In this document: positions 1 to 64,000 of the stretch, one piece after another
How the letters are laid out: every line of letters begins with the position of its first letter
How positions within the stretch are numbered: position 1 is the first letter of the stretch
The notes under the pieces: generated by a model
Database searches by the model: none
Told to the model about the DNA's origin: nothing
What the model saw: only the letters and a program-made list of their open reading frames with translations
Assembly (NCBI GenBank): GCA_035629175.1
Contig: DASPIL010000017.1
Span: 1-64,000 of the forward strand
Reading direction: 5' to 3'
Source of the DNA: Verrucomicrobiia bacterium
GTDB lineage: Bacteria; Verrucomicrobiota; Verrucomicrobiia; Limisphaerales; DASXHY01
DNA: 64,000 bases
Translations under genes and position numbers: made by a program

Positions 1-1137
1 GGCAACGGCACGGCGAGCCGCGAAACTGAAACATTTGTCCGCGCGCTGAAGCTTCCCGCAGCCATCCCAATCGTCATGGTGAACGAAAGCGGCGCCTCCA
101 TCTATTCGGCATCCGAAGTCGCGCGGGAGGAATTCCCCGCCCATGACGTCACCGTGCGCGGCGCCGTATCGATTGGCCGCCGCCTTATGGATCCACTGGC
201 TGAACTCGTGAAGCTGGATCCGAAGTCGATCGGCGTGGGACAGTATCAGCACGATGTGGATCAGGGCGGCTTGAAGCGGAGTCTCGACGACGTGGTGATG
301 AGTTGTGTGAACGGCGTGGGCGTGGAGCTAAACACGGCCAGCAAGCAATTGCTCAGCTATGTGTCGGGTCTTGGCCCGGCCTTGGCGGCGGGCATTGTTG
401 CCTATCGCAATGAGAACGGGCCCTTCCGATCCCGCGCCGAACTGCGCAATGTGCCGCGACTTGGGCCGAAGGCGTTTGAACAAGCCGCTGGATTTCTGCG
501 CATTCACGACGGCGAGCACCCGCTCGATGCCAGCGCTGTGCATCCCGAGAGTTACCTGATCGTTGATACCATGGCGCGCGATCTGAATTGCTCGGTTCGC
601 GATCTACTCACGAACGCCGCCCTCCGTCAAAAAATTCAATTGCAGAAATATGCATCCGAGACCGTCGGCCTGCCCACGTTGAATGACATTATGGCGGAGC
701 TGGCGAAACCCGGGCGGGATCCGCGGCACCAGTTCGAAGTGTTCGCCTTTCAATCGGGCGTTGAGAAAATGGAGGATCTCAAACCCGGAATGAAGCTGCC
801 CGGCATCGTCACCAATGTCACGGCGTTCGGCGCGTTTGTGGACATTGGTGTCCATCAGGACGGTCTTGTGCACGTGAGCCAGCTTGCCGATCGCTTCGTC
901 AAGGATCCTGCCGAAGTCGTTAAAGTGCATCAAAAGGTCGCCGTGACCGTCACGGAAGTCGACCTGCCACGAAAGCGGATTGCGCTGTCGATGAAGGCTG
1001 CGCCTCAGTTAGGACCGGCACCGGCGGGACGCACAACGCCAGGTCAGCCCGCGCCGAGGATGCCAGCGAAGCCCGCTAAAGCGCAGTCGGTCGATTGGTT
1101 TACGGAAGCTTTGAATCGCAGCAAAGGAAGCCAATAG
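1..1137 (+). CDS. tex: Tex-family RNA-binding protein, C-terminal part (cut by window edge)
   Basis: The reading frame is open from the first base, so the 5' end lies outside the window; 378 residues remain. The first visible residues ([10 protein letters not shown]) are the conserved end of the YqgF/RNase-H-like part of Tex. Helix-hairpin-helix motifs follow at about 115-190 ([16 protein letters not shown] and [14 protein letters not shown]). An S1 RNA-binding domain lies at about 262-332 ([27 protein letters not shown]), and the protein ends in a Pro/Ala/Lys-rich tail. Tex proteins bind nucleic acid and are linked to transcription; that role comes from the family. Its stop lies 4 bp from the convergent sulfatase stop. 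Confidence 0.95.
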
Positions 1138-1141
1138 CCAG

Positions 1142-2590
1142 TCATTGCTGCATGCGCTGGATGTAATCCCGGATGAGCCGCGAATGCTCCTCTTTGATCC
1201 CGGCAAAATTTGGATCGTCAGCAAGATTCCTGAGCTCGTGCGGGTCGGCTGTTTCATCGAACAACATCGCGCCTCCGCCGCCGCCCTGAAACTCCGCATA
1301 CCGATACTTGGGGGTTCGAACGGATACTCCATGGAACGTCCTCCCGTCTTCGCTCCACACGGTGAATGCAGGATGATTCCATTCCGCACTCGGGTTCTCC
1401 AGTAGCGACGCCAGGCTGCGGCCGTCAACCGTCGACGGGACGTCCAGACCGCAGAGTTCGGCGAGCGTAGGGTAAATATCAATGGCTTCAACAATGCGCT
1501 GCGATGCCTTCCCGTTTCCTTTTGCACGCGGCGCGGCAATTATCAGCGGCGAACGCGTGCCTTGCTCAAAGAGTGACCCCGCCTTTGACCATTTGCCTTT
1601 CTCGCCGAGCTGGTACCCGTGGTCGCCCCAGAACACCACAATTGTGCGATCCCGCAAACCGAGGCGATCAAGTTCGTCCAGCACCCGGCCCACGTTCCAG
1701 TCCATCCATGAAGTTGACGCCACGTAGGCCTGGATCATCTGGCGCGCCTCCGCGGGTGAGGCCTCGCGACCCATGAAAAGGTCTGCGTTCCGCTGGCGAA
1801 TGGCTGCCCGCGGAAATCCCTCAGGCACCGTTGGCCGCGTCGCGAAATCCGGCGGCAGTTCAATCTGGTTCGTCGGATACAACTCGTAGAATCGCCTGGG
1901 CGCAGAAGGCGGGCTGTGTGGCTTCACAAACCCGCAGCCCAGGAAGAACGGCTTGTTCGTGTGATCCCGCAGGAACTGAATCGCGCGGTCGGCTGTGCGG
2001 TAATCTCCATGCGATTCTCCGTCGCCCTCCAGCACGATCCATCGATCCGAATTGCGCGCGCGCCTCTGCCCCACGCTTTCTGGAATGGAGCGATCCTGGA
2101 TGAACATTATGTCCTGCGCAGGGTTGGGCAGGAGTCGGGCGTCGTCGCTGATTCTCTGCGGGTCGCCGCCTTCCGTCCAGGACTTGAGGTCATCCATGCC
2201 TCCATGAAAAATTTTCCCGGCGCGGAGTGCTGCGAATCGGTTTTCCTTGAACAACTGCGGGAGCGTGACGATGCCGGGGTGCAAGGTCCGGAAATCGGCG
2301 CGGTTTCCCAGGACGCCGGTGCGGCTCGGATGGCGTCCAGTGAGCATCGATGCCCGTGAAGGATTGCACAGGGGGAACTGGCAATAGGCCCTATCAAACC
2401 GCACGCCACGGGCAGCCAGCCTGTCAATGTTGGGAGTTTTAGCGAGCGAACTGCCATAGCACGATAACTCCGTTCGCAGGTCATCAGAGATCAGGAACAA
2501 CACGTTCGGCGGGTTCGTCGCTGCGGGAAGCGTACCGCTGCAAAGTGCGGCCAAGGTGGCGAGCAACGACAGCAAAACGTTGGATCTCAT
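1142..2590 (-). CDS. Secreted type I sulfatase (iduronate-2-sulfatase-like)
   Basis: 482 residues with an N-terminal signal peptide (about 1-24, ending LPAA). Asp36-Asp37 in FLISDDLR are metal ligands. The sulfatase signature C-x-P-S-R is present as CNPSR at 75-79, so Cys75 is the predicted formylglycine precursor. A second metal/active-site block, FWGDHGYQLGEKGKW, lies near residue 325. The family hydrolyses sulfate esters of carbohydrates in the periplasm or outside the cell. The overall pattern is closest to iduronate-2-sulfatase-type enzymes; the substrate cannot be read from sequence. It starts 12 bp after the AAA ATPase stop, so the two are probably co-transcribed. Activation needs a formylglycine-generating enzyme, not seen in this window. 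Confidence 0.93.
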   Translation of the reverse strand: MRSNVLLSLLATLAALCSGTLPAATNPPNVLFLISDDLRTELSCYGSSLAKTPNIDRLAARGVRFDRAYCQFPLCNPSRASMLTGRHPSRTGVLGNRADFRTLHPGIVTLPQLFKENRFAALRAGKIFHGGMDDLKSWTEGGDPQRISDDARLLPNPAQDIMFIQDRSIPESVGQRRARNSDRWIVLEGDGESHGDYRTADRAIQFLRDHTNKPFFLGCGFVKPHSPPSAPRRFYELYPTNQIELPPDFATRPTVPEGFPRAAIRQRNADLFMGREASPAEARQMIQAYVASTSWMDWNVGRVLDELDRLGLRDRTIVVFWGDHGYQLGEKGKWSKAGSLFEQGTRSPLIIAAPRAKGNGKASQRIVEAIDIYPTLAELCGLDVPSTVDGRSLASLLENPSAEWNHPAFTVWSEDGRTFHGVSVRTPKYRYAEFQGGGGGAMLFDETADPHELRNLADDPNFAGIKEEHSRLIRDYIQRMQQ

Positions 2591-2602
2591 AACGGGATTC
2601 GG

Positions 2603-4123
2603 TCAGTCGCAGGGAACCGTCCTGGGCGCAGCCCAGGCGCGAAGGGCGGCGACGGATTCCGCCATGACGACAGACAACGGCCTGGTTTGTTGAAGTTCGT
2701 TGATGAGGTCCTGCTGCTCCAACGTTCGGCCATTCGCGTGCGCCGCATACATTGCCGACACAACCGCCTGCTCAATCTCAGAACCGGAAAATCCTTCTGC
2801 TGCGGAAGCCAGAGCCGCGACATCAAAATCGCCGGCCCCGCACTTTCGTTTGCGCAGATGAATCTCGAAGATCTCGCGACGGTTCGCGTCACTCGGCAGG
2901 TCCACGAAAAAGATTTCGTCGAAGCGTCCCTTCCGCACGAGTTCGGGCGGCAGCCGCGTGATGTCGTTGGCGGTCGCAACGAGGAACACGGACTTCTTCT
3001 TCTCTGCCATCCACGTCAGCAGTGTTCCCAGCACGCGGCGCGACACGCCGTCATCATCGCTGTCGGTTGCGATCCCCTTTTCAATTTCGTCCATCCACAG
3101 GACGCAAGGGGCCATGACCTCTGCCATATCAAGTGCCTTGCGCAGGTTGCGTTCGGTTTCGCCGTAATACTTGTTGTAGAGCACGCCAAAATCGAGGCGG
3201 AGAAGCGGGGCGCCAAGAATTCCCGCGATCGCCTTTGCAGCGAGACTTTTTCCGCAGCCTTGCACACCCAGCAGGAGAACGCCGCGAGGCGGGTCGAGAA
3301 CGTCGTTCTCGCCATGAAAAAAGCTCTTTCGCGCGTCGATCCAGTTGCTCAGGCGCTTCAGGCCTCCGACTTCATTGCGTCCGACGTTGTCGTGTTCGAA
3401 TGCCAAAAGTCCGTCGTGACTTAGCAGTTCGTATTTCGCGCGCGCGACGGCCGGAAGATCCGATTCAGAGATAGCGCCGTCGTCCTCGATTGCCTTGCGG
3501 GCAATGCGCCGCGCGTCGCTCGCGCTCAGGCCGGCGAGGTTTCGTATCAGCAGGTCGAGCGCTTTGTTCGTCGTCTGCACTTCGCGGCGTCCATTCGCCG
3601 CGCCCCATTCCGCCGCCACATCCAGGACAATTGCCCGCAGTTCGTCCGTCGTCGGAAGCGGCAGCTTGAATGTCGCTGTGTAGGGACGCAGTTCTTCCGG
3701 TGTTCGCAACGTGTGACCCACCAGCATGACCGTGCAATAATGCTTGGTGTAATTTAGCGCGATGTCCTTGAGCTGCCGCACGTGCAGGTTATCATCCATG
3801 AAGGGATGAAAATCGAGCAGGACGAACAGGCTGTGCGACGCGTCGGCGCGGATGAAGGCCAGGAGTTCGTTTGAACGGCGCACTGATTCACGGGGTTGAT
3901 CGCAAGGTTCGAATGCCTGCAATCCATCCGACACTGTCCAGCGATATGCCTTCAACTGCAGCCGCTGGCCGATTCGGCGAACCAGCCGGACCACCTCAGG
4001 TTCTTCATTGCTTTCAATGGCGATCAGGGGGACTCGAGAGCGAATCACAGCCTCCAGATCCTGCAGCGGACTTTCTGTCAGAGGAGCTTCAAGCCGGGAG
4101 AATCGAGGAGTCGAAAAGCTCAT
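2603..4123 (-). CDS. Ycf46-like AAA ATPase
   Basis: 506 residues. The N-terminal 200 or so resemble the P-loop-like regulatory half of Ycf46-type proteins (RVPLIAIESNEEPEVVRLVR, then FVLLDFHPFM). A canonical AAA module follows: Walker A GVQGCGKS at 286-293, Walker B VLWMDE at about 341-346, sensor 1 in ATAND near 387, and arginine finger in RKGRFDE near 400. A C-terminal helical lid ends the protein (GFSGSEIEQAV). No membrane segment is seen. Cyanobacterial and plastid Ycf46 relatives have been connected to photosynthesis and carbon use, but the role here is unknown. It is upstream of, and close to, the sulfatase gene. Confidence 0.88.
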   Translation of the reverse strand: MSFSTPRFSRLEAPLTESPLQDLEAVIRSRVPLIAIESNEEPEVVRLVRRIGQRLQLKAYRWTVSDGLQAFEPCDQPRESVRRSNELLAFIRADASHSLFVLLDFHPFMDDNLHVRQLKDIALNYTKHYCTVMLVGHTLRTPEELRPYTATFKLPLPTTDELRAIVLDVAAEWGAANGRREVQTTNKALDLLIRNLAGLSASDARRIARKAIEDDGAISESDLPAVARAKYELLSHDGLLAFEHDNVGRNEVGGLKRLSNWIDARKSFFHGENDVLDPPRGVLLLGVQGCGKSLAAKAIAGILGAPLLRLDFGVLYNKYYGETERNLRKALDMAEVMAPCVLWMDEIEKGIATDSDDDGVSRRVLGTLLTWMAEKKKSVFLVATANDITRLPPELVRKGRFDEIFFVDLPSDANRREIFEIHLRKRKCGAGDFDVAALASAAEGFSGSEIEQAVVSAMYAAHANGRTLEQQDLINELQQTRPLSVVMAESVAALRAWAAPRTVPCD

Positions 4124-4218
4124 GATGCACGTCCAGAAGTCGTGCTAAAGCGGAGCATGTTCAAGCAAAATCTGCCGTCCAGCCGAAAGTTCCGCGCCGC
4201 GTTCCGAGGCAACCCTCC

Positions 4219-5775
4219 TCAAAGCGGCGAGAACCTGAAGTAGTCGGCGTCCGCAAATCCCTGGCCCCCTGCGTTTCGCCGCAGACAATACAAGCCGATC
4301 TTCGCGCCGATCCAATAGCCCTTCGTTGCAGCAAACGATCCAGGAACGGGCGTGAACCGGGCACCATCCTCGGAATACTCAAATCGAGTCATTCCGGTCG
4401 ATGAAACACAGGCGCGCAAGTGGAGGCGGCTCGGCGAGTTGGCGCTGAGAATGGTGTCAGTGTCGTTGACACGGAAGACAAACTGGGTGCCCCCCGGCAT
4501 CGCGCGAAGGGCTATTGCGGCGCTCGTCTTGCCGATGATTGCCAGTCCCGCTTCGGTGCCGTCCTCCGCATCGAGTTCGATGACTGTGTCGGCAGTAAAA
4601 CATTCCGCGGGAAACTTTTGCAGCAGCAGGTTGGGCAATCGCAGAAGATTGCCATCCGTGCTGAATTGCGCGATCAGCCGGAGCCATCCTGGACGGACGG
4701 TCAGATCCGCCCATGCGTCGTCATGATTTGCATGCCATTGCCATTGCAGTCCTGGACGGGGTGCGTCGAATTCATCGGATGTCTCAGGTGCTGTTCTGGG
4801 CCCTCGATGTGCGACGTTCGGTTTTGCGTGCACAGCCACGGGTTCGCCGACGCCATTACCGTCGAAATCCTTTCCTGCAAGCGGCCAGCCGTCATTCCAC
4901 CTCACAGGCTGCAAGTGGACAATCCGTCCGTAGACGCCTGCGTCCTGAAAGTGCATGAACCACCAGTCGCCGACCGGGAGATCGATGAGAGCGCCCTGAT
5001 GCGGGCCATTGACGCCCGTGCTGCCGGTTTCCAGGATGACGCGTTCCTCGTAAGGCCCGTAAACAGCTTTTGATCGCAACGCAAGTTGCCAGCCCGTTTC
5101 CACTCCGCCCGCTGGCGCGAGTATGTAATACCATCCGTCCTTCTTGAGAAATTTTGGTCCTTCGACCGTAGGATGGCGCTCGGGTGCGTGAAAGACGATC
5201 TGACCTTCGCCCAGCAACCGCGAGGCGTCAGGTGCCATCGGACGCACGCGCAGCATGTGTTTGATGCCTGCACGCGAACCCGCATATGCGTGCACCAGAT
5301 ATGCCGAGCCATCGTCATCCCAGAGCGGACAAGGATCGATCAATCCCTTGCCTTCCTGCACGAGCCGGGGTTCGGACCACGGTCCGCGCGGATCTTTCGC
5401 AGTGACAACGAAAATCCCCTCGTCGGGTGTCGGGAAGAAAACCCAAAATTTTTCCGCGTGAAAGCGGATCGCAGGCGCCCAGATTCCGCATCCGTGCTGA
5501 ACCTCGCGATAGCGCTCGTGCGGCAGATTTTTCAACGCGTGGCCGATGAGCGTCCAGTTGACGAGGTCGCGCGAATGAAGGATTGGCAGCGCGGGCGTGC
5601 AGTTGAAACTCGACGCTACCAGGTAAAAGTCATCGCCGCGGCGGACAACATCGGGATCAGAATAATCCGCGCACAGCACGGGATTGCGGTAAGTGCCGTC
5701 ACCCTGGTCTGGAAACCAGGGATGATGGATCGCCACATCGGCGATCGGCCGCGAGCGCTCGGTCGTCAGGTTCAT
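4219..5775 (-). CDS. Glycoside hydrolase family 43 (beta-xylosidase / arabinofuranosidase type)
   Basis: 518 residues from the ATG that overlaps the upstream MFS stop (ATGA). The five-bladed propeller catalytic triad of GH43 is visible: Asp40 in YSDPDVV (base), Asp147 in LIDPCPLWDDDGS (pKa modulator) and Glu205 in VEGPKF (acid). A C-terminal beta-sandwich of the GH43 C2 type occupies about 330-518. No signal peptide is seen, so it probably acts in the cytoplasm on imported oligosaccharides. It is the last gene of a GH28-MFS-GH43 operon, which suggests trimming of xylosyl or arabinosyl residues from pectin-derived oligomers. The exact specificity is inference. Confidence 0.93.
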   Translation of the reverse strand: MNLTTERSRPIADVAIHHPWFPDQGDGTYRNPVLCADYSDPDVVRRGDDFYLVASSFNCTPALPILHSRDLVNWTLIGHALKNLPHERYREVQHGCGIWAPAIRFHAEKFWVFFPTPDEGIFVVTAKDPRGPWSEPRLVQEGKGLIDPCPLWDDDGSAYLVHAYAGSRAGIKHMLRVRPMAPDASRLLGEGQIVFHAPERHPTVEGPKFLKKDGWYYILAPAGGVETGWQLALRSKAVYGPYEERVILETGSTGVNGPHQGALIDLPVGDWWFMHFQDAGVYGRIVHLQPVRWNDGWPLAGKDFDGNGVGEPVAVHAKPNVAHRGPRTAPETSDEFDAPRPGLQWQWHANHDDAWADLTVRPGWLRLIAQFSTDGNLLRLPNLLLQKFPAECFTADTVIELDAEDGTEAGLAIIGKTSAAIALRAMPGGTQFVFRVNDTDTILSANSPSRLHLRACVSSTGMTRFEYSEDGARFTPVPGSFAATKGYWIGAKIGLYCLRRNAGGQGFADADYFRFSPL

Positions 5776-7142
5776 GTGGACGATTTGCCGCCGATTCGCG
5801 GCACGAGCAGGTGGAGAATGGTCAGGGAAAGCAGGTACATGATTGAGGCCGCGGCAAAGATGGATGCGTAGCTGCCCGTTTTCTTCAGGATCACGCCAAT
5901 GAGCTCGGCCACAAATGCTCCCGTCAGGAATGCTACAAAGCCTCCCAGGCCGACGACCGAGCTGATTGCCTTCTTCGGCATGGTGTCTGAAACAAAGCTG
6001 AAGAGATTGGCGGACCAGCCCTGATGCGCGGAACCTGCGATGCCAACGATGATGACGGTCAGCCAGATGCTGGGCACGTGCGGCGCGAGGAAAATGGGCA
6101 GCACCGAAAGGGCGCACGCCAGCAGCGAAATTTTGCGCGCCGCATTGATTGTCCAGCCGCGTGTCAGGAGCCGCCCGGATAGCCACCCTCCCGCAATGCC
6201 GCCGAAGGAAGCGATCAGGTAAAAGACGGCGGTCCAGTTGCCGACTTGGACGAGCGGCAAATCATATTTCTTCTGCAGGAAATCGGGCAAAAAGAACATG
6301 TAGATGCCCCACACCGGGCCAGCGAGAATGCTGGCAGCGAGATAGGCCCAGACGGCGCGATATCCCAGCAGTGAGAGCCAGGGAACCGATTCCTTCTTTT
6401 CGATTGTTTGCGGCTGGCCCGATCGGATGTAATCCCGTTCTCCCTCTGAAAGGCGGCGATGCTTTTCAGGATTGTCGTAAAGCCACCACCAGGCAATCAG
6501 CCAGAAGATCCCGAGCGCACCCGTTACGTAAAATGTCATGGGCCAGCCCCACGCTTTGTACATCCACGGAACCGCAATCGGGCAGATGATTGCGCCAACG
6601 TTCGTTCCCGCATTGAACAGGCCCGTCGCAAGTGCGCGTTCCTTGACGGGAAACCATTCGGCAACGGTTTTGATCGCGCCCGGAAAATTTCCGCCTTCCG
6701 CGAGGCCGAGGGCGACGCGCGCCGCCATGAACCCAAACACGGTTCCCGGAATCGTCCAGGAAATGCTCGTCCATGGGATGGAAATGGGAACATTTGCGTC
6801 GAGCGGGATATAGGTGCAGAGCCCGTGGGCCGCAGCAGCCAGGCTCCAGAAGAGCACCGCCAGCGGCAAGCCGCGCTTGACGCCCATCCAATCCATGAAG
6901 CGTCCGCCAAGAAGATAACCGAATGCGTAGGCCAGTTGAAACCCCGAGGCGATATGTGCGTAATCCGTTTCGCCCCATCCGAGCTCATCGCTGAGCGGCT
7001 TCTTGAGGATGCCGATGATGTTGCGATCGATGTAATTGATCGCCACCGATGCAAAGAGGAGGCCGCAGATGGCCCATCGGAAATGTCCCGGGCTTTTCGC
7101 TGTTCCGGGTGCGGCAGTGTGCTGGGAAGGCGCGGCTTGCAT
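5772..7142 (-). CDS. MFS transporter, anion:cation symporter (hexuronate-like)
   Basis: 456 residues with about 12 hydrophobic segments. The first loop carries SVAINYIDRNIIG, the pattern of ACS-family hexuronate/sugar-acid permeases (ExuT-like), and GGNFPGAIKTVAEWFPVKER in the first half is also typical. It starts 1 bp after the GH28 stop and its stop overlaps the GH43 start, so translation is likely coupled through all three genes. The context points to import of galacturonate or short oligogalacturonides across the inner membrane; the substrate is inferred. Confidence 0.92.
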   Translation of the reverse strand: MQAAPSQHTAAPGTAKSPGHFRWAICGLLFASVAINYIDRNIIGILKKPLSDELGWGETDYAHIASGFQLAYAFGYLLGGRFMDWMGVKRGLPLAVLFWSLAAAAHGLCTYIPLDANVPISIPWTSISWTIPGTVFGFMAARVALGLAEGGNFPGAIKTVAEWFPVKERALATGLFNAGTNVGAIICPIAVPWMYKAWGWPMTFYVTGALGIFWLIAWWWLYDNPEKHRRLSEGERDYIRSGQPQTIEKKESVPWLSLLGYRAVWAYLAASILAGPVWGIYMFFLPDFLQKKYDLPLVQVGNWTAVFYLIASFGGIAGGWLSGRLLTRGWTINAARKISLLACALSVLPIFLAPHVPSIWLTVIIVGIAGSAHQGWSANLFSFVSDTMPKKAISSVVGLGGFVAFLTGAFVAELIGVILKKTGSYASIFAAASIMYLLSLTILHLLVPRIGGKSST

Positions 7143-7143
7143 T

Positions 7144-8682
7144 TCAGCGGATCACTGCCGCGTCTTTTGACACGGCAGGGCCTGTGCGGACCTTTTCGCG
7201 GGCATGGGTGAGATCGCAGTTCTCGAGCACGACGTCGCGCGAGGCGGCACCTTCGAGTTGCAGGAACAAGGGTGAATCCCTGGGCGCAGCAGTCTGTTGT
7301 ATCCGAATGCCCGAGACATTCGTGAGCGAGAAAACCGCGCCGGCCTTTGGGGTGACCTGGACATTCGTGAACACCAATCCCCTGGCGTGATGCGCGACGA
7401 CGCCCTTTGTGGAATGGATGTTCATGTTTTCGAAACGGATGTTTTCAACCGGGGAGTCGTCGAGTCCTGAAATCACGATGGCGGTCGGTACGCCGTCGCC
7501 CGTTACGTTGCTGATGACCATGTTCCTGAACAGCGGGGGCTTTTCATTGGCGGCCTGCTTGCGGTCCGAACTGTAATCCATGTTCATTATCACGACCTCG
7601 CGTTGCATGTTCCGCACCTTGAGATCGCGGGCAAACACGTTCTCCACGATGCCGCCGCGACCGCGGCGCGACTTGATGCGGATGGCGCGGTCGGTGCCAT
7701 CGAACTCGCAGTCGTACATGAAGACGTTCCGCACTCCGCCTGACATTTCGCTGCCGATCACAAGCCCGCCGTGGCCGCGCTTGCTGTAGCAGCGCCGCAT
7801 CACCACGTTTTCCGTGGGGCGATTCACGCGCCAGCCGTCCTCGTTGTAGCCGGATTTCAGAACCACGCAATCGTCACCCGTGCTGAAGGTGCAATCCTCG
7901 ATCAACATGTCCACGCACGAATCGGGATCGACCCCATCGTTGTTCGGCCCATCGGTTTCCACACACACGCGGCGAATCGTCGTGTTCAGGCAGTAGATTG
8001 GATGAATGGTCCAGTTGGGGCCGCTGCCGATCGTGAAGTCCTCAAGCAGGATGTTGGTGCAGTCAACGAAGCTGACGAAACTCGGGCGGATCGCGGCTTC
8101 GGCCGTTCCAAAAACACGCTGTTCCACGGGCACGCCCTGTGCGCCCATGTCAAAAAATTGCTTTGTTTCCCGCGTCTTCCAATCCCACCACACGCGGGCA
8201 TTGCCATTCAGCCGTCCTTTTCCTGTAATCGCGATGTTCGTGCAACCCCGCGCGTAGACGAGCGGCGAATAGTTGTAGAGTTCAATCCCGCCCACGCGCA
8301 CAAACACGACTGGCAGGTAGTCCTCGATGCGGTCGCTGAAAATCACTTCGGCGCCTTCACTCAGATGCAATTCCACATTGCTCCGAAGGTGAATTGGGCC
8401 CGTGAGGAATTTGCCGGCCGGCACAACGACGCGCCCGCCTCCCGCTTCAAAGCAGGCCCGTATGGCAGCAGCAAACGATTTCCCGCAGTTCGTTTTCGCA
8501 CCTGCAATCGCCCCAAAATCCATGATGGAGACCGTGTGCTTCGGAAACGTCGGTGGCACAATGCGTTCGAGAATCCGCGGCAAGCCGGCCCATCCGCCAC
8601 CCGTCGGCGATTGGTTCTGCGCCTGCAGTCGAACCGCGGCGGCCATAAGCGTCAGGAAGACAATCAACAGCGGGCGTGCCAT
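7144..8682 (-). CDS. Glycoside hydrolase family 28 (polygalacturonase-like), exported
   Basis: The start chosen is the ATG directly in front of a clear signal peptide (MARPLLIVFLTLMAAAVRLQA), giving 512 residues; an in-frame ATG 78 bp further upstream adds a non-hydrophobic extension with no support. All four GH28 active-site blocks are visible: the NTD-type block as GPNNDGVDPDSC, the DD block as STGDDCVVLKSG, GHG as KRGHGGLVIGSE and RIK as RAIRIKSRRG. Family members hydrolyse galacturonan or rhamnogalacturonan with inversion. It is the first gene of the pectin-type operon and is divergent from the lipoprotein gene, with a 214-bp intergenic region holding the promoters. Confidence 0.94.
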   Translation of the reverse strand: MARPLLIVFLTLMAAAVRLQAQNQSPTGGGWAGLPRILERIVPPTFPKHTVSIMDFGAIAGAKTNCGKSFAAAIRACFEAGGGRVVVPAGKFLTGPIHLRSNVELHLSEGAEVIFSDRIEDYLPVVFVRVGGIELYNYSPLVYARGCTNIAITGKGRLNGNARVWWDWKTRETKQFFDMGAQGVPVEQRVFGTAEAAIRPSFVSFVDCTNILLEDFTIGSGPNWTIHPIYCLNTTIRRVCVETDGPNNDGVDPDSCVDMLIEDCTFSTGDDCVVLKSGYNEDGWRVNRPTENVVMRRCYSKRGHGGLVIGSEMSGGVRNVFMYDCEFDGTDRAIRIKSRRGRGGIVENVFARDLKVRNMQREVVIMNMDYSSDRKQAANEKPPLFRNMVISNVTGDGVPTAIVISGLDDSPVENIRFENMNIHSTKGVVAHHARGLVFTNVQVTPKAGAVFSLTNVSGIRIQQTAAPRDSPLFLQLEGAASRDVVLENCDLTHAREKVRTGPAVSKDAAVIR

Positions 8683-8896
8683 GGGACGCAGAGTAGACAC
8701 GATCGATGGCTGAGGAAACCGCCACTTCTGCAAAGCACATTGAAAAATCGGCCGCCTCACGCCTTTCCAGCCAATGGCCGCCGGAGTGCCGTGTTCTTTC
8801 GATGGGGGTCAAAACGGCAGTTCGGGCTCAGCCTTGTCAGAAGAAATCCCTGCATCCATGATTCCGGCAAGGAACTTGCATCCCAAGGAACCGAAC

Positions 8897-9379
8897 ATGA
8901 AAATCACGAATTGTATAAAAATTGGATTTGCTGCCTCCGCTTTGCTTGTTTTTGCCGGCTGCGTGAGCAACTCCGAACCCGGGCTGACATCGAACTCATT
9001 TGCCGTTCGGACCGCCACTCTGGGAATCGGTGGGAATAACTGCGGCGGATTTAACGGAACCAGCGGCTCCACCGCGTGTGTCGGGCCTTACACAGGATTC
9101 GCAATCATCACGAACTCGGCTTCCGGGACGATCTGGTTCACGGCGCCCGCGGGAGCTACCAACTGCGTTGTCACGGATTCCTCCGGTTTTGCGTCCCCCT
9201 ACGTTTCCGTCGTGAAAGCCGTCCGCCGCAGCAATCTCATGTCGTGGTGTGGAACCAACTCCGTGAGTTTCCCGGCCAATGCAGGGCAGCAATACAAGTT
9301 CACGATTTTTCTCAAGAGCACGCCGCCGCCTCCGACGAACGGGCAGCCGCTGGTTCTCGAAGTAGACTGGAATCCTTGA
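8897..9379 (+). CDS. Small exported lipoprotein of unknown function
   Basis: 160 residues from the ATG preceded by an AAGGA ribosome-binding site about 7 bp upstream; upstream in-frame ATGs lack this. The N-terminus is a lipoprotein signal (SALLVFAGC) with the acylated Cys at position 22. The mature part is short, rich in Ser, Thr, Gly and Asn, with several Cys (NNCGG, STACVG, TNCVV, SWCG) that could pair in the periplasm, and it ends in a Pro-rich stretch followed by VLEVDWNP. No family was recognised. It converges on the large FecR-TPR-barrel gene with only 6 bp between stops. Confidence 0.8.
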   Translation: MKITNCIKIGFAASALLVFAGCVSNSEPGLTSNSFAVRTATLGIGGNNCGGFNGTSGSTACVGPYTGFAIITNSASGTIWFTAPAGATNCVVTDSSGFASPYVSVVKAVRRSNLMSWCGTNSVSFPANAGQQYKFTIFLKSTPPPPTNGQPLVLEVDWNP

Positions 9380-9385
9380 AACCTC

Positions 9386-12300
9386 CTAGAAGCTGAATTG
9401 CAGCCGCGCGATGAATGTTCGCTCCCGGGGTAGATTGCCGGTAACCGTGAGCGAGTGCAGATGGTAGTTTTCGTCGGAGAGGTTGAGAACTCCCGCTGCA
9501 ATGCTGGCACGGCGCTGCCAGAAGCGATACCCCCCAAGCACGTTGTAATGCCAGAAGTCGTCGCCAGGCTGGCTGGAGAGATCCGCCGAGTTTTGCTGGC
9601 GAAACCAGACTGCTTCAAAGCTGGAGAAAAGTCCTGACGCGTGGTTGAAGTTCGCGTGAAGGACCAGCTGATGCATCAGGCTTTCCGCGTCTTCGTGAGG
9701 AACAAAACCGCCGCTGAACTCGCCAGGCAGCAGGTGCCGCGTGTCAGGGCGCGTGGCCGTCAGATCAGACTGCGTTAGCCGGTACACAAGCCCTGCCGAC
9801 CATTCGGTTCCGATCAGTTGATTGGCAGTAAACACCACTGCGCGTTCCCGAAAATCGATATTTTCACGCAGGCCGTATCCGTTCACCAGAACAAGCACAT
9901 CGTCTTCTAAACCAAAGGGGTCCACGTAGATGCTGCCACGCCAGCGATCGACCTCGGAATAGAGTAATTCGCCCCGAAGGCCAAGGTAGGTTCCAGTTTT
10001 GAATTTCTGTTCGAGCGACAGTGCAAACGTGTCGTTCTCTCCTCCGGAAGTCCCGCCGCTTAGGGATTCAGGAATCAGGCTCCGAAACGCCTGGTTCAGC
10101 CCCGCGACTTGGGTGGGTTCGATGCGATGACTCTGATCCAGGCTCCCGCCGGTGAGCGAGCGAGTATAGGCGCCGCGCACGGTCGTTCCCGGCAGAGGCG
10201 TCCAAAGGAACCCGGCCTTTGGCGAGAGCTGATCCTCGGAATCTTCGCTTCCCCAGAAGGGCGGTGTAAAAAGAAAGCGTGGATACTTGATCCAGTCATA
10301 CGTGAGACCCGCGGTCAGCTGAAGCGGCTCCGCAACCTGCCACGAATGATAGCCGTAAAGGCTGTAGCGATGGAATTCCGCACGCACATCCTGGTCGGCG
10401 AGTATCGCGCCGGGGGAAAAAACTGTACCCTCAATATCGAAGGCAAGTTGCTCGAGGCGAAAATCGGTGTGTTGAAACAGAGCGCCGAGCACCGTCTGAT
10501 GATCGCCCATTTGGAAAATTTGCTGAACCTCAGCGCTGTACAGTTCCTGGCTGTTAGCTGCCGTTCCCCCGGCCGGCAATGCATGGACGCCGGTGATGCC
10601 ACCGTCGACTACAGCAGTGACCAGTTGGGAACGATCCGGGAAGGCCACCGAATAATGGTCCACTTCACGTGTCAGGATCACCAATGTATGGTTCCCCGGA
10701 CTCCACTCATGGTGATACCCAAGTTCCAGCGTTGGCTGGTGTGTTTCCCGTGAACGGCCCCGAACCCGCACATCGGGATCGTACGCCTCTGCGAGGTCGC
10801 CCGCATCGGTTTCCGAAATTCTGACATGGAACAGTAGATCGTCCTGCGCGGTAATCCGTTGCTTCAAAGAGAGGCCAAGGGCACGGGTCTCCTGGTCGTT
10901 GTTGTAACGCTGTCCCGGATCGATTTGGTAGTCTCCTTCCAGGCTGTAGTTGAAGGTGTCAAACGTCCCGTACTGCGCAAAGCTTTGCATCCACGCCCCG
11001 CGGCTCAGGTATTCCGTGCTCGAAACCAGGCCGATGCCCGTGCGATTGAACAGGCGCGAGTATTCACTTTGCGACACGGCAGGCGAGAGAGGCCCGGCGT
11101 CCACCGGGGCAAGAAGAGATGCCAGCCTGTATTCGGCAGATGCCGGCGTCTCAAAGCGGAGATCCCAGTGGTTGGGATCTCTCATCGATTCAAAGCTGTT
11201 GGCGAGGAAGAAATGCGCGGAATAGTTGGCGTAATCGTAGGCAACGGCGCGGTACGCTTCCCGCATTGCGACTTCCCCCATGCCCGCGTCTTCATAAATC
11301 CGGGCCAGGTTCGCACTGCGGACTGCGTGATCCTGCCGCAATAACAACTCCGAGCGAACGATGCTGCGGTTGTCGTTACGTTCCTGTGAACGTTCCAGTT
11401 CCCGAATCGCTTCGTTGATGCGGTTGTTGCGATGATGCACCAGCGCGGAATACAGATGCGGCGTGGGGTCGTTAGGATCCAATCCCGCGGCGAGTTGAAG
11501 CTCTCGTTCTGCGTGCGGAAAATCACCGATGGCTTCGTGAGCCTTGCCGAGATAGCTGCGCAATTCCGCGCGCTGCGGCTCCAGCGCCGCCGCGACCATC
11601 AGGTCTTCGCGGCCGCCAGTGACATCGCCGCGGCGAATCCGGGAAAGGCCGCGCCCGAGCCATGCATTGGCGAGCGCTGAATCAACAGCAATCGCGCGAT
11701 CAAACGACGTCAATGCCTCATCAAAGCGGTTGTCGGCGGCCTCGAGGAACCCCTGGAGCGCGAGGGCCTGGGCGTTTCGCGGCGAAAGTTCAAGGCCTTT
11801 TGTCAGCGCTTCGCGAGCCTCTGCCAGGCGTCCAAAGCTGAACTCCAGTTCGGCGAGCCGGGTCCAGGCAAATCCCAGACCGGGCGACACTACAGCGGCC
11901 TGGCGCGCCAGCCTGCGGGCGCGCTCGAGGGACTCGCCGCGAAGGCCGCCCGATTGCGCGTGATAACTCGAGGCCAGAAGCTCCGAGGCGGTTTCAGGAT
12001 TGGAAATTCCAGAATACGAATCCCGCCGAACGGAGTTGATCAACAGCCGCAGGGCAGCAGCGGATCGTTGTTCCGGAACTGCATCGGGCGCCACCGCGGC
12101 CAGCAGCGATTGCGCCTGCTCCACTTGTCCAACGGACAGCAGCAACGCCGCATGAAAAACCCGCCCGGCATTTGAGGCAGGCGCTCCATTGGTTGGATGC
12201 CGCGCGAGCGCATTGAGCAGGTCGCCTTGTTGATACGCCGCAAGCGAATCGGCAAGGGCTGCGCGTTCTGCATCCGCAAACGCCAGTTCAGCAGGATCAA

Positions 12301-12916
12301 TGACGGCCGGATAATAAAAGGCCCACTGAAGCACGTGGTTCACGATGAAGCCGGCCGTTGGAGCAGGCGCGCGTCCTGGTTCAGCAACCGCCTGCTGCCC
12401 GTTGGTCAGGATCAGCGTCGCTTGTTCATTTCCAAACGTCACTGTTCCATCGATCACAGAAAGCGTCGTGCGGCCCAGACCATTCACCGCCATCACAAAC
12501 TCAGTCCCTTCGATGCCCGCGCTGGCGCCCCGGGTGACAACGCGAATACGTCCCGGTTTGTCGCGGTGAAAGAAGGAAAGCACACCGCGGAAAAGTTCGA
12601 GGCCGGACTGCCCATCGCGCACCGGTAGGATTTCGAGCTCGGTGGACGCTCCGAATGGAATGACGCTTTCTCCACTCCAGCGCAGCGCCACCCTGCTGTT
12701 GGCGCTCGTCCTCAAGCGGTCGCCCGCCGAGAGAAGCTGGTTTGTCGCGCCCGGTGTCCACGTCGAAGTCCCCGCAGGCAGGACCTGCACGGTGCCCTGT
12801 AATTCTACAATCCGGATCTGCTCCGCTTGGGAACTTTGTCCCCATCCGCACAAGGTGCTGGCTTCAAAGAGCAATACAACGGCGACAATGCAGGTGATCT
12901 GGTGTGACAGTTTCAC
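9386..12916 (-). CDS. FecR-TPR-outer-membrane beta-barrel fusion protein
   Basis: 1176 residues in one uninterrupted frame. A signal peptide occupies about 1-27. A FecR-type domain follows at about 35-190 (LQGTVQVLPAG, LSAGDRLRTSANSRVALRW, GIEGTEFVMAV). Tetratricopeptide repeats run from about 225 to 600 (e.g. AWTRLAELEFSFGRLAEA, LALQGFLEAADNRFDEAL, PHLYSALVHHRNNRINEA). A beta-barrel like the C-terminal part of TonB-dependent receptors covers about 615-1176 (LSPKAGFLWTPLPGTTVRG) and ends in FSF, the usual outer-membrane insertion signal. No plug domain or TonB box is evident. TPR-plus-barrel order recalls polysaccharide exporters such as BcsC and PgaA. Function is unknown; the architecture is directly visible. 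Confidence 0.85.
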   Translation of the reverse strand: MKLSHQITCIVAVVLLFEASTLCGWGQSSQAEQIRIVELQGTVQVLPAGTSTWTPGATNQLLSAGDRLRTSANSRVALRWSGESVIPFGASTELEILPVRDGQSGLELFRGVLSFFHRDKPGRIRVVTRGASAGIEGTEFVMAVNGLGRTTLSVIDGTVTFGNEQATLILTNGQQAVAEPGRAPAPTAGFIVNHVLQWAFYYPAVIDPAELAFADAERAALADSLAAYQQGDLLNALARHPTNGAPASNAGRVFHAALLLSVGQVEQAQSLLAAVAPDAVPEQRSAAALRLLINSVRRDSYSGISNPETASELLASSYHAQSGGLRGESLERARRLARQAAVVSPGLGFAWTRLAELEFSFGRLAEAREALTKGLELSPRNAQALALQGFLEAADNRFDEALTSFDRAIAVDSALANAWLGRGLSRIRRGDVTGGREDLMVAAALEPQRAELRSYLGKAHEAIGDFPHAERELQLAAGLDPNDPTPHLYSALVHHRNNRINEAIRELERSQERNDNRSIVRSELLLRQDHAVRSANLARIYEDAGMGEVAMREAYRAVAYDYANYSAHFFLANSFESMRDPNHWDLRFETPASAEYRLASLLAPVDAGPLSPAVSQSEYSRLFNRTGIGLVSSTEYLSRGAWMQSFAQYGTFDTFNYSLEGDYQIDPGQRYNNDQETRALGLSLKQRITAQDDLLFHVRISETDAGDLAEAYDPDVRVRGRSRETHQPTLELGYHHEWSPGNHTLVILTREVDHYSVAFPDRSQLVTAVVDGGITGVHALPAGGTAANSQELYSAEVQQIFQMGDHQTVLGALFQHTDFRLEQLAFDIEGTVFSPGAILADQDVRAEFHRYSLYGYHSWQVAEPLQLTAGLTYDWIKYPRFLFTPPFWGSEDSEDQLSPKAGFLWTPLPGTTVRGAYTRSLTGGSLDQSHRIEPTQVAGLNQAFRSLIPESLSGGTSGGENDTFALSLEQKFKTGTYLGLRGELLYSEVDRWRGSIYVDPFGLEDDVLVLVNGYGLRENIDFRERAVVFTANQLIGTEWSAGLVYRLTQSDLTATRPDTRHLLPGEFSGGFVPHEDAESLMHQLVLHANFNHASGLFSSFEAVWFRQQNSADLSSQPGDDFWHYNVLGGYRFWQRRASIAAGVLNLSDENYHLHSLTVTGNLPRERTFIARLQFSF

Positions 12917-12946
12917 TTGGTGATTTCATTAACGTTTCCTGAAGGC

Positions 12947-12960
12947 GCCAGCCTGCTGGC
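12947..12960. promoter_or_regulatory. Short palindrome upstream of the FecR-TPR-barrel gene
   Basis: GCCAGC-CT-GCTGGC, a perfect 6-bp inverted repeat with a 2-bp centre, located 30 bp before the start codon of the FecR-TPR-barrel gene. It could be an operator or a leader hairpin. No partner regulator is known. Confidence 0.35.
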
Positions 12961-13007
12961 CCATCCTCCTCGTCCGAGGCGGCGATACGAAATCACAAAC
13001 GGAACCG

Positions 13008-13023
13008 GTTTACAATCGTAAAC
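13008..13023. promoter_or_regulatory. Inverted repeat GTTTAC-N4-GTAAAC, candidate operator
   Basis: A perfect 6-bp inverted repeat with a 4-bp spacer, about 92 bp upstream of the FecR-TPR-barrel start and just beyond the 3' end of the AmpG-like permease. It partly overlaps a second palindrome (AACCGGTT at 13003-13010). The position fits a regulator site for the barrel gene; this is inference from symmetry only. Confidence 0.4.
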
Positions 13024-13051
13024 GTCCTGCGGAGAAGGTTTGCGAATCCAG

Positions 13052-14353
13052 TCAACGGGTATCTTGTTTCCGGCCGAACCCTTCCTGAACCGGGATCAAT
13101 GCCGTCACTATAAACCCGGGCAGTGTCGCGATGAGCACCCACATGAAAAAACGGGGGTAGCCCAACAGGTCCTGCAGCCATCCGCTCCACATGCCTGGCA
13201 GCATCAAGCCAAGCGCCATGAACCCCGTGCAGATGGCGTAATGCGCAGTCTGATGCTGGCCGCGAGCAATATGGATCATGTAGAGCATGTACGCCGTGAA
13301 GCCGAAACCGTATCCGAATTGCTCGGCGGCGACGCACGCCGCGACCACGCCTGTGCTGGACGGCAGCGCGTATGCGAGATATACGAACAACGCGTTCGGA
13401 GCGTGCGTTGCAAATGCCATGGGCCAGAGACAGCGGCGCAACCCGAACCGTGAAACCACCCAGCCTCCCAACAGCCCGCCCGTCATGAGCGCGATGACGC
13501 CGCCCGTTCCATACACCATGCTGAATGCGCGGTTGCTCAAGCCCAGCCCGCCTGACTCGTTCGAATCAATCAGGAAGGCTTGCGCCATCGGCAGCAATTG
13601 TGCCTCGGCAAAGCGATACAAAAGAAGGAACGAGAGCAGGACACCTATTCGTCTCTTCCCGAAAAAACTGCGGAAGGTTTCAACGAAATCCCGCCAGAAA
13701 CGCGTTGATCCTTCCCACGATCCCTCCCGATCGGCCGCCGACCGGGGAAGGATTGACCTGTGGTAAATGCCGAGGGCCGCAAAGAGGATTGCCAGACCTG
13801 CAAACGCAATCATCCACGCCGTTCGGACATTCCCGAGTTCAGCCTGCAGCGCGGCCACCAGGAAAATAAATGGGCCCTTCATTGAAAGGGTGGCGAGCCG
13901 GTATACGGCGTTGCGAACGCCCACAAAGAAGGATTGTTCCTGCTCCGACAGCGCCAGGATGTAAAATCCATCAGCTGCGATGTCGTGCGTGGCGGAGCTG
14001 AATGCCAGGAGAAAAAAGCAAACAATCGAGCCTGGCACAAACCACGATGCCGGCAGGAGGCACGCGAGCGCTCCCGCGGCCACGCTTAACAGGATCTGCG
14101 TTCTCCAAATCCAGAGGCGACGCGTCCGCAGGAGGTCCACGAGGGGGCTCCAAAGGGGTTTCAGAACCCAGGGCAGATAAAAAAGTCCCGTGTAAAAAGC
14201 CACTTTCGTGTTCGACACGCCGAGCGCCTTGTAGAGCAGGAGCGCCACCGTCGTGACCAGCGCATTGGGCAAACCTTCCGCAAGATAGAGCGTCGGAATC
14301 CACGCCCAGGGACGCCGATGCTGGCTAGGGTTTGTTTGGCTGGGCTGAAACAC
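13052..14353 (-). CDS. AmpG-like MFS permease
   Basis: 433 residues, about 12 membrane segments. The opening [20 protein letters not shown] followed by [18 protein letters not shown] is the pattern of AmpG / PAT-family permeases, which import muropeptides (GlcNAc-anhydro-MurNAc peptides) or export acetyl-CoA. [14 protein letters not shown] in the third or fourth helix is also characteristic. Muropeptide recycling is a possible role, but related MFS members in this phylum have unknown substrates and no other recycling gene is nearby. It is divergent from hisF across 119 bp. Confidence 0.8.
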
Positions 14354-14472
14354 GACGCGTGTTTATCAGCAAATCTCCGCGCTCAGCAAGGGCGCAGGTG
14401 TGTCCGGCGTTCCCAACGGCTGCCGTGCGCAAAGTGATTGCACTGCGCTGCGGCTGCCGCTCAAATGCTGTG

Positions 14473-15246
14473 GTGATTGCAAAACGTGTCATACCATGCC
14501 TCGACGTCCACGATGGAAAAGTCACCCGTGGCGTGCAGTTTGGCAAAGCGGAATCGGGTGAACTGCGCAACGTCGGAGATCCTGTGGAACTCGCAATCCG
14601 CTACAATGAGCAGGGCGCCGATGAAATGGTTTTCTTTGACATCACCGCCAGCGCCCATGGCCGCAAGACGATGGTGGATGTCATCGAACGCGCCGCCGCC
14701 GAGTGTTTCATGCCGCTGACGGTCGGCGGCGGAATTAAATCGGTCGACGACATGTACGCGATGCTTCGCGCTGGCGCTGACAAGATCAGCATCAATTCCT
14801 CTGCACTCGTGGATCCGGAGTTGATCCGGCGCGGAGCGGAAAAGTTTGGCAGCCAGTGCATCGTGGTGTCGATCGATGCAAAGAGGATCGCGCCTGACCA
14901 GTGGCGGGTGTTCTCGCACGGCGGCCGAAAGGATACGGGACTGGAAGCCGTCGCATGGGCTCAGAATGCAGTGAAGCTCGGAGCTGGCGAAATCGTGTTG
15001 AATTCCATCGACGCTGATGGAACCAAGGCGGGGTTCGACCTGGTGATCACGCGCCGCGTCAGTGAAGCAGTCGGGGTTCCCGTGGTGGCGAGCGGGGGAG
15101 CTGGCAAACTGGAGCACATGGCGGAGGTGCTGCTCGAAGGCAAAGCAGACGCGGTCCTGGCCGCGAGCATCTTCCATTTTGGAACCTATACGGTCGCGGA
15201 CGTAAAGCGGTTCCTTGCCGAAAAGAAAATCCCGGTTCGCTTCTGA
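14473..15246 (+). CDS. hisF: Imidazole glycerol phosphate synthase, cyclase subunit
   Basis: 257 residues from a GTG start ([12 protein letters not shown]), the length and N-terminus expected for HisF; a second GTG directly upstream is equally possible. The TIM barrel carries both catalytic aspartates, Asp11 in [10 protein letters not shown] and the one in VVSIDAKR near 130, plus phosphate-binding loops ([22 protein letters not shown]). It closes the imidazole ring of IGP in histidine biosynthesis using ammonia from HisH. No other his gene is present here, so hisF is detached from the rest of the pathway. It is followed 23 bp later by a DUF486 gene and a terminator. Confidence 0.97.
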
Positions 15247-15269
15247 GCCGCGCCGAACGCAGCACATCC

Positions 15270-15638
15270 ATGAATACCACTCCTGACCTGGGTTCCCGAC
15301 TCCTGCCGATCCTGCTCCTGGCGTGCTCGAACATCTTCATGACCTTCGCCTGGTACGGCCATTTAAAGTTCAAAGGCAAACCGCTCGCGCTGGTCATCCT
15401 GGTGAGCTGGGGAATTGCGTTTTTCGAATACGTCCTGATGGTTCCCGCCAATCGGTGGGGCCACTCGGTTTATTCCGCGACACAGCTCAAGATCCTGCAG
15501 GAGGTGATTACGATCGTTGTTTTTTGCGGCTTCGCGGTGCTGTACCTGCACGAAAAAATCCGCTGGAACCACATCGCCGCCTTTCTCTGCATCCTTGCGG
15601 CTGTCGCGTTCACATTCCTGCCAAAGAATCCGCAATAG
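15270..15638 (+). CDS. DMT-family (DUF486) small membrane protein
   Basis: 122 residues with four hydrophobic helices. The patterns NIFMTFAWYGHLKF, WGIAFFEYVLMVPANRWG, SATQLKILQEVITIVVF and LHEKIRWNH are those of the DUF486 branch of the drug/metabolite transporter superfamily. The function of this family is not established. It is probably co-transcribed with hisF, and a rho-independent terminator follows directly. Confidence 0.92.
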   Translation: MNTTPDLGSRLLPILLLACSNIFMTFAWYGHLKFKGKPLALVILVSWGIAFFEYVLMVPANRWGHSVYSATQLKILQEVITIVVFCGFAVLYLHEKIRWNHIAAFLCILAAVAFTFLPKNPQ

Positions 15639-15663
15639 GCGCAGGCCCGCGCGGCCCGCACCT

Positions 15664-15696
15664 GTGTCCGAAAACTCACGGACGCGCGATTTTTTT
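15664..15696 (+). terminator. Rho-independent terminator after hisF-DUF486
   Basis: A stem GTGTCCG / CGGACGC (one wobble pair) closes an 8-nt loop, and is followed by a run of seven T. It lies 26 bp after the DUF486 stop and before the histidine kinase gene, so it should separate the two transcription units. Confidence 0.75.
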
Positions 15697-15744
15697 ATCC
15701 CCTTTTTTTCCATCTTTTGGTAATCACGCGCATCCAGAGACGCC

Positions 15745-17451
15745 ATGCCATCGAATCACTCTAAAGCCATCTTTGACGGGTTCGTGCCGCAGATTGGGGT
15801 CACGCCGCTTGCCGAACTGCTCTCCAACCTGCTCGGGGAGATAGCCGCATTGATGGAGGTGGAACGCGTCGGGTATTCGCGGATGGAACGCGATGGGTCG
15901 TCGATTCAGCAGGAGTTTCAATATTACCTTTCCCGCCGGCATTGTGACGCAGGTTCCCTGCTGCGGCTGTACGCCCGGGATTATCCCGGGTATTTCGCGG
16001 CATTGAACGCGCGTTCGAATGTCATCGTTTCGCACGATGTGATGTCGGACCCGCGGCTTGCAGAATTCCAGCAAACCTATTTCAAGCCACTGGGAATCAC
16101 GTCCATGCTCGACGTCCCGGTTCACCGCGCCGGCCAGTTATACGGCGTCATCTGTCACGAGCATGTGGGTCCCCCGCGTCATTGGACCGACATGGAAGTG
16201 GAAGCGGCGCGCAGCTTTGCGCATCTCGTGGCGCTCGCCATTGAGACCGACCAGCGGCAGAAGATGGAAGCCGCCGTGCGGGATCGCGAGGCGCGGTATC
16301 GCGCCGCCATTGAACACACCCCCGCCGCGATCGTGGTGCTGAACGCAGCAACGGGAAAGTTTGTTGAAACCAATGACAACGCCGTCCGGCTGTTTGGCCT
16401 TTCGCGCGAGGAATTGCTGGACACAGGGCCCGCCGAACTCAGCCCGCCGAGGCAGGCCGATGGACGCCCAAGCAAGGATGTCGCACGCGAGAACATCGGG
16501 GCCGCAGTTAATGGCGAGACGCGGATTTTCGAATGGTTGCACCGTGACAGGTCGGGCAGGGACATCCCGTGCGAAATTCGCATCGCCCGGATGCCAGCCG
16601 AGGACGAGACCCTCGTGATCGCCGCGATCATGGACATCACCGAGCGCAAACGCGCCGAAGCCGAATTGCGAATGGCGCTGGAACAGGAACGCGAACTCAG
16701 CGAGCTGAAGACAAACTTTGTTAACGTGGTTTCACACGAGTTTCGGACTCCGCTCGGGGTCATTGTTTCGTCGGCTGAAATCCTTGAGCATTACTTTGAG
16801 CGGCTGCCGGGCGAGCAGCGCGCCGGCCATTTGCAGGACATCGGATTCGCAGCGCAGCAGATGGCGGGTTTGATGGATGAGGTGCTTCTGCTCGGCAGGG
16901 TCGATTCCGGACGCATGCAGTGCAATCCCGAACCGCTCGACATGGCGGGCTTTTGCCGACGGCTCGTCGACGAGCAGCTCTCTGCGACGCATCGCAAATG
17001 TCCCATCCAATTGACCGTTGAAGGATGCGCGAGTCAGGCGTCTGCTGATGAAGCCCTCCTGCGCCATGTCTTCAACAATCTACTGTCCAATGCGGTGAAA
17101 TATTCGGCCGCTGGCAGTGTTGTGACGTTTGTGGTCAGGCGCGAGGAGCGGGACGCGGTGTTCGAAATTCAGGATCACGGGATCGGAATTCCCGCATCTG
17201 ATCAGAAACGCCTGTTCGAGGCGTTTCATCGCGGGCAGAACGTTGGCGACATCGCGGGGACGGGCCTGGGCCTGGTGATTGCGAAAAGCTGTGTCGACCT
17301 GCACAGCGGCACGATTGCGATCTCCAGCGAACCCGGCAAAGGCACGCGCGTCACGGTTCGCCTGCCGCTCTTTCGCACGCGCCGCAGTGACACTCGCAAT
17401 GGCGCGACAAAGACGAAACGACAGGCTGCCGCTTCCATGGATGCCATATGA
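15745..17451 (+). CDS. GAF-PAS hybrid sensor histidine kinase
   Basis: 568 residues, no membrane segment, so a cytoplasmic sensor. A GAF domain covers about 20-170 (GITSMLDVPVHRAGQLYGVICHEH) and a PAS domain about 180-300 (RYRAAIEHTPAAIVVLN; ITERKRAEAELR). The HisKA H-box VVSHEFRTPLG places the phosphorylated His at about 331. The ATPase part has an N-box (FNNLLSNAVKYS, near 443), G1 (DHGIGIPASD) and G2 (GTGLGLVIAKS). The stop overlaps the response regulator start by ATGA, so the two form a coupled two-component pair. The signal is unknown. Confidence 0.95.
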   Translation: MPSNHSKAIFDGFVPQIGVTPLAELLSNLLGEIAALMEVERVGYSRMERDGSSIQQEFQYYLSRRHCDAGSLLRLYARDYPGYFAALNARSNVIVSHDVMSDPRLAEFQQTYFKPLGITSMLDVPVHRAGQLYGVICHEHVGPPRHWTDMEVEAARSFAHLVALAIETDQRQKMEAAVRDREARYRAAIEHTPAAIVVLNAATGKFVETNDNAVRLFGLSREELLDTGPAELSPPRQADGRPSKDVARENIGAAVNGETRIFEWLHRDRSGRDIPCEIRIARMPAEDETLVIAAIMDITERKRAEAELRMALEQERELSELKTNFVNVVSHEFRTPLGVIVSSAEILEHYFERLPGEQRAGHLQDIGFAAQQMAGLMDEVLLLGRVDSGRMQCNPEPLDMAGFCRRLVDEQLSATHRKCPIQLTVEGCASQASADEALLRHVFNNLLSNAVKYSAAGSVVTFVVRREERDAVFEIQDHGIGIPASDQKRLFEAFHRGQNVGDIAGTGLGLVIAKSCVDLHSGTIAISSEPGKGTRVTVRLPLFRTRRSDTRNGATKTKRQAAASMDAI

Positions 17452-18095
17452 ACAGGATACTTGTCATCGAAGATCAGCCGCAGATGCGGAAGAATATCGT
17501 GACCATTCTGACCATGGAGAACTTCACGGTGTTGAGCGCGGAAAATGGCCGGCTGGGACTGGAGCTCGCGCGACGCGAGACGCCCGACCTGATCATCTGC
17601 GACGTCATGATGCCCGACCTGGACGGCTACGGAGTTCTCAAGGCATTGCGGGAGGAATCGGCGACCGCTGACATCCCCTTCATTTTTCTGACGGCGAAGA
17701 GCGAAAAGCTGGATATACGTGCCGGGATGAATTTCGGAGCGGACGATTACCTCACCAAGCCCGTAACACGCGATGATTTGCTCGCGGCGATCGCTGCGAG
17801 GCTCGAGCGGAGGCGATCGGTGGACGCGGCGCACAGCGGTCGCGGGTTCCAGCCCGATTTTTCCTCACCTGCACCGTTGAAGCGCCTCGGTTTGACCGAA
17901 CGGGAATCAGAAGTGTTGTTATGGGTATCGCAGGGAAAGAGCAACGCTGAGATTGGAATCATTCTTGGCATGGCCGAGAAGACGGTAAAGAAGCACATGG
18001 GCAACATCTTCGAGAAGCTTGGCCTGGAAGGGCGCAACGCGGCGACCGTGCGCGCTCTGGAGGTGCTCAATTCACCTGCCCGCGTTCGGAACTAG
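17448..18095 (+). CDS. Response regulator, REC plus LuxR-type HTH
   Basis: 215 residues. The receiver domain (1-120) has the acidic pair in VIEDQ, phosphoacceptor Asp52 in IICDVMMPDLDGYG, and Lys in LTKPVTRDD. The C-terminal LuxR/NarL-type helix-turn-helix at about 145-205 reads LTERESEVLLWVSQGKSNAEI then AEKTVKKHMGNIFEKLG. It is translationally coupled to the kinase directly upstream, its evident partner. Its 3' end overlaps the convergent SLC13-family gene by 24 bp, which leaves no room for a separate terminator. Confidence 0.95.
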   Translation: MNRILVIEDQPQMRKNIVTILTMENFTVLSAENGRLGLELARRETPDLIICDVMMPDLDGYGVLKALREESATADIPFIFLTAKSEKLDIRAGMNFGADDYLTKPVTRDDLLAAIAARLERRRSVDAAHSGRGFQPDFSSPAPLKRLGLTERESEVLLWVSQGKSNAEIGIILGMAEKTVKKHMGNIFEKLGLEGRNAATVRALEVLNSPARVRN

Positions 18096-19874
18096 GGGCC
18101 AGACGCGGGGCACAAGGATGATCGCGACCGCAAAGATCAACAGCGTCAGAGGTGTGCCGATCTTCAGAAAATCCGAGAACTTGTAACGTCCCGGCCCGTA
18201 CACCATCAGGCACGAAGGTTCCAGGGGAGTCATAAACGAGCAACTGGCAGCCACTGTGATCATCATCGCAAATGTCCGCGGATTCAGATCAAGCTGAAGC
18301 GCGGTCTGAATTGCAATTGGAACAATCACCACTGCCGCAGCCTGGTTGGACATGGGTTGCGTGAGAAGGACGGTGAGCAGAAAGAATCCCGAGAGAAGCC
18401 AAAGCGGGTTCATGCTGCCCGCGCCGTTTACGATCAGCGTCGCGAGGTACTTGGCTGTGCCGGTTTCCGCCATGGCGACACCCACGGACAGCATTGCGCC
18501 GATCAGTATGACAGCCTTCCATTCCAGCTCCCGATATGCTTCGTCTGGCGTGACGCAGCGCGTGAGAAAGGCGAGCGCGGCGCCGGTCATGACTGCAACG
18601 GGCAGGCTCAGGATGTTGAAGGCGGCCGCCGCAAGGCTGGCGACGAAGATGGCCATCGCGACCGGCGCGCGTTTGCGCAGCGGGCGCTTGTCGGAGACCG
18701 CACTGATGACGCGGAAAAGGTTTTCGGTTTCCATCTCGGCGATGCGCGAGCGGCGTCCCTGGATCAACAGCGTGTCGCCCACACGCAGCGGGATGATGCT
18801 AATCTTCTGAAAAAGCGTCGTTCCATGGCGGTTGATCCCGAGCACTTGCAGGCCGTAGCGCTCGCGGAAACCAATCCCTTTCAAAGTGCGGCCAATCAAC
18901 GGTGATCGTGCCAGAACCACGACTTCCACAAGCCCGGTGTCTTCGCTGCGAACGGTGGGGTCGGACAGTTTGACATCGGATTTGATTTCGATGCCCGTCA
19001 CATCCTTGATCTTCAGGATCTCATCGCTCTGGCCTTCCACGAGCAGAACGTCATCGGCCTCGAGGCGCACGTCCGAACGCGGCACCTGGTAGTCGGCGCC
19101 TTTGCGCACAAGCCGCAGCACCGTCAGATCAAGGTCCTTGCCGAGGCCGGTTTCGGCGAGGGTTTTTCCCACGAGCGGCGACCCGGCGAGAACGATGATT
19201 TCAGTCAGATAAGGACGAATCCCGAGTTCCTCAACCTTCTCCCCGGCCGTGCGATGCTGCAGCCATTTGCGGCCAACGAAAAACGTGTAGGTCAGGCCGA
19301 TCAATGCGATCGGGAGGCCAACCGGGGTTAGTTCGAACAGGCCGATGGGGGCCATGCGTTGCTGGACCATCAAGCCGCTTACGACGATGTTCGTCGATGT
19401 GCTGATCAGGGTGACGGAGCTGCTGAGAATGGACGCGAAGGCGAGGGGCAGCAAGACCTGGCTCGGATTGATCTGCGCGCGTTTGGCTATCCCGAGAACA
19501 ACGGGAACAAAAAACGCCGTTGCCGCCGTGTTGCTCATGAACGCGCTGAACCCCGAAGTGGCAAGCATCACCACGATCAGCACGCGGTTAATCGACGTGC
19601 CGGTGAGCCGCAGGATGCGCGCACCCGCCCACTCAACGACTCCCGTTCGCCAGAGCGCTGCCGTCAGCAGGAGCAGGCCCAGGATCATGATCACGGTGTC
19701 GCTGCCAAACCCGGCGAATGCCTGGTCCGCCGGGAGCAACCCGGTGAACACCAGGGTCAGCATCAGGGAAAGAGCCACCACGTCGGGTTGCACCCAATCC
19801 GTGGAGAACAGAACCACGGCTACGACGATAAGGCCTAGCAACAGCCCGATTTCCAAGGTCATTGCGCCCCACAT
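18072..19874 (-). CDS. SLC13/CitMHS-type permease with two RCK_C (TrkA-C) domains
   Basis: 600 residues. Hydrophobic helices flank a soluble central part from about 205 to 385 holding two TrkA-C-like repeats (EIIVLAGSPLVGKTLAETGLG and EVVVLARSPLIGRTLKGIGF). This SLC13-RCK2-SLC13 layout is common in bacterial divalent-anion:sodium symporters (sulfate, dicarboxylate or phosphate); RCK_C domains bind small ligands. STSTNIVVSGLMVQQ near 160 and SNQAAAVVIVPIA near 500 are the paired substrate-site motifs. It begins 21 bp after the globin stop and is probably co-transcribed with it. Confidence 0.92.
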   Translation of the reverse strand: MWGAMTLEIGLLLGLIVVAVVLFSTDWVQPDVVALSLMLTLVFTGLLPADQAFAGFGSDTVIMILGLLLLTAALWRTGVVEWAGARILRLTGTSINRVLIVVMLATSGFSAFMSNTAATAFFVPVVLGIAKRAQINPSQVLLPLAFASILSSSVTLISTSTNIVVSGLMVQQRMAPIGLFELTPVGLPIALIGLTYTFFVGRKWLQHRTAGEKVEELGIRPYLTEIIVLAGSPLVGKTLAETGLGKDLDLTVLRLVRKGADYQVPRSDVRLEADDVLLVEGQSDEILKIKDVTGIEIKSDVKLSDPTVRSEDTGLVEVVVLARSPLIGRTLKGIGFRERYGLQVLGINRHGTTLFQKISIIPLRVGDTLLIQGRRSRIAEMETENLFRVISAVSDKRPLRKRAPVAMAIFVASLAAAAFNILSLPVAVMTGAALAFLTRCVTPDEAYRELEWKAVILIGAMLSVGVAMAETGTAKYLATLIVNGAGSMNPLWLLSGFFLLTVLLTQPMSNQAAAVVIVPIAIQTALQLDLNPRTFAMMITVAASCSFMTPLEPSCLMVYGPGRYKFSDFLKIGTPLTLLIFAVAIILVPRVWPLVPNAGR

Positions 19875-19895
19875 TGCCGGTCCGGCACGGCGCGG

Positions 19896-20369
19896 TCAAC
19901 GGGGTCTCTCCGCCGGCGCAGAACGCTCCGCTCCCCTCAGCATCATCGCCGACACGTGTTCAAGCGCCTTCTGCCAGGCTGCACTTGCCTCGGGCGTGTA
20001 TCCCGTTCCAAGCGTCTGCGCCAGCATCTGCAGCAATGCCAGTCTCACCGTGTTGTAGTGTTCCTTCGTGGTGCCGTAGGCCACATGGCGGCGTCCCAGC
20101 CCTTCCATCATCAACGACAGCCGGGCTGGAGAGTCGAGGGAACTGATGATGAAATTGAGCGCGTCCATCAACTTGCGGCCCTGTAATTCGATGCTCGTAT
20201 GAAACATGCCCCGCAATGAGGGATCCCGGTCGAACAGGATCTGGTAGAACAACAGGGCCGCAATGGTTCCCTGCGACTGCACCTGTGCGAACGTCCGGCG
20301 CAGCACCGCGATCTCGTGCGGCGTCAGCCGATCGGCTGCGGCTGGATTCCCGTGCAGGCTCATGCTCAT
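19896..20369 (-). CDS. Single-domain bacterial globin
   Basis: 157 residues. The fold pattern follows flavohaemoglobin / Vitreoscilla-type globins without a reductase domain. CD1 Phe is F56 (LRGMFHTS), a candidate distal Gln is Q63, and the proximal haem-ligating His is H95 in LGRRHVAYGTTKEHY, which matches the conserved H-x-x-x-G-x-x-x-x-H-Y block. The C-terminal helix has AWQKALEHVSAMM. The CD loop looks about three residues shorter than in flavohaemoglobins. Likely roles are O2 or NO handling or redox signalling. It precedes the SLC13-family gene in the same transcription unit. Confidence 0.85.
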   Translation of the reverse strand: MSMSLHGNPAAADRLTPHEIAVLRRTFAQVQSQGTIAALLFYQILFDRDPSLRGMFHTSIELQGRKLMDALNFIISSLDSPARLSLMMEGLGRRHVAYGTTKEHYNTVRLALLQMLAQTLGTGYTPEASAAWQKALEHVSAMMLRGAERSAPAERPR

Positions 20370-20482
20370 TCACAAAACGATAGTTTCGGGCCGGGCCTTC
20401 GCCCTATGCGACTTTGGTCGTATCCGCCTCAATTTCTCGAGTTGCGAAAACGGCGGATCAGGCCACATTGCAGCGCTTCCAA

Positions 20483-22039
20483 ATGAGACGTTCTGGTTCT
20501 GCCGTTATCCTCGCCACGCATGCGATCCCTGCACTTGTCCTCTCCGCTGGCCTTAGCGCGGCCGCTGCTGACGATATCGGCCTGGCGCCTTTGCGGGCGG
20601 CGGTTTCCAATCTGTTTGGGGAAGGAATCCGAGTGGCACAGGTTGAGGCGCCGTTTGGGAATGCTCTGCCTCCGCCATTCCAGGTGAATCCCGCCGTGGT
20701 TGGGCAGCCAGCATCCAAGTTCAAGTATTTTACTGGGCCGCCCACCGAGGAGGCTGCGGAGTCATCGAGCGCATTCCCAAATGCGTTCGGCCAGAGCTCG
20801 GGACATGCGCACGCCGTGGCGGGTTACTTCTATGGTCCGCTCATCGGCATCAGCACCAACGTGGCGAACGTGGACAACTACGAAGCTACGTATTTTTTTG
20901 AGACGCTCGTTGTGGGACTGGATGCAATTGACAGCAAAATTGTGAATCAGACCTTTGTCGTGCCGGGTTCCGCGGAGGAACAACGGGCGTGGGATTCCCG
21001 ATACGATGACTACGCGGCGATTCACAACACGCTGTTTATTTCCGGGATCGGCAATGGCGGGCCCATTTATGCGCCCGCGTCCAGCTACAACGGAATTGGC
21101 GCGGGGGCGATCGGCGGGGCATCCAGCGTGGGACCTGCCTTTGACGGCAGAGCGAAGCCGGATCTGGTCGCGCCAGCGCAGGTGACCAGCTATTCCACTC
21201 CGCGCGTCGCGGGGGCGGCAACGCTGCTGTTGCAGGCTGCTTTGCGCGGCGACGGCGGTGACACAAACCGGGCTGCCGACAGCAGGACTTTGAAGGCGCT
21301 TCTCATGAATGGCGCTGTGAAGCCGAACGGATGGACAGCTCTTTCACCTTCTCCGTTGGACCGCAGGCATGGTGCCGGCGTGTTAAACGTTTTCAATTCG
21401 TACATGCAGCTTGAGGGCGGACGCCACACATTCGTGGAAAGTCGTCCAGTGAACATCCTCCCCGTGCCAATCGCCTCCAGCACATCGCTTTCATCGTTGC
21501 GCGGATGGGACTTGAACGGCATCACAAACAGCACGGCCTCCGATCAGGTGAATCACTATTATTTCGAAGTTCCCTCCGGCGCTGCGACGCATTCCGGAAC
21601 GGCGACTCTCGTCTGGCACCGCCAACAGGGCCAGACGAACATCAACAATCTTGACCTCGCCCTTTATTCGATGGATTCGGGCGCGTTAGTGGCCTCGAGC
21701 ACGAGTGTCGTCGACAATGTCGAGCATGTGTTCGTCCCCGCGCTGCCCGCAGGCCGCTACGATTTGCAGGTGATCAAGAGGGACGGTTTGGCCGTGAGCG
21801 AGACCGAGACCTATGCTGTTGCGTTCGAGTTTGTTCGCCTCCTGGTGTCGTTGAAAGCCAACTCCCAGGGTGTCAGCCTCACATGGCCGGATTATCCATC
21901 CGGCTATGTACTCCAATCAGCGGCGAACGTGGGAGGAACCTGGACCAATGTTGGCAGCGCTGCCACTCTCCACGATCGAACCTATCGCCTGGACCTGCCT
22001 GCGTCCGAAGCATCGCGGTTTTTCCGGCTGATCCGTTAA
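20483..22039 (+). CDS. Exported subtilisin-like (S8) protease with atypical active site
   Basis: 518 residues starting at the ATG before a signal peptide (MRRSGSAVILATHAIPALVL, cleavage near SAAAA). The S8 core is visible: His108 in GHAHAVAG, oxyanion Asn191 in SGIGNGG, and Ser236 in VTSYSTPRVAGAA. The strand that normally carries the catalytic Asp reads RVAQVEAP, putting Glu55 at the Asp position. After the core comes a proprotein-type beta domain (about 350-460) and a C-terminal module (about 465-518; SLTWPDYPSGYVLQSAA to FFRLIR) shared with the IPT/TIG protein at 40.7 kb. It is likely secreted or surface-bound; whether it is proteolytically active is uncertain. Confidence 0.82.
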   Translation: MRRSGSAVILATHAIPALVLSAGLSAAAADDIGLAPLRAAVSNLFGEGIRVAQVEAPFGNALPPPFQVNPAVVGQPASKFKYFTGPPTEEAAESSSAFPNAFGQSSGHAHAVAGYFYGPLIGISTNVANVDNYEATYFFETLVVGLDAIDSKIVNQTFVVPGSAEEQRAWDSRYDDYAAIHNTLFISGIGNGGPIYAPASSYNGIGAGAIGGASSVGPAFDGRAKPDLVAPAQVTSYSTPRVAGAATLLLQAALRGDGGDTNRAADSRTLKALLMNGAVKPNGWTALSPSPLDRRHGAGVLNVFNSYMQLEGGRHTFVESRPVNILPVPIASSTSLSSLRGWDLNGITNSTASDQVNHYYFEVPSGAATHSGTATLVWHRQQGQTNINNLDLALYSMDSGALVASSTSVVDNVEHVFVPALPAGRYDLQVIKRDGLAVSETETYAVAFEFVRLLVSLKANSQGVSLTWPDYPSGYVLQSAANVGGTWTNVGSAATLHDRTYRLDLPASEASRFFRLIR

Positions 22040-22566
22040 TGCAGCTGGTGCTCCGCGTCAGCTGTTTCTCCCGTCAGGATTTCCGCCAGGGCATAGAGCG
22101 TATCATCCATGACCTTCTCCTCATGCAACGACTGCATCAACAGGTCCGACTCTTCGGTCCTTCCGAGCAGCCGTGCGAGGCTGACTACGGACGTGTAGCA
22201 AGCGACCTCGTGAGACTCGGCTGCGAGAAGCGATCCGATCAACGCCGCGTCCAAGAGGTCCGTGTCCATGCCCGAGTCGATGCAGTCCGCCGCTTCGGCG
22301 AGGATTCCAAGCATGGCCTTCGATTCGGCGAAAGGGTGCGGATGCAAGGCAGCCGCGACTGCCTCCAGCCGCCGGACATGTTCCCGCGTTTTGACGATAT
22401 GCCGTTGAAGGGCTTTCTTGAGTTCAATCGCGCCGGCGCCCTGTTCGAGGCGTGGGAGAACCGACTGCTGCTGGAGTTCAGCATCGAGGAGGCGCGCGAT
22501 CTGGTCGCCGTATAAATCTTCCAACAACTTCGCTCTCACGGAACATTCCCCCTTCGCAGTAATCAT
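22036..22566 (-). CDS. DUF892 ferritin-like protein (YciE/YciF type)
   Basis: 176 residues, all-helical. LLEDLYGDQIARLLDAELQ at the start, LKKALQRHIVKTREHVRRLE, and ESHEVACYTSVVSLARLLG followed by LLMQSLHEEKVMDDTLYALA place the carboxylate/His metal ligands of the DUF892 ferritin-like four-helix bundle. Relatives are stress-induced, but the reaction is unknown. The gene converges on the subtilase with a 4-bp overlap of the two stops. Confidence 0.88.
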   Translation of the reverse strand: MITAKGECSVRAKLLEDLYGDQIARLLDAELQQQSVLPRLEQGAGAIELKKALQRHIVKTREHVRRLEAVAAALHPHPFAESKAMLGILAEAADCIDSGMDTDLLDAALIGSLLAAESHEVACYTSVVSLARLLGRTEESDLLMQSLHEEKVMDDTLYALAEILTGETADAEHQLH

Positions 22567-22717
22567 TTTTTGTGTCTTTCATCCTTACTCTGGTTCTATG
22601 TGAGTTTGGGATACCCGGGTGAGGCTTTCTATGGGGTTAACCTTGGCATAGGTGGGGGCGTAAACACCTGCCGCGACCACAGCCAACGGGCTCATTGATG
22701 CCGCCGCCGGGGAAGCT

Positions 22718-22737
22718 ATGCACCCCAATGCACCCCA
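22718..22737. repeat. Tandem decamer ATGCACCCCA x2
   Basis: Two perfect adjacent copies of a 10-bp word end 24 bp upstream of the start of the small membrane protein. It may be a direct-repeat regulator site; the rest of the 195-bp gap between this gene and the divergent DUF892 gene shows nothing else recognisable. Confidence 0.4.
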
Positions 22738-22761
22738 GCCTTCGTCGCGCTACGTTGGAAC

Positions 22762-23019
22762 ATGAAAGACATTCAAACGCAGAAAGCCACCTTCAGCATC
22801 CCCTCGATCATCGCACTGGTCGCCGCCATCTTCAGTTTCGCCACGGGAGCGTTCTGGGGATTCATGCTCGCAATGATCGCGATGCTCTTTGGCGTCATCG
22901 GCGTGTTGCTGGCCTTTTCAAAAAATGTCAGGGGAGGAGTTCTCAGTGTATTCGCGCTGGTAGCGGGGGGCGTGGGTTTGCTGGCGGCAATAATAAAAGG
23001 GATTGCATGGGTTATGTAA
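22762..23019 (+). CDS. Small two- to three-helix membrane protein
   Basis: 85 residues with a short polar N-terminus and hydrophobic stretches at about 14-32, 33-52 and 60-84 (IPSIIALVAAIFSFATG, FMLAMIAMLFGVIGVLL, VFALVAGGVGLLAAI). No family recognised with certainty. It stands 12 bp before the EEP-family gene in the same direction, and both encode membrane-associated products, so they may be co-transcribed. Confidence 0.65.
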   Translation: MKDIQTQKATFSIPSIIALVAAIFSFATGAFWGFMLAMIAMLFGVIGVLLAFSKNVRGGVLSVFALVAGGVGLLAAIIKGIAWVM

Positions 23020-23031
23020 CTGCCGGCCAAC

Positions 23032-24132
23032 ATGCTCAAGGCGTTGCTGATCGCGGGTTCAGTCGTGGTGCTTCTCGGCACCGTCCTGCCGCTGTTTCGG
23101 ACGGACGCCTGGTGGGTGCGGGTGTTTGACTTCTCTCATCTGCAGATCGCAATCCTCGGGCTTCTGCTCGCGATTGCACTCGTGTTTTCTCGCGGCATGT
23201 TTCCTCCAACCTTCGGGTGGACCCTGCTCGCCGTGGCCGGCTTGTGCGTGGCGGCGAACTTCTGCTGGATTTTTCCATACACCCGCCTCGCTTCAAAACA
23301 GGTGCTCCCGGCGAAGGGAAATCAGGAAATGGTTTCGGTGCTCGCGGCAAACGTTCTCCAGGGGAATCGCAATGCAAAAACTCTCCTCGACATCATCCGC
23401 GAAACGAATCCAGACCTGATCCTCATCACAGAGGCAGACGAGCGGTGGACGAGAGAGCTGCAGTCCCTGACGAACGAATATCGGCATACCCTGCTGCATC
23501 CACTGGAGAATACTTATGGAATCAGCCTGTATTCGCGATTACCGCTGGTGAATCCGGAGGTGCGTTTCCTGACGGACCGCGGCGTACCGTCCATACGAAC
23601 GGGCGTTCGATGCGGCGGCCAGGAGGTTCTCTTCTACGGGGTGCATCCAAGGCCGCCGGGACGACCTGCGGAAAATGATCATGAGCCGATGGATAGCACG
23701 CAGCGGGATGCCGAGTTGGTGCTCGTCGCGAAGGAGATTCAGAAGGTCAAAGGCCCCGTGATCGTTGCTGGAGACTTCAATGACGTGGCATGGTCGCATA
23801 CGAGCCGCATGTTCCGTCGAATCAGCCGGCTGCTCGATCCGCGTGTGGGCCGCGGATTCTTCAATACCTATCATGCCCGCATTCCGATACTGCGATTTCC
23901 GTTGGATCATCTCTTCCACTCCGATGACTTCACGCTGGTGAAGATCGAGCGCTTGAAGAAGATCGGTTCGGATCACTTTCCGATCCTTGCCGTCCTGCGC
24001 CTGGAACCCGGCGCGGCCGCTGAACAGGAAGCTCCGCCGAAGAAGCCGTCCGACGAACGGGAGGCGGTTGAATCCGTTCAGAGAAACCGCGAACACGAGG
24101 CAGAGGACGGGGCAGCGGTGGCAAAGCATTAA
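23032..24132 (+). CDS. Membrane-anchored endonuclease/exonuclease/phosphatase (EEP) family protein
   Basis: 366 residues. Three hydrophobic segments fill the first 90 residues. The EEP catalytic fold follows: ANVLQGNRN (Asn), LILITEADERW (metal Glu), LFYGVHPRPP (His), VIVAGDFNDVAW (D-x-N), and a terminal GSDHFPILAVL (Asp-His pair). The catalytic part faces the periplasm or the cytoplasm depending on topology, which is not resolved. Family members cleave phosphodiesters in nucleic acids or lipids; the substrate is unknown. The C-terminal 40 residues are charged and Lys/Glu-rich. Confidence 0.9.
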   Translation: MLKALLIAGSVVVLLGTVLPLFRTDAWWVRVFDFSHLQIAILGLLLAIALVFSRGMFPPTFGWTLLAVAGLCVAANFCWIFPYTRLASKQVLPAKGNQEMVSVLAANVLQGNRNAKTLLDIIRETNPDLILITEADERWTRELQSLTNEYRHTLLHPLENTYGISLYSRLPLVNPEVRFLTDRGVPSIRTGVRCGGQEVLFYGVHPRPPGRPAENDHEPMDSTQRDAELVLVAKEIQKVKGPVIVAGDFNDVAWSHTSRMFRRISRLLDPRVGRGFFNTYHARIPILRFPLDHLFHSDDFTLVKIERLKKIGSDHFPILAVLRLEPGAAAEQEAPPKKPSDEREAVESVQRNREHEAEDGAAVAKH

Positions 24133-24134
24133 GA

Positions 24135-24168
24135 CGGGCGCACCCGAAATGGACAACGGATGCGCCCG
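24135..24168. terminator. Hairpin between convergent EEP and porin genes
   Basis: CGGGCGCA and TGCGCCCG form a perfect 8-bp stem around an 18-nt loop, directly after the EEP stop and 57 bp beyond the convergent porin stop. No strong T-run follows on either side, so termination is plausible but weakly supported. Confidence 0.4.
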
Positions 24169-24224
24169 CCCCCCAACATGATCGCCACAACCAGAGCGAT
24201 CAGATCTTTTTCAACAGCCAGCCA

Positions 24225-25433
24225 TCAGAACTGGTAAATGAAGTTCAGGGCCAGCGACACGGCGTTCCGGTCGGTTGGATCAACCTTGCCTCCAAACGGA
24301 CGGTCACCCGACAGTGCAGTATCCCAGCGCACTTCGGCGCGGCTGATGACATTCTTCCAAAGGGCGTAGTCCAGAGTTCCGGTGAGTGACAGGAGCTCGT
24401 TCTTTTCGCCGTCCGAGGTCATGTAACCGAAGGTTCCGTTGCTGCCCCACGCATAATCAGCACGGGTATTCAGTTTCATCTTCTCGGTGATCTGCCAGCT
24501 CAGGTACAAGGCCGCTGCTTCGGCATAGGATTCTTCAAACAGATATCCATGCGTGTAATCATATGCGAAACCGAGACTGAGGCCCGAGACCGGCAATGGA
24601 ATGGCGCCGCCGACATAAAAGTTCCCCTGGCTCCATCGTCCGTCCGGGTTCGGAATGCCCGAGACATTGTTGAATCCATTGGTTCCGCCCGCTGGCACGG
24701 CGTCGCCATAGGTGTAGCCCGCCGACAATGTGGCGCCACTCATCGCACCAAAGCTTCCGGGCGCCGTGAACGTCAGGATACCGAGGTAGGCTTTGCGCGA
24801 TTCAATGGAGGACTTCGCGTCGGCCTGATTGTTGAAGCCGGCGATGTTGCCGACGCCCACCATGGCGCTGAACATGTCGTTGAACTTGTAACTCGCCGAG
24901 ATGCCGGTGTGCGCGGAGGATTCAATATAGAACCCGTAAGAACGGCTCCAGTTCGGGTTCTTGTAAGTATCGAACGCTTCGTAACCGTTGTAGGTTCCGA
25001 ACTGGCCGACCTTGAAATCAATGCCGTTGCCGACGGGCGCGCGCAGCAGGATGACCGCTTCGTTCATCGCGAGGTCGCCCCCGGAACCAATGATCGATCG
25101 GGTCCCGCGCTTTGTCGCCCAGGGGCCGAGCAGCATCTGCACATTGTAGCCCGCGGACCATTCACCTTCATCGAGCGGCTTGGTGAGCGTAAGGCTGACA
25201 ACATTGAGATTGAAGCCATCCTGCGTATCGGCTCCGTCATAGACGCGGCCAGGCATGTTTGCGTTGCCAGTTCCCACCTTCCAAACGGCGGAGGTATCGA
25301 TGTAACCGCTCAGGGTGGTGGAGGATACGGCGGTCAAAAGCGAGGGTGTTTCGAGCTCTGCGGCCTGCGCAACTGCTGGGAGGGTGATCAGACCGGCGCC
25401 TAAGAGGACCTGCGTCCATTTACTTATGTTCAT
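24225..25433 (-). CDS. Outer-membrane beta-barrel porin (BBP2/DUF1597-like)
   Basis: 402 residues from the ATG at a clear signal peptide (MNISKWTQVLLGAGLITL, cleavage after AQAAE). The mature protein is made of alternating amphipathic strands (LSGYIDTSAVWKVG, GISASYKFNDMFSAMVGVG, GTLDYALWKNVISRAEVRWD) and ends LNFIYQF, a standard barrel C-terminus with terminal Phe. The pattern fits the porin-like family often seen near transport operons in Verrucomicrobia and Planctomycetes. It diverges from urtABCDE and has a sigma-54-like promoter of its own, which suggests it lets a nitrogen compound through the outer membrane; that link is inference. Confidence 0.85.
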   Translation of the reverse strand: MNISKWTQVLLGAGLITLPAVAQAAELETPSLLTAVSSTTLSGYIDTSAVWKVGTGNANMPGRVYDGADTQDGFNLNVVSLTLTKPLDEGEWSAGYNVQMLLGPWATKRGTRSIIGSGGDLAMNEAVILLRAPVGNGIDFKVGQFGTYNGYEAFDTYKNPNWSRSYGFYIESSAHTGISASYKFNDMFSAMVGVGNIAGFNNQADAKSSIESRKAYLGILTFTAPGSFGAMSGATLSAGYTYGDAVPAGGTNGFNNVSGIPNPDGRWSQGNFYVGGAIPLPVSGLSLGFAYDYTHGYLFEESYAEAAALYLSWQITEKMKLNTRADYAWGSNGTFGYMTSDGEKNELLSLTGTLDYALWKNVISRAEVRWDTALSGDRPFGGKVDPTDRNAVSLALNFIYQF

Positions 25434-25505
25434 AGTTTGTTTGTTATAGGTTTTGGTTTTGAGACGGGCGCCCATTTGCGCACCGCGTTCGGTTCACGCC
25501 CCGCC

Positions 25506-25522
25506 AAGCAGAATCGATGCCT
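25506..25522 (-). promoter_or_regulatory. Sigma-54-like -24/-12 element facing the porin gene
   Basis: Read on the minus strand the sequence is AGGCATCGATTCTGCTT: GG and GC are separated by exactly 10 bp, with GGCA and TGCT matching the TGGCAC/TTGCW consensus. It lies about 73 bp upstream of the porin start. Several consensus positions differ, so it is weaker than the element facing urtA. Confidence 0.4.
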
Positions 25523-25750
25523 CCCCCAATTCGTGTTGCATAACGAAGGTCCAATCAGAATCGCCGCGATGGAAAATGTTCTGCCTCGCACGCACACGAA
25601 TTTCAAAACGGTGAAGGCGTGAATTGCCCGCGCTGCGCCGTGTCGCCGTGGGCATTTCGCAAACTCGATCGGCCGCCAATCTGAATTCGACGCGTGACTG
25701 TTGTGGCGAAAATCCCGGGTCCGACGGAACACCGTTCCCCGCGCGCTTCA

Positions 25751-25770
25751 GTGCTGCACGGAATCAGCAC
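25751..25770. promoter_or_regulatory. Inverted repeat GTGCTG-N8-CAGCAC, candidate enhancer site
   Basis: Perfect 6-bp arms with an 8-bp spacer, about 105 bp upstream of the urtA -24 element, a usual distance for a sigma-54 activator site. The half-site orientation differs from the classical NtrC consensus, so the protein that binds is unknown. Confidence 0.45.
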
Positions 25771-25810
25771 CCGCTGTTGAGTAATGCGCGCACTGTGCAA
25801 ATCGATACTC

Positions 25811-25828
25811 ACGATTCAGATGAATCGT
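25811..25828. promoter_or_regulatory. Perfect inverted repeat ACGATTCA-GA-TGAATCGT
   Basis: 8-bp arms with a 2-bp centre, about 46 bp upstream of the urtA -24 box. This is the most symmetric sequence in the divergent region and a likely operator for a dimeric regulator. Confidence 0.5.
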
Positions 25829-25873
25829 TTTCGTCACAGGCGCATTCCTTGTGGAAATCATGAAATTGGTCCG

Positions 25874-25889
25874 TGGCATATCGGGTGCT
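25874..25889 (+). promoter_or_regulatory. Sigma-54-like -24/-12 promoter of the urt operon
   Basis: TGGCATATCGGGTGCT matches the sigma-54 consensus TGGCAC-N5-TTGCW at all but two defined positions and keeps the invariant GG-N10-GC spacing. The predicted transcript start is near 25900, giving a leader of about 100 nt before urtA. Nitrogen control of urea transport through RpoN is well known in other bacteria, which supports the assignment. Confidence 0.6.
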
Positions 25890-25908
25890 AAAGGGGAATC
25901 GCTTGCGC

Positions 25909-25929
25909 TGCCATCATTGGGTGATGGCA
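25909..25929 (+). promoter_or_regulatory. Hairpin in the urtA leader
   Basis: TGCCATCA / TGATGGCA form a perfect 8-bp stem with a TTGGG loop, starting about 10 nt after the predicted sigma-54 transcript start. A second, smaller stem (GATGC-CGTC-GCATC, 25946-25959) follows. They may stabilise the transcript or affect translation of urtA. Confidence 0.45.
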
Positions 25930-26002
25930 ATTCGCTGACGCGAATGATGCCGTCGCATCGGTGCAGCTCAGAACTAAACCCGAAGAAATCGCACTCAATC
26001 CA

Positions 26003-27244
26003 ATGAAGCTCTCACTGCTGAAAAAATCCCTGCTTGCCGCTATTGCCGCCGGCGTTTCGCTTGGTGTCCAGGCGGCTGACGTCGTCAAAGTCGGTGTGCT
26101 GCATTCCCTCAGCGGCACCATGGCCATCAGCGAAACCTCGCTGAAGGACGTGTTGCTGTTTTCGTTCGACGAGATCAATAAAAGCGGCGGTGTCAAAGTC
26201 GCCGGGAAGAATTACCTGATCGAACCCGTGGTCGTGGATCCAGCCTCCAACTGGCCGCTCTTTGCAGAGAAGGCGGAGCAGTTGCTCGTCAAGGACAAGG
26301 TTTCGGTCGTGTTCGGCTGCTGGACCTCGGTCAGCCGCAAATCGGTCCTGCCGGTGTTCGAGCGCAACAACGGCCTGCTCTTCTACCCCGTGCAGTACGA
26401 GGGCGAGGAGTTGTCGAAGAATATTTTCTACACGGCCGAAGCGGTGAATCAACAGGCGATCCCCGCGGTCGATTACATGCTCGCGGAAGGAAAGAAGAAG
26501 TTTTACCTGCTTGGCTCCGACTACGTTTATCCCCGCACCACCAACAAGATCCTGAAGCAGTATCTCAAGATGAAGGGGATTCCTGATTCGGACATCATTG
26601 AGATCTACACTCCCTTCGGCCACACGGACTACCAGACGATCGTGGCGGAAATCAAAAAGTTTGCTGCCTCCGGAAACGCCTGCGTCATCAGCACTCTCAA
26701 CGGCGACACGAATGTTCCGTATTTTAAAGAGTACGCCAACGCGGGGCTGACATCGGAAAATTGCCCTGTGGTTTCCTTCTCGATTTCCGAGGATGAATTC
26801 CGCGGCCTGCCCGCGAAGGAGCTCGTCGGCCAGCTGGGTTGCTGGACTTATTTCATGTCCTTGAAGAATCCCGAGAACGACGCGTTCGTGAAGAGCTTCC
26901 AGGCCTGGCTGCAGGATCCGAAAGTCACCGGCGTTGATTACCAGGTTACGGGCGTCGATCCGAAAGGCCGCGTCACATGCAGCCCCATGAACCTGTCCCG
27001 CATCGGCGTGAACCTGTGGAAGCAGGCTGTGGAAAAGGCGGGCACCTTTGAAGTGGATGCCGTGCGCAAGGCGCTGGTCGGCCAGAAGTTCAAAGGTCCT
27101 GCGGGAGAAGTGACGATGCAGGAGAACCATCACCTCGTGAACAATGTTTACATCGGCGAGACGATGGCGAGCGGCCAGTTCAAGGTCATCAAGACCTATA
27201 CTGGCGTGGCCGCCGAGCCTTTCAGCGAAAAATTTCTGAAATAG
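26003..27244 (+). CDS. urtA: Urea ABC transporter, substrate-binding protein
   Basis: 413 residues from the ATG at the signal peptide ([20 protein letters not shown], cleavage after VQAAD); an upstream in-frame ATG would add 14 polar residues. [67 protein letters not shown] and the region GCWTYFMSL are hallmarks of UrtA/AmiC-type urea- or short-amide-binding proteins. It binds urea in the periplasm and delivers it to UrtBC. It is the first gene of urtABCDE and is separated from urtB by a strong hairpin. Confidence 0.96.
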
Positions 27245-27271
27245 TTCCTCCAGGATCAGTTCAGAATTCAA

Positions 27272-27297
27272 GGAGGCGGGCGTCACTGCCCGCCTCC
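27272..27297 (+). terminator. Intercistronic hairpin between urtA and urtB
   Basis: GGAGGCGGGC / GCCCGCCTCC make a perfect 10-bp stem with a GTCACT loop, followed only by CCTTT. It is more likely a partial terminator or 3'-end stabiliser that lets the binding protein be made in excess over the membrane components, as in other ABC operons. Confidence 0.65.
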
Positions 27298-27328
27298 CCT
27301 TTGCGGAAACCCAACAACCAACAACCAC

Positions 27329-29056
27329 GTGAATCGCATTTATTGTGTCCTGGCGCTTTGTTGCCTCGTGCTGGCCGCCGATGCGGCGGATTCGACTGCA
27401 CCCACGAATCGTTTTCGATCAGTTCTCACCCAGGCCGCCATCAGCCAGGATGCCGCCGAGCAGATCGCGCTGATTCGGGAGTTGGTCGGCGCCGATGACG
27501 GCCTGATTTCCCGTGCCCTGGCCGCATGGCGCGTCGGCGAGCTCTTTCTTCATCACCCCACAAACGGATCTCCTGCGCCTATCCTATTGGATTCAAAACT
27601 CGATGCCGAAGGCCGCGCGCGGGGGATCGATGTCAGCACAGGTGAATTCATTGTTGATGCCGCCGGCAAACCGGTCCTGTTTCTGCAAGGTGATCTCACC
27701 GCAATCGACAACAGCTCGCGCCTGCGCCGCGCCATCAAGACCACGCTCGATCTGTACGCGGTCAACAATCCGCAGCCAAAAATGCGAAGAGACGCTGTGA
27801 TCAAGCTCGGCCAGGAACAGAACGCAGAGTATCTCCCGCACTTTCAAAATCGGATCGCGATTGAGAACGACGCGGAGGTGAGAAAGCTTTTGAAGGAAGC
27901 GATCGCACTCACTCTGATGGCGTCGACCGATACGAACGTGCAGATCGCCGCTGTGACCCAGTTGGGCGAAATGCGATCGATCAACGGGCTCGAATTCCTC
28001 AAGAACCTGCAAAAGACTTTCGCAGGGAAGTCCTCGGGCCATCCCGAAACGCTGGTGCACGCGGTTCGCCTCTCCATTGCGCAAATTGAAAATTACCTCT
28101 GGTGGGGAAACCTGTTCGGCACGGCGTTCCGCGGGTTTAGCCTTGCGGCAGTTTTGCTGGTCGCGGCGCTGGGCCTTGCGATCACCTTTGGGCTCATGGG
28201 CGTGATCAACATGGCGCATGGCGAAGTCATGGCGATTGGCGCCTACACCGCCTACTTCGTTCAGGGAATCTTTGGGACAGGTCTGCTGTTTTCGCTGTTT
28301 GGGAAGCAGATGTCGGTCGGCGGTTTTGGGCTCACTGGCTACGCTTTTGATTCGTACTTCATCGTGGCTCTGCTCGCATCGTTTGTGACGGCCGCACTCG
28401 CCGGGCTCGCACTCGAACGCGGCGTCATCCGATTCCTTTACAAGCGTCCCCTGGAATCATTGCTCGCCACGTGGGGCGTCAGCCTGGTGCTGCAGCAGAT
28501 TCTCCGGCACACGTTCGGCGCCGCGAACGTTCAGGTGAACTCGCCATCGTGGCTGACCGGAAGTTATGTCCTGCACGACGTCCTGTTCGCCTTCAACAGG
28601 CTCTTTGTGATCGGCTTTGCAGTATTCATCGTGTTCTGCACCTACCTGCTGCTGACACGAACATCGCTTGGGTTGCAGATCCGCGCCGTGATGCAGAATC
28701 GCACCATGGCCTCCTGCATGGGAGTCCGCACAGATCGCGTGAACATGATGACCTTCATGCTGGGTTCAGGTCTCGCAGGCATGGCGGGTGCGTGCATGTC
28801 GCAGATCGCGAATGTGGGTCCCAGCCTCGGACAGAGCTATATCATTGATTGCTTCATGATTGTGGTTCTCGGTGGCGTTGGAAACATCGTGGGCACCGTG
28901 TCGGCATCGCTTGGCGTCGGGGTTACCGACCAGATTCTGCAGCCCTGGCTCGGCGCGGTCCTCGGGAAGATCACCGTGCTGGCTGCGATCATCCTGTTCC
29001 TGCAATGGAGGCCGAACGGGATTTTCGTCACCCGCAGCCGCAGCCTTGATGGATGA
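27329..29056 (+). CDS. urtB: Urea ABC transporter, permease subunit UrtB
   Basis: 575 residues from a GTG start followed by a signal-like hydrophobic segment (CVLALCCLVLAADAA). The long N-terminal region (to about 250) is extracytoplasmic and contains HEAT-like helices (MRRDAVIKLGQEQNAEYLPHF), as usual for UrtB. The permease part begins near 255 with GLMGVINMAHGEVMAIGAY, the conserved LivH-type motif, and continues through GVSLVLQQILRHTFG and IRAVMQNRTMASCMGVRTDRVN, the cytoplasmic ATPase contact. With UrtC it forms the membrane channel for urea. Confidence 0.96.
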   Translation: MNRIYCVLALCCLVLAADAADSTAPTNRFRSVLTQAAISQDAAEQIALIRELVGADDGLISRALAAWRVGELFLHHPTNGSPAPILLDSKLDAEGRARGIDVSTGEFIVDAAGKPVLFLQGDLTAIDNSSRLRRAIKTTLDLYAVNNPQPKMRRDAVIKLGQEQNAEYLPHFQNRIAIENDAEVRKLLKEAIALTLMASTDTNVQIAAVTQLGEMRSINGLEFLKNLQKTFAGKSSGHPETLVHAVRLSIAQIENYLWWGNLFGTAFRGFSLAAVLLVAALGLAITFGLMGVINMAHGEVMAIGAYTAYFVQGIFGTGLLFSLFGKQMSVGGFGLTGYAFDSYFIVALLASFVTAALAGLALERGVIRFLYKRPLESLLATWGVSLVLQQILRHTFGAANVQVNSPSWLTGSYVLHDVLFAFNRLFVIGFAVFIVFCTYLLLTRTSLGLQIRAVMQNRTMASCMGVRTDRVNMMTFMLGSGLAGMAGACMSQIANVGPSLGQSYIIDCFMIVVLGGVGNIVGTVSASLGVGVTDQILQPWLGAVLGKITVLAAIILFLQWRPNGIFVTRSRSLDG

Positions 29057-29079
29057 AGGCTTAATCCCGCTATATCGAA

Positions 29080-30306
29080 ATGCTCTCCACCTGTTTCAAA
29101 CTACGCGAGCTCTGGATCATTGGCATCCTGTCGTTCGTCGCCCTGGTTCTCCTGCCTTGTCTGAATGCATTTGTGCCCGCGACGAGCGCGCTGCACGTGA
29201 GTTCGTTTACACTCAGCCTTTACGGAAAGTACCTGACCTATGCTGTATTGGCGCTCGGCGTGAACCTGCTGTGGGGTTACACGGGAATCCTGAGCCTTGG
29301 GCAATGCCTTTTCTTCGCCCTGGGCGGCTATGCGCTCGGCATGTATCTCATGCTCAAGATCGGCAACCTCGGCCAATACAAGGCCGCCATTCCCGATTTC
29401 ATGGTGTTCCTCGAATTCGCAACCAAGTATCCCGAATCCGGCGGATTGCCTCCGCATTGGATTCCCTTCAAACAGTTCTGGTTTGCAGCGGCAATGGTGA
29501 TCGTTGTGCCCGCAACAGTGGCGTACATCTTTGGCTTCCTGGCATTTCGATCGCGAATCAAGGGAGTGTATTTTTCGATCCTAAGCCAGGCCCTCACCTA
29601 CGCGGCCTGCCTGATGTTCTTTCGCAATGACTTCACCTTTGGTGGCAACAACGGCCTGACCGACTTCAAGTTCATCCTCGGTTACGACGTCAACGCGCCC
29701 GGAACGAAGCGCGCGTTGTACATGTGTTCGGCTGCGCTGTTGCTCGGAGTTTATCTCTTCTGCCGATGGCTGACTTCGACAAAGTTCGGATTGATTCAGC
29801 GTGCCATCCGCGATTCGGAGAACCGCGTTCTTTTCTCGGGATACGCGACTGCAAACTTCAAGCTCTTCGTCTTTGTCGCGGCAGCCGTGATAGCGGGGCT
29901 CGGGGGGGCTTTGTTCGTGCCGCAGGTTGGCATCATCAACCCAAGCGAAATGTCTCCGGAAAAATCCCTGGAGGCCGTTGTGTGGGTGGCCGTGGGCGGC
30001 CGCGGCAGCATGCTCGGCCCCATCATCGGCGCGGTTGGCATCAACGCCTTGAAGAGCTACGCCACCCATGCGTTTGCCGAGCAATGGCCGTACATCCTCG
30101 GCTTGCTCTTCATCTTCGTGACATTGTTCATGCCGAAGGGAATCATTGGATTGCCCGCACAGTTCCGTGAACTGAAGCGCCGTTATTGGAATCGCGGCCG
30201 AACCGAACCCGATCGCGGAGGAGGAGCGCAGCGCCTCCCGGCAGGCACTGAACCCGGCCAGGATTCTCAAAGCCTGCTGCCAGCAAAACATCCCATCCAG
30301 CCATGA
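29080..30306 (+). CDS. urtC: Urea ABC transporter, permease subunit UrtC
   Basis: 408 residues, about 10 membrane helices. [25 protein letters not shown] is the LivM/UrtC motif; [18 protein letters not shown] and [14 protein letters not shown] follow, and [19 protein letters not shown] is the EAA-like loop that contacts the ATPase subunits. The last 30 residues are polar and Arg/Gly/Pro-rich. Its stop overlaps the urtD start by ATGA. Confidence 0.96.
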
Positions 30307-31067
30307 AAGCAGTCTCCAAGGATTTTGTTTTATCGCTGGAAGACGTCAGCAAAACCTTCGATGGCTTCAAGGCGATCTCGAAGTTGAATTTCTACATGGA
30401 TGAGGGCGAGCTGCGGGTGATCATCGGGCCGAACGGGGCAGGGAAGAGCACGATGCTCGACCTGATTACGGGCCGCACAAAACCGGATCGCGGCAAGATC
30501 GAGTTCGGGCGCGACACTGACCTGACGCGATTGAACGAATATCAGATCAACCGCCTTGGCATCGGGCGCAAGTTCCAGACGCCCTCGGTTTACGTGGACC
30601 ACACGGTGCTCGAGAACATCTGGCTTTCACTCGAAGGGACCCGCACCGTCTGGAGCACGCTATTCGCGCGAATCACAGCCGCGCAGCGGGAACGGATTCA
30701 GAATGTGCTGGAGACCGTGGGGCTTTCTGAAAAGGCCAGTGTCAAAGCGGGCCTCTTAAGCCACGGGCAAAAGCAATGGCTCGAAATTGGCATGTTGCTC
30801 GCGCAGAACCCCAGGCTCCTGTTGGTGGATGAACCGGCCGCCGGGATGACCGATGAGGAGACACACAAGACCGGCGAGTTGCTGATGAGCCTGGAGGGGA
30901 AGCACAGCATCGTGGTGATTGAGCATGACATGACGTTTGTTCGCCAGATTGCCCGCAAGGTCACGGTGCTGCACCAGGGAAGCGTGTTGTGCGAGGGAAG
31001 CGTTGACGAGGTTCAGAACAACGAACGAGTGATCGAGGTTTATCTCGGAAGAAAAAAGAAGAACTGA
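30303..31067 (+). CDS. urtD: Urea ABC transporter, ATP-binding subunit UrtD
   Basis: 254 residues. Walker A is GPNGAGKST, the Q-loop lies in [10 protein letters not shown], the signature is [13 protein letters not shown] (the variant typical of UrtD and distinct from LSGGQ), Walker B is [11 protein letters not shown] and the switch His is in IVVIEHDM. Translation is coupled to urtC through ATGA. It forms the ATPase heterodimer with UrtE. Confidence 0.96.
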
Positions 31068-31076
31068 ACAGGCTTC

Positions 31077-31844
31077 ATGCTGACGATTTCCAACATTCAC
31101 GTTTCCTACGATGGTTCCCGAATTCTTCGCGACGTGAGCCTCACTGTGGCGCCGGGACAGGTCGTGTGCCTGATGGGACGGAACGGCGTGGGGAAGACCA
31201 CCACGCTCAAGGCCATTGTCGGAACAGTGAAATGCGACTCGGGGTCCGTGAGGATCGGCGGCACCGAGCTGGCGCGCCTGAAGCCAGACCAGCGCGCGCG
31301 GCATGGGCTCGGATACGTGCCGCAGGGGCGCGATATATTCCCGAACATGACTGTCTGGGAGAATCTGCGGATTGGCGCGGTGGCGCAGGGAAAGAAACTG
31401 AACGGCGAACTGGATCGCGTGTATCAGTTGTTTCCCGTGCTGAAGGACATGCTGCAGCGAAAGGGCGGTGTGCTCAGCGGAGGCCAGCAGCAGCAGCTGG
31501 CAATCGGCCGCGCGCTGCTGACCAATCCCAAAGTGCTCCTGCTCGACGAACCGACCGAAGGAATCCAGCCGAACATCATCGACCAGATTGGCGACACGAT
31601 CAAAGTCCTGCGCGACGAAGGCTTGCATGGCGGAGAACGCCGGGATTATTCCCAGGAAGTCACCAACGCCATCAAGGCTCTTCGGAAGGAAGGCCAGATT
31701 GGCATCCTGCTGGTGGAACAGTACCTCGATTTCTGCCTCGATGTCGGCGATCACTTTTTCATCATGGATCGTGGCGCGGTTGTGGCGCAGGGTCCGATCC
31801 GGGACTTGAACGATGACATGGTTCGCGCACACCTCACCGTTTGA
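31077..31844 (+). CDS. urtE: Urea ABC transporter, ATP-binding subunit UrtE, with internal insertion
   Basis: 255 residues, slightly longer than the roughly 230 usual for UrtE. Walker A is GRNGVGKTT, the Q-loop is in YVPQGRDIFP, the signature is LSGGQQQQLAIGRAL, and Walker B is VLLLDEPTEGIQPNII. Between Walker B and the switch region (ILLVEQYLDF) there is an extra segment at about 180-202 (LHGGERRDYSQEVT, then NAIKALRKEG), which looks like a repeat of the preceding DTIKVLRDEG. The frame is intact and all nucleotide-binding motifs are kept, so the subunit should work. Its stop overlaps the next gene's likely TTG start. Confidence 0.94.
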   Translation: MLTISNIHVSYDGSRILRDVSLTVAPGQVVCLMGRNGVGKTTTLKAIVGTVKCDSGSVRIGGTELARLKPDQRARHGLGYVPQGRDIFPNMTVWENLRIGAVAQGKKLNGELDRVYQLFPVLKDMLQRKGGVLSGGQQQQLAIGRALLTNPKVLLLDEPTEGIQPNIIDQIGDTIKVLRDEGLHGGERRDYSQEVTNAIKALRKEGQIGILLVEQYLDFCLDVGDHFFIMDRGAVVAQGPIRDLNDDMVRAHLTV

Positions 31845-32890
31845 CGCATTTCGTTTCGCGCGGCCGCGATGTAACGTTGGCGCAGCTCGTGGCAACGAAA
31901 ACTCCGCCGGCAAAGGCGCATTGGATTCGCAGCAACGGCTTCATCCTCGGACTCGCGGGTGCGGTCGCGTTGGCGTTTTTCTTTCCTGAGCCGGGCGCGC
32001 GCGGCGGCTGGCTGAATCCCGGCCTTCTGAATAATGGCGGGATCGCACTGATCCTCTTCCTGCAGGGCCTTTCACTGGCATTTGAGCAGGTGCGCAGCGG
32101 GGCGGGGAACTGGCGGCTCCACTTGGTGATTCAGTCCTTCACCTTCATCGTCTTTCCGCTCGCAGGCCTTCTGCTCGATGCGATCACGGCTGTGGCGTGG
32201 CCGGCGGAGCCCGCTGCCATTCGCGCGGGATTTCTGTACCTGTGCCTCCTGCCTTCCACGGTTTCGACTTCCGTAGTGCTCACAGCCGTCGCACGCGGCA
32301 ATACTGCCGGAGCCCTCTTCAATGCTGCCGCGTCGAACATTCTCGGGGTCTTCCTCACACCCATCCTGGTGCAGTTGCTGATGCACCAGTCAGGACAATC
32401 AGCACCGCTCGCGCCGCTGCTGCTCAAGATCATGATGCTGACGCTCGTGCCATTCTTCTCTGGCATGTTGCTGCGCCCGCACATGCGCGGATTCATCGAA
32501 AAGAACAAAGCCTGGGTGGCGCGCATCAGCAACACTGTCATTCTCTTCATCGTTTACACGGCGTTCTGCGATTCTGTTCATGAGCGGATCTGGGAACGTC
32601 ATGGCTGGTTGATGACCGCGCAGGTGTTGATCGCAGTGGCGTTGTTGTTCGGCTTCATTTCGGCCCTCGTGTACGTGACGTGCCGCGCGCTGAAGATGAA
32701 CCGCGAGGATCTGATCGCGGCGTATTTTTGTTCCGTGAAGAAGACGCTGGCGATGGGCGTGCCGCTCGCAATGCTGATTTTTGGAACACGCGAGGATTTG
32801 TCGCTGATCCTGCTGCCAATCATGTTGTACCATCCGCTGCAATTGTTCGCCAACGGGTTGCTCGCGAATCGATGGGCAAGGCAGACCTGA
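31841..32890 (+). CDS. Bile acid:sodium symporter family (SBF-like, YfeH type) transporter
   Basis: 349 residues with about 10 hydrophobic helices. NNGGIALILFLQGLSLAFEQV, FIVFPLAGLLLDA, LYLCLLPSTVSTSVVLTAVARGNTAGALFNAAASNILGVFLTP and VKKTLAMGVPLAMLIFG are the conserved blocks of the SBF-like family. The suggested start is a TTG whose last two bases overlap the urtE stop; a GTG about 15 codons further in is also possible. The overlap makes it the probable last gene of the urt operon. The substrate is not known, and urea itself is not a typical SBF substrate. Confidence 0.85.
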   Translation: MTHFVSRGRDVTLAQLVATKTPPAKAHWIRSNGFILGLAGAVALAFFFPEPGARGGWLNPGLLNNGGIALILFLQGLSLAFEQVRSGAGNWRLHLVIQSFTFIVFPLAGLLLDAITAVAWPAEPAAIRAGFLYLCLLPSTVSTSVVLTAVARGNTAGALFNAAASNILGVFLTPILVQLLMHQSGQSAPLAPLLLKIMMLTLVPFFSGMLLRPHMRGFIEKNKAWVARISNTVILFIVYTAFCDSVHERIWERHGWLMTAQVLIAVALLFGFISALVYVTCRALKMNREDLIAAYFCSVKKTLAMGVPLAMLIFGTREDLSLILLPIMLYHPLQLFANGLLANRWARQT

Positions 32891-32913
32891 AGCCGGCTGC
32901 GGACTTTTCTCGA

Positions 32914-34227
32914 TCACGCCTTCGAATCCAACCGTCCGTACCGCCGCAGCTCCGGCCAGATCCACGCCACCGCTATCACGGCGAGAATGGTACCGACGCC
33001 GCCCGTGACCACGGCGATGATGGTTCCTGTTGCAATCGAGTTGCCGACGACGGGGCCGAGGAAGTGAGCCACCATGCCCGCGCGGAACTCCCCAAGTTCG
33101 TTCGACGTGCCGATAAACAGGCTGTTCACGGCGGAGACGCGTCCCCTTTTTTCGTCAGGAGTGAGCACCTGCACGAGCGTCTGGCGCACGATGACGCTGA
33201 TGTTATCCACCGCGCCGCACACGACCAACGCCCCGAATGACAGCCATAGCACGTGTGCGACTCCAAAGACGATCGTCGCTACACCAAACACCGCAACTGA
33301 CCACAGCATTGCCCGTCCAGCTTTCTGCAGGGGAGGCCGATACGCGATGATCAGCGTGCAAATCACCGCGCCAATCGGCATCGCCATGCGCAATGCTGCC
33401 AATCCGCTGGGGGTCGTTGAGAGAATGTCCTTCGCGTAAATGGGAAGCATCGCCGTCGCGCCGCCCAGAAAGACAGCGAACAGATCGAGGGTAAGCGTCC
33501 CGAGGATGATCTTATTTTCGAACACGAATCGAAACCCGGCTCCTAGGTTGCGGAAAGATATTGGTTCCCGTTTCACCACCGCGTGTTCGCGTCGAATCAA
33601 GCTCAACAGCAGGACGCAGAACAGCCCGGCTGCGGAGTTGATGAGGTAAATGATGGCCGCTGGGGTCTCAGTGCGTTTGGCGAGCCATGTGAGCAGGATT
33701 CCGGCGATGGCGGGGCCTGCCACGGACGAAAGCTGGAATATGCCGCTGTTGAATGCGACGGCCTGCGGAAAGAGGCGCGGTGTCACAATGTGCGGCAGGA
33801 AAGCCGCGCTTGCGGGCCAAAGAAACGTCCGAGCCCCCGCAATCACAAACAGGCAGGCGTAAACCCACATGACCGGAGCCTGCAACCAGGAAATGACGGC
33901 CAGCCCGAGACTCGCAAAGGAGAGGACGGTCGCCATCGAAATGATGATCCGCTTCCGATTGAAGCTGTCCGCCACATGCCCTGCCGGCAATGTCAGCGCG
34001 ACCATTGGGATCATGAATGCAAGCCCGACAAATCCCAGCGCCAGGGGAGCATGCGTCCGCTCATATAGTTCCCAGCCCACAGAAAAGATCAGCATCTGCT
34101 GTCCGATCGATGCAAAGAACCGGCCGACGAGATAGAGAATGAAATCGCGGTTGCGAAGGACGGCATACCGGCCGCCCCCCTTGCCGCCGGCCACAGAAGA
34201 TTCTACTTCGATCTCAGGATCGTTCAT
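32914..34227 (-). CDS. MFS_3-type efflux/permease protein
   Basis: 437 residues, about 12 helices. FFASIGQQMLIFSVGWELYERT and PMVALTLPAGHVADSFNRKRII in the first half, followed by WPASAAFLPHIV, fit the MFS_3 family (enterobactin-exporter-like). The start used gives an ATGA overlap with the upstream GT39 gene; an in-frame ATG 45 bp earlier would lie inside that gene. Being coupled to two envelope glycosyltransferase genes, it may export a glycan or lipid precursor, but no substrate can be assigned. Confidence 0.85.
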   Translation of the reverse strand: MNDPEIEVESSVAGGKGGGRYAVLRNRDFILYLVGRFFASIGQQMLIFSVGWELYERTHAPLALGFVGLAFMIPMVALTLPAGHVADSFNRKRIIISMATVLSFASLGLAVISWLQAPVMWVYACLFVIAGARTFLWPASAAFLPHIVTPRLFPQAVAFNSGIFQLSSVAGPAIAGILLTWLAKRTETPAAIIYLINSAAGLFCVLLLSLIRREHAVVKREPISFRNLGAGFRFVFENKIILGTLTLDLFAVFLGGATAMLPIYAKDILSTTPSGLAALRMAMPIGAVICTLIIAYRPPLQKAGRAMLWSVAVFGVATIVFGVAHVLWLSFGALVVCGAVDNISVIVRQTLVQVLTPDEKRGRVSAVNSLFIGTSNELGEFRAGMVAHFLGPVVGNSIATGTIIAVVTGGVGTILAVIAVAWIWPELRRYGRLDSKA

Positions 34228-35954
34228 TCCTGCGGCGGCAAGCCGGGCGGCTGCGGTGGAATTCCTATCCAATACCCAGGAATCGCGTGCGTTCGTGATT
34301 TCTCAGCCACAGAAAGGGCAAGCCGCCCGAATCGCGACTGCCGAAGACGTTCGTTGCGGTTGGTGACTGGGCGCAGTTCGTAACTCGCTTGCAAAATCAA
34401 CTCCCGCCCTGCCGCCGTGGTGATGACCGGGCTCGTCGTTGGAGCGGGCACCGGCATGTTGGTTTTCAATGCCGAGATTGAGTACTGGCTGCCCGTCATC
34501 AATCGCAGGCGTGCCGCATCTGTCGCGCTCACCCGCCACGTGACAAGAGTGCTGCCAGGTGATGTTATGGCGGGCAGTTGCCGCGCAATGTCGACGAGGG
34601 GCGATGGTGAGAATACGGGACGAACGCAGCTTCCGAAGGAGACGAAACCGACCAGCGCTGCCGTGCCCAGCCAGAGCCATGGCGCCGATCCCTGCAAATG
34701 GCCGCGGCGAAGAACGGGAATGATCCCCACGCCCGCAAGCATTGCCCCGGCAAGGCCCAGCCTGCCATGCACGGGCGCGCCGAGCACGAGCAGCGCGATT
34801 CCCAGAAGCAGGGCCACCCATCCAAGAAACTTAACGGCCATGCCGAGCCGCCGAACCAGCGTCTCATTCCGCGAGACTTCCGACAGCAGCGCCGCAATCA
34901 GAACCGCAAGCATCGGATACGAGGCGATGAGGTAGCGCGATCGACGAATATTTCCGAGGCCGAAGATGAACACGAGTGGAACGAAGAGGCAGAGCAGGAA
35001 AAGGCATTCCGTTCTATGTTGCTTCCAAAAGTTCTGAAGCGTGCTGCGGCACCAGACCAGCGCTCCGGCAAGGAGAAGCGTCCATGGAAGGAAGTGGCGA
35101 ACGCCTGCAAACAGGTAGGTCCAGAAGTTTCCGAGAATGAAGCCAACGCTCCACGTCAGGCGCGAGCCCACCTGGTCTGAATAAAAATCGTGGAGATTGT
35201 CCCAACCATGCCTCCGCAACATGATGGCGTACCAGAACAGTGCCAGCGTTAACCCGCAGAGCAGCGATGGCCAATGGAGCAATCTCCTGCGGGGCGAAGC
35301 CGTTGGCCGGGCCACGATCCAGAACAGCAGGTTCGCAGCGAGCGGACAGAGGCCCAGCAGGCCTTTGGTTTGTACCGCCAGTCCCATTCCGCCGTAGATC
35401 ATGAGCGGCGCAATCCAACTTCGATCGTTTAAAAACCAGATTCTTGCAAACCCCAGCATGCTGATGAGCACGAAAAGGCAGAGCAGCACATCTGGCGTAG
35501 CCCGCGTCGCAACTGTCCAGAGCTGAATATTCGAACCCATCATCAGGGCGGCGAACAGGGCTGCAAGGTTCGAGCGGAAAACTGTTTTGGCGAGCTGGTG
35601 GGTGAGGACGATGACGCCGACGCCCGCAAGCAGGAACAGGAGGCGCGCAGAAAACAGGCTGATCCCGAACAGCTTGAAAGGCACTGCCGCGGCCCAATAG
35701 GTGATTACCGGCTTCAACAGACGAATGCTTCCGTCTGGATAACGTGGTGTCCAGAAGTCGCCCGATTCAACCATTCCAATTGCCGCGTCGGTGTAGAAGC
35801 GCTCATCCCCATGAAACCGTGCCGTGTCCGTGATGATGGGCAGGAGCGCGAGCACGAACGCGATCAGCAAGAGCGTCCTGGCTGGCGGTGCGATTGAATC
35901 AACGGATCCGGCCGGCTGGAGAACCCGCGGCTCGTGGACGCCTGGAGTGGTCAT
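34224..35954 (-). CDS. Glycosyltransferase family 39 (ArnT/PMT-like) membrane protein
   Basis: 576 residues, about 12 hydrophobic segments. The first external loop carries the acidic motif in RFHGDERFYTDAAIG and the later block SIRLLKPVITYWAAAVPFKLFG, both typical of GT39 enzymes that take sugar from polyprenyl phosphate donors. NLAALFAALMMGSNIQLWTVATRATPD follows. The start is set at the ATG 4 bp after the GT2 stop; a longer start would overlap that gene by 44 bp. The acceptor (lipid A, protein or another glycan) is not known. Confidence 0.88.
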   Translation of the reverse strand: MTTPGVHEPRVLQPAGSVDSIAPPARTLLLIAFVLALLPIITDTARFHGDERFYTDAAIGMVESGDFWTPRYPDGSIRLLKPVITYWAAAVPFKLFGISLFSARLLFLLAGVGVIVLTHQLAKTVFRSNLAALFAALMMGSNIQLWTVATRATPDVLLCLFVLISMLGFARIWFLNDRSWIAPLMIYGGMGLAVQTKGLLGLCPLAANLLFWIVARPTASPRRRLLHWPSLLCGLTLALFWYAIMLRRHGWDNLHDFYSDQVGSRLTWSVGFILGNFWTYLFAGVRHFLPWTLLLAGALVWCRSTLQNFWKQHRTECLFLLCLFVPLVFIFGLGNIRRSRYLIASYPMLAVLIAALLSEVSRNETLVRRLGMAVKFLGWVALLLGIALLVLGAPVHGRLGLAGAMLAGVGIIPVLRRGHLQGSAPWLWLGTAALVGFVSFGSCVRPVFSPSPLVDIARQLPAITSPGSTLVTWRVSATDAARLRLMTGSQYSISALKTNMPVPAPTTSPVITTAAGRELILQASYELRPVTNRNERLRQSRFGRLALSVAEKSRTHAIPGYWIGIPPQPPGLPPQE

Positions 35955-35958
35955 AGGT

Positions 35959-36831
35959 TCAGCGAACCACAGAGTAATGGGTCTTTTTAAACGTGAATCC
36001 AAACCACGATTCCAGCTTCAACATGATCCTGTGCTTCTTTTCGCGGCGTGTGAGGCGATGGTTTGGATTTGCGGTGAACACTCCGTCCGCGGGCTCCAGC
36101 CACGGCTGCACAGCCTTCGGATGCTCTCGTTTGAATTGCCGCAATGTCAGGGGATCAATCTCTTCATAGCGGATTTTGTGGTTCTTGTTCCGCCAGTAGC
36201 GGTGAACGGCCTCGGCCTTGAGATTCATCTGCGCCTCGTTGCGGACCCAGCCATAATGATAAATGGTTGCGTCTGCATGGGCCGCGCGCGGATAACGCCC
36301 GCGCTTGTGATCCTGCATCACGAGGAAGAAGAGCCCCTTTGGCGCCCATGCTGGAATCGTGTTCCGGAGAATGCGCGGCGCCGTCCGATACCATGCAGGC
36401 GACCAGGCATAGGTGTTCTTGTTGCCGTAGAAGTGGAGATAGTCGAAATACAGCGCCTCAACGCGTTCGTCGTTGAGATGCCGTTGCATGGAAGCCTGAA
36501 TTTTCGGCAGGTCGTTCTCGTGAACGACTTCGTCACCCTCGAGGTAGAACGCCCAGTCACCTGTGCAGTTAAACAGCGCGATCGATTTCTGCTGGCCGTA
36601 AACATATCCCTTGATGCTGTAGTCATTTCGAATCCGCTCGTTCCATTGAGTCGGCACGATTCGCAGCTTCGGCTCGTTCATCGCGTGGAGGCTTTCGCCA
36701 GTCCCATCATCCGAAGGTCCGAGTGCGACAACGAATTCATCGACGATCGGCAGGATGGAGCGAATGGATTCCACGAACGGGTATCCCAGCTTGTGGCCAT
36801 TGCGCACGAACGTGAATCCGCTGACTTTCAT
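35959..36831 (-). CDS. Family 2 glycosyltransferase
   Basis: 290 residues. The N-terminus MKVSGFTFVRNGHKLGYPF, then DEFVVALGPSDDGTGESL, and FYLEGDEVVHENDLP with an acidic EGDE cluster in the place of the DxD motif, match GT-A family 2 enzymes of the WaaE-like type. The start is the ATG that opens the fold; a longer in-frame start would add ten residues with no homology. It is the first gene of the GT2 - GT39 - MFS transcription unit and is divergent from the sulfotransferase gene. Confidence 0.85.
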   Translation of the reverse strand: MKVSGFTFVRNGHKLGYPFVESIRSILPIVDEFVVALGPSDDGTGESLHAMNEPKLRIVPTQWNERIRNDYSIKGYVYGQQKSIALFNCTGDWAFYLEGDEVVHENDLPKIQASMQRHLNDERVEALYFDYLHFYGNKNTYAWSPAWYRTAPRILRNTIPAWAPKGLFFLVMQDHKRGRYPRAAHADATIYHYGWVRNEAQMNLKAEAVHRYWRNKNHKIRYEEIDPLTLRQFKREHPKAVQPWLEPADGVFTANPNHRLTRREKKHRIMLKLESWFGFTFKKTHYSVVR

Positions 36832-36977
36832 TCGCGCGGATACTAAGGGCACGGGAAACAACGAACAACTGGCAACTGACGGCTGGCGATGGGCAACTCA
36901 CGACCGCGCCATGCAATCCCGCGCACGATGATCCTTGACCCTGGCGCGGTTGTGGCGGTTTATTTCCCGGCTCAGCC

Positions 36978-37784
36978 ATGATCGTGTTCGTGCACATACC
37001 GAAAACAGCGGGAACGTCGTTCCGGTTCATTCTGGAAAACAACTTCGGCTGGCATCATTGCCACACCACGCATTCACGCACCCGCCGCTTTTCTGCCGAG
37101 GACCTTGCTTTTGCGCGGCGGTTGTTTCCCGGGATTCGCAGCATTGCGGGTCATAACCTCAGCGATCCGCTGCGGATCCCTGCGCCTGATCCATTTTTCG
37201 TGACTTTCCTCCGCGAACCCGTCAGCCGCGTGATTTCGCAATATCAGGAGGCAGTCGTTCGTGAAGGCGAAACGCGGACCGTGGAGGAAGCCCTGGAACA
37301 AAGCCCGCTGATGTCGAATGTCCACGTCAGGATCATGGGCGGCGGCCCTGACCTGGAACGTGCCAAACAGTTTCTCGATCGGTGCGGCACGGTGGGGTTG
37401 ACGGAAAAGTTTGAGCTCTCGCTGCACGTGCTCCAGCGGTTGACGCCAGTGCCGTTGAATCTTGCGTATCGGCGAAGCCGGATCGCCCGCGACAATTCCG
37501 TGCGGGATTCCATCTTGAGCCAGCCCCGGCTCGTGGAACAAATTCGCAGCCGCAACCAACTGGACCTGCAGTTGTACGACTACGCTGTGCGCGAGGTGTT
37601 CCCGAGGTTCTGTGAGCGCGCAGGGTTATCGCCTGACGCGCAGGTTCCTGCCTTTGCCAGCGACGCCAACCGCCCTGGCTGGCGGTTTTACGCGGGCCGA
37701 TTGTTTAATAAATGCTACCGGCAGGCCAGCAAGCTTCGACCGAATCCGAATCCCGCCCGCCGCGGACGCACGTCCTTGCGCTGA
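36978..37784 (+). CDS. PAPS-dependent sulfotransferase family protein
   Basis: 268 residues. The 5'-phosphosulfate-binding loop is VHIPKTAGTSFRFIL at the N-terminus, and the 3'-phosphate-binding motif is FVTFLREPVSRVISQYQEA at about 73-91, as in the heparan-sulfate 2-O-sulfotransferase-like family. No signal peptide is present, so it acts in the cytoplasm. It probably sulfates a carbohydrate or lipid. The adjacent GT2/GT39 genes suggest a surface glycan, and a secreted sulfatase is encoded 34 kb away. The acceptor is unknown. Confidence 0.85.
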   Translation: MIVFVHIPKTAGTSFRFILENNFGWHHCHTTHSRTRRFSAEDLAFARRLFPGIRSIAGHNLSDPLRIPAPDPFFVTFLREPVSRVISQYQEAVVREGETRTVEEALEQSPLMSNVHVRIMGGGPDLERAKQFLDRCGTVGLTEKFELSLHVLQRLTPVPLNLAYRRSRIARDNSVRDSILSQPRLVEQIRSRNQLDLQLYDYAVREVFPRFCERAGLSPDAQVPAFASDANRPGWRFYAGRLFNKCYRQASKLRPNPNPARRGRTSLR

Positions 37785-37807
37785 TGTTGCGCGGTGTCGG
37801 GGCGGAA

Positions 37808-38578
37808 TCAACGCCCGCTCTTCACTGCGACGAACGCGTAACGTGCGTGGGTTAAGCCATTCACCAGCTGGTTCACGTAATATCGAAAGCCGCGCGCGAG
37901 GTTCACGCTTTTCGCTTCCATCGGAAAGCCAGCCTGCTTGAAGAACTCGCGATAGTCCGCCAGTGTGTAGAAAGGATCATGGACCCCGGCATCAGCCAGA
38001 CGCGCGCGCGCGCGCGCGCGGGACTTGAGCTTCACGAGCGGCCAGACGGGTTCGCGAATGGCCACCAAACGCCCGCCCGCCTTCAGGACGCGCTTCGTTT
38101 CTCGCAACAGGTGAACCATGTTGCCTGCCTGGTGAAGGACCGACGAACAGACGACCGCGTCAAAGTGATTTGCCGGGAAGTCGAGCTTGTTGAAATCGAG
38201 CGGCATCCGCGTGATTTTCGAGGTGTGCGCCTGCAGCGCGCGGAAGACGCGGGGCGCCTGTTCCTTCAGGAGCCGGGGCGAATAATCCGTGACGATGACC
38301 TCCACGACGTTCGGCAGCTTGCTCAGTTCGGCTCCCAGCCACGCGGCGCCTGCGCCTATTTCCAGGATGCGTCCGCGGAATTCCATGCCGCAGTTGCCCG
38401 TGAGAAACGGGATGAATTGCGGGAGATCTTCCTTAACGCCGCGGAGCCATTCGCTGTTGAACTCCGCTGCCATCCGTTCGTCCGACTCCCGCCGGGCGAG
38501 CGCGCGCTCGTGGGTATAGCGGGAGAGATACGCCTTCTTTTCGATGTACTTCGATTCGGTCTGCACGCCACGTAACAT
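37808..38578 (-). CDS. Class I SAM-dependent methyltransferase
   Basis: 256 residues. Motif I is RILEIGAGAAWLGAELSKL, followed by EVIVTDYSPRLLKEQA (acidic ribose-binding region), MPLDFNKLDFPANHFDAVVCSSVLHQAGN (motif IV region) and LLRETKRVLKAGGRLVAIRE (motif VI). The C-terminal part (RLADAGVHDPFYTLADYREFFKQAGF) is a typical cap. A (CG)10 tract inside the coding sequence encodes an alternating Arg-Ala stretch after the core. The substrate is unknown; the neighbouring sulfotransferase and glycosyltransferases suggest glycan or natural-product modification. Confidence 0.85.
   Translation of the reverse strand: MLRGVQTESKYIEKKAYLSRYTHERALARRESDERMAAEFNSEWLRGVKEDLPQFIPFLTGNCGMEFRGRILEIGAGAAWLGAELSKLPNVVEVIVTDYSPRLLKEQAPRVFRALQAHTSKITRMPLDFNKLDFPANHFDAVVCSSVLHQAGNMVHLLRETKRVLKAGGRLVAIREPVWPLVKLKSRARARARLADAGVHDPFYTLADYREFFKQAGFPMEAKSVNLARGFRYYVNQLVNGLTHARYAFVAVKSGR
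38001..38020. repeat. (CG)10 dinucleotide tract in the methyltransferase gene
   Basis: Ten uninterrupted CG units inside the coding region, read as Arg-Ala-Arg-Ala. A gain or loss of one unit (2 bp) would shift the frame about 65 codons before the stop, so the tract could act as a slippage-prone switch. Alternating CG is also prone to Z-DNA. Confidence 0.85.
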
Positions 38579-38673
38579 TAAGCGGCGTTGTTACGGCAGT
38601 GCAACGCGTTTTGATTCCGATTTAAAATTACCCGCGCATTTTGGGCTCTGTGATGGGATGAAAGGCTGCACTT

Positions 38674-39186
38674 CTACATGGACTCGCCATCATGAGATTC
38701 GCCATTGATTTTCTTCGCCCGCTTTTCGGCAAAGAAGCTTTGGAGGAGTGTTCGACATTCCTCTTCCCTGACGCCTGACGTGATGAGGCAACGATGGTTC
38801 AGCGTGGGGAACTGGAGCAAATTGAGGGCGCTGCCGGCCGCTCCTCCCTTGGGGTCAGCCGCGCCGAAAACGACACGCTCGAGCCTCACGTGAACAATCG
38901 CGCCGGCGCACATCGGACAAGGCTCCTTGGTTACATACAAGGTGCAATCGGTCAGGCGCCAGTCTCCGACCGCGCCTTCAGCTTGCGTCAACGCCAGCAT
39001 TTCCGCATGGGCAGTAGCATCCTTCAGGAGTTCCACCTGGTTGCTTGCGCGCGCGATGATCCTGCCATTTTTCACGACCACTGCGCCCACGGGGACTTCA
39101 TCGGCTTCGTAGGCTCTGGCGGCCTGGCGCAACGCTTCGCCCATGAAGTAATGGTCGCTCTCGAGATCAATGATCGGCGGGTTCAT
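38674..39186 (-). CDS. tadA: tRNA-specific adenosine deaminase
   Basis: 170 residues from the ATG that overlaps the NUDIX stop (ATGA). The zinc site is complete: His-Ala-Glu in ATAHAEMLAL and Pro-Cys-Pro-Met-Cys in EPCPMCAGAIVH. The N-terminal helix YFMGEALRQAARAYEADEVPVGAVVV and the later GAADPKGGAAGS are TadA-type and not free cytidine deaminase. TadA makes inosine at the wobble position of tRNA-Arg(ACG) and is normally essential. A much longer in-frame extension exists but lies inside the NUDIX gene in another frame and is not coding. Confidence 0.94.
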   Translation of the reverse strand: MNPPIIDLESDHYFMGEALRQAARAYEADEVPVGAVVVKNGRIIARASNQVELLKDATAHAEMLALTQAEGAVGDWRLTDCTLYVTKEPCPMCAGAIVHVRLERVVFGAADPKGGAAGSALNLLQFPTLNHRCLITSGVREEECRTLLQSFFAEKRAKKINGESHDGESM

Positions 39187-39701
39187 GCTGAAACGTTCGA
39201 CGCGACAGGCACCCAGGTTTCTTCGATGGTCCACTCGTTTTCGCATCCTGGCCGGCAATGGCAATGCGCTGCGAAGAATCCGCCGCGGTGCTTCCAAAAC
39301 CAGGGCCAGATGATTTCGCGGTCCGTGGCTGGAATTGGGATGTGATCGAGCTCGTGACGCGAAAAAAAAGCGAACCTTCCTTCGCGATGCGCTGGAGGAA
39401 CCGTGGTGAGACGCAGCTTCACCTCGAAGAGGAACATGAGCCAGTGGCTTTGTCCGAGAAACCCGTGCTCGCTCACGATGCCCGCGAGATGCAGGTCGGT
39501 TGAGGCGAGCGTCAGGCCGAGTTCTTCCGCGGCCTCGCGGCGTGCACACGCGTAGGGGGACTCGCCTGTTTCGGTGTGGAGCTTGCCGCCGCAGGGACTC
39601 CAGAGGCCGCGATTCGGTTCCTGAGTGCGTTCCAGAAGCAGGACCCGGTCGCCGGCATCGAAGCAGTAAAGCAGCGTCGCGAGCTTGTACGGCAATGCCA
39701 T
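39183..39701 (-). CDS. NUDIX hydrolase
   Basis: 172 residues from MALPYKLATLLYCFDAG. The Nudix box is GKLHTETGESPYACARREAA followed by EELGL; the segment between its first Gly and first Glu is two residues longer than the consensus, as in some 8-oxo-dGTPase-like subfamilies. An extra C-terminal region ends with WKHRGGFFAAHCHCRPG, a Cys/His cluster of unclear role. An in-frame ATG 72 bp upstream gives a longer form with no clear ribosome-binding site. It is coupled to tadA by ATGA. It probably hydrolyses a nucleoside diphosphate derivative. Confidence 0.85.
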   Translation of the reverse strand: MALPYKLATLLYCFDAGDRVLLLERTQEPNRGLWSPCGGKLHTETGESPYACARREAAEELGLTLASTDLHLAGIVSEHGFLGQSHWLMFLFEVKLRLTTVPPAHREGRFAFFSRHELDHIPIPATDREIIWPWFWKHRGGFFAAHCHCRPGCENEWTIEETWVPVASNVSA

Positions 39702-39890
39702 ATCGAGCCAGTCTGCCGTTGGTTTGAAATCGTGGGCAAGCGCTTTTCTGCGTGGATTGACGTCTCCTTGCATTCTGTTTGCTTTCGGGAGCCAGCTGGG
39801 CACGCAAGGAATCATACGGGTTCACTCGGAAGCGGAGAAAGCGAATTACCACGAATACACAGCGCGGCAGAGTCGCAACCAAAGCGGGAA

Positions 39891-40141
39891 GGGAAAAACC
39901 GGTTTACGCGGAATTGCACGGATTGAAGAGAGGAAGTTCAACCACGAACCACACGAACCACACGAAAAGACAGCAGTGAAATGAAAATCTGATCACGGAT
40001 GGAGACGGATGAACACGGATTCGGAAACAGCTTCCTCTACCCTTTCTCTGCTGCCTCTGCGTGCTCCTGTTTAACGTCTTCTCCTCGCGCTTCTTGTGCC
40101 CTTCCCGTGAGGCACCTTCTTTTGAATTCTGGAGGCAGATC
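39891..40141. repeat. Non-coding repeat unit, copy A (about 251 bp)
   Basis: First of two full and one partial tandem units between the NUDIX and IPT/TIG genes. The unit runs from a GGGAAA start, through CCACGAACCACACGAA, CACGGATGGAGACGGATG and CTTTCTCTGCTGCCTCTGCG, to GGAGGCAGATC. After the first 20 bp it differs from copy B at only about 15-20 positions by eye. The 71 bases before it (from 39820) contain related fragments (CCACGAATACACAG). No plausible protein is encoded. Confidence 0.85.
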
Positions 40142-40397
40142 GGGAAAGCCAAAACGGGTTGACACGAATTGCACGAATTGAAGGGAGGAAGTTCAACCAC
40201 GAAGCACACGAACCACACGAAAAGACAGCAGTGGAGATGAAAATCTAATCACGGATGGAAACGGATGAACACGGATTCGGAAACAGCTTCCTCTGCCCTT
40301 TCTCTGCTGCCTCTGCGTGCTCCTGTTAAACGTCTTGTCTTCGCGCTCCTTGTGCCCTTCCCGTGGGGCAACTTCTTTTGAGTTCTGGAAGCAGATC
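40142..40397. repeat. Non-coding repeat unit, copy B (about 256 bp)
   Basis: Second full unit, directly abutting copy A, with the same order of internal words: GGGTTGACACGAATTGCACG, AAGGGAGGAAGTTCAACCAC, AAGCACACGAACCACACGAA, CGGAAACAGCTTCCTCTGCC, TCTGCGTGCTCCTGTTAAAC. It contains sub-repeats of ACGAA/CACGAA. Confidence 0.85.
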
Positions 40398-40577
40398 GGG
40401 AAAGCCAAAACGGGTTGACACGAATGGCACGAATTGAAGGGAGGATGGTCAACCACGAACCACACGAAAAGACAGCAACGGAATTGAAATCCGGCCACGG
40501 AGGAGACGGATGAATTTGCGCAAATTGAAGGCAAGGTGGGCGGAGGGAATTTTTAACCACGAACCACACGAAATCTC
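40398..40577. repeat. Non-coding repeat unit, partial copy C
   Basis: The first 130 bp or so match copy B, then the unit diverges and lacks the CTTTCTCTGCTGCC half. A second CCACGAACCACACGAAA follows near its end, and at 40578 another GGGAAAGCGAATTGCA restart appears, so the array probably once had more units. The promoter of the IPT/TIG gene must lie in or after this copy. Confidence 0.75.
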
Positions 40578-40685
40578 GGGAAAGCGAATTGCATCCGAAT
40601 AGCTGCGCTGGTATAAGCGAACGACTCGCATTGGCGGGCTGGTCTGCAAGGTCGGTCTCTGCCGAGGAGAAATTCAGAAATACAC

Positions 40686-42782
40686 ATGAACCGCCGCTTT
40701 CTTCTGTCCGTCGTCGCGACGGCATTATCCCTGGCCGGGTCCTTTGCCGCGCCAGTGATCACTTCGTTTTCGCCGCACTATGCATCGTCCGGCGATCCCT
40801 TTTTCGTTACAATCCAGGGCAGCGGTTTCACGGGCGGTGCGCTCGATGTGCGCTTCAACAATGTTCGTGATACAACTGCGACGGCAACGGGTGATGGATG
40901 GATCAACGCGCGGGTTCCGGCAGGAGCCCCGCTTGGGCCGGGGCCCATTTCGGTGAAGGTCGGAAACAACCAGACGTTTAGCGCCGAGGATTTTGTGGTG
41001 ATTGGCCCCGGGCCATATCTTCATAGCTTCTCCCCCGGCGGCGGGAATTCAGGAACATCGGTGACCCTGACTGGCGCTCACTTCAATCCTGTTGGAAGTC
41101 TGGTCGTCCGCTTCGGAGGAAGGGTCGCGACCCCCACGAGTTCAGCCGATCAGGTTCTAGTCGTGCCCGCGCCTCCAGGCGTCACGACGGGTTACATCAG
41201 TGTCACGCGTGGCGGCTCTTCCTTTACCAACGACACCCTGTTTTATGTCAATCCGGTCATCACAAGTTTTTCCCCTGCGTTTGGACGCGCGGGAACCAAC
41301 ATCACGATTCGTGGAACCAACTTTACCGACACCACCCAACTGAGGATTGGCGGAATTCCCGTCACTTCGTTCTGGGTCACGAACAACAACGTCATCGGGG
41401 CGATCATTCCTCAGGGGGCAGTAACCGGAACGATTCGAATCGACACGCCCGCCGCCAATCCCGCGATCACCGCGACCAATTTCGTTGTGCAGCCGACCGT
41501 GCACGGGTTCACCCCGAACTTCGGCTTTGTTGGCACAAGTGTCACGGTGACTGGCGCGAACTTCAATGTGGCAGGGCTGCAGGTGCGGTTTGGTTCGGTG
41601 CCATCGCCGAATGTTACCGCGGTCACGTTCGGCAGCTTGACCGCGACCGTTCCGAATGGTGCGGTCACCGCGCCGATCACGGTGACCACATCACAGGGGT
41701 CAAATACATCCGCGCAATTGTTCTACATGCCGCCGCGCATTTTTTCGTTTGCCCCGACCAATGGCCCGGCAGGCACCATCATCTCGATCGTGGGAACAAA
41801 TCTCCTGGGTGCGACGGCGGTGGCCTTCAATGGCGTGCCTTCTCCGAATTTCTGGGTCACGAACAATGGTTCCATGGGAGCGGAGGTTCCGCCGAACGCA
41901 GTCACGGGTCCGATTCAAGTCACCACGCCTCACAGCACCACGAACAGCAGCCAGTTTTTCTATGCTCTGCCGATCATTTCAGGATTCACTCCGGCAAACG
42001 GGTTGCCGGGCACAAACGTGATCGTTCACGGAACCAATTTCACCGGGACAACGGCAGTGACATTCAACGGAACAGCAGCCGCGTTCAGCGTCACCAATGG
42101 AATTCTTGAAGCGGTGGTGCCGACCAATGCCACGACGGGGCCGATCGCGATTACGTCACCCGCAGGGACAATGGTCAGCGGCCAGATCTTCACGCTGGAT
42201 TACACGAGCGACTTGCAAGTCGGCGTTGTGGCGCCGGCATCACGCGTCCTGGGCGGTGATTTCACCTATGTCATCACAATCTCGAACCGCGGGCCGTTCG
42301 CAGTTTCTGGAGTGATGCTGACCAATTTATTGCCGGGCAGCGTTGCGCTTAAATCCGCCTCGTCGACGCAGGGCGCGATCACCACGGGCAATCCTGTGCG
42401 GGTGAGCGTTGGATCGCTGAACGTGAATGCGCGGGCTGTGATTACCCTCACCGTCACGCCCCAGGCGACGGGTGTCATCGAGAACGTGGCCACCGTGGCG
42501 GGCGGTTTTCCCGACCCCACTTCAACCAACAACACGTCGGTCACGCACACGACGATCTTTGTTGTGCCCGTCGTAACAGCCGATTTTTCGTCCGCGAACC
42601 AAATCCGCATTGCGTGGCCGTCCGTGTTGAACAACTTCGTGCTTCAGTCGGCCAGTGACATCAGCAATTCCAACGAATGGGCGACAGTCCAGACCGAGCC
42701 AGAATTCATCGGCGACCAGAAGGTGGTGACCGAACCGATCGGGAGCGGTTCCAAATTCTATCGGCTGCGCGTTGTGGAGTGA
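40686..42782 (+). CDS. Exported IPT/TIG-repeat protein with DUF11-like and FYRL-ending C-terminal domains
   Basis: 698 residues. A signal peptide (MNRRFLLSVVATALSLAGSF) is followed by six IPT/TIG immunoglobulin-like repeats, each opening with a P-x-x-x-x-F-x-P-x-x-G-x-x-G-T pattern: residues about 24-105, 110-190, 190-270, 272-350, 352-430 and 430-508. A DUF11-like conserved-repeat domain (LQVGVVAPASRVLGGDFTYV) covers about 510-625. The last 70 residues (RIAWPSVLNNFVLQSASD to FYRLRVVE) resemble the C-terminal module of the subtilase at 20.5 kb. It is probably a surface or extracellular adhesion/binding protein; no catalytic site is seen. Confidence 0.88.
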   Translation: MNRRFLLSVVATALSLAGSFAAPVITSFSPHYASSGDPFFVTIQGSGFTGGALDVRFNNVRDTTATATGDGWINARVPAGAPLGPGPISVKVGNNQTFSAEDFVVIGPGPYLHSFSPGGGNSGTSVTLTGAHFNPVGSLVVRFGGRVATPTSSADQVLVVPAPPGVTTGYISVTRGGSSFTNDTLFYVNPVITSFSPAFGRAGTNITIRGTNFTDTTQLRIGGIPVTSFWVTNNNVIGAIIPQGAVTGTIRIDTPAANPAITATNFVVQPTVHGFTPNFGFVGTSVTVTGANFNVAGLQVRFGSVPSPNVTAVTFGSLTATVPNGAVTAPITVTTSQGSNTSAQLFYMPPRIFSFAPTNGPAGTIISIVGTNLLGATAVAFNGVPSPNFWVTNNGSMGAEVPPNAVTGPIQVTTPHSTTNSSQFFYALPIISGFTPANGLPGTNVIVHGTNFTGTTAVTFNGTAAAFSVTNGILEAVVPTNATTGPIAITSPAGTMVSGQIFTLDYTSDLQVGVVAPASRVLGGDFTYVITISNRGPFAVSGVMLTNLLPGSVALKSASSTQGAITTGNPVRVSVGSLNVNARAVITLTVTPQATGVIENVATVAGGFPDPTSTNNTSVTHTTIFVVPVVTADFSSANQIRIAWPSVLNNFVLQSASDISNSNEWATVQTEPEFIGDQKVVTEPIGSGSKFYRLRVVE

Positions 42783-43010
42783 GGCATCACTGCGAACGGA
42801 TAGAGTGGCCGGTTCGCGGGCCGAAATTTCATCGCGGAATGCAAACGTATCTGCTTGTGCCGTAGCGGGGCGACGGCTACAAAACACAACCATGCAGCCA
42901 TCGCAGCGCGTCCCTGGGACGAGATCCACGCGCAGGACGCGGCTGATGAAACGGCTGTTTTCGCGATCCATCGCGTCAGCCTGATCAGTAATCAATAAAC
43001 AACCTCACGT

Positions 43011-44483
43011 ATGCCGAACCCGACCGAGCCCGTCGCCCCCAACACAGGAGGATCCACACCCGGAATGAATTTCACGGCGGTGAACGAAGCCATCGGACGC
43101 CATCGCTGGACCATCTGCGCGCTGATATTTGCAGCGACGACGATCAATTACATGGACCGGCAGGTGCTCGGCATATTGAAGCCGGTGCTTTCGGCCGCCG
43201 GCGTTTTTGGTTCGAACGAGTCCACGGCGACCATCGCGCAGCAGGAAATCAACTACTCCAGGGTGGTTATCTGTTTTCAGATTGCCTACGCGGTCGGCAT
43301 GTTGTTCGCGGGCAAGTTTATCGACAAGGTCGGAACCAAATCGGGCTACGCCTGGGCGCTGATTGGATGGAGCGTGGCGGCGATCGGTCACGCGTTCGGC
43401 CATCACACCTGGAGTTTTGGTTTCTGGCGGGCGGCGCTGGGTGTTACGGAGGCGGGAAATTTTCCGGCGGCAAACAAGTGCGTTGCGGAGTGGTTTCCCA
43501 AGAAGGAGCGTGCGTTCGCAACCGGGCTTTACAATTCAGGCGCTAACATCGGAGCAATTGTCGCCCCGCTTGTTGTGCTGCGCATCGCAAACAGCATCGG
43601 ATGGGAATGGGCATTCGTCATCATCGGCGCCATCGGTTTTACCTGGTTGTTCTTCTGGTATCGTCTTTATGGGTCGCCGATCGCCAAGCTTCAGTCAGGA
43701 GCGCTCTCCCAGGCTGAATACGATTACATTCATAGCGATGTCGACGAACAGGAGGCCGAGAAGGCGGACGTCGCGCAGGAAAAGGTTTCGTGGTTCAAGC
43801 TTCTCACGTTTCGCCAGACCTGGGCGTTCTTTGTTGGAAAGTTCCTGACGGATCCCATCTGGTGGTTCTTCCTGTTCTGGCTGCCTGCGTTTCTTGCAGG
43901 TGAGAATGAACGCAAGATTTCATCATTCATGGCTCTCAATCCCTCGTATTCTGGACTCCCGGCGAACATCCCTGGCGTCATCAAGTGGGATGTGGCGCTT
44001 GCAGTGATTTATTGCGTATCGACCGTGGGTTCGATTGTCGGAGGATGGCTGCCCAAGCGCTTCATCAATGGCGGAATGGATCCGAACAAGGCGCGCAAGC
44101 TTGCAATGTTTATCTACGCGTTGTTCCCCCTCACCGTTCTGCTGGCGTCGAAGTTGGGGACGATCAACACCTGGCTGGCGGTTGCAACCATCGCCATCGC
44201 CTGTGCAGCCCATCAGGCATGGTCTGCGAATATCTTCACAACGGTTTCTGACATGTTTCCCAAGAAAGCGGTCGCATCCGTGACCGGCATCGGCGGCATG
44301 GCAGGCGCGGCAGGCGGCATTTTGATTGCCTATGCTGCGGGCAAGCTCCTCGCGCATTTCAAGGCGCTGGACCGGATCGAAGCTGGGTACGCAGTCATGT
44401 TTGTTGTTTGCGGCCTTGCCTACCTCACCGCCTGGTGTCTCATGCATCTGCTGGTGCCCAGGTTTAAGAAGATCGTTTTGTGA
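43011..44483 (+). CDS. MFS transporter, ACS family (sugar/sugar-acid symporter) next to rhaB
   Basis: 490 residues, 12 helices. TTINYMDRQVLGILKPVLS, ALGVTEAGNFPAANKCVAEWFPKKERAFATGLYNSGANIGAIVAP and the long loop at 215-275 are typical of the ACS family, as in the MFS protein of the GH28 operon. It is followed 55 bp later by rhamnulokinase, so L-rhamnose or a rhamnose-containing oligosaccharide is a plausible substrate; this is inferred from context. Confidence 0.9.
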   Translation: MPNPTEPVAPNTGGSTPGMNFTAVNEAIGRHRWTICALIFAATTINYMDRQVLGILKPVLSAAGVFGSNESTATIAQQEINYSRVVICFQIAYAVGMLFAGKFIDKVGTKSGYAWALIGWSVAAIGHAFGHHTWSFGFWRAALGVTEAGNFPAANKCVAEWFPKKERAFATGLYNSGANIGAIVAPLVVLRIANSIGWEWAFVIIGAIGFTWLFFWYRLYGSPIAKLQSGALSQAEYDYIHSDVDEQEAEKADVAQEKVSWFKLLTFRQTWAFFVGKFLTDPIWWFFLFWLPAFLAGENERKISSFMALNPSYSGLPANIPGVIKWDVALAVIYCVSTVGSIVGGWLPKRFINGGMDPNKARKLAMFIYALFPLTVLLASKLGTINTWLAVATIAIACAAHQAWSANIFTTVSDMFPKKAVASVTGIGGMAGAAGGILIAYAAGKLLAHFKALDRIEAGYAVMFVVCGLAYLTAWCLMHLLVPRFKKIVL

Positions 44484-44490
44484 ACCCTCC

Positions 44491-44516
44491 CGCGCCCGCC
44501 GCCTTCGGCGGGCGCG
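44491..44516 (+). terminator. Strong intercistronic hairpin between MFS and rhaB
   Basis: CGCGCCCGCCG / CGGCGGGCGCG form a perfect 11-bp, all-G/C stem with a CCTT loop, starting 7 bp after the MFS stop. No T-run follows, and rhaB begins 23 bp later. It more likely protects the upstream message or limits rhaB expression than ends transcription fully. Confidence 0.6.
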
Positions 44517-44538
44517 CTTCATTCCCAACCACTCAGTT

Positions 44539-46038
44539 ATGGATCAGCAGGTATATCTCGGCATCGACATCGGCGCGGAAAGCGGACGCCTCATGGCGGG
44601 TCTCTGGGACGGAAAACGCATTCAACTGGAGGAACTCCATCGGTTTCCGAACGGCGGTGTGATGATCAACGACGGCCTTCGATGGAATGTGCTGGCGATG
44701 TGGGCTGAAATCCAGCAAGGCCTCGCGGCGGCTGCAAAGCGCTTCGGCAAACGCATTGTTTCGGTGGGCGTGGATACGTGGGGTGTTGATTATGTCCTGC
44801 TTTCCCAAAGTGGCGAACTGCTTGGGCATCCCTTTCATTATCGGGACAACCGGACACGCGGCATGTTTCAGCGCGCGTTCAATCGAGTCCCGCGAGCGGA
44901 CATTTTCACCGCGACAGGGTTGCAGTTCATGGAGATCAACACGCTGTACCAGCTGCTCGCGCACCAGAAGAACCATCCAGAATTGTTGAACGCAGCGGAG
45001 ACGCTGTTGATGATGCCGGACTACCTGCACTTCCTTCTGTCGGGCACACGCACATCGGAATTCACCATTGCCACGACAAGCCAGTGCGTGAATCCGCGTA
45101 AACGCGCCTGGGACTCGGATTTGTTGCAAAAGCTTGGGCTGCCTGCGCGGATTTTTCCGGAGATCGTTCCGCCAGGATCCCGCATCGGGCAGCTGAGGCC
45201 CCGGGTGGCCGAACGTTCTGGAATTGAGCGGATCAATGTCGTCGCCCCCGCCGCGCACGATACAGGATCAGCCGTGGTGGGCGTTCCGTCCGTGCATACG
45301 GGCAAGAGCAACTGGGCATACTTGAGTTCGGGAACATGGTCGCTCCTTGGGGTTGAAGTGCGGGATGCGTTGCTCTCTCCGCGCGTGCTGGAACTCAACT
45401 TCACCAACGAAGGCGGCATCGATGGGACGTATCGGCTCCTGAAGAACATCATGGGGCTTTGGCTCTTGCAGCAATGCCGCCGGTGCTTTGGCGAGAAGGG
45501 ACGCACGCTGAGTTACGATGAACTGACCCGGCTGGCTGCCGAGGCCCCGGCCTTTCGTTCATTCGTGAACCCCGACGACAGCCGTTTTCTAAATCCCGCG
45601 GACATGGCGGAGGCGATTCAGTCGTACTGCCGCGAAACGGGCCAGCCTGTGCCTGAAACGGAAGGACAACTGGCGCGCTGCATTTTCGAAAGCCTTGCGC
45701 TGACCTACGCGGTGGTCCTTGAGGGACTCGAACAATTGACAGGGCAACGGATCGAAGTGCTGCACATTGTGGGCGGCGGTTCCCGCAACCAGTTGCTGAA
45801 CACGTTCACGGCGAATGCTGCCAACCTGCTCGTCGTTGCAGGACCCGTTGAGGCAACCGTGCTCGGCAACGTCCTCGTTCAGGCCCGCTCAAATGGTGAA
45901 TTGAAATCCCTCAGCGACATCCGTTCGGTGGTGCGCGCATCCAGCGAAGTTACTGAGTTTGAGCCGAAACAACCCGACGCATGGAAGGAAGCGCGCTTGC
46001 GGTTTGCTGAGCTCCGGAAACTGCAGCCCGCAGCGTAA
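44539..46038 (+). CDS. rhaB: Rhamnulokinase (FGGY family)
   Basis: 499 residues from ATG (MDQQVYLGIDIGAESGRLMAG). FGGY kinase blocks: phosphate 1 GIDIGAESGR, VGVDTWGVDYVLLSQSG (catalytic Asp region), phosphate 2 YLSSGTWSLLGVE, and the adenosine motif HIVGGGSRNQLLNTFTANA. The block ATGLQFMEINTLYQLLA is the RhaB-type sugar-binding region. It phosphorylates L-rhamnulose to L-rhamnulose-1-phosphate. No isomerase or aldolase genes are adjacent, so the rest of the pathway is elsewhere. Rhamnose could come from rhamnogalacturonan, which links it to the GH28 operon. Confidence 0.94.
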   Translation: MDQQVYLGIDIGAESGRLMAGLWDGKRIQLEELHRFPNGGVMINDGLRWNVLAMWAEIQQGLAAAAKRFGKRIVSVGVDTWGVDYVLLSQSGELLGHPFHYRDNRTRGMFQRAFNRVPRADIFTATGLQFMEINTLYQLLAHQKNHPELLNAAETLLMMPDYLHFLLSGTRTSEFTIATTSQCVNPRKRAWDSDLLQKLGLPARIFPEIVPPGSRIGQLRPRVAERSGIERINVVAPAAHDTGSAVVGVPSVHTGKSNWAYLSSGTWSLLGVEVRDALLSPRVLELNFTNEGGIDGTYRLLKNIMGLWLLQQCRRCFGEKGRTLSYDELTRLAAEAPAFRSFVNPDDSRFLNPADMAEAIQSYCRETGQPVPETEGQLARCIFESLALTYAVVLEGLEQLTGQRIEVLHIVGGGSRNQLLNTFTANAANLLVVAGPVEATVLGNVLVQARSNGELKSLSDIRSVVRASSEVTEFEPKQPDAWKEARLRFAELRKLQPAA

Positions 46039-46347
46039 CTGCCCGCCGTGGGAGCCCGGCTTCGAGCCAGACGGAAGGAACCTTTTACGATGCGGGTGCG
46101 TGGAGACGTTCAAACGGATTTGAACAGGAGGACGTAGAGATAGCGGAGGAAGATGAGTGGGCAAATCTTTAATGCTCGGATGGACAACTGATTCGAAGAA
46201 GAATCGGAAAACCGAGCATGCCTCCTGGTTCACGATTTTCCAGGCTGCAAGGACGCGTGGCGCCACTTATGGAGATGCGTCCGGAGTAATCGAATCCCAA
46301 GCGCATTGCTTGACTGAATTGTGTTCTGGCGGGAAGCTTGCCGCCCT
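46039..46347. other. 309-bp intergenic region before the DUF1080 gene
   Basis: No convincing gene was seen. Around 46119-46160 it holds a sequence (TTGAACAGGAGGACGTAGAG, then ATAGCGGAGGAAGATGAG) related to the reverse complement of the GCTGCCTCTGCGTGCTCCTG word in the 40-kb repeat array. The remainder should carry the promoter of the DUF1080 gene. Confidence 0.5.
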
Positions 46348-47037
46348 ATGTCACCCCTGCCAACTGTCCTTCGTCACGTTTCAATAATCACGGCTGCAGC
46401 GATATTCGCCATCATTTCGGCCCCCGCAGTTTCCGCCGCAGATCCTGAGCCTCAGAAGCCGGCCGGCAAAACTGAATTGTTCAATGGAAAAGACTACTCA
46501 GGCTGGACGTTTGCGTTCCGAACCAATGCGGATCCGAAAGGCACGTGGGGCATTACGAATGGCGTGTTGCACTGCAACGGGCAGCCCTACGGATACATCC
46601 GCACCGAGACCCCGTATCGCGATTACAAGCTGACCGTCGAATGGCGTTTCGTAAAAGTTGCCCCGCGGGCCGATAACACTGGCATTCTGCTGCACGTACA
46701 AGCGCCCGACCAGGTGTGGCCGCGCGCGATCGAATGCCAGGGACAATCGCGCCACCACGGCGACCTGATTCTCATGGGAAACACCACGTGCAAGGTGAAT
46801 GATGAGAACAAGACGGGACGCGTGGCGATGAAGGGCGAGCCTAACGAGAAACCTGTCGGCCAATGGAATAGCTACGAGATCGTTTGCAGCGGAAATACGT
46901 TGAAGGCTTCGGTCAACGGGAAGCTGTTGAATGAGGTGACGGATTGCAGCGTGACCTCGGGCTTCATCGCGATACAGAGCGAGGGAAGCGAATTCGAGGT
47001 GCGGAAGGTGACAATCGAGCCCGCTACGGGGATTTAG
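46348..47037 (+). CDS. Exported DUF1080 (3-keto-disaccharide hydrolase-like) protein
   Basis: 229 residues, starting with a signal peptide (about 1-33, ending VSAAD). The concanavalin-like fold begins with TELFNGKDYSGWTF, the hallmark DUF1080 opening, and continues with WGITNGVLHCNGQPYGYIRTE, YRDYKLTVEWRFV and NTGILLHVQ, ending GFIAIQSEGSEFEVRKVTIEP. Proteins of this family are abundant in Verrucomicrobia and Planctomycetes, and some hydrolyse 3-ketoglycosides. Its 3' end overlaps the convergent Smr gene by 14 bp. Confidence 0.93.
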   Translation: MSPLPTVLRHVSIITAAAIFAIISAPAVSAADPEPQKPAGKTELFNGKDYSGWTFAFRTNADPKGTWGITNGVLHCNGQPYGYIRTETPYRDYKLTVEWRFVKVAPRADNTGILLHVQAPDQVWPRAIECQGQSRHHGDLILMGNTTCKVNDENKTGRVAMKGEPNEKPVGQWNSYEIVCSGNTLKASVNGKLLNEVTDCSVTSGFIAIQSEGSEFEVRKVTIEPATGI

Positions 47038-47314
47038 CTGTCCCGGGCTCGCGCAGCTTGACGAGCGTAGCGCCCCAGCCGCCCAATTCGGGGTGGTCCA
47101 GCGTGAACGACAGCACGTCCGGATGCCTGGCCAGGATCGCGTGAACCCGCGTGCGCAGCTGGCCTGTTCCCTTGCCATGAATGATGCGCACCTGGAGAAT
47201 TCCCTTCGCAAGGCACGCCGCCAGGTAATCGGGCACGAGCTCGCCCACCTCCCTGGGACGAAACGTATGCAGGTCGAGCACTCCATCGATCGGCAGTTCT
47301 ATGGGGTCGTCCAT
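47024..47314 (-). CDS. Small stand-alone Smr-domain protein
   Basis: 96 residues forming one Smr domain: DLHTFRPREVGELVPDYLAAC, then QVRIIHGKGTGQLRTRVHAIL and a terminal HPELGGWGATLVKL. The DLH and HGKG motifs match the Smr domain of MutS2/YdaL proteins, which has nuclease or nucleic-acid-binding activity. There is no MutS ATPase part. Confidence 0.9.
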   Translation of the reverse strand: MDDPIELPIDGVLDLHTFRPREVGELVPDYLAACLAKGILQVRIIHGKGTGQLRTRVHAILARHPDVLSFTLDHPELGGWGATLVKLREPGTAKSP

Positions 47315-47497
47315 TTCGTCAGACGCTACCGCCGCGGCCGGGCGGGTTCAAGGTGCCAGAACCCTGCGCGGCGCGCATGCTGATCTGCCTCCGCACGCGA
47401 CGCCCACACTTTCTGAGTTGATCTCGCAGCGGGCGTCTGGTCTACGATGCGGCATTGCATGTAAAACGTCCCTGCAGCGAATGGTAGACCAATCCCA

Positions 47498-49831
47498 ATG
47501 AAAAAGTTTTTGGCCATGTTGTTTTGGCTGGCGCTTGCCCTTGCCGGAGCGTGGGCGTTTGCAAGCCTCGCCTTGCATCGAGGCGAGAGGATCAATTCCG
47601 CTTACATATTGATCGCGGCATTCTGCACCTACGCCATCGGGTATCGCTTTTATTCCAAATGGATCGCCGCACGCGTCCTGTTTTTGAACGACCGGCGCGC
47701 CACTCCCTGCGAGGTTCAGGACGACGGCAAGGACTTCTGCAAGACGAACAAATGGATCGTGTTCGGCCATCACTTCGCGGCGATTTCCGGGCCGGGTCCG
47801 CTGGTCGGGCCGGTGCTCGCAGCGCAGTTCGGTTTTCTTCCGGGAACGCTCTGGATTTTGATCGGCGTCGTCCTGGGCGGCGCGGTTCAGGACTTGATCA
47901 TTCTATTCGCGTCGATGCGCCGCAACGGAAAATCGCTCGGCCAGATGGTGAAGGAGGAATTGAACACGCCTGCCGGAACCATCGCGTCGATTTCAATCCT
48001 GGCAATAATGATGATCCTCCTCGCGGTGCTTGCGTTGGTGGTCGTGAAGGCGCTGGCGGAAAGCCCGTGGGGCGTATTCACGGTGGCTGCAACGATTCCG
48101 ATCGCGCTGTTCATGGGCGGATACCTTCGATTCTGGCGCATTGGCAAGGTGCTTGAAGCATCGGCAATCGGGGTCGTGCTGCTGCTGCTCGCCGTCTGGG
48201 GCGGGAAGCTGGTGCACGAAAGCGCGTCATGGTCGCAGGCGCTGGCTTTGAACGAGCTGAATCTGGCGTGGGCAATTATTATTTACGGACTCGCCGCGAG
48301 CGTGCTGCCGGTCTGGCTGTTGCTCGCACCGCGTGATTACCTCAGCACCTTCATGAAGCTCGGGACCATTCTTGCCCTCGCCACGGGCATCCTGATGCTG
48401 TTGCCCGACCTGCAGATGCCCGCGGTGACTTCGTTCATCGATGGGTCGGGGCCGATCGTGGCGGGGAAAGTCTTTCCATTCTGTTTTATCACGATCGCGT
48501 GCGGCGCGATCTCGGGGTTCCACACCCTGATCGCAAGCGGCACGACCCCGAAGATCATCACGCGAGAATCGTATGCGCGGCCGATTGGTTACGGTGCAAT
48601 GTGCCTGGAATCGCTTGTCGCGATCATGGCGATGATTGCCGCGTGCACGCTCGATCCAGGTGTCTATCTGAGCATGAACATCAAGGGTGACCCTGCGGCG
48701 ACCGTGGAGAAGGTCAATGCTTACGGGTATTCCGTGACCACCGCACAGATGGAGGCGCTCGCGGATGACCTGGGCGAAACGACGCTCTTTGGCCGCACGG
48801 GCGGTGCAGCCACCCTGGCGGTGGGAATGGCGCAAATCTTTTCGCGTGTGGTCAGCGGCCGATGGCTCGACCTGTGGTATCACTTCGCGATTATGTTCGA
48901 AGCCCTGTTCATCCTAACAACGCTGGATGCAGGCACGCGCGTGGGACGCTACATTCTGCAGGATTTTCTGGGTGCGGCTTGGAAGCCGTTGGGCGACACA
49001 AAAAGCCTGGGCGGTAATGTGTTGGCCAGCGCACTGATGGTGGCGGGCTGGGGGTATTTTCTGATTCAAGGGGTGAAGGACCCGCTGGGTGGAATCAACT
49101 CGCTTTGGCCGTTGTTTGGAATCGCCAACCAGATGCTTGCCGCAATTGCGCTCTGCCTTGGCACTACCATCCTGCTGAAGATGCAATTGCAACCGGGGCA
49201 GGACGCGACAACACGGCGGCGCCCCGCGGTCGCATTGATCGCACTGGTTCCACTGGTCTGGCTGCTGGCAGTGACCTTCACGGCTGGCGTGCAAAAGATC
49301 TGGCACAGTGACGCCCGCATCGGTTTTCTCGCACACGCTGAACAGTTAAGGCAGCAGGCACCTGCATTGAGCGCTGCGCTCGAAGCGGCACGGCGAGGCG
49401 GAGACGCGATCGCCGTGACTGCCGCGGAGAAGGCATTGCGCGCGAACCGCGCGGTGCGATTCAATCAAACCCTGGATGCATTGGTTGCGGGCGCTTTCCT
49501 GGTTCTGGTATCGATCATTGTTTTGATGAGCATTCGCGAGTGGATCCTGCTGCTCGCCCGGCGGAAAGCGGCGCAATTGAGGGAGGCGCCTATTGTTTGG
49601 CTGCCCGAATACGCGGTCGCGGAGGCGCGCCCGCTGCATGTTGCAAGCCTGCTTACCGTGGCGTTCGCGTTGCTGAAGGAATTGTCTGGCGAGGCGAGGC
49701 TCGAGCGGGCGCAGATCGCGCAGCAGGTTCGCTGCGGGGAGGACAACCCTTGCACCCAGGAAAAAACGCGCGAGCAACTGTATGTCGAAACGACCGAGCA
49801 ACAGTTTAATGGTGTTCGGCGCTGTTGTTAG
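47498..49831 (+). CDS. cstA: Carbon starvation protein A (peptide/pyruvate transporter)
   Basis: 777 residues with about 17 hydrophobic segments. FCKTNKWIVFGHHFAAISGPGPLVGPVLAAQ near residue 75 is the CstA signature, and the C-terminal CstA_5TM block (LFILTTLDAGTRVGRYILQDFLG, then SLWPLFGIANQMLAAIALCLGTT) is present. CstA homologues transport peptides or pyruvate when carbon is scarce. The protein is about 75 residues longer than E. coli CstA, with a polar C-terminal tail that holds CGEDNPC and ends in CC. It stands alone here. Confidence 0.95.
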   Translation: MKKFLAMLFWLALALAGAWAFASLALHRGERINSAYILIAAFCTYAIGYRFYSKWIAARVLFLNDRRATPCEVQDDGKDFCKTNKWIVFGHHFAAISGPGPLVGPVLAAQFGFLPGTLWILIGVVLGGAVQDLIILFASMRRNGKSLGQMVKEELNTPAGTIASISILAIMMILLAVLALVVVKALAESPWGVFTVAATIPIALFMGGYLRFWRIGKVLEASAIGVVLLLLAVWGGKLVHESASWSQALALNELNLAWAIIIYGLAASVLPVWLLLAPRDYLSTFMKLGTILALATGILMLLPDLQMPAVTSFIDGSGPIVAGKVFPFCFITIACGAISGFHTLIASGTTPKIITRESYARPIGYGAMCLESLVAIMAMIAACTLDPGVYLSMNIKGDPAATVEKVNAYGYSVTTAQMEALADDLGETTLFGRTGGAATLAVGMAQIFSRVVSGRWLDLWYHFAIMFEALFILTTLDAGTRVGRYILQDFLGAAWKPLGDTKSLGGNVLASALMVAGWGYFLIQGVKDPLGGINSLWPLFGIANQMLAAIALCLGTTILLKMQLQPGQDATTRRRPAVALIALVPLVWLLAVTFTAGVQKIWHSDARIGFLAHAEQLRQQAPALSAALEAARRGGDAIAVTAAEKALRANRAVRFNQTLDALVAGAFLVLVSIIVLMSIREWILLLARRKAAQLREAPIVWLPEYAVAEARPLHVASLLTVAFALLKELSGEARLERAQIAQQVRCGEDNPCTQEKTREQLYVETTEQQFNGVRRCC

Positions 49832-49847
49832 TGAAGGACGTCAATAA

Positions 49848-50420
49848 ATGAAGATCGGACTGTTTGGCGGCTCGTTCGACCCCGTGCATGTCGGGCACCT
49901 CCTCGTAGCCCAGGCAGCCCGGGAGGAACTCGGGCTCGACCGCCTGGTGTTCATTCCCGCCGCGCAGTCTCCCTTCAAGGCCGGTCTTCAGGCGATCGAT
50001 GGCCGCCAACGGTTGCGCCTGCTGCGCCTGGCACTCGCGGGATATGATTGGTGCGCGGTGGATGACCAGGAAATTGGCCGCGGCGGCATCTCGTATTCCA
50101 TCGACACGCTGCGTGATTACGCCGTGAAGTTTCCCGGAGCTGAATTGTTTTTCCTGATTGGCGGCGACCACGTTGTGCAGCTGCCAAAGTGGCGCGATGC
50201 CGAGGAGCTGGCGCGGCTTGCCACTTTCGTGGTCGTACCCCGGCCCGGGCAGGATCACGTTCAGTTTCCGCCGCCATTCCGGGGACAATTTCTTTCCGGT
50301 TTTCCTATTCGCATTTCGTCGTCGGAAATTCGGGCGCGAATCCGCGAGGGACATCCAGTCGGAGCGCTGCTTCCCCGCGCGGTTGCTGAAGCCATCCACA
50401 ACAATCGACTTTATCTTTGA
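49848..50420 (+). CDS. nadD: Nicotinate-nucleotide adenylyltransferase
   Basis: 190 residues, average for NadD. The nucleotidyltransferase motifs are visible: GLFGGSFDPVHVGHLLVAQAA (H-x-G-H) at the N-terminus and ISSSEIRARIREG (S-S-x-x-x-R) at the C-terminus; FLIGGDHVVQLPKW is the NadD central block. An AAGGA sequence lies upstream of the start. It makes nicotinate adenine dinucleotide from NaMN and ATP. The ribosome silencing factor gene follows 26 bp later, a common pairing. Confidence 0.96.
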   Translation: MKIGLFGGSFDPVHVGHLLVAQAAREELGLDRLVFIPAAQSPFKAGLQAIDGRQRLRLLRLALAGYDWCAVDDQEIGRGGISYSIDTLRDYAVKFPGAELFFLIGGDHVVQLPKWRDAEELARLATFVVVPRPGQDHVQFPPPFRGQFLSGFPIRISSSEIRARIREGHPVGALLPRAVAEAIHNNRLYL

Positions 50421-50446
50421 GTGTTCGTGGGGCATTTTCCCGGCAC

Positions 50447-50815
50447 ATGGATTCCAAAAAACTCGCGCTTCTTTGCCGCGAACTGGCAGATAACAAGAAG
50501 GCCGAAAATATCACGGTTCTCGATGTCCGCGAGCTGTCTTCGGTGACGGATTATTTTGTGATTGCGACAGGAACGAGCGAGCCGCACCTGCGGGCAATCA
50601 TGGACGAGATTGTTGACTCACTGCGCGACGAGCAGGGGCTGCGTCCGCGGGCGATCGATGGGGCTCTGCAGACCGCGTGGATTGTTTTGGATTACTTCGA
50701 CGTGATCGTGCATGTCATGCGCCACGACATGCGGGAAAAATACGACCTTGAGACTTTGTGGGGAGATGCGCCTCGAGTGAAGCCGCGAAAGGTGAAGGCT
50801 CGTAGCTCGAGCTAA
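50447..50815 (+). CDS. rsfS: Ribosome silencing factor RsfS
   Basis: 122 residues from MDSKKLALLCRELADNKKAEN. NITVLDVRELSSVTDYFVIATGTSEPHLRAI and WIVLDYFDVIVHVMRHDMREKYDLETLWGDA are the conserved RsfS (Iojap/YbeB) blocks. It binds uL14 on the 50S subunit and blocks subunit joining. Gene order nadD-rsfS is widely conserved. Confidence 0.95.
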   Translation: MDSKKLALLCRELADNKKAENITVLDVRELSSVTDYFVIATGTSEPHLRAIMDEIVDSLRDEQGLRPRAIDGALQTAWIVLDYFDVIVHVMRHDMREKYDLETLWGDAPRVKPRKVKARSSS

Positions 50816-50836
50816 TTCCGTAAACCCGCGAAGAGG

Positions 50837-51121
50837 TTAAGCTTTGGGAGGGGTTTCTGCAGCCGCCTTAACCATTTCATCAACCAACCGCTTGAAATCT
50901 TCGAGACCCGGGGCCGGAATAATAATGGTGTCGCGGCGGCCACCGACGTCTTCGGTGATGCGGAGAAAGCGGCCGCGGGGATTTTCCTTCAGCGTGAACA
51001 CAAACATCTTGCGTTCGATCTGGATGCGGTCGGTCCTCAGAGTGTCCTCGTTAACGGGCGGTTTCGGAGAGCCGTAGGGTGGACGATTGCCGAAAGGCGA
51101 GGGACGTTCGTTAGAGATCAT
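50837..51121 (-). CDS. PurA-like (DUF3276) nucleic-acid-binding protein
   Basis: 94 residues. After a Pro-rich N-terminus (about 1-27) comes one PUR repeat: DRIQIERKMFVFTLKENPRGRFLRITEDVGG followed by RRDTIIIPAPGLEDFKRLVDEMVKAA, the beta-beta-beta-beta-alpha pattern of the PUR domain found in Bacteroidetes and Borrelia DUF3276/PurA proteins. These bind single-stranded DNA or RNA and often regulate transcription or translation. It converges on rsfS with 21 bp between stops. Confidence 0.85.
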   Translation of the reverse strand: MISNERPSPFGNRPPYGSPKPPVNEDTLRTDRIQIERKMFVFTLKENPRGRFLRITEDVGGRRDTIIIPAPGLEDFKRLVDEMVKAAAETPPKA

Positions 51122-51193
51122 ACATATTCCCGTGAGACGCCCGAGGCGCTCTTTGGTTTAACGCCGGTACCTTTGACGATAACCCTGTATTGG

Positions 51194-51721
51194 TCAACCC
51201 CGGAATTTTACGGAACTCACGAAACGTGGTGTGTCTGAAGGGTTTGCGAGGCGCCAGAAATGAACCGCGAGGCAGGCGATTGCTCCGCATTGCGCAAGCA
51301 ACACAACAACGTGCCATCGTCCGACCGAACGGGCCGCCGCGTCCCGCTCCACGGGCTTGGCCTTTGCCGAGAAGCGGATCGCATGCGTGGTCTTGAGATG
51401 AGGTTGAATCATGTTGCTGCCGACGATTCCATAACCGAGCAATCCAAGCAGGACGATCAGTGGAAGCTTGCGGGACTTCGGGCGGCCCAGGTAGAGCCAT
51501 TCCAAAGTCAGATGAATCAAGGCGATGAGGGCGCACACGACAAAAAATTGGAAGTAGTATCCGAGCAGCACATGCTGAATGCCCGGAGCGAAGTAAGGCA
51601 TGTTACGCGGCTGCAGGAGAGTGCCCATCGCGGATGACCCGAGCGCCGGGCTTGCAACGACAGTGAAGAACACGACCCCGCCGAGCCAGATCGCCGCGTT
51701 GAATACCCCGATCAATCGCAT
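51194..51721 (-). CDS. DUF4149-like four-helix membrane protein
   Basis: 175 residues from MRLIGVFNAAIWLGG; a GTG- or ATG-type start 36 bp upstream (MGFAYRRAVIGV) is also possible. Four hydrophobic segments are visible: near the N-terminus (FNAAIWLGGVVFFTVVASPAL), YYFQFFVVCALIALIHLTL, LPLIVLLGLLGYGIVGSN and VVVLLAQCGAIACLAVHFW. The first helix with LGG and FFTVVASP is close to the DUF4149 pattern. Function is unknown. It lies downstream of the sigma factor gene on the same strand. Confidence 0.7.
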   Translation of the reverse strand: MRLIGVFNAAIWLGGVVFFTVVASPALGSSAMGTLLQPRNMPYFAPGIQHVLLGYYFQFFVVCALIALIHLTLEWLYLGRPKSRKLPLIVLLGLLGYGIVGSNMIQPHLKTTHAIRFSAKAKPVERDAAARSVGRWHVVVLLAQCGAIACLAVHFWRLANPSDTPRFVSSVKFRG

Positions 51722-51786
51722 AACGCCAATCACGGCCCGACGGTAGGCAAATCCCAATATGCTGCCAAGCCAGATCGCCTCGGCCC

Positions 51787-52398
51787 CTAAAGCATCTCCT
51801 TCCCGAGCCGCCCCACCTCATCGCGAATCATCGCATCGATTCGGGTCTTGTTCACGTACACATTGTTCTTCTGGATGTTGAACGTGGCTGCCACCTTTTC
51901 CGGCGCCCAGCCTTTGTGCACATACAGATCGTAGATCTGGTATTTCAGTGGATCGATCCGGCGCTTCACGTTCCCTTCCGCAGCCGCGATCAGGCTGCGC
52001 TTCCATTCCGCATCCCACGTGTCAGCGGATATGTCCACGGTCGGATCCGGAATGCGTTCGATCGTGCGCGTGCCGGTTTGTGTTTCGCTGTCATGCACCA
52101 TCACTGGACCACGCTTCCGCAATTGATCCGTAATCCGCCAGCGGGTCATCGTCAGCAGCCAGTTCTTGAACGAGCCGAGCGATGGATCGTACTTGAACGT
52201 CGGAATGTGGCGGGCGACGGACACAATCGTCTCCTGCACGACGTCCTGCGCCTCCGTGCGGGTTAATCCGGCCTTCAAGGAAATGTCGAAAATCAGCCGG
52301 GAATAAATATTGTAGAAGTCCTGCCAACTTGCCTGGTCCTGGAGGTCTTTCAACCGGTTTAGCAACGACGCTCGCGTCGGGATCAACTCGTCTGGCAT
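51787..52398 (-). CDS. ECF-type RNA polymerase sigma factor
   Basis: 203 residues from MPDELIPTRASLLNRLKDLQD, a start common to this sigma-factor type in Verrucomicrobia; the longer upstream frame overlaps the divergent ychF region and is not supported. Region 2: WQDFYNIYSRLIFDISLKAGL and AQDVVQETIVSVARHIPTFKYD, then GSFKNWLLTMTRWRITDQLRKR. Region 4: YQIYDLYVHKGWAPEKVAATFNIQKNNVYVNKTRI, a helix-turn-helix. No anti-sigma factor gene is next to it; the divergent gene is ychF and the downstream gene a small membrane protein. Target genes are unknown. Confidence 0.92.
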   Translation of the reverse strand: MPDELIPTRASLLNRLKDLQDQASWQDFYNIYSRLIFDISLKAGLTRTEAQDVVQETIVSVARHIPTFKYDPSLGSFKNWLLTMTRWRITDQLRKRGPVMVHDSETQTGTRTIERIPDPTVDISADTWDAEWKRSLIAAAEGNVKRRIDPLKYQIYDLYVHKGWAPEKVAATFNIQKNNVYVNKTRIDAMIRDEVGRLGKEML

Positions 52399-52528
52399 CG
52401 CGGCATAGTAAAGGATTTCGGCCATCCACTTGGCAACATAAATGCAACAGATCCCGCTTGTTTTGGGCGGCCCGACTGAGCACTGTATCAGACCTATTTT
52501 GCCGTGCTCCGGGCACGCCCTGATTTTT

Positions 52529-53632
52529 ATGTTGAGAGCTGGAATTGTCGGGTTGCCCAATGTGGGCAAATCCACCCTGTTTAACGCCGTCACTCGCACC
52601 CGAAAGGCCGAGGCGGCGAATTACCCTTTTTGCACCATCGACCCCAACGTGGGCATTGTGACCGTGCCGGATCCGCGCCTGGAACCGCTCTCACGCGTTG
52701 CCAAGACGAGTGTCATTGTTCCGGCCGCGGTGGAATTCGTGGACATCGCCGGCTTGGTGAAAGGTGCGGCGCAGGGTGAAGGGCTCGGCAACAAGTTCCT
52801 CAGCCACATCCGTGAAGTGGATGCGATCGTGCAGGTCGTTCGTTGCTTTGAAGATCCCGACATTCACCACGTCGCGGGCAGCGTCAATCCCGTGCGTGAC
52901 ATCGAGGTGATCAACACGGAACTCGTGCTTGCCGACCTCGACGCAGTGAAGAAGCGCCGCGAGCGGCTGGCCAAGGACGTGAAACGAGGGGAAAAGGCGG
53001 CGGTGGCGGAAGACGCAGTCCTGACGAAGATTGAACCTGTCCTCGACTCGGGCAAACCCGCGCTGACGGTAACCTTGACGCCCGAGGAGAAGGTGTTGTC
53101 AAAGTCGTTCTACCTTCTGACCGACAAGCCGACGATTTTCGCGTGCAATGTGAAGGAATCGGAACTGGCCACGGGCGATCAGAATCCATTCGTGCTGCAG
53201 GTGCGCGAATATGTGAAGACGCATCTCGCCTGTGAAGCCGTCGTGATCAGCGCGCAGATCGAGAGCGACCTGATTGACCTCTCACCGGAGGAAGCAAAGG
53301 CATTCCTTCAAGAGTTGGGGGTGCAGGAAAGCGGCGTTGGACAATTGATTCGCGCGACGTACCACCTGCTTGGATTGCGCACCTACTTTACTGCTGGTGA
53401 AAAGGAAGTGCGCGCGTGGACGATTCACGCGGGCGATACGGCGCCGAAGGCGGCGGGCGTCATTCACAGCGATTTCGAACGCGGCTTCATCAAGGCGGAA
53501 ACGGTCGCCTACGACGCTCTCATGCAATGCGGCTCCGTCGCTGCGGCACGCGAAAAGGGTTTGTATCGCATGGAAGGCAAGGAATACGTCGTCAAGGACG
53601 GTGACGTTCTCCTCTTCAAGTTCAACGTGTAG
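52529..53632 (+). CDS. ychF: Redox-regulated/translation-associated ATPase YchF (Obg family)
   Basis: 367 residues from the ATG of [21 protein letters not shown], where all family members begin. G1 is [10 protein letters not shown]3 is [22 protein letters not shown], and the nucleotide-specificity loop is [10 protein letters not shown] in place of the GTPase NKxD, as expected for the ATP-preferring YchF. The C-terminal TGS domain contains [15 protein letters not shown] and [15 protein letters not shown]. It binds ribosomes and affects stress responses in other bacteria. Confidence 0.97.
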
Positions 53633-53690
53633 ATTGAATGGGGGCGCCAACCCCAAGTGACAATTGACGTTCGGCGGCAATGTTGGCGGC

Positions 53691-55136
53691 ATGATGCCAG
53701 CCAGAGTTACTCGCCTCGCGCAAGTGGTTGCAGCTTCGATGTGCATGGCATGGCTGAGCGCGGGTTGTGTCGCAACGAACGAGTCGCGCTGCCAGACGCC
53801 TGCAGATAAGGCCTTTCGCGTTCTCCCGATCGGCATTTGCGAGGATTACCCTGAGGAATCGCGGTCGATCGCGGCGGCGCGCCGCGATCTGGAAGTGGCA
53901 GCCACGAACGGGCTGCGCGTATTGCGGATCGCATTTGGGTGGGATGCGATGGAGCCGGAACGCGGACAGTATGACTGGAGTTTCTGGGACCAGTTCGTTC
54001 GCATGGCTACGGAAGAATTCCACATCCGCCTGATCCCCTACGTCTGTTACACGCCGCGCTGGGCTTCGACGAGCAATGAAGACGACTTCTGGCAGCATCC
54101 ACCGCGCGACAGCGAAGATTTCGCGCGCTTTATGCGGGCACTCGTTGAGCGCTACAAGACCCGCATTCACTCGTGGGAACTATGGAACGAGCCTGATAAT
54201 CCTGCGTATTGGGCAGGTTCGGTCGAACAGTTTGCAGGGTTGCTCACCGCTGGGGCACGCGCCGTTCGTCAAACCGATCCGAATGCAAAGGTGGTGTTTG
54301 GCGGCCTTGCCTGGGACCTCAATTTTCTCGAGTCCGTGCTGACGAACGGCGAGGCGATGGAGCACGTCGATGTTGTGAATCTTCACAACTATTACGAGAC
54401 GTGGTCGAGCGAGCCGTTGGAGTATCTCCCGGGTTACGTGGGCCGCGCGCGCGACATCCTTCGCCAGCATGGATTGGATCAGCCCATTTGGATGGCCGAG
54501 GTCGGCTACAGCAGCTTTCGTCGGGGCGCGCACGTGTCAGGCCAATACCGCGCCCAGTACGGCTACGAGCATACCGACAACTTCCAGGCCGCGGCGTTGT
54601 TCCGCATGCTGACCATGCTCGCAGCGATGGACGACGTTTCCCTCATCGCATGGTATCGCATCAACGACCTCCCTCAAACCCAGGAGGTGATCGGCGATGT
54701 CAACAACCGGCACCTGGGCGTGTTGGATGAACAGGGTGGCGCAAAGCCTGCAATGCATGCGTTGCGATTTTTCGCTTCACTGTTTGGCCAGGGCTTTCGA
54801 TGCATCGATCACGAGGTTCGCGTAACGGCTGCCGTTCGACCCAAGTTTCACGCGCATGCGTTTGAACTGCGCGACGGAAGGGTGGTTCTGGTTTCCTGGT
54901 TGCAGAACCATGTGTACGGGCAGTGGCGGCCGGGGGATGGAAGCACGGACAATCCAAGACGCGGGTTCGTCAGCGTGCAGTTGCCGTTCGGTGTATCAGG
55001 TTCGGCATCGGCTTTTAACGCCGCCGGCGAGCCCGTTCGCGCGACGTTGGCGCGTTCAGCCACGGGCAGCCGGGTTGAAATGAATGTGGCTGCATCCGAG
55101 ACCACAATTGTCCTGCTGCGGCGGGCGCATCGATGA
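53691..55136 (+). CDS. Lipoprotein glycoside hydrolase, clan GH-A (GH39/GH5-like)
   Basis: 481 residues. The start is one of two adjacent ATGs before a lipoprotein signal (MAWLSAGC), with acylated Cys26. The (beta/alpha)8 barrel shows the clan GH-A acid/base in HSWELWNEPDN (Glu167) and a nucleophile candidate in IWMAEVGYSS (Glu270), about 103 residues apart as usual. A beta-sandwich-like C-terminal part follows after 395. The exact family and substrate are not clear: GH39-like xylosidase, GH5 or an unclassified clan member are all possible. It is probably on the outer or inner membrane facing the periplasm. Confidence 0.85.
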   Translation: MMPARVTRLAQVVAASMCMAWLSAGCVATNESRCQTPADKAFRVLPIGICEDYPEESRSIAAARRDLEVAATNGLRVLRIAFGWDAMEPERGQYDWSFWDQFVRMATEEFHIRLIPYVCYTPRWASTSNEDDFWQHPPRDSEDFARFMRALVERYKTRIHSWELWNEPDNPAYWAGSVEQFAGLLTAGARAVRQTDPNAKVVFGGLAWDLNFLESVLTNGEAMEHVDVVNLHNYYETWSSEPLEYLPGYVGRARDILRQHGLDQPIWMAEVGYSSFRRGAHVSGQYRAQYGYEHTDNFQAAALFRMLTMLAAMDDVSLIAWYRINDLPQTQEVIGDVNNRHLGVLDEQGGAKPAMHALRFFASLFGQGFRCIDHEVRVTAAVRPKFHAHAFELRDGRVVLVSWLQNHVYGQWRPGDGSTDNPRRGFVSVQLPFGVSGSASAFNAAGEPVRATLARSATGSRVEMNVAASETTIVLLRRAHR

Positions 55137-55140
55137 CAGT

Positions 55141-55869
55141 TTATCGTGCGTTCAACGCCCTGCGCCGCCTTGCCACCATCAAGGTCATTGCCACCATGGC
55201 GATTGCCTGAATGGGTCCGCTGATCAGGTAACCGTAGTGCTGGGATTGTGAGACGGCGAGCATTCCCGAGGGCGTGATAAACTTCCAGATGAAAACCGGC
55301 AAGGCGGCGTTGAGGAGATATACCAGGGCCAGGGCGAGGCCAGCGATGGCGGTGATTGTGATTGCGCCGCGTCGCTGAAGCCCCTGGCTGATGGCGGCAG
55401 TCCAGCGATTGCCGCGACCCGATGTGGCCCACCCTACAAGGAACAGACTTCCTGCGAACGTGAGAAGCTGCCCCGCAACGAACACGGTTGCACCAGTGCT
55501 AATGTTCACTTGTTCTGCATTTCGGAAGCCGAGCATGAGGAGGCTTCGGCCGAGTGTGTGAGCGAGACCGTAGACAAGCGCCCAGGTTTGGATTCCGATC
55601 AGCATCCAGAGAAACCGGTCCACCCACACAGCCGACGAATTCACTTTCGCGAATTCGCGTTCAAGGGTTTGGCTGCTTCCGATGCGCTTCAAAGCCACCA
55701 TGAAAGCTTCGTCTTCCAATAATCCGATCCTCTGGAACTCAGCTGTCAGCAGACGCAGATGCAATTCGATTTCATACACATCGTCCGGGCGGAGCGCCGC
55801 GGAAGACGCGAAATGCTCGCGCCATTCGCTGATCCTTTGGTTCAGGTCAAACGCGGGTTTCGTTTCCAT
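55141..55869 (-). CDS. Membrane protein with permease-prefix-like N-terminus, partner of PadR
   Basis: 242 residues. The N-terminal 80 residues are soluble and helical (LNQRISEWREHFASS; DDVYEIELHLRLLTAEFQRIG; LLEDEAFMVALKRIGS), similar to the permease-prefix/DUF1700-type domain that accompanies PadR regulators. Five or so hydrophobic segments follow (WMLIGIQTWALVYGLAH, VFVAGQLLTFAGSLFLVG, ITAIAGLALALVYLLNA, and others). The start overlaps the end of padR by 28 bp, so the two are co-transcribed. Function is unknown. Confidence 0.75.
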   Translation of the reverse strand: METKPAFDLNQRISEWREHFASSAALRPDDVYEIELHLRLLTAEFQRIGLLEDEAFMVALKRIGSSQTLEREFAKVNSSAVWVDRFLWMLIGIQTWALVYGLAHTLGRSLLMLGFRNAEQVNISTGATVFVAGQLLTFAGSLFLVGWATSGRGNRWTAAISQGLQRRGAITITAIAGLALALVYLLNAALPVFIWKFITPSGMLAVSQSQHYGYLISGPIQAIAMVAMTLMVARRRRALNAR

Positions 55870-56180
55870 AGAGCGGTCAGGGTTTCATGCACGGCCATCC
55901 ACTGTTGCTTTTCCGTTTGCAGCGACGCCCGTCCCTCCTTCCGAAGACGGTAGTATTTTCGCTTCCGGCCAGTTTCGGCTTCGCGCCATTCCGATTCGAT
56001 CAAACGTTCCTTTTCCATCCAATGCAGAACGGGGTAGAGCATTCCTTCTGTCCATTCGATGCGACCCCGCGATAGCTCGCGCACGCGCTGGATCAGGGCG
56101 TAACCGTAGTTTTCCCCCTCGCTGAGCACAGACAGGACCAGCGGCACGGTTGACGCGGCGACTAGTTCCTTTTGAAGCAT
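55842..56180 (-). CDS. PadR-family transcriptional regulator
   Basis: 112 residues from MLQKELVAASTVPLVLSVLSEG. The winged helix has YGYALIQRVRELS, WTEGMLYPVLHWMEKERLIESEW and RKRKYYRLRKEGRASLQ, the last two being the recognition helix and wing of PadR proteins. It belongs to the short one-domain type that is usually paired with a permease-prefix membrane protein, as here. It likely represses its own operon through the palindrome just upstream of its start. Confidence 0.93.
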   Translation of the reverse strand: MLQKELVAASTVPLVLSVLSEGENYGYALIQRVRELSRGRIEWTEGMLYPVLHWMEKERLIESEWREAETGRKRKYYRLRKEGRASLQTEKQQWMAVHETLTALWKRNPRLT

Positions 56181-56185
56181 GGCAG

Positions 56186-56199
56186 TGTTATGCCTAACA
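56186..56199. promoter_or_regulatory. Palindrome TGTTA-N4-TAACA, candidate PadR operator
   Basis: A perfect 5-bp inverted repeat with a 4-bp spacer, starting 6 bp upstream of the padR start codon, flanked by direct CAGTG words. Position and symmetry fit autoregulation by the neighbouring PadR protein. Confidence 0.45.
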
Positions 56200-56346
56200 G
56201 TGCGAGGCCTTGTCAACAGGTGTTTTGGTGAGCAGCTACTTGCGCTGGAGTCGTTTCTCTGGGCAGTACGGGGTGAAGCCCTGATTGTTCGTCCCGGTGT
56301 GCAGCCTACTGTGAAAACAACTTCGAACCACTTCGAAGTCTTTAAA

Positions 56347-57462
56347 ATGAAACGAATACTGATCACCGGTGGGGCAGGGTTCATTGGATCACATCTCACG
56401 GACGAACTTCTCGCACAGGGCTATCAAATCCGGATTTTGGATTCTCTCTCCGAACAGGTTCATGGACCCAAACAGCAGCGTCCTGAGTATCTGGATTCTG
56501 ACGTGGAACTGGTGGTCGGCGATGTGCGTGACCGGGACGCGGTTCGCCGCAGCCTGAAAGGCGTGGACGCGGTTTATCATTTTGCAGCAATGGTCGGCGT
56601 GGGCCAGAGCATGTATGAAGTGGCGAAATACACGTCCGTAAACAACGAGGGCACCGCGGTGCTGCTCGAGGCCCTCATTGAGAAGCCCGTGGAGCGGCTC
56701 GTGGTTGCATCCAGCATGAGCTTGTATGGAGAGGGGTTGTATCGGACGCCGATAGGAGATTTTGTTCCCGGTCATGAACGCACCCTTGAGGAGCTCAAGG
56801 CGCGCGACTGGGAGCTTCACGATGCCGAGGGTGGAGTTCTCACGCCGGTGCCAACGCCCGAAAACAAATCACCGGCCCTCGCTTCCATTTACGCGTTGTC
56901 GAAATACGACCAGGAACGGATGTGCCTGATCATCGGCCGCGCATACCAGATTCCGACCGTGGCGCTCCGCTTTTTCAATGTCTACGGAACGCGCCAGGCG
57001 CTTTCGAATCCTTACACCGGCGTGATGGCCATATTCGCCTCGCGCTTGTTGAACAACAATCCACCCATGATTTTTGAAGACGGCCTCCAGAAGCGTGACT
57101 TCGTGAGCGTTCACGACGTCGCGCGGGGATGCCGTCTGGCTTTGGAAACTCCCGCGGCAGCGGGGCAGGTGTTCAACATCGGAAGCGGCCAGCACTACAC
57201 GATCAGCGACCTCGCTCAACGCATATCGTCCGTAATGGGCAAGGAGCACATTGAGGCCGAAATTACCGGCAAGTATCGCATTGGCGACGTGCGTCATTGT
57301 TTCGCGGACATCAGCCATGCGCGCAGCGTCATCGGCTACGAGCCGCAGGTCTCGCTCGATAATGGCTTGAATGAGTTGGTGACATGGCTCGAGGGCCAGG
57401 TTGCGGAAGATCGCGTCGCGCAGGCAAGCGCCGAACTCTCAGCACGAGGTCTGACTGTATGA
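56347..57462 (+). CDS. NAD-dependent epimerase/dehydratase (extended SDR)
   Basis: 371 residues from MKRILITGGAGFIGSHLTDEL, the dinucleotide-binding GxxGxxG. VASSMSLYGEG is the catalytic Ser region and YALSKYDQERM the YxxxK. VALRFFNVYGTRQ and RDFVSVHDVARG are substrate/NAD blocks of nucleotide-sugar epimerases. An insertion of about 40 residues after YGEG includes CX-free polar sequence (DFVPGHERTLEELK), as in dTDP-L-rhamnose 4-epimerase-like proteins. It opens the right-end glycan cassette; its stop overlaps the next gene by ATGA. Confidence 0.92.
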   Translation: MKRILITGGAGFIGSHLTDELLAQGYQIRILDSLSEQVHGPKQQRPEYLDSDVELVVGDVRDRDAVRRSLKGVDAVYHFAAMVGVGQSMYEVAKYTSVNNEGTAVLLEALIEKPVERLVVASSMSLYGEGLYRTPIGDFVPGHERTLEELKARDWELHDAEGGVLTPVPTPENKSPALASIYALSKYDQERMCLIIGRAYQIPTVALRFFNVYGTRQALSNPYTGVMAIFASRLLNNNPPMIFEDGLQKRDFVSVHDVARGCRLALETPAAAGQVFNIGSGQHYTISDLAQRISSVMGKEHIEAEITGKYRIGDVRHCFADISHARSVIGYEPQVSLDNGLNELVTWLEGQVAEDRVAQASAELSARGLTV

Positions 57463-58739
57463 GCAGGCGAACCACGAAGGCCTTGGGGAGCGACAATGGA
57501 GGTGCGGCGGGCCACCTGCACTCGCCAGCAACAGGCGTCAATAGCGTTAACGGGCATCGGGGGCGGCCGGCGCTGATCACAGGAGGCGCCGGGTTTATTG
57601 GCACCAACCTCGCGGCCCGGCTGTTGTCGGGTGGCAAGCCCGTGATCCTGTTCGACAATCTTTCCCGCGCAGGGGTTGAGCAAAACCTGGCATGGCTCCA
57701 GGCAACCTATGGCACGCTCGTCCAGTTCCAGCATGGGGACATCCGAAACCGCGAAGCCGTTCGCAGGGCTGTCTCAGATGCGGGCCAGGTGTTTCATTTC
57801 GCGGCGCAGGTCGCGGTGACAACGAGCCTTGAGGACCCGATTGATGATTTTGAGATCAATGCGCTGGGCACTTTGAATTTGCTGGAAGCCATCCGATCCC
57901 GGTCCTCTCCGCCGCCGTTGATCTTCACCAGCACGAACAAGGTTTACGGCCACATGAATGATGTCGCGCTCGTGCAGCGCGAGGAACGTTACGAACCTGC
58001 GGATGCGGAGTCGGGGGACTTCGGTTTCGGCGAATCGCGCGCGCTGCATTTTCACAGTCCATACGGCTGTTCGAAGGGAGCCGCGGAGCAATACGTCCTG
58101 GACTATGCCAAGACGTTCGGCCTTAAGACTGCGGTATTTCGGATGAGTTGCATCTACGGGCCGCATCAATTCGGCAACGAGGATCAGGGATGGGTCGCTC
58201 ATTTCCTCATCCGCGCCCTTAACGGTGAACCCATCACACTCTACGGCGATGGCCGGCAGGTGCGGGATATTTTGTTTGTCGAAGATTTGGTGAACGCTTT
58301 CCTGCTCGCGCAAGAAAACATCAGTGCCATCAGCGGGCAGGTCTTCAATATTGGCGGCGGGCCGTCGAACACGACGAGCTTGTTAGAGCTTCTGAATCTG
58401 ATTAGCCACCTGCGCGGACGCGCGCCTTCGGTGCGCTTCGATGCTTGGCGGCCCGCTGACCAGCAATTCTACGTATCTGACACCCGCCGGTTTTCTGAAG
58501 CAACGGGCTGGGCCCCTGCCCTCACAGTTCGCGAGGGCGTGACGCAGTTGCACGATTGGCTGGTGAAGAATCGCTCGACTGCCTCATCGATCGATGCTGT
58601 CTCCTCTGTGCGCGCCCGTCACCATGGTGGTGTGAGTCTTCGGAAAGTTCCGGCTCGGCGAGTTCCGCGTCTCAAGCGCCTGCCGAACGGAAGCGGTGAA
58701 CCCCGCGAAACGGATGTTACGCTGGCAACAGCCGTGTAA
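57459..58739 (+). CDS. NAD-dependent epimerase, CDP-paratose 2-epimerase-like
   Basis: 426 residues. After a polar N-terminal 30, the Rossmann fold begins ALITGGAGFIGTNLAARLL. FTSTNKVYGHM holds the catalytic Thr/Ser, and SPYGCSKGAAEQYVLDYAKTFGLKT holds YxxxK. The SCIYGPHQFGNEDQGWVAHFLI block is characteristic of CDP-paratose/tyvelose epimerases (RfbE type). The last 50 residues are basic and look non-enzymatic. It is coupled to the previous epimerase gene, so both may act on one nucleotide sugar. Confidence 0.9.
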   Translation: MSRRTTKALGSDNGGAAGHLHSPATGVNSVNGHRGRPALITGGAGFIGTNLAARLLSGGKPVILFDNLSRAGVEQNLAWLQATYGTLVQFQHGDIRNREAVRRAVSDAGQVFHFAAQVAVTTSLEDPIDDFEINALGTLNLLEAIRSRSSPPPLIFTSTNKVYGHMNDVALVQREERYEPADAESGDFGFGESRALHFHSPYGCSKGAAEQYVLDYAKTFGLKTAVFRMSCIYGPHQFGNEDQGWVAHFLIRALNGEPITLYGDGRQVRDILFVEDLVNAFLLAQENISAISGQVFNIGGGPSNTTSLLELLNLISHLRGRAPSVRFDAWRPADQQFYVSDTRRFSEATGWAPALTVREGVTQLHDWLVKNRSTASSIDAVSSVRARHHGGVSLRKVPARRVPRLKRLPNGSGEPRETDVTLATAV

Positions 58740-58879
58740 GCATGGCGCACGTGACTCATGCCGGCTCGGGGACGTCCCTCCTCGGCACCCGCCAAGGCGC
58801 TTGCGACGCACCTGCAGCACTGCAGCTTGGCTCCAACGCCACCTTTCGACCAGGACGTTCTGGGCGAAACAGGAACCGC

Positions 58880-59836
58880 ATGGTGGCCGCGGTGCTGGCG
58901 GGACCCGGGTTGATCCGGATCGAGGAGCAGCCGGTTCCAGATCCTCGCGAGAATGAAGTCCGTGTCCGCCTTGAGGGCTGCGGTGTCTGCGGATCCAACC
59001 TCGCGCCGTGGGAGGGCCGCCCGTGGTTTTCGTATCCGTTCGAAGCTGGCCAGCCGGGACACGAGGGTTGGGGCTATGTGGACGCGATCGGCAGCCGTGT
59101 CACAACAGTGGGGATAAACGATCGCGTCGCGTTGCTTTCGTATAGGGCCTTCGCTGAATTTGACGTCGCCCCGGAAAGCGCAGTCGTCAGGCTGCCGCCC
59201 GAGTTTGACGGCCAGCCTTTTCCAGGCGAAGCGCTGGGCTGTGCACTGAACGTGTTTCATCGCAGCGACATCAGGAAGGGGCAGACCGTTGCGATCGTCG
59301 GAATTGGTTTTCTCGGGGCTGTGTTGACACAACTCTGCGCGCGCGCCGGCGCGAATGTCATCGCTATCACTCGCCGTCCTTTCGCCTTGGAAATGGCCCG
59401 GATGATGGGCGCGGCTGAAACCATTCCCATGGACGATCACTGCCGGATCATCGAGAAAGTGAAACGTCTGACAACTGATTTGGGATGTGACCGCGTGATT
59501 GAAGCGGTCGGAGCGCAATGGCCTCTCGATTTGGCGGGTGAACTGACACGGGAACGAGGACGGCTCATCATCGCCGGGTATCATCAGGACGGACCACGCC
59601 AGGTGAACATGCAGTTGTGGAACTGGCGCGGGCTCGACGTCATCAACGCCCATGAGCGCGAAACCGCCGTTTATGTGAACGGCATTCGCGACGCGGTTGA
59701 ATCCATGACCGCGGGCAACCTGAACCCGCAACCGCTCTACACCCACGAGTTTTCGCTGGAACGACTGGCGAGCGCCTTGAACGCAATGAAAGCCCGCCCA
59801 GCTGAATTTCTGAAAGCCTGGGTTCGCATATCATAA
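58880..59836 (+). CDS. Zinc-type medium-chain dehydrogenase
   Basis: 318 residues from the ATG preceded by AGGA 5 bp upstream; an ATG 138 bp earlier, 2 bp after the preceding stop, would add 46 residues with no family match. GCGVCGSNLAPWEG carries a Cys where the catalytic zinc is bound, and GQPGHEGWGYV is the GHE motif; Asn replaces the usual Asp after GVCGS. The cofactor-binding GIGFLGAVLTQLCARAG follows. The MDR fold is complete but somewhat short. In this cassette it probably oxidises or reduces a sugar or polyol. Its stop and the next start share one base (TAATG). Confidence 0.85.
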   Translation: MVAAVLAGPGLIRIEEQPVPDPRENEVRVRLEGCGVCGSNLAPWEGRPWFSYPFEAGQPGHEGWGYVDAIGSRVTTVGINDRVALLSYRAFAEFDVAPESAVVRLPPEFDGQPFPGEALGCALNVFHRSDIRKGQTVAIVGIGFLGAVLTQLCARAGANVIAITRRPFALEMARMMGAAETIPMDDHCRIIEKVKRLTTDLGCDRVIEAVGAQWPLDLAGELTRERGRLIIAGYHQDGPRQVNMQLWNWRGLDVINAHERETAVYVNGIRDAVESMTAGNLNPQPLYTHEFSLERLASALNAMKARPAEFLKAWVRIS

Positions 59837-60900
59837 TGAAAAGTTTCATGCCAGACCTGCTGGACCAGCCGAGCCCGACAAGACCCGCCGCGAAGAGATG
59901 TGCGCGCCCAAGACTCGGTTTTTTAGGCGTCGGCTGGATCGGCCGGAATCGGATGGAAGCGATGGCAGCAAGCGGCGCCATTGAAATCACAGCCATTGCC
60001 GAAACTTCGGAAGCATTGCGGACAGAGGCGGCGCGCATCGAACCTCGAGCTGCGGTGTTGGACTCGTTGGACGCCTTGTTGGAGGTGGAACTGGATGGGG
60101 TGGTGATCGCCACGCCGAGCGCTTTGCACGCCGATCAGGCGGTTGCTGCGCTCGAGCGTGGCCTCGCCGTCTTTTGCCAGAAGCCGCTGGGACGGAACGC
60201 CGCTGAAACCCGGCGCGTGATCGATGCTGCGCGATCCGCAGATCGATTGCTCGGTGTCGATCTCTCCTATCGCTTTATCACTGGTGTTCAACGGATCCGC
60301 GAGTTGAACCTGGCAGGGGAGCTCGGGGACATTTACGCCGTCGACCTGACATTTCATAACGCGTATGGGCCCGATAAACCTTGGTTCTACGACGCCCGGT
60401 TGTCGGGCGGTGGCTGCGTGATTGATCTTGGGATTCACCTCGTGGATCTCGCCCTGTGGACGTTGCAGTTTCCTCGCCTCCGCAACGTCACCAGCCGCCT
60501 CTTTGCACAGGGCCGTCCACTGGCGCGCGACACTGGCGAGGTGGAAGATTATGCAATGGCCCGCCTCGATCTCGAAACCGGCGCAGCCGTGCAGCTCGCC
60601 TGCTCATGGAAACTGCCTGCAGGGTGTGACGCCGTGATCTCCGCAGCCTTCTATGGCACGCGAGGCGGGGCTGCCATTCGGAACGTGGGCGGCTCGTTTT
60701 ATGACTTCGTGGCGGAAAGGTTTATTGGTACACGCCGTGAAATCCTGTCGGACATCGTGGAGCCTTGGGGTCCCCGGGCAGCTGTGAATTGGGCCGAACA
60801 GCTGGCACGGGGTGGTAGGTATTCGCCTGATGTCGAAGACCTTCTTGCGGTCGCAGAATCCCTCGATTGCATCTACGGCAATTCGAGACTCCCGATCTGA
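59836..60900 (+). CDS. Gfo/Idh/MocA-family oxidoreductase
   Basis: 354 residues. The Rossmann part reads RLGFLGVGWIGRNRMEAMAAS, then VVIATPSALHADQAVAALERG and AVFCQKPLGRNAAE (the EKP-type motif as QKP). The C-terminal half has GGGCVIDLGIHLVDLALW, the substrate-site His block. It is NAD(P)-dependent on a sugar or inositol. Translational coupling to the dehydrogenase suggests the two act in sequence on the same sugar. Confidence 0.92.
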   Translation: MKSFMPDLLDQPSPTRPAAKRCARPRLGFLGVGWIGRNRMEAMAASGAIEITAIAETSEALRTEAARIEPRAAVLDSLDALLEVELDGVVIATPSALHADQAVAALERGLAVFCQKPLGRNAAETRRVIDAARSADRLLGVDLSYRFITGVQRIRELNLAGELGDIYAVDLTFHNAYGPDKPWFYDARLSGGGCVIDLGIHLVDLALWTLQFPRLRNVTSRLFAQGRPLARDTGEVEDYAMARLDLETGAAVQLACSWKLPAGCDAVISAAFYGTRGGAAIRNVGGSFYDFVAERFIGTRREILSDIVEPWGPRAAVNWAEQLARGGRYSPDVEDLLAVAESLDCIYGNSRLPI

Positions 60901-60913
60901 TGACCAACGTCAA

Positions 60914-62092
60914 ATGAATCAGTTGCTGCATCCCAGGCGCGTCTTGATGACCGCGGACACCGTCGGTGGAGTCTGGACCTACGCACTCGAACTGACCCGT
61001 GCGCTGGCTCGACACGGTATTGCGATTGGCCTCGCGACGATGGGAGCGCCGATGAGCATGACCCAAAAGGCTGAAGCGGCAGCCGAGTCCAACCTCACTT
61101 TATTTGAGAGCGCTTACAAGTTGGAGTGGATGACGGATAGCAGGCGAGATGTGGAGCGCGCCGGGCACTGGCTTCTGGAATTGGAGCAATCGTTTCAACC
61201 TGACCTGGTGCATCTGAATGGATTCGCACATGGCGCCCTGCCCTGGGAATGCCCCCGTCTCGTGGTTGGACACTCCTGCGTGCTTTCCTGGTGGCGAGCG
61301 GTCCGTGGCAGTGAAGCTCCAGCGGAGTGGGATGATTACCGCGAAGGGGTCATCACTGGATTGCAGGCTGCCGATCTCGTCGTCGCACCGTCCCGGACCA
61401 TGCTCCAATCACTGATTCGCGATTACGGGCCGTTTAAGCGTTCGCGCGTGATCTACAACGGCCGCCGGCTGCCGAGCATAAAGCCGCGAAAGAAGCACGA
61501 CCTCGTCTTCGCAGCGGGCCGCCTGTGGGATGACGCGAAGAATATTGGAACGCTTGCCACGGCCGCTAAAAAGCTTGAATGGCCGGTGCTGATCGCGGGA
61601 GCGGAGGCGGACCCCGATGGCAACCTCGCGCGATTCCGAAATCTGTCCTGCCTGGGGAATTTATCACCCACAGACATGGCGGGCGCTTTGCAGCGGGCGG
61701 CGATCTATGCATTGCCGGCACGCTACGAACCGTTCGGGCTCTCGGCGCTTGAAGCGGCGCTGAGTCACTGCGCACTCGTGCTGGGCGACATTCCCAGCCT
61801 GCGTGAGATTTGGGAGGACGCCGCGGTGTATGTGGATCCTGATGATGCCGTCGCATTGCAGGCGACGCTTTCCGGATTGATTGCCGACCCGCACGAGCGC
61901 GCCCGTCTGGCGGATGCCGCGTTTGCGCAGGCGCAGCGTTACACACCCGAGACGATGGCGGATGTCTACATGCATGCGTATGCAGAATTGCTGGCGCGCC
62001 GTGTCGCAGCTGCGAACGAGCCGGAGGCGGCTCCCGCCGTGGCCTCTTCAGATTCCAACGCAGCGCCTCTCGCTGCCGGAACTGGCTCATGA
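60914..62092 (+). CDS. Glycosyltransferase family 4 (GT-B)
   Basis: 392 residues. The N-terminal part MTADTVGGVWTYALELTRAL and the C-terminal donor half with LVFAAGRLWDDAKNIGTLATAAKKL, then YEPFGLSALEAALSHCALVLGDIPSLREIW show the E-x7-E motif of retaining GT4 enzymes. It ends with an Ala/Pro-rich tail. A 13-bp gap separates it from the Gfo/Idh gene, and its stop overlaps the next start by ATGA. Confidence 0.9.
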   Translation: MNQLLHPRRVLMTADTVGGVWTYALELTRALARHGIAIGLATMGAPMSMTQKAEAAAESNLTLFESAYKLEWMTDSRRDVERAGHWLLELEQSFQPDLVHLNGFAHGALPWECPRLVVGHSCVLSWWRAVRGSEAPAEWDDYREGVITGLQAADLVVAPSRTMLQSLIRDYGPFKRSRVIYNGRRLPSIKPRKKHDLVFAAGRLWDDAKNIGTLATAAKKLEWPVLIAGAEADPDGNLARFRNLSCLGNLSPTDMAGALQRAAIYALPARYEPFGLSALEAALSHCALVLGDIPSLREIWEDAAVYVDPDDAVALQATLSGLIADPHERARLADAAFAQAQRYTPETMADVYMHAYAELLARRVAAANEPEAAPAVASSDSNAAPLAAGTGS

Positions 62093-63213
62093 AAATCGTT
62101 CTCTTTTATCATTCGCTTCTCTCCGACTGGAACCACGGCAACGCTCATTTCCTTCGCGGAGTCGTCTCCGACCTGCTGGCACGGGGACACGACGTGGCCG
62201 TGTATGAACCTCACGACGCATGGAGTCTGAAGAATCTGCTGGAGCAGCATGGCGAGAAGCCGGTCGAAGATTTCCGCCGCGTCTATCCGGGCCTCAGTTC
62301 CATCCGATATGACCTTGCGCGGCTGGATCTCGACGAAGTCTTGAGCGGGGCCGAAATTGTCATCGTTCACGAATGGAACGATCATCAACTGGTTCGCCGC
62401 GTGGGGGAGCATCGTGCCCGCTACGACACGTATCGATTGTTCTTTCACGACACGCACCATCGGATGGTCACTGCGCCTGAAAGCATGGCAGCGTATGAGC
62501 TCTCCCACTACGATGGCGTGCTCGCTTACGGGGACGTGCTTCGCGAATTATATGAAAACAGCGGCCGTGTCCGGCAAGCGTGGACTTGGCACGAGGCGGC
62601 CGATGTCCGCGTTTTCAGCCCGCATCCGGAAGTCGCCAAATGCGGAGACCTGGTTTGGGTGGGCAATTGGGGCGATGACGAACGCACCACCGAGCTGGAT
62701 GAATTCCTGATTCAACCCTGCGCCGCCCTGAAGCTCAGTGCGCGCGTGCATGGCGTGAGGTATCCGGCGGCAGCGGTTCAGCGGCTGACAGCAGCAGGAA
62801 TCGAATACTCGGGATGGCTCCCAAATTTCGCCGCGCCCGGCGTGTTTGCGCAACATCGTGTCACGGTCCACATCCCTCGCCGGCCCTACGTGCAGGCGCT
62901 TCCGGGAATTCCGACGATCCGCGTTTTCGAAGCGCTGGCGTGCGGCATCCCGTTGATCTGTTCGCCATGGAATGACGTCGAGGGGCTGTTCGAACCGGGA
63001 AAAGATTTTCTCGTGGCGCGGAACGGGGCGGAAATGAGTGCGCAACTTCGTGCTGTCCTGAACGAACCTGAATTTGGACGCGAATTGGCGCAGCATGGCC
63101 TGCAAACCGTCCATGAACATCACACGTGCGCGCATCGCGTGGATGAACTGCTTTCCATTCATGCCGCCCTGAAAGAGCGCGCAACGGGTGTCATCGCCTC
63201 AGCATCTTTATGA
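62089..63213 (+). CDS. CgeB-like glycosyltransferase
   Basis: 374 residues. N-terminal MKIVLFYHSLLSDWNHGNAHFLRGV and DLLARGHDVAVYEPHDAW, then DLVWVGNWGDDERTTELDEFLI and the C-terminal PGIPTIRVFEALACGIPLICSPWNDVEGLFEPGKDFL, match the CgeB / glycosyl-transferase-group family first described in Bacillus spore coats. The acceptor is unknown. Start and stop overlap both neighbours through ATGA. Confidence 0.88.
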   Translation: MKIVLFYHSLLSDWNHGNAHFLRGVVSDLLARGHDVAVYEPHDAWSLKNLLEQHGEKPVEDFRRVYPGLSSIRYDLARLDLDEVLSGAEIVIVHEWNDHQLVRRVGEHRARYDTYRLFFHDTHHRMVTAPESMAAYELSHYDGVLAYGDVLRELYENSGRVRQAWTWHEAADVRVFSPHPEVAKCGDLVWVGNWGDDERTTELDEFLIQPCAALKLSARVHGVRYPAAAVQRLTAAGIEYSGWLPNFAAPGVFAQHRVTVHIPRRPYVQALPGIPTIRVFEALACGIPLICSPWNDVEGLFEPGKDFLVARNGAEMSAQLRAVLNEPEFGRELAQHGLQTVHEHHTCAHRVDELLSIHAALKERATGVIASASL

Positions 63214-64000
63214 GTGGCTTGAACATTTCTTTCTTCGGCTCGAGCGTGGTATCGGCTTACTGGAACGGCGCGGCTACTTACTATCGGGGCCTTGTCCGCG
63301 CATTGCACGATCGCGGACATCGGGTGACGTTTTACGAACCCGACGCCTACGAGCGCCAGCAGCATCGAGACATTCCGGACCCGCCTTGGGCTCGCGTTGT
63401 GGTTTATGAGAATAATGAAGCGGCGGTGCTGAAAGCCGTTCAACAGGCCCGCGCAAGCGACCTTGTCATCAAGTGCAGCGGCGTCGGCGTCTTCGACGAT
63501 CTGCTTGAACGCGCCGTGCTGGAACTGCAGACCGCGAGCCGTCTCGTGGCGTTTCTCGATGTGGATGCTCCGGCAACTCTCGATCGAATTCAGTCGGACC
63601 CTCGCGATCCCTTCAACCGATTGATCCCGCAGTACAATTTCATCCTCACTTACGGCGGCGGCGACCCCGTGGTGAACACATATCGGAAGGCCGGAGCCCG
63701 GGAGTGCGTCCCAATCTACAATGCATTGGATCCGCACACGCACTTCCCGGCTGAGCCTGATTCACGGTTCACAGGCGACCTTGGGTTCCTGGGGAATCGG
63801 ATGCCGGATCGCGAGACGCGCGTGGAGGAATTTTTTCTGAAACCTGCGGCCCTGTTGCCGAAACATCGTTTTCTTCTCGGCGGAAACGGCTGGCAGGACA
63901 AGCGGATGCCCGCGAACGTCAATTATCTCGGGCACGTATACACACAGGAGCACAACGCATTCAATTCCACGCCAAGGACGGTTTTGAATGTGAACCGCAG
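63210..64000 (+). CDS. CgeB-like glycosyltransferase, 5' part (cut by window edge)
   Basis: The frame opens at an ATG overlapping the previous stop (ATGA) and stays open to the last base; 263 codons are visible. It begins MSGLNISFFGSSVVSAYWNG and continues with RALHDRGHRVTFYEPDAYERQ, CSGVGVFDDLLERAV, FLDVDAPATLDRI and GDLGFLGNRMPDRETRVEEFF. This is the same fold type as its neighbour but clearly diverged. The donor-binding C-terminus lies beyond the window. It continues the same operon. Confidence 0.9.
   Translation, partial: MSGLNISFFGSSVVSAYWNGAATYYRGLVRALHDRGHRVTFYEPDAYERQQHRDIPDPPWARVVVYENNEAAVLKAVQQARASDLVIKCSGVGVFDDLLERAVLELQTASRLVAFLDVDAPATLDRIQSDPRDPFNRLIPQYNFILTYGGGDPVVNTYRKAGARECVPIYNALDPHTHFPAEPDSRFTGDLGFLGNRMPDRETRVEEFFLKPAALLPKHRFLLGGNGWQDKRMPANVNYLGHVYTQEHNAFNSTPRTVLNVNR

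Follow-up and report, generated by a model that had tools for sequence, protein, structure and literature searches.

The window, that is the whole stretch of 64,000 nucleotides analyzed here, lies on contig C17 of an uncultured Verrucomicrobiota genome of the Limisphaerales/Pedosphaera group (5.4 Mb, 108 contigs). Between positions 9386 and 12916 its minus strand contains one open frame with a GTG start, which encodes a protein of 1176 residues. The chain runs from a signal peptide over a FecR domain and about 10 TPR units to a predicted 22-strand barrel with a terminal FSF, and a small lipoprotein gene is located next to it in convergent orientation. In detail, the following features were assigned:

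9386..12916, minus strand: whole gene, FecR-TPR-plugless TonB-receptor-type barrel (frame, Pfam, AlphaFold2, collinear homologues)
12824..12916, minus strand: signal peptide, residues 1-31, boundary approximate (sequence; AlphaFold helix 2-22)
12356..12823, minus strand: FecR domain, residues 32-187, with the Pfam FecR match 66-159 at 12440-12721 (Pfam, AlphaFold2, homologues)
11111..12346, minus strand: TPR superhelix, residues 191-602 (Pfam, AlphaFold2, conservation)
11039..11110, minus strand: conserved 24-residue linker at the TPR/barrel junction, residues 603-626, where a plug would be (AlphaFold2, conservation)
9389..11038, minus strand: 22-strand barrel, residues 627-1176, TonB-dependent receptor fold without plug (Pfam, AlphaFold2, Foldseek)
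10040..10153, minus strand: conserved loop following strand 13, predicted to be extracellular, residues 922-959, SLDQSHRIEPTQVAGLNQAFRSLIPES (AlphaFold2, conservation)
8894..9379, plus strand: small lipoprotein gene, convergent to the receptor (in several of the closest relatives, homologues separate the receptor from the CHASE2 kinase)

The neighbors of the receptor in the window are GH28, the lipoprotein gene, for which no Pfam match was obtained, and an MFS transporter; neither a sigma factor nor a TonB gene adjoins it, in agreement with the first-pass annotation. The two upstream palindromes described there are present as letters (CCAGCctGCTGG at 12948-12959 and CCTCGtcCGAGG at 12968-12979). 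As the intergenic RNA upstream of the receptor is not more structured than shuffled sequences (z 0.40), the palindromes carry no evidence and were dismissed as regulatory hairpins.

Domain searches using Pfam identified a FecR match at residues 66-159 (E 1.2e-8), several TPR families around residues 330-520 and the TonB-receptor barrel PF00593 at residues 722-928 (E 4.2e-13). The full-chain AlphaFold2 model, which was built with 64 sequences (pLDDT 87.6, pTM 0.86), starts with a signal helix and a beta-rich FecR domain (34-187), which are followed by about 23 helices between residues 191 and 602 and by 22 strands across residues 627-1175. The intact frame, the Pfam matches and the model bear out the earlier proposal that FecR, TPR and an FSF-ending barrel form one chain behind one signal peptide, and the helices, which can be grouped into roughly 10-11 TPR-like pairs, are in line with its estimate of about ten TPR units. 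A frameshift or misassembly fusing two genes, named at that time as a possible objection, is excluded because collinear homologues recur across genomes of the order: receptor homologues (E <= 1e-60) were found in 51 of 116 order genomes and are nearly all full-length and collinear.

At a looser threshold, 25 of 39 close relatives carry homologues, a few of these matches covering the TPR only. The receptor is rare in the rest of the phylum, with one other genome among 241 sampled. A scan of GTDB genomes yielded 361 encoding stretches, and nearly all of the best 80 are titled Verrucomicrobia, Limisphaerales or Pedosphaera; some record titles (e.g., Akkermansia muciniphila) probably stand for misnamed bins. 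A paralogue with 46% identity is encoded in the same genome on contig C91. Among 31 aligned members, Pfam recognizes FecR in all 31 and PF00593 in 29. The mean column conservation is highest in the TPR core (residues 346-602, 0.74), compared with 0.55 for FecR and 0.53 for the barrel. Two predicted outer loops of the barrel (922-959 and 1145-1166) reach values of 0.70-0.74, whereas several other outer loops stay at 0.12-0.25.

To classify the barrel we also used a barrel-only AlphaFold2 model, which again contained 22 strands (pLDDT 88.6). The turns that follow even strands comprise 2-5 residues and most loops that follow odd strands are longer, a pattern that matches TonB receptors with a periplasmic N-terminus. 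A Foldseek comparison of both models with the PDB retrieved exclusively TonB-dependent receptors as top matches (OprC, PqqU, FhuE, FoxA and FecA), and the barrel-only model aligned to OprC, PqqU, FhuE and FecA with a TM of about 0.6. Neither Pfam nor Foldseek gave a BCSC_C or PgaA-type match in the receptor. Hence, of the domains proposed for the search by the first-pass annotation, FecR, TPR and the TonB-receptor barrel were found and BCSC_C and PgaA were not. Judged by its profile match and predicted fold, the barrel belongs to the TonB-receptor type (PF00593) and not to the BcsC/PgaA type, and the protein is presumably located in the outer membrane.

The absence of a plug, which had been noticed before and for which a structure prediction had been recommended, holds up in both the domain search and the model. 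The plug domain PF07715 has no Pfam match in the receptor, whereas nine plug domains are encoded elsewhere in the genome, and only 24 residues separate the last TPR helix from strand 1 in the AlphaFold2 model, a distance too short to hold a plug. With no Pfam match and no space in the model, a plugged, ordinary TonB-dependent receptor is ruled out. Loop 922-959 and linker 603-626 are candidates for taking over the task of the missing plug and sealing the lumen, and the loop may act as a lumen gate or as a ligand site.

The gene neighborhoods of the homologues, whose survey had likewise been recommended, revealed that a CHASE2 transducer is usually encoded directly or one gene downstream of the receptor. 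Using profile searches, a CHASE2 protein was detected directly downstream (<400 bp, same strand) at 42 of 89 informative loci and within 4 kb downstream at 22 more, which brings the linked loci to 64 of 89. The 25 loci without a downstream CHASE2 gene, which were counted only if 2.5 kb or more of sequence was available, include six with CHASE2 upstream and 19 without any nearby. All 53 partners tested with Pfam (52 encoded near receptors and the kinase on contig C69 described below) contain CHASE2, and their outputs comprise 28 Guanylate_cyc, 21 Pkinase and 4 HisKA/HATPase/receiver proteins, the latter being hybrid histidine kinases. Since CHASE2 is present in 53/53 partners with three output types, the family retains one periplasmic sensor and swaps the cytoplasmic output. 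The output type changes 4 times on the receptor tree, in comparison to a shuffled mean of 20.1, and receptor and CHASE2 distances are correlated with a Mantel r of 0.76 (best of 5000 shuffles 0.19), a value to which species kinship contributes and which is uncorrected for it. CHASE2 was found in 51/51 receptor-bearing genomes versus 39/65 without the receptor (Fisher p 2.6e-8, uncorrected for kinship). The gene next downstream of the paralogue on C91 also encodes a CHASE2-Ser/Thr kinase. Near the homologues we detected no conserved transport or glycan synthase genes but instead conserved CHASE2 transducers, and these neighbors favor the surface-sensing role considered in the first-pass annotation.

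Ig-domain proteins are encoded near many homologues and were considered as possible ligands, but with 59 Ig_3 matches the domain is common in the genome and this adjacency is weak evidence. Two candidate partners were rejected, the response regulator L038:6891-7256 and the kinase/regulator pair at 15745-18095 in the window, as both are artefacts of shared domains that lump two-component proteins with CHASE2 enzymes.

At the window locus itself no CHASE2 gene is adjacent to the receptor. In the closest relatives (L069-L081, 48-54% identity) the gap between receptor and CHASE2 kinase is mostly 550-900 bp, and in several of them it is filled by a small convergent homologue of the lipoprotein gene (46-53% identity over ~100 aa in L073, L075-L078 and L080); a homologue in L105 shares 33% identity over 159 aa. 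The order in the window is receptor, lipoprotein gene and then GH28 where the relatives have the kinase. The genome contains exactly three FecR matches (C91, C17 with the window receptor, and C36) and exactly three CHASE2 matches (C91, C36 and C69), both counts referring to an incomplete assembly of 108 contigs, which may lack an additional gene of either kind. FecR and CHASE2 genes are adjacent on C91 and on C36; in the C36 pair, a soluble FecR protein of 327 aa precedes a CHASE2 protein that resembles adenylate cyclase. The unpaired CHASE2 protein is a Ser/Thr kinase of 670 aa, which is encoded on C69 (L152:8030-10042) between unrelated genes. It is composed of CHASE2 and Pkinase in this order (Pfam E 3e-31 and 4e-24) and has kept the catalytic residues Lys K420, His-Arg-Asp (HRD) 532-534 and Asp-x-Gly D551. 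Phylogenetically, it falls into a set of 13 with 99% support that otherwise consists of the kinases beside the closest relatives of the window receptor, plus L039, and the tetranucleotide compositions of C69 and the window correlate with 0.969. By elimination, as the only unpaired CHASE2 protein, and by phylogeny, the C69 kinase is probably the partner of the window receptor whose gene has moved elsewhere, and the output of this pair would be protein phosphorylation.

It is conceivable that the window receptor is an orphan instead, either silent or signaling via a partner other than the C69 kinase, e.g., the CHASE2 cyclase on C36. The partner gene is missing from the window locus and 19 of 89 informative homologues have no CHASE2 gene nearby, but the reading frame is intact and has retained the residues conserved family-wide, the C36 cyclase already adjoins a FecR gene of its own and the C69 kinase is the phylogenetic match, and we therefore consider an orphan unlikely. 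We also regard it as quite improbable that the protein is a TonB-dependent transporter which has lost or replaced its plug and still imports, with FecR-TPR regulating the uptake. The family and fold of the barrel are those of TonB-dependent receptors and the genome encodes three TonB_C genes besides the nine plug domains; against this, a chain without plug and with 24 residues before strand 1 has no usual place for a TonB box, and the conserved genes nearby are for CHASE2 transducers and not for transport. The glycan exporter or porin of the BcsC/PgaA type suggested by the first-pass annotation, here taken to mean that the TPR holds a synthase, the barrel secretes polysaccharide and FecR is an accessory, shares the order of periplasmic TPR and C-terminal barrel with the window receptor but is very improbable in view of the 22-strand TonB-receptor-type barrel (PF00593 in 29/31 homologues, top Foldseek matches all TonB receptors), the additional FecR domain, the missing BCSC_C/PgaA match and the lack of glycan genes, as the conserved neighbors are CHASE2 transducers and not synthases.

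The reading as a receptor for a CHASE2 enzyme can be compared with NsrA of Sinorhizobium meliloti, an outer-membrane receptor with its barrel at residues 600-1200, which is required for signal perception by the cognate CHASE2 cyclases CyaK and CyaD1/D2 and for which the ribosomal protein uL2 is a candidate signal (PMC7529298, PMC13001267). When the window protein was compared with plasmids by tblastn, matches on pSymB replicons were obtained. The product of the pSymB gene is 1197 aa long and contains FecR, TPR and a C-terminal part of ~600 residues; its annotation is either FecR domain protein or TonB-dependent receptor. The gene directly downstream, which overlaps by one base, encodes a CHASE2 cyclase. 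From the length, the barrel position and the cyclase neighbor we strongly infer that the pSymB protein is NsrA, which we take to be SMb20775. The window family aligns with the rhizobial family over 1028 columns (hhalign probability 100, E 1.4e-40), and the barrels alone over 334 columns (probability 97, E 1.1e-10). Both have FecR and TPR in one chain with a C-terminal barrel, which for NsrA is described in PMC7529298, and align over nearly the full length, but the pSymB protein shares only 21-24% identity with the window family and its barrel is not recognized by PF00593. Furthermore, the output of NsrA is cAMP, whereas the likely partner of the window receptor is a Ser/Thr kinase encoded elsewhere. 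The FecR-TPR-barrel arrangement is not unique, as there are hundreds of homologues and NsrA almost certainly shares it; new in comparison to NsrA are the kinase and histidine-kinase outputs, the recognizable TonB-receptor barrel and the distant partner at the window locus.

Related combinations are known from other bacteria. In Campylobacterota, clusters encode a CHASE2 adenylate cyclase, a FecR outer-membrane protein, a TPR protein and a phosphodiesterase (PMC9239204). As in the receptor family, FecR outer-membrane and TPR proteins are linked to a CHASE2 cyclase, but according to the description in that paper FecR and TPR are separate genes and the cluster includes a phosphodiesterase. The BiofilmReg operon of Burkholderia contains a LysM-FecR periplasmic protein with a CHASE2 histidine kinase (PMC5192318); here too a FecR protein is encoded beside a CHASE2 transducer, but FecR is linked to LysM and neither TPR nor barrel is described. 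The FecA-FecR-FecI/TonB receptors resemble the window receptor in the barrel fold (FecA 1kmp is among the Foldseek matches) and in the FecR domain. In the window receptor, however, the plug is absent, FecR is part of the barrel chain and no sigma factor is adjacent. Its FecR domain also differs from anti-sigma FecR proteins by the signal peptide and barrel in the same chain and by the lack of an adjoining ECF sigma gene. In the literature searched on CHASE2 with FecR, Verrucomicrobia or Ser/Thr kinase we found neither a description of this family nor a receptor for CHASE2 Ser/Thr kinases.

Alongside the computed architecture, predicted fold, conservation, gene pairing, unpaired kinase with its phylogenetic match and distant rhizobial homology, we think it likely that the window protein is an NsrA-type outer-membrane receptor relaying to a CHASE2 enzyme, here likely the C69 kinase. 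The plugless barrel in the outer membrane would bind or sense something outside, and the periplasmic FecR-TPR part may relay the state of the barrel, by contact, to the CHASE2 domain of the inner-membrane enzyme. This input would alter the cytoplasmic activity of the enzyme, which in most relatives is encoded nearby and belongs to the cyclases, Ser/Thr kinases or hybrid histidine kinases. In the case of the window receptor, the CHASE2-Ser/Thr kinase on C69 would most likely answer by protein phosphorylation. Ligand sensing, the inward direction of signaling and the output are to be read as putative, as is the FecR-TPR/CHASE2 contact.

To our knowledge, very few systems pass a signal reading from the outer membrane to inner-membrane kinases or cyclases (FecA/FecR, NsrA/CyaK), and CHASE2 is a sensor with mostly unknown input. 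The family offers a concrete partner for CHASE2 and a candidate receptor for CHASE2 Ser/Thr kinases. It is also rich in natural variants that combine one receptor part with three output types, and it leads to the prediction that CHASE2 is generally regulated by FecR-TPR. We lean toward the view that plugless FecR-TPR barrels act directly as receptors of eukaryote-like Ser/Thr kinases in the inner membrane and, where the output has been exchanged, of cyclases or hybrid histidine kinases. This would be a general, modular type of signaling across two membranes in Verrucomicrobiota, with NsrA and its cyclases as one distant case. Roughly every second well-assembled genome of a large order contains the family. 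The same kind of receptor occurs with different enzymes in hundreds of related bacteria, which suggests that such plug-and-play sensing of the outside is widespread.

Besides the gene of the FecR-TPR-barrel receptor, the window contains, among others, the following genes:

7144-8760 (-), GH28 (pectinase-type) gene, at the position that the CHASE2 kinase gene occupies in close relatives
8894-9379 (+), gene for a small lipoprotein with the lipobox FAG-C, convergent to the receptor gene
15745-18095 (+), genes for a GAF-PAS histidine kinase and, after it, a response regulator whose C-terminus is LuxR-like

The lipoprotein has no match to any Pfam family, and homologues of its gene are kept between the receptor and CHASE2 kinase genes in several relatives. 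It is possibly an accessory component of the receptor/CHASE2 system. The histidine kinase/response regulator pair is unrelated to the receptor. Secreted Ig-domain proteins are encoded next to or close to many receptor genes (L004:12307-14529 and other loci), but this adjacency may be due to chance because Ig_3 is common in the window's own genome (59 matches). Receptor homologues that are broken into two frames or contain a stop (L066 on G014:C326, G289:C1 and G019:C507) are probably pseudogenes or assembly errors.

Upstream of receptor genes at three loci, CHASE2 proteins are encoded that carry a cyclase domain at the N-terminus (L060:9018-11795, L128:2944-5778 and L052:11262-13127). In two of the three, a Ser/Thr kinase also forms the C-terminal part of that chain, which gives a single sensor with two outputs. 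The receptor of locus L039 (G022:C13) belongs to the clade of cyclase-paired receptors, yet its partner is a kinase, which falls into the clade of the window receptor's likely partner; this pairing is probably a partner swap. On contig C36 of the own genome, a soluble FecR protein of 327 aa is followed by a CHASE2 cyclase, and this pair (L153:8417-11828) represents the module in a second form, one that lacks the barrel, within the same genome.

Follow-up and report, generated by a model that had tools for sequence, protein, structure and literature searches.

In Pseudomonas putida the urtABCD genes, which encode a urea ABC transporter, belong to an NtrC/sigma-54 system and are NtrC-induced under nitrogen shortage, according to the available sections of PMC7801951. 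Porins of the outer membrane have been linked with this kind of uptake: the available sections of PMC10781810 and PMC11064514 associate FmdC with urea and amide transport, the porin being encoded or named together with urea/amide ABC uptake in fmdCABDEF of Methylophilus methylotrophus and as fmdC of comammox Nitrospira. Sigma-54 use within the Verrucomicrobiota is described for Opitutia, whose predicted sigma-54 regulons have the promoter consensus TGGCAC-N5-7-TTGCT (PMC12316311, available text); urt, UrtA and porin are absent from the main text of that paper, and no nitrogen-uptake activator sites were seen in its available sections. Available excerpts give a further promoter consensus (PMC3162934) and list four ntrC-type genes for M. 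fumariolicum SolV (PMC5623727).

The locus presented here shares with the Pseudomonas loci a sigma-54-like site just before urtA, and with FmdC the pairing of a porin with urea uptake, a likeness of gene association. Unlike P. putida, the order to which it belongs has TGAAT-N3-ATTCA palindromes in fixed helical phase and a porin within the operon; unlike the FmdC systems, this locus has a divergent porin with its own candidate promoter. It is part of a stretch of 64,000 nucleotides, called the window, from contig C17 of a genome of 5.4 Mb and 108 contigs. An intergenic region of 569 bases (25434-26002) separates the BBP2 porin gene, with its ATG at 25433 on the minus strand, from urtA, with its ATG at 26003 on the plus strand. 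The features are as follows.

24225-25433, minus strand: 402-residue outer-membrane beta-barrel porin of the BBP2 family (PF07642), Pfam E=5e-35
25506-25522, minus strand: candidate porin promoter of the -24/-12 type, AGGCATCGATTCTGCTT (GAGGCATCGATTCTGCT), 90 bp before the ATG, 9.8 bits, predicted start near 25496
25751-25770, no strand: inverted repeat GTGCTG-N8-CAGCAC, chance-level, not conserved
25811-25828, no strand: inverted repeat ACGATTCA-GA-TGAATCGT (ACGATTCAGATGAATCGT), overlapping the 25821-25833 palindrome, itself not conserved
25821-25833, plus strand: putative activator-type palindrome TGAATCGTTTTCG, matching TGAAT-N3-ATTCA at 8/10 positions, its start 52 bp ahead of the 17-mer of the urtA promoter site, centre about -73
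25874-25889, plus strand: probable -24/-12 (sigma-54-type) promoter of urtABCDE, TGGCATATCGGGTGCT, 11.8 bits, predicted start near 25900
26003-27244, plus strand: urtA, urea ABC transporter binding protein, TIGR03407 511.1 bits (cut-off 492.75)
27329-29056, plus strand: urtB, TIGR03409 370 bits (cut-off 250.3)
29080-30306, plus strand: urtC, TIGR03408 410.6 bits (cut-off 296.2)
30303-31067, plus strand: urtD, TIGR03411 379 bits (cut-off 304.1)
31077-31844, plus strand: urtE, TIGR03410 319.2 bits (cut-off 285.8), match in two stretches
Outside the window, L358 (G000:C91:103000-122000), 5800-14673: urease genes and an NtrB/NtrC-like pair (L008)

All five subunits of the UrtABCDE urea ABC transporter thus score above their family cut-offs, and urease alpha is encoded in the same genome (G000). 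UrtE (31077-31844), with its two-part family match, has an apparent insertion around residues 180-200. The gene of an SBF-like transporter (PF13593, 31841-32890) begins within the last bases of urtE and may share the transcript of the urea operon. At 15745-18095, some 8 kb from urtA, a sensor kinase-like frame is followed by a response-regulator-like one, both named from sequence alone. The UrtA matches among named records (L017-L031, 62-84% identical) are Verrucomicrobiota without exception; L017, L018 and L020 are MAG records titled Akkermansia muciniphila whose urt operons resemble those of the window's environmental lineage, and these names look wrong.

The earlier note on this DNA had read a GG-N10-GC box on the urtA side as an RpoN-dependent promoter, and the comparison supports that reading. 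The site at 25874-25889 has GG and GC ten bases apart in a TGGCAY/TGCW context, and rpoN, whose absence was to have told against the proposal, is present in the genome (PF04552, 199.5 bits) and in 292 of the 320 genomes of the order. All site scores come from a hand-written -24/-12 matrix. When the 569 intergenic bases are shuffled 1000 times and both strands are scored, 4.6% of the shuffles equal the urtA-side site; it is comparison across genomes that decides. In three further genomes (G105, G019 and G016) an orthologue of the window porin is also divergent from urtA, and GTGGCATA-N5-TGCTAA is invariant in all four, although their intergenic DNA barely aligns otherwise. The start of the 17-mer lies 130 (G000), 142 (G105), 151 (G019) and 101 bp (G016) before the urtA ATG. 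With urtA recognised at E<=1e-100 in 88 of the 320 genomes, upstream DNA from 80 places plus G000, G019 and G016 gave 83 regions, and in 65 of these a site scoring 8 bits or more lies upstream of urtA. The pattern TGGCAY-N6-TGCTNA occurs at 15 places in the window's own genome, against 6 for a reversed control, and behind several of them are glnA, P-II with an amtB-like gene, flagellar (flg) and pilin-like genes (judged by sequence), which fits the expected sigma-54 regulon. We regard 25874-25889 as very probably a sigma-54 promoter for urtA. In other taxa such a site is carried by 58 of 76 regions upstream of urtA, where 8.3 are expected, so that sigma-54-type sites at urt are widespread and nothing new in themselves; both Verrucomicrobiota and Proteobacteria commonly have sigma-54-like sites in front of urtA.

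Two perfect inverted repeats between the promoters had been proposed as shared enhancers that might be conserved among relatives. Both are located as described, but that role is not supported for them as written, and neither is conserved. GTGCTG-N8-CAGCAC was rejected as an enhancer: it is not conserved in the divergent relatives, and inverted repeats with six-base arms and gaps of 0-20 bases (8 observed, 3.4 expected) occur at least once in 91% of shuffles, so that this repeat carries no meaning by itself. Repeats with eight-base arms number 2, against 0.23 expected, and 17% of shuffles contain one. The other proposed enhancer resolves into a differently symmetric site, TGAAT-N3-ATTCA, since it consists of the 25821-25833 palindrome overlapping a neighbouring half-site; this repeat, ACGATTCAGATGAATCGT, overlaps the RTGAAW-N3-WTTCAY-class site upstream of the urtA promoter.

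This class of palindrome recurs across the order at fixed distances from the promoter. Inverted repeats were sought in the 220 bp above the site in the 65 regions that reach 8 bits. This set includes weak sites lacking GG (e.g. L215 and L229) and others a long way upstream of the gene; the 18 regions dropped from the 83 include L233-L235, with near-sites such as TTGGCACGCCGCGAGGT. TGAA-N5-TTCA is present in 24 of the 65 (0.3 expected), and 45 have a match of at least 8/10 to TGAAT-N3-ATTCA (shuffle mean 6.1, maximum 12); the palindrome was discovered and counted in these same regions, with position phase and the non-urt modules described below as the more independent checks. Palindrome starts cluster at -62/-63, -52, -40/-41 and -30 from the 17-mer, frequently in pairs 22 bp apart, which spaces the RTGAAW-N3-WTTCAY copies in steps of 11 bp over the stretch from 30 to 63 bp upstream of the -24 element. 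In-phase copies occur in 40 of the 65 promoters (shuffle mean 0.4, maximum 2) and span 18 of 28 families; the 11-bp register has R=0.87, or 0.83 after thinning to family-unique positions. The window's own palindrome, which arises by chance in 0.7% of shuffles of its region, sits at -52, a position that belongs to the helically phased set found throughout the order. An 8/10 palindrome occupies the same -52 position in G019, and two of the four divergent genomes, G105 and G016, have no in-phase copy. Outside the order the palindrome stands above the site in only 3 of 58 urt sites; two of the three, from a member of the Puniceicoccaceae and a related MAG (L029 and L030), have 9/10 copies before the urtA site at -79 (both) and -58 (L029). 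A search of the open-access literature, by subject rather than by motif, found no report of a phased TGAAT-N3-ATTCA element.

The element is not confined to urt. A strict module pattern, defined as the palindrome, 22-52 bp and TGGYA-N7-TGC, matched 102 places in 89 of the 320 genomes against 14 for the reversed pattern, an imperfect control because the reversed pattern is not palindromic; 17 of the 102 are urt promoters, and the window's own genome has no match. Among 47 places inspected, 5 were urt and 42 were not. Nitrogen-uptake genes lie behind 8 of these 42, all 8 in phase, and the remaining non-urt places are inside long reading frames or before unrelated or unknown genes. The module precedes a BBP2 porin plus an ammonium transporter gene (amtB) in G193; NMT1_2 genes in G206, G138, G059, G036, G073 and G074, which we take to be NrtA/NasS-like from the Pfam NMT1_2 match; and second UrtA-type operons in G305 and in G074, where the second urtA follows the NMT1_2 gene. 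In the G193 locus (L338, G193:C5:14900-18700, 3-2542) TGAATCTAATTCA lies 61 bp before a sigma-54-like site, and porin and amtB form one unit. Since the module is also found before amtB, NrtA/NasS-like genes and second urtA operons, the combination of palindrome and sigma-54 site looks like the mark of a nitrogen-source regulon. In the window's own genome, the glnA and P-II promoters have no in-phase palindromes, and the regions upstream of the urease and ntrBC-like genes have no sigma-54 plus palindrome module.

The association of porin and urea transporter, also put forward in the earlier note, proves to be common in the order. In 69 of the 83 regions the urt operon opens with a BBP2 porin gene, which stands directly before urtA on the same strand; these operon-type porins are another subgroup, 22-34% identical to the window porin. 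The other 14 regions comprise 4 with the window-type divergent porin, 1 with another divergent porin and 9 with none, some of them on short contigs. By gene order, the window is a rare porin-swapped variant of the urt locus.

Joint control of the porin and the urea transporter is plausible. The second sigma-54-like box is present on the porin side as had been reported. It is weaker than its urtA-side counterpart, yet plausible as a promoter, and we put the chance that it is real at about one half. According to the competing account, to which we would give only slightly less than an even chance, sigma-54 dependence is limited to urtA, the porin-side GG-N10-GC is a coincidence and the porin is transcribed from an ordinary promoter. 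Its score is not rare, being equalled in 14.7% of the 1000 two-strand shuffles, and of the three other divergent genomes one has a matching site in the same place: G019 has a degraded version (TTTGCATTCTTCCTGCT at -106, with a 9/10 palindrome 41 bp above), and G016 has no comparable sigma-54 site upstream of its divergent porin. Coincidence accounts less readily for G105, where TAGGCATCGCTCGTGCT has an equal score (9.9 bits) exactly at -90 from the porin ATG although the intergenic DNA is otherwise unalignable, or for the porins of the window type (the window's and its homologues), 13 of 31 of which are preceded by a site scoring 8 bits or more, where 3.7 are expected. The A in place of T before GG is also frequent in Pseudomonas urtA sites.

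The NtrC-type enhancer is TGCACC-N5-GGTGCA, from which the window palindrome is different as a motif. Classical NtrC might nevertheless activate the operon through sites of its own, leaving the TGAAT palindrome to a secondary regulator. NtrC induction of the P. putida urt genes, as reported in the available part of PMC7801951, favours this, as do three of the ten full-length sigma-54 activator-domain matches in the genome, which reach 510.7 (L003), 501 (L002) and 488 bits (L008) on TIGR01818 (ntrC); L002 and L008 are NtrC-like, and L008, paired with a sensor-kinase-like frame, lies about 5 kb from the urease alpha gene, the pair following the urease genes at about 3-6 kb. The genome's own P-II promoter carries TGCACCAACGATTGGTTCA, which is close to the NtrC consensus; at this locus (L165, G000:C40) the P-II gene and an amtB-like frame lie behind TGGCACCACGGGTGCTAA, with TGCACCAACGATTGGTTCA upstream. 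However, none of the nine activators scanned of the ten reaches the curated ntrC cut-off of 558.6. NtrC-type (GCAC/GTGC-type) dyads are missing from the 30 top-ranked in the 65 urt upstream regions, where TGAA-N5-TTCA dominates, and none was seen by eye in the window region. We consider activation by classical NtrC unlikely. An activator gene located next to urt was rejected: queries with the genome's own ten activators, nine in the right reading frame and L009 in a wrong one, gave no match in urt upstream regions at E 1e-10. When five candidates per genome were scored, 185 of 320 genomes had an L008-type match at E<=1e-120; in genomes with perfect or strong palindromes, such as G132, G131, G021, G220 and G244, the scored candidates gave none, or only matches in the E 1e-120s, taken as paralogues. 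The half-sites TGAAT/ATTCA and the pairs 22 bp apart also recall the ARG boxes of E. coli, which have similar half-sites and a tandem spacing of about 21 bp, with ArgR as a conceivable helper. The half-site gap is 3 here and 4 in ARG boxes, and an Arg_repressor family match was found in 0 of 58 genomes searched, where a control matched in 9 of 14; ArgR is a most improbable binder.

The reading that we prefer is of a sigma-54 promoter with a phased activator site. Sigma-54 RNA polymerase would bind the conserved site at 25874-25889, and transcription of urtABCDE would start near 25900. Some 52 bp upstream of that site, an activator would bind the RTGAAW-N3-WTTCAY-class palindrome, always on the same side of the helix. 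The position class is conserved across the order; what we infer is that a protein binds there, namely an enhancer-binding protein with nitrogen shortage as its signal. The divergent porin is probably a passage for urea across the outer membrane, and the candidate sigma-54 site at 25506-25522 would be its own. A different BBP2 porin opens the urt operon in most relatives and appears to have been replaced by the divergent one in four genomes, where, with a second sigma-54 promoter, porin and urt genes would again be expressed together.

In our view the region is probably control DNA of a Verrucomicrobiota nitrogen-source regulon, made up of a sigma-54 urt promoter, a phased activator palindrome and the porin's candidate site. 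A bolder proposal, which we hold tentatively and rate somewhat below an even chance, is that the order uses an undescribed sigma-54 activator that binds tandem RTGAAW-N3-WTTCAY sites unusually near the promoter, their centres lying between about -51 and -83 and strictly in step with the helix, and so switches on a nitrogen-scavenging regulon for urea, nitrate and ammonium that includes outer-membrane porins. Sigma-54 activators are taught as distant proteins that act via DNA loops; here, in an order whose regulation has hardly been studied, a promoter-proximal, helix-face-locked site is found in 18 of 28 families. The palindrome offers a concrete sequence with which the activator may be pulled out and the nitrogen regulon of abundant uncultivated Verrucomicrobiota defined, and the structure of the operon ties outer-membrane porins to nitrogen uptake.
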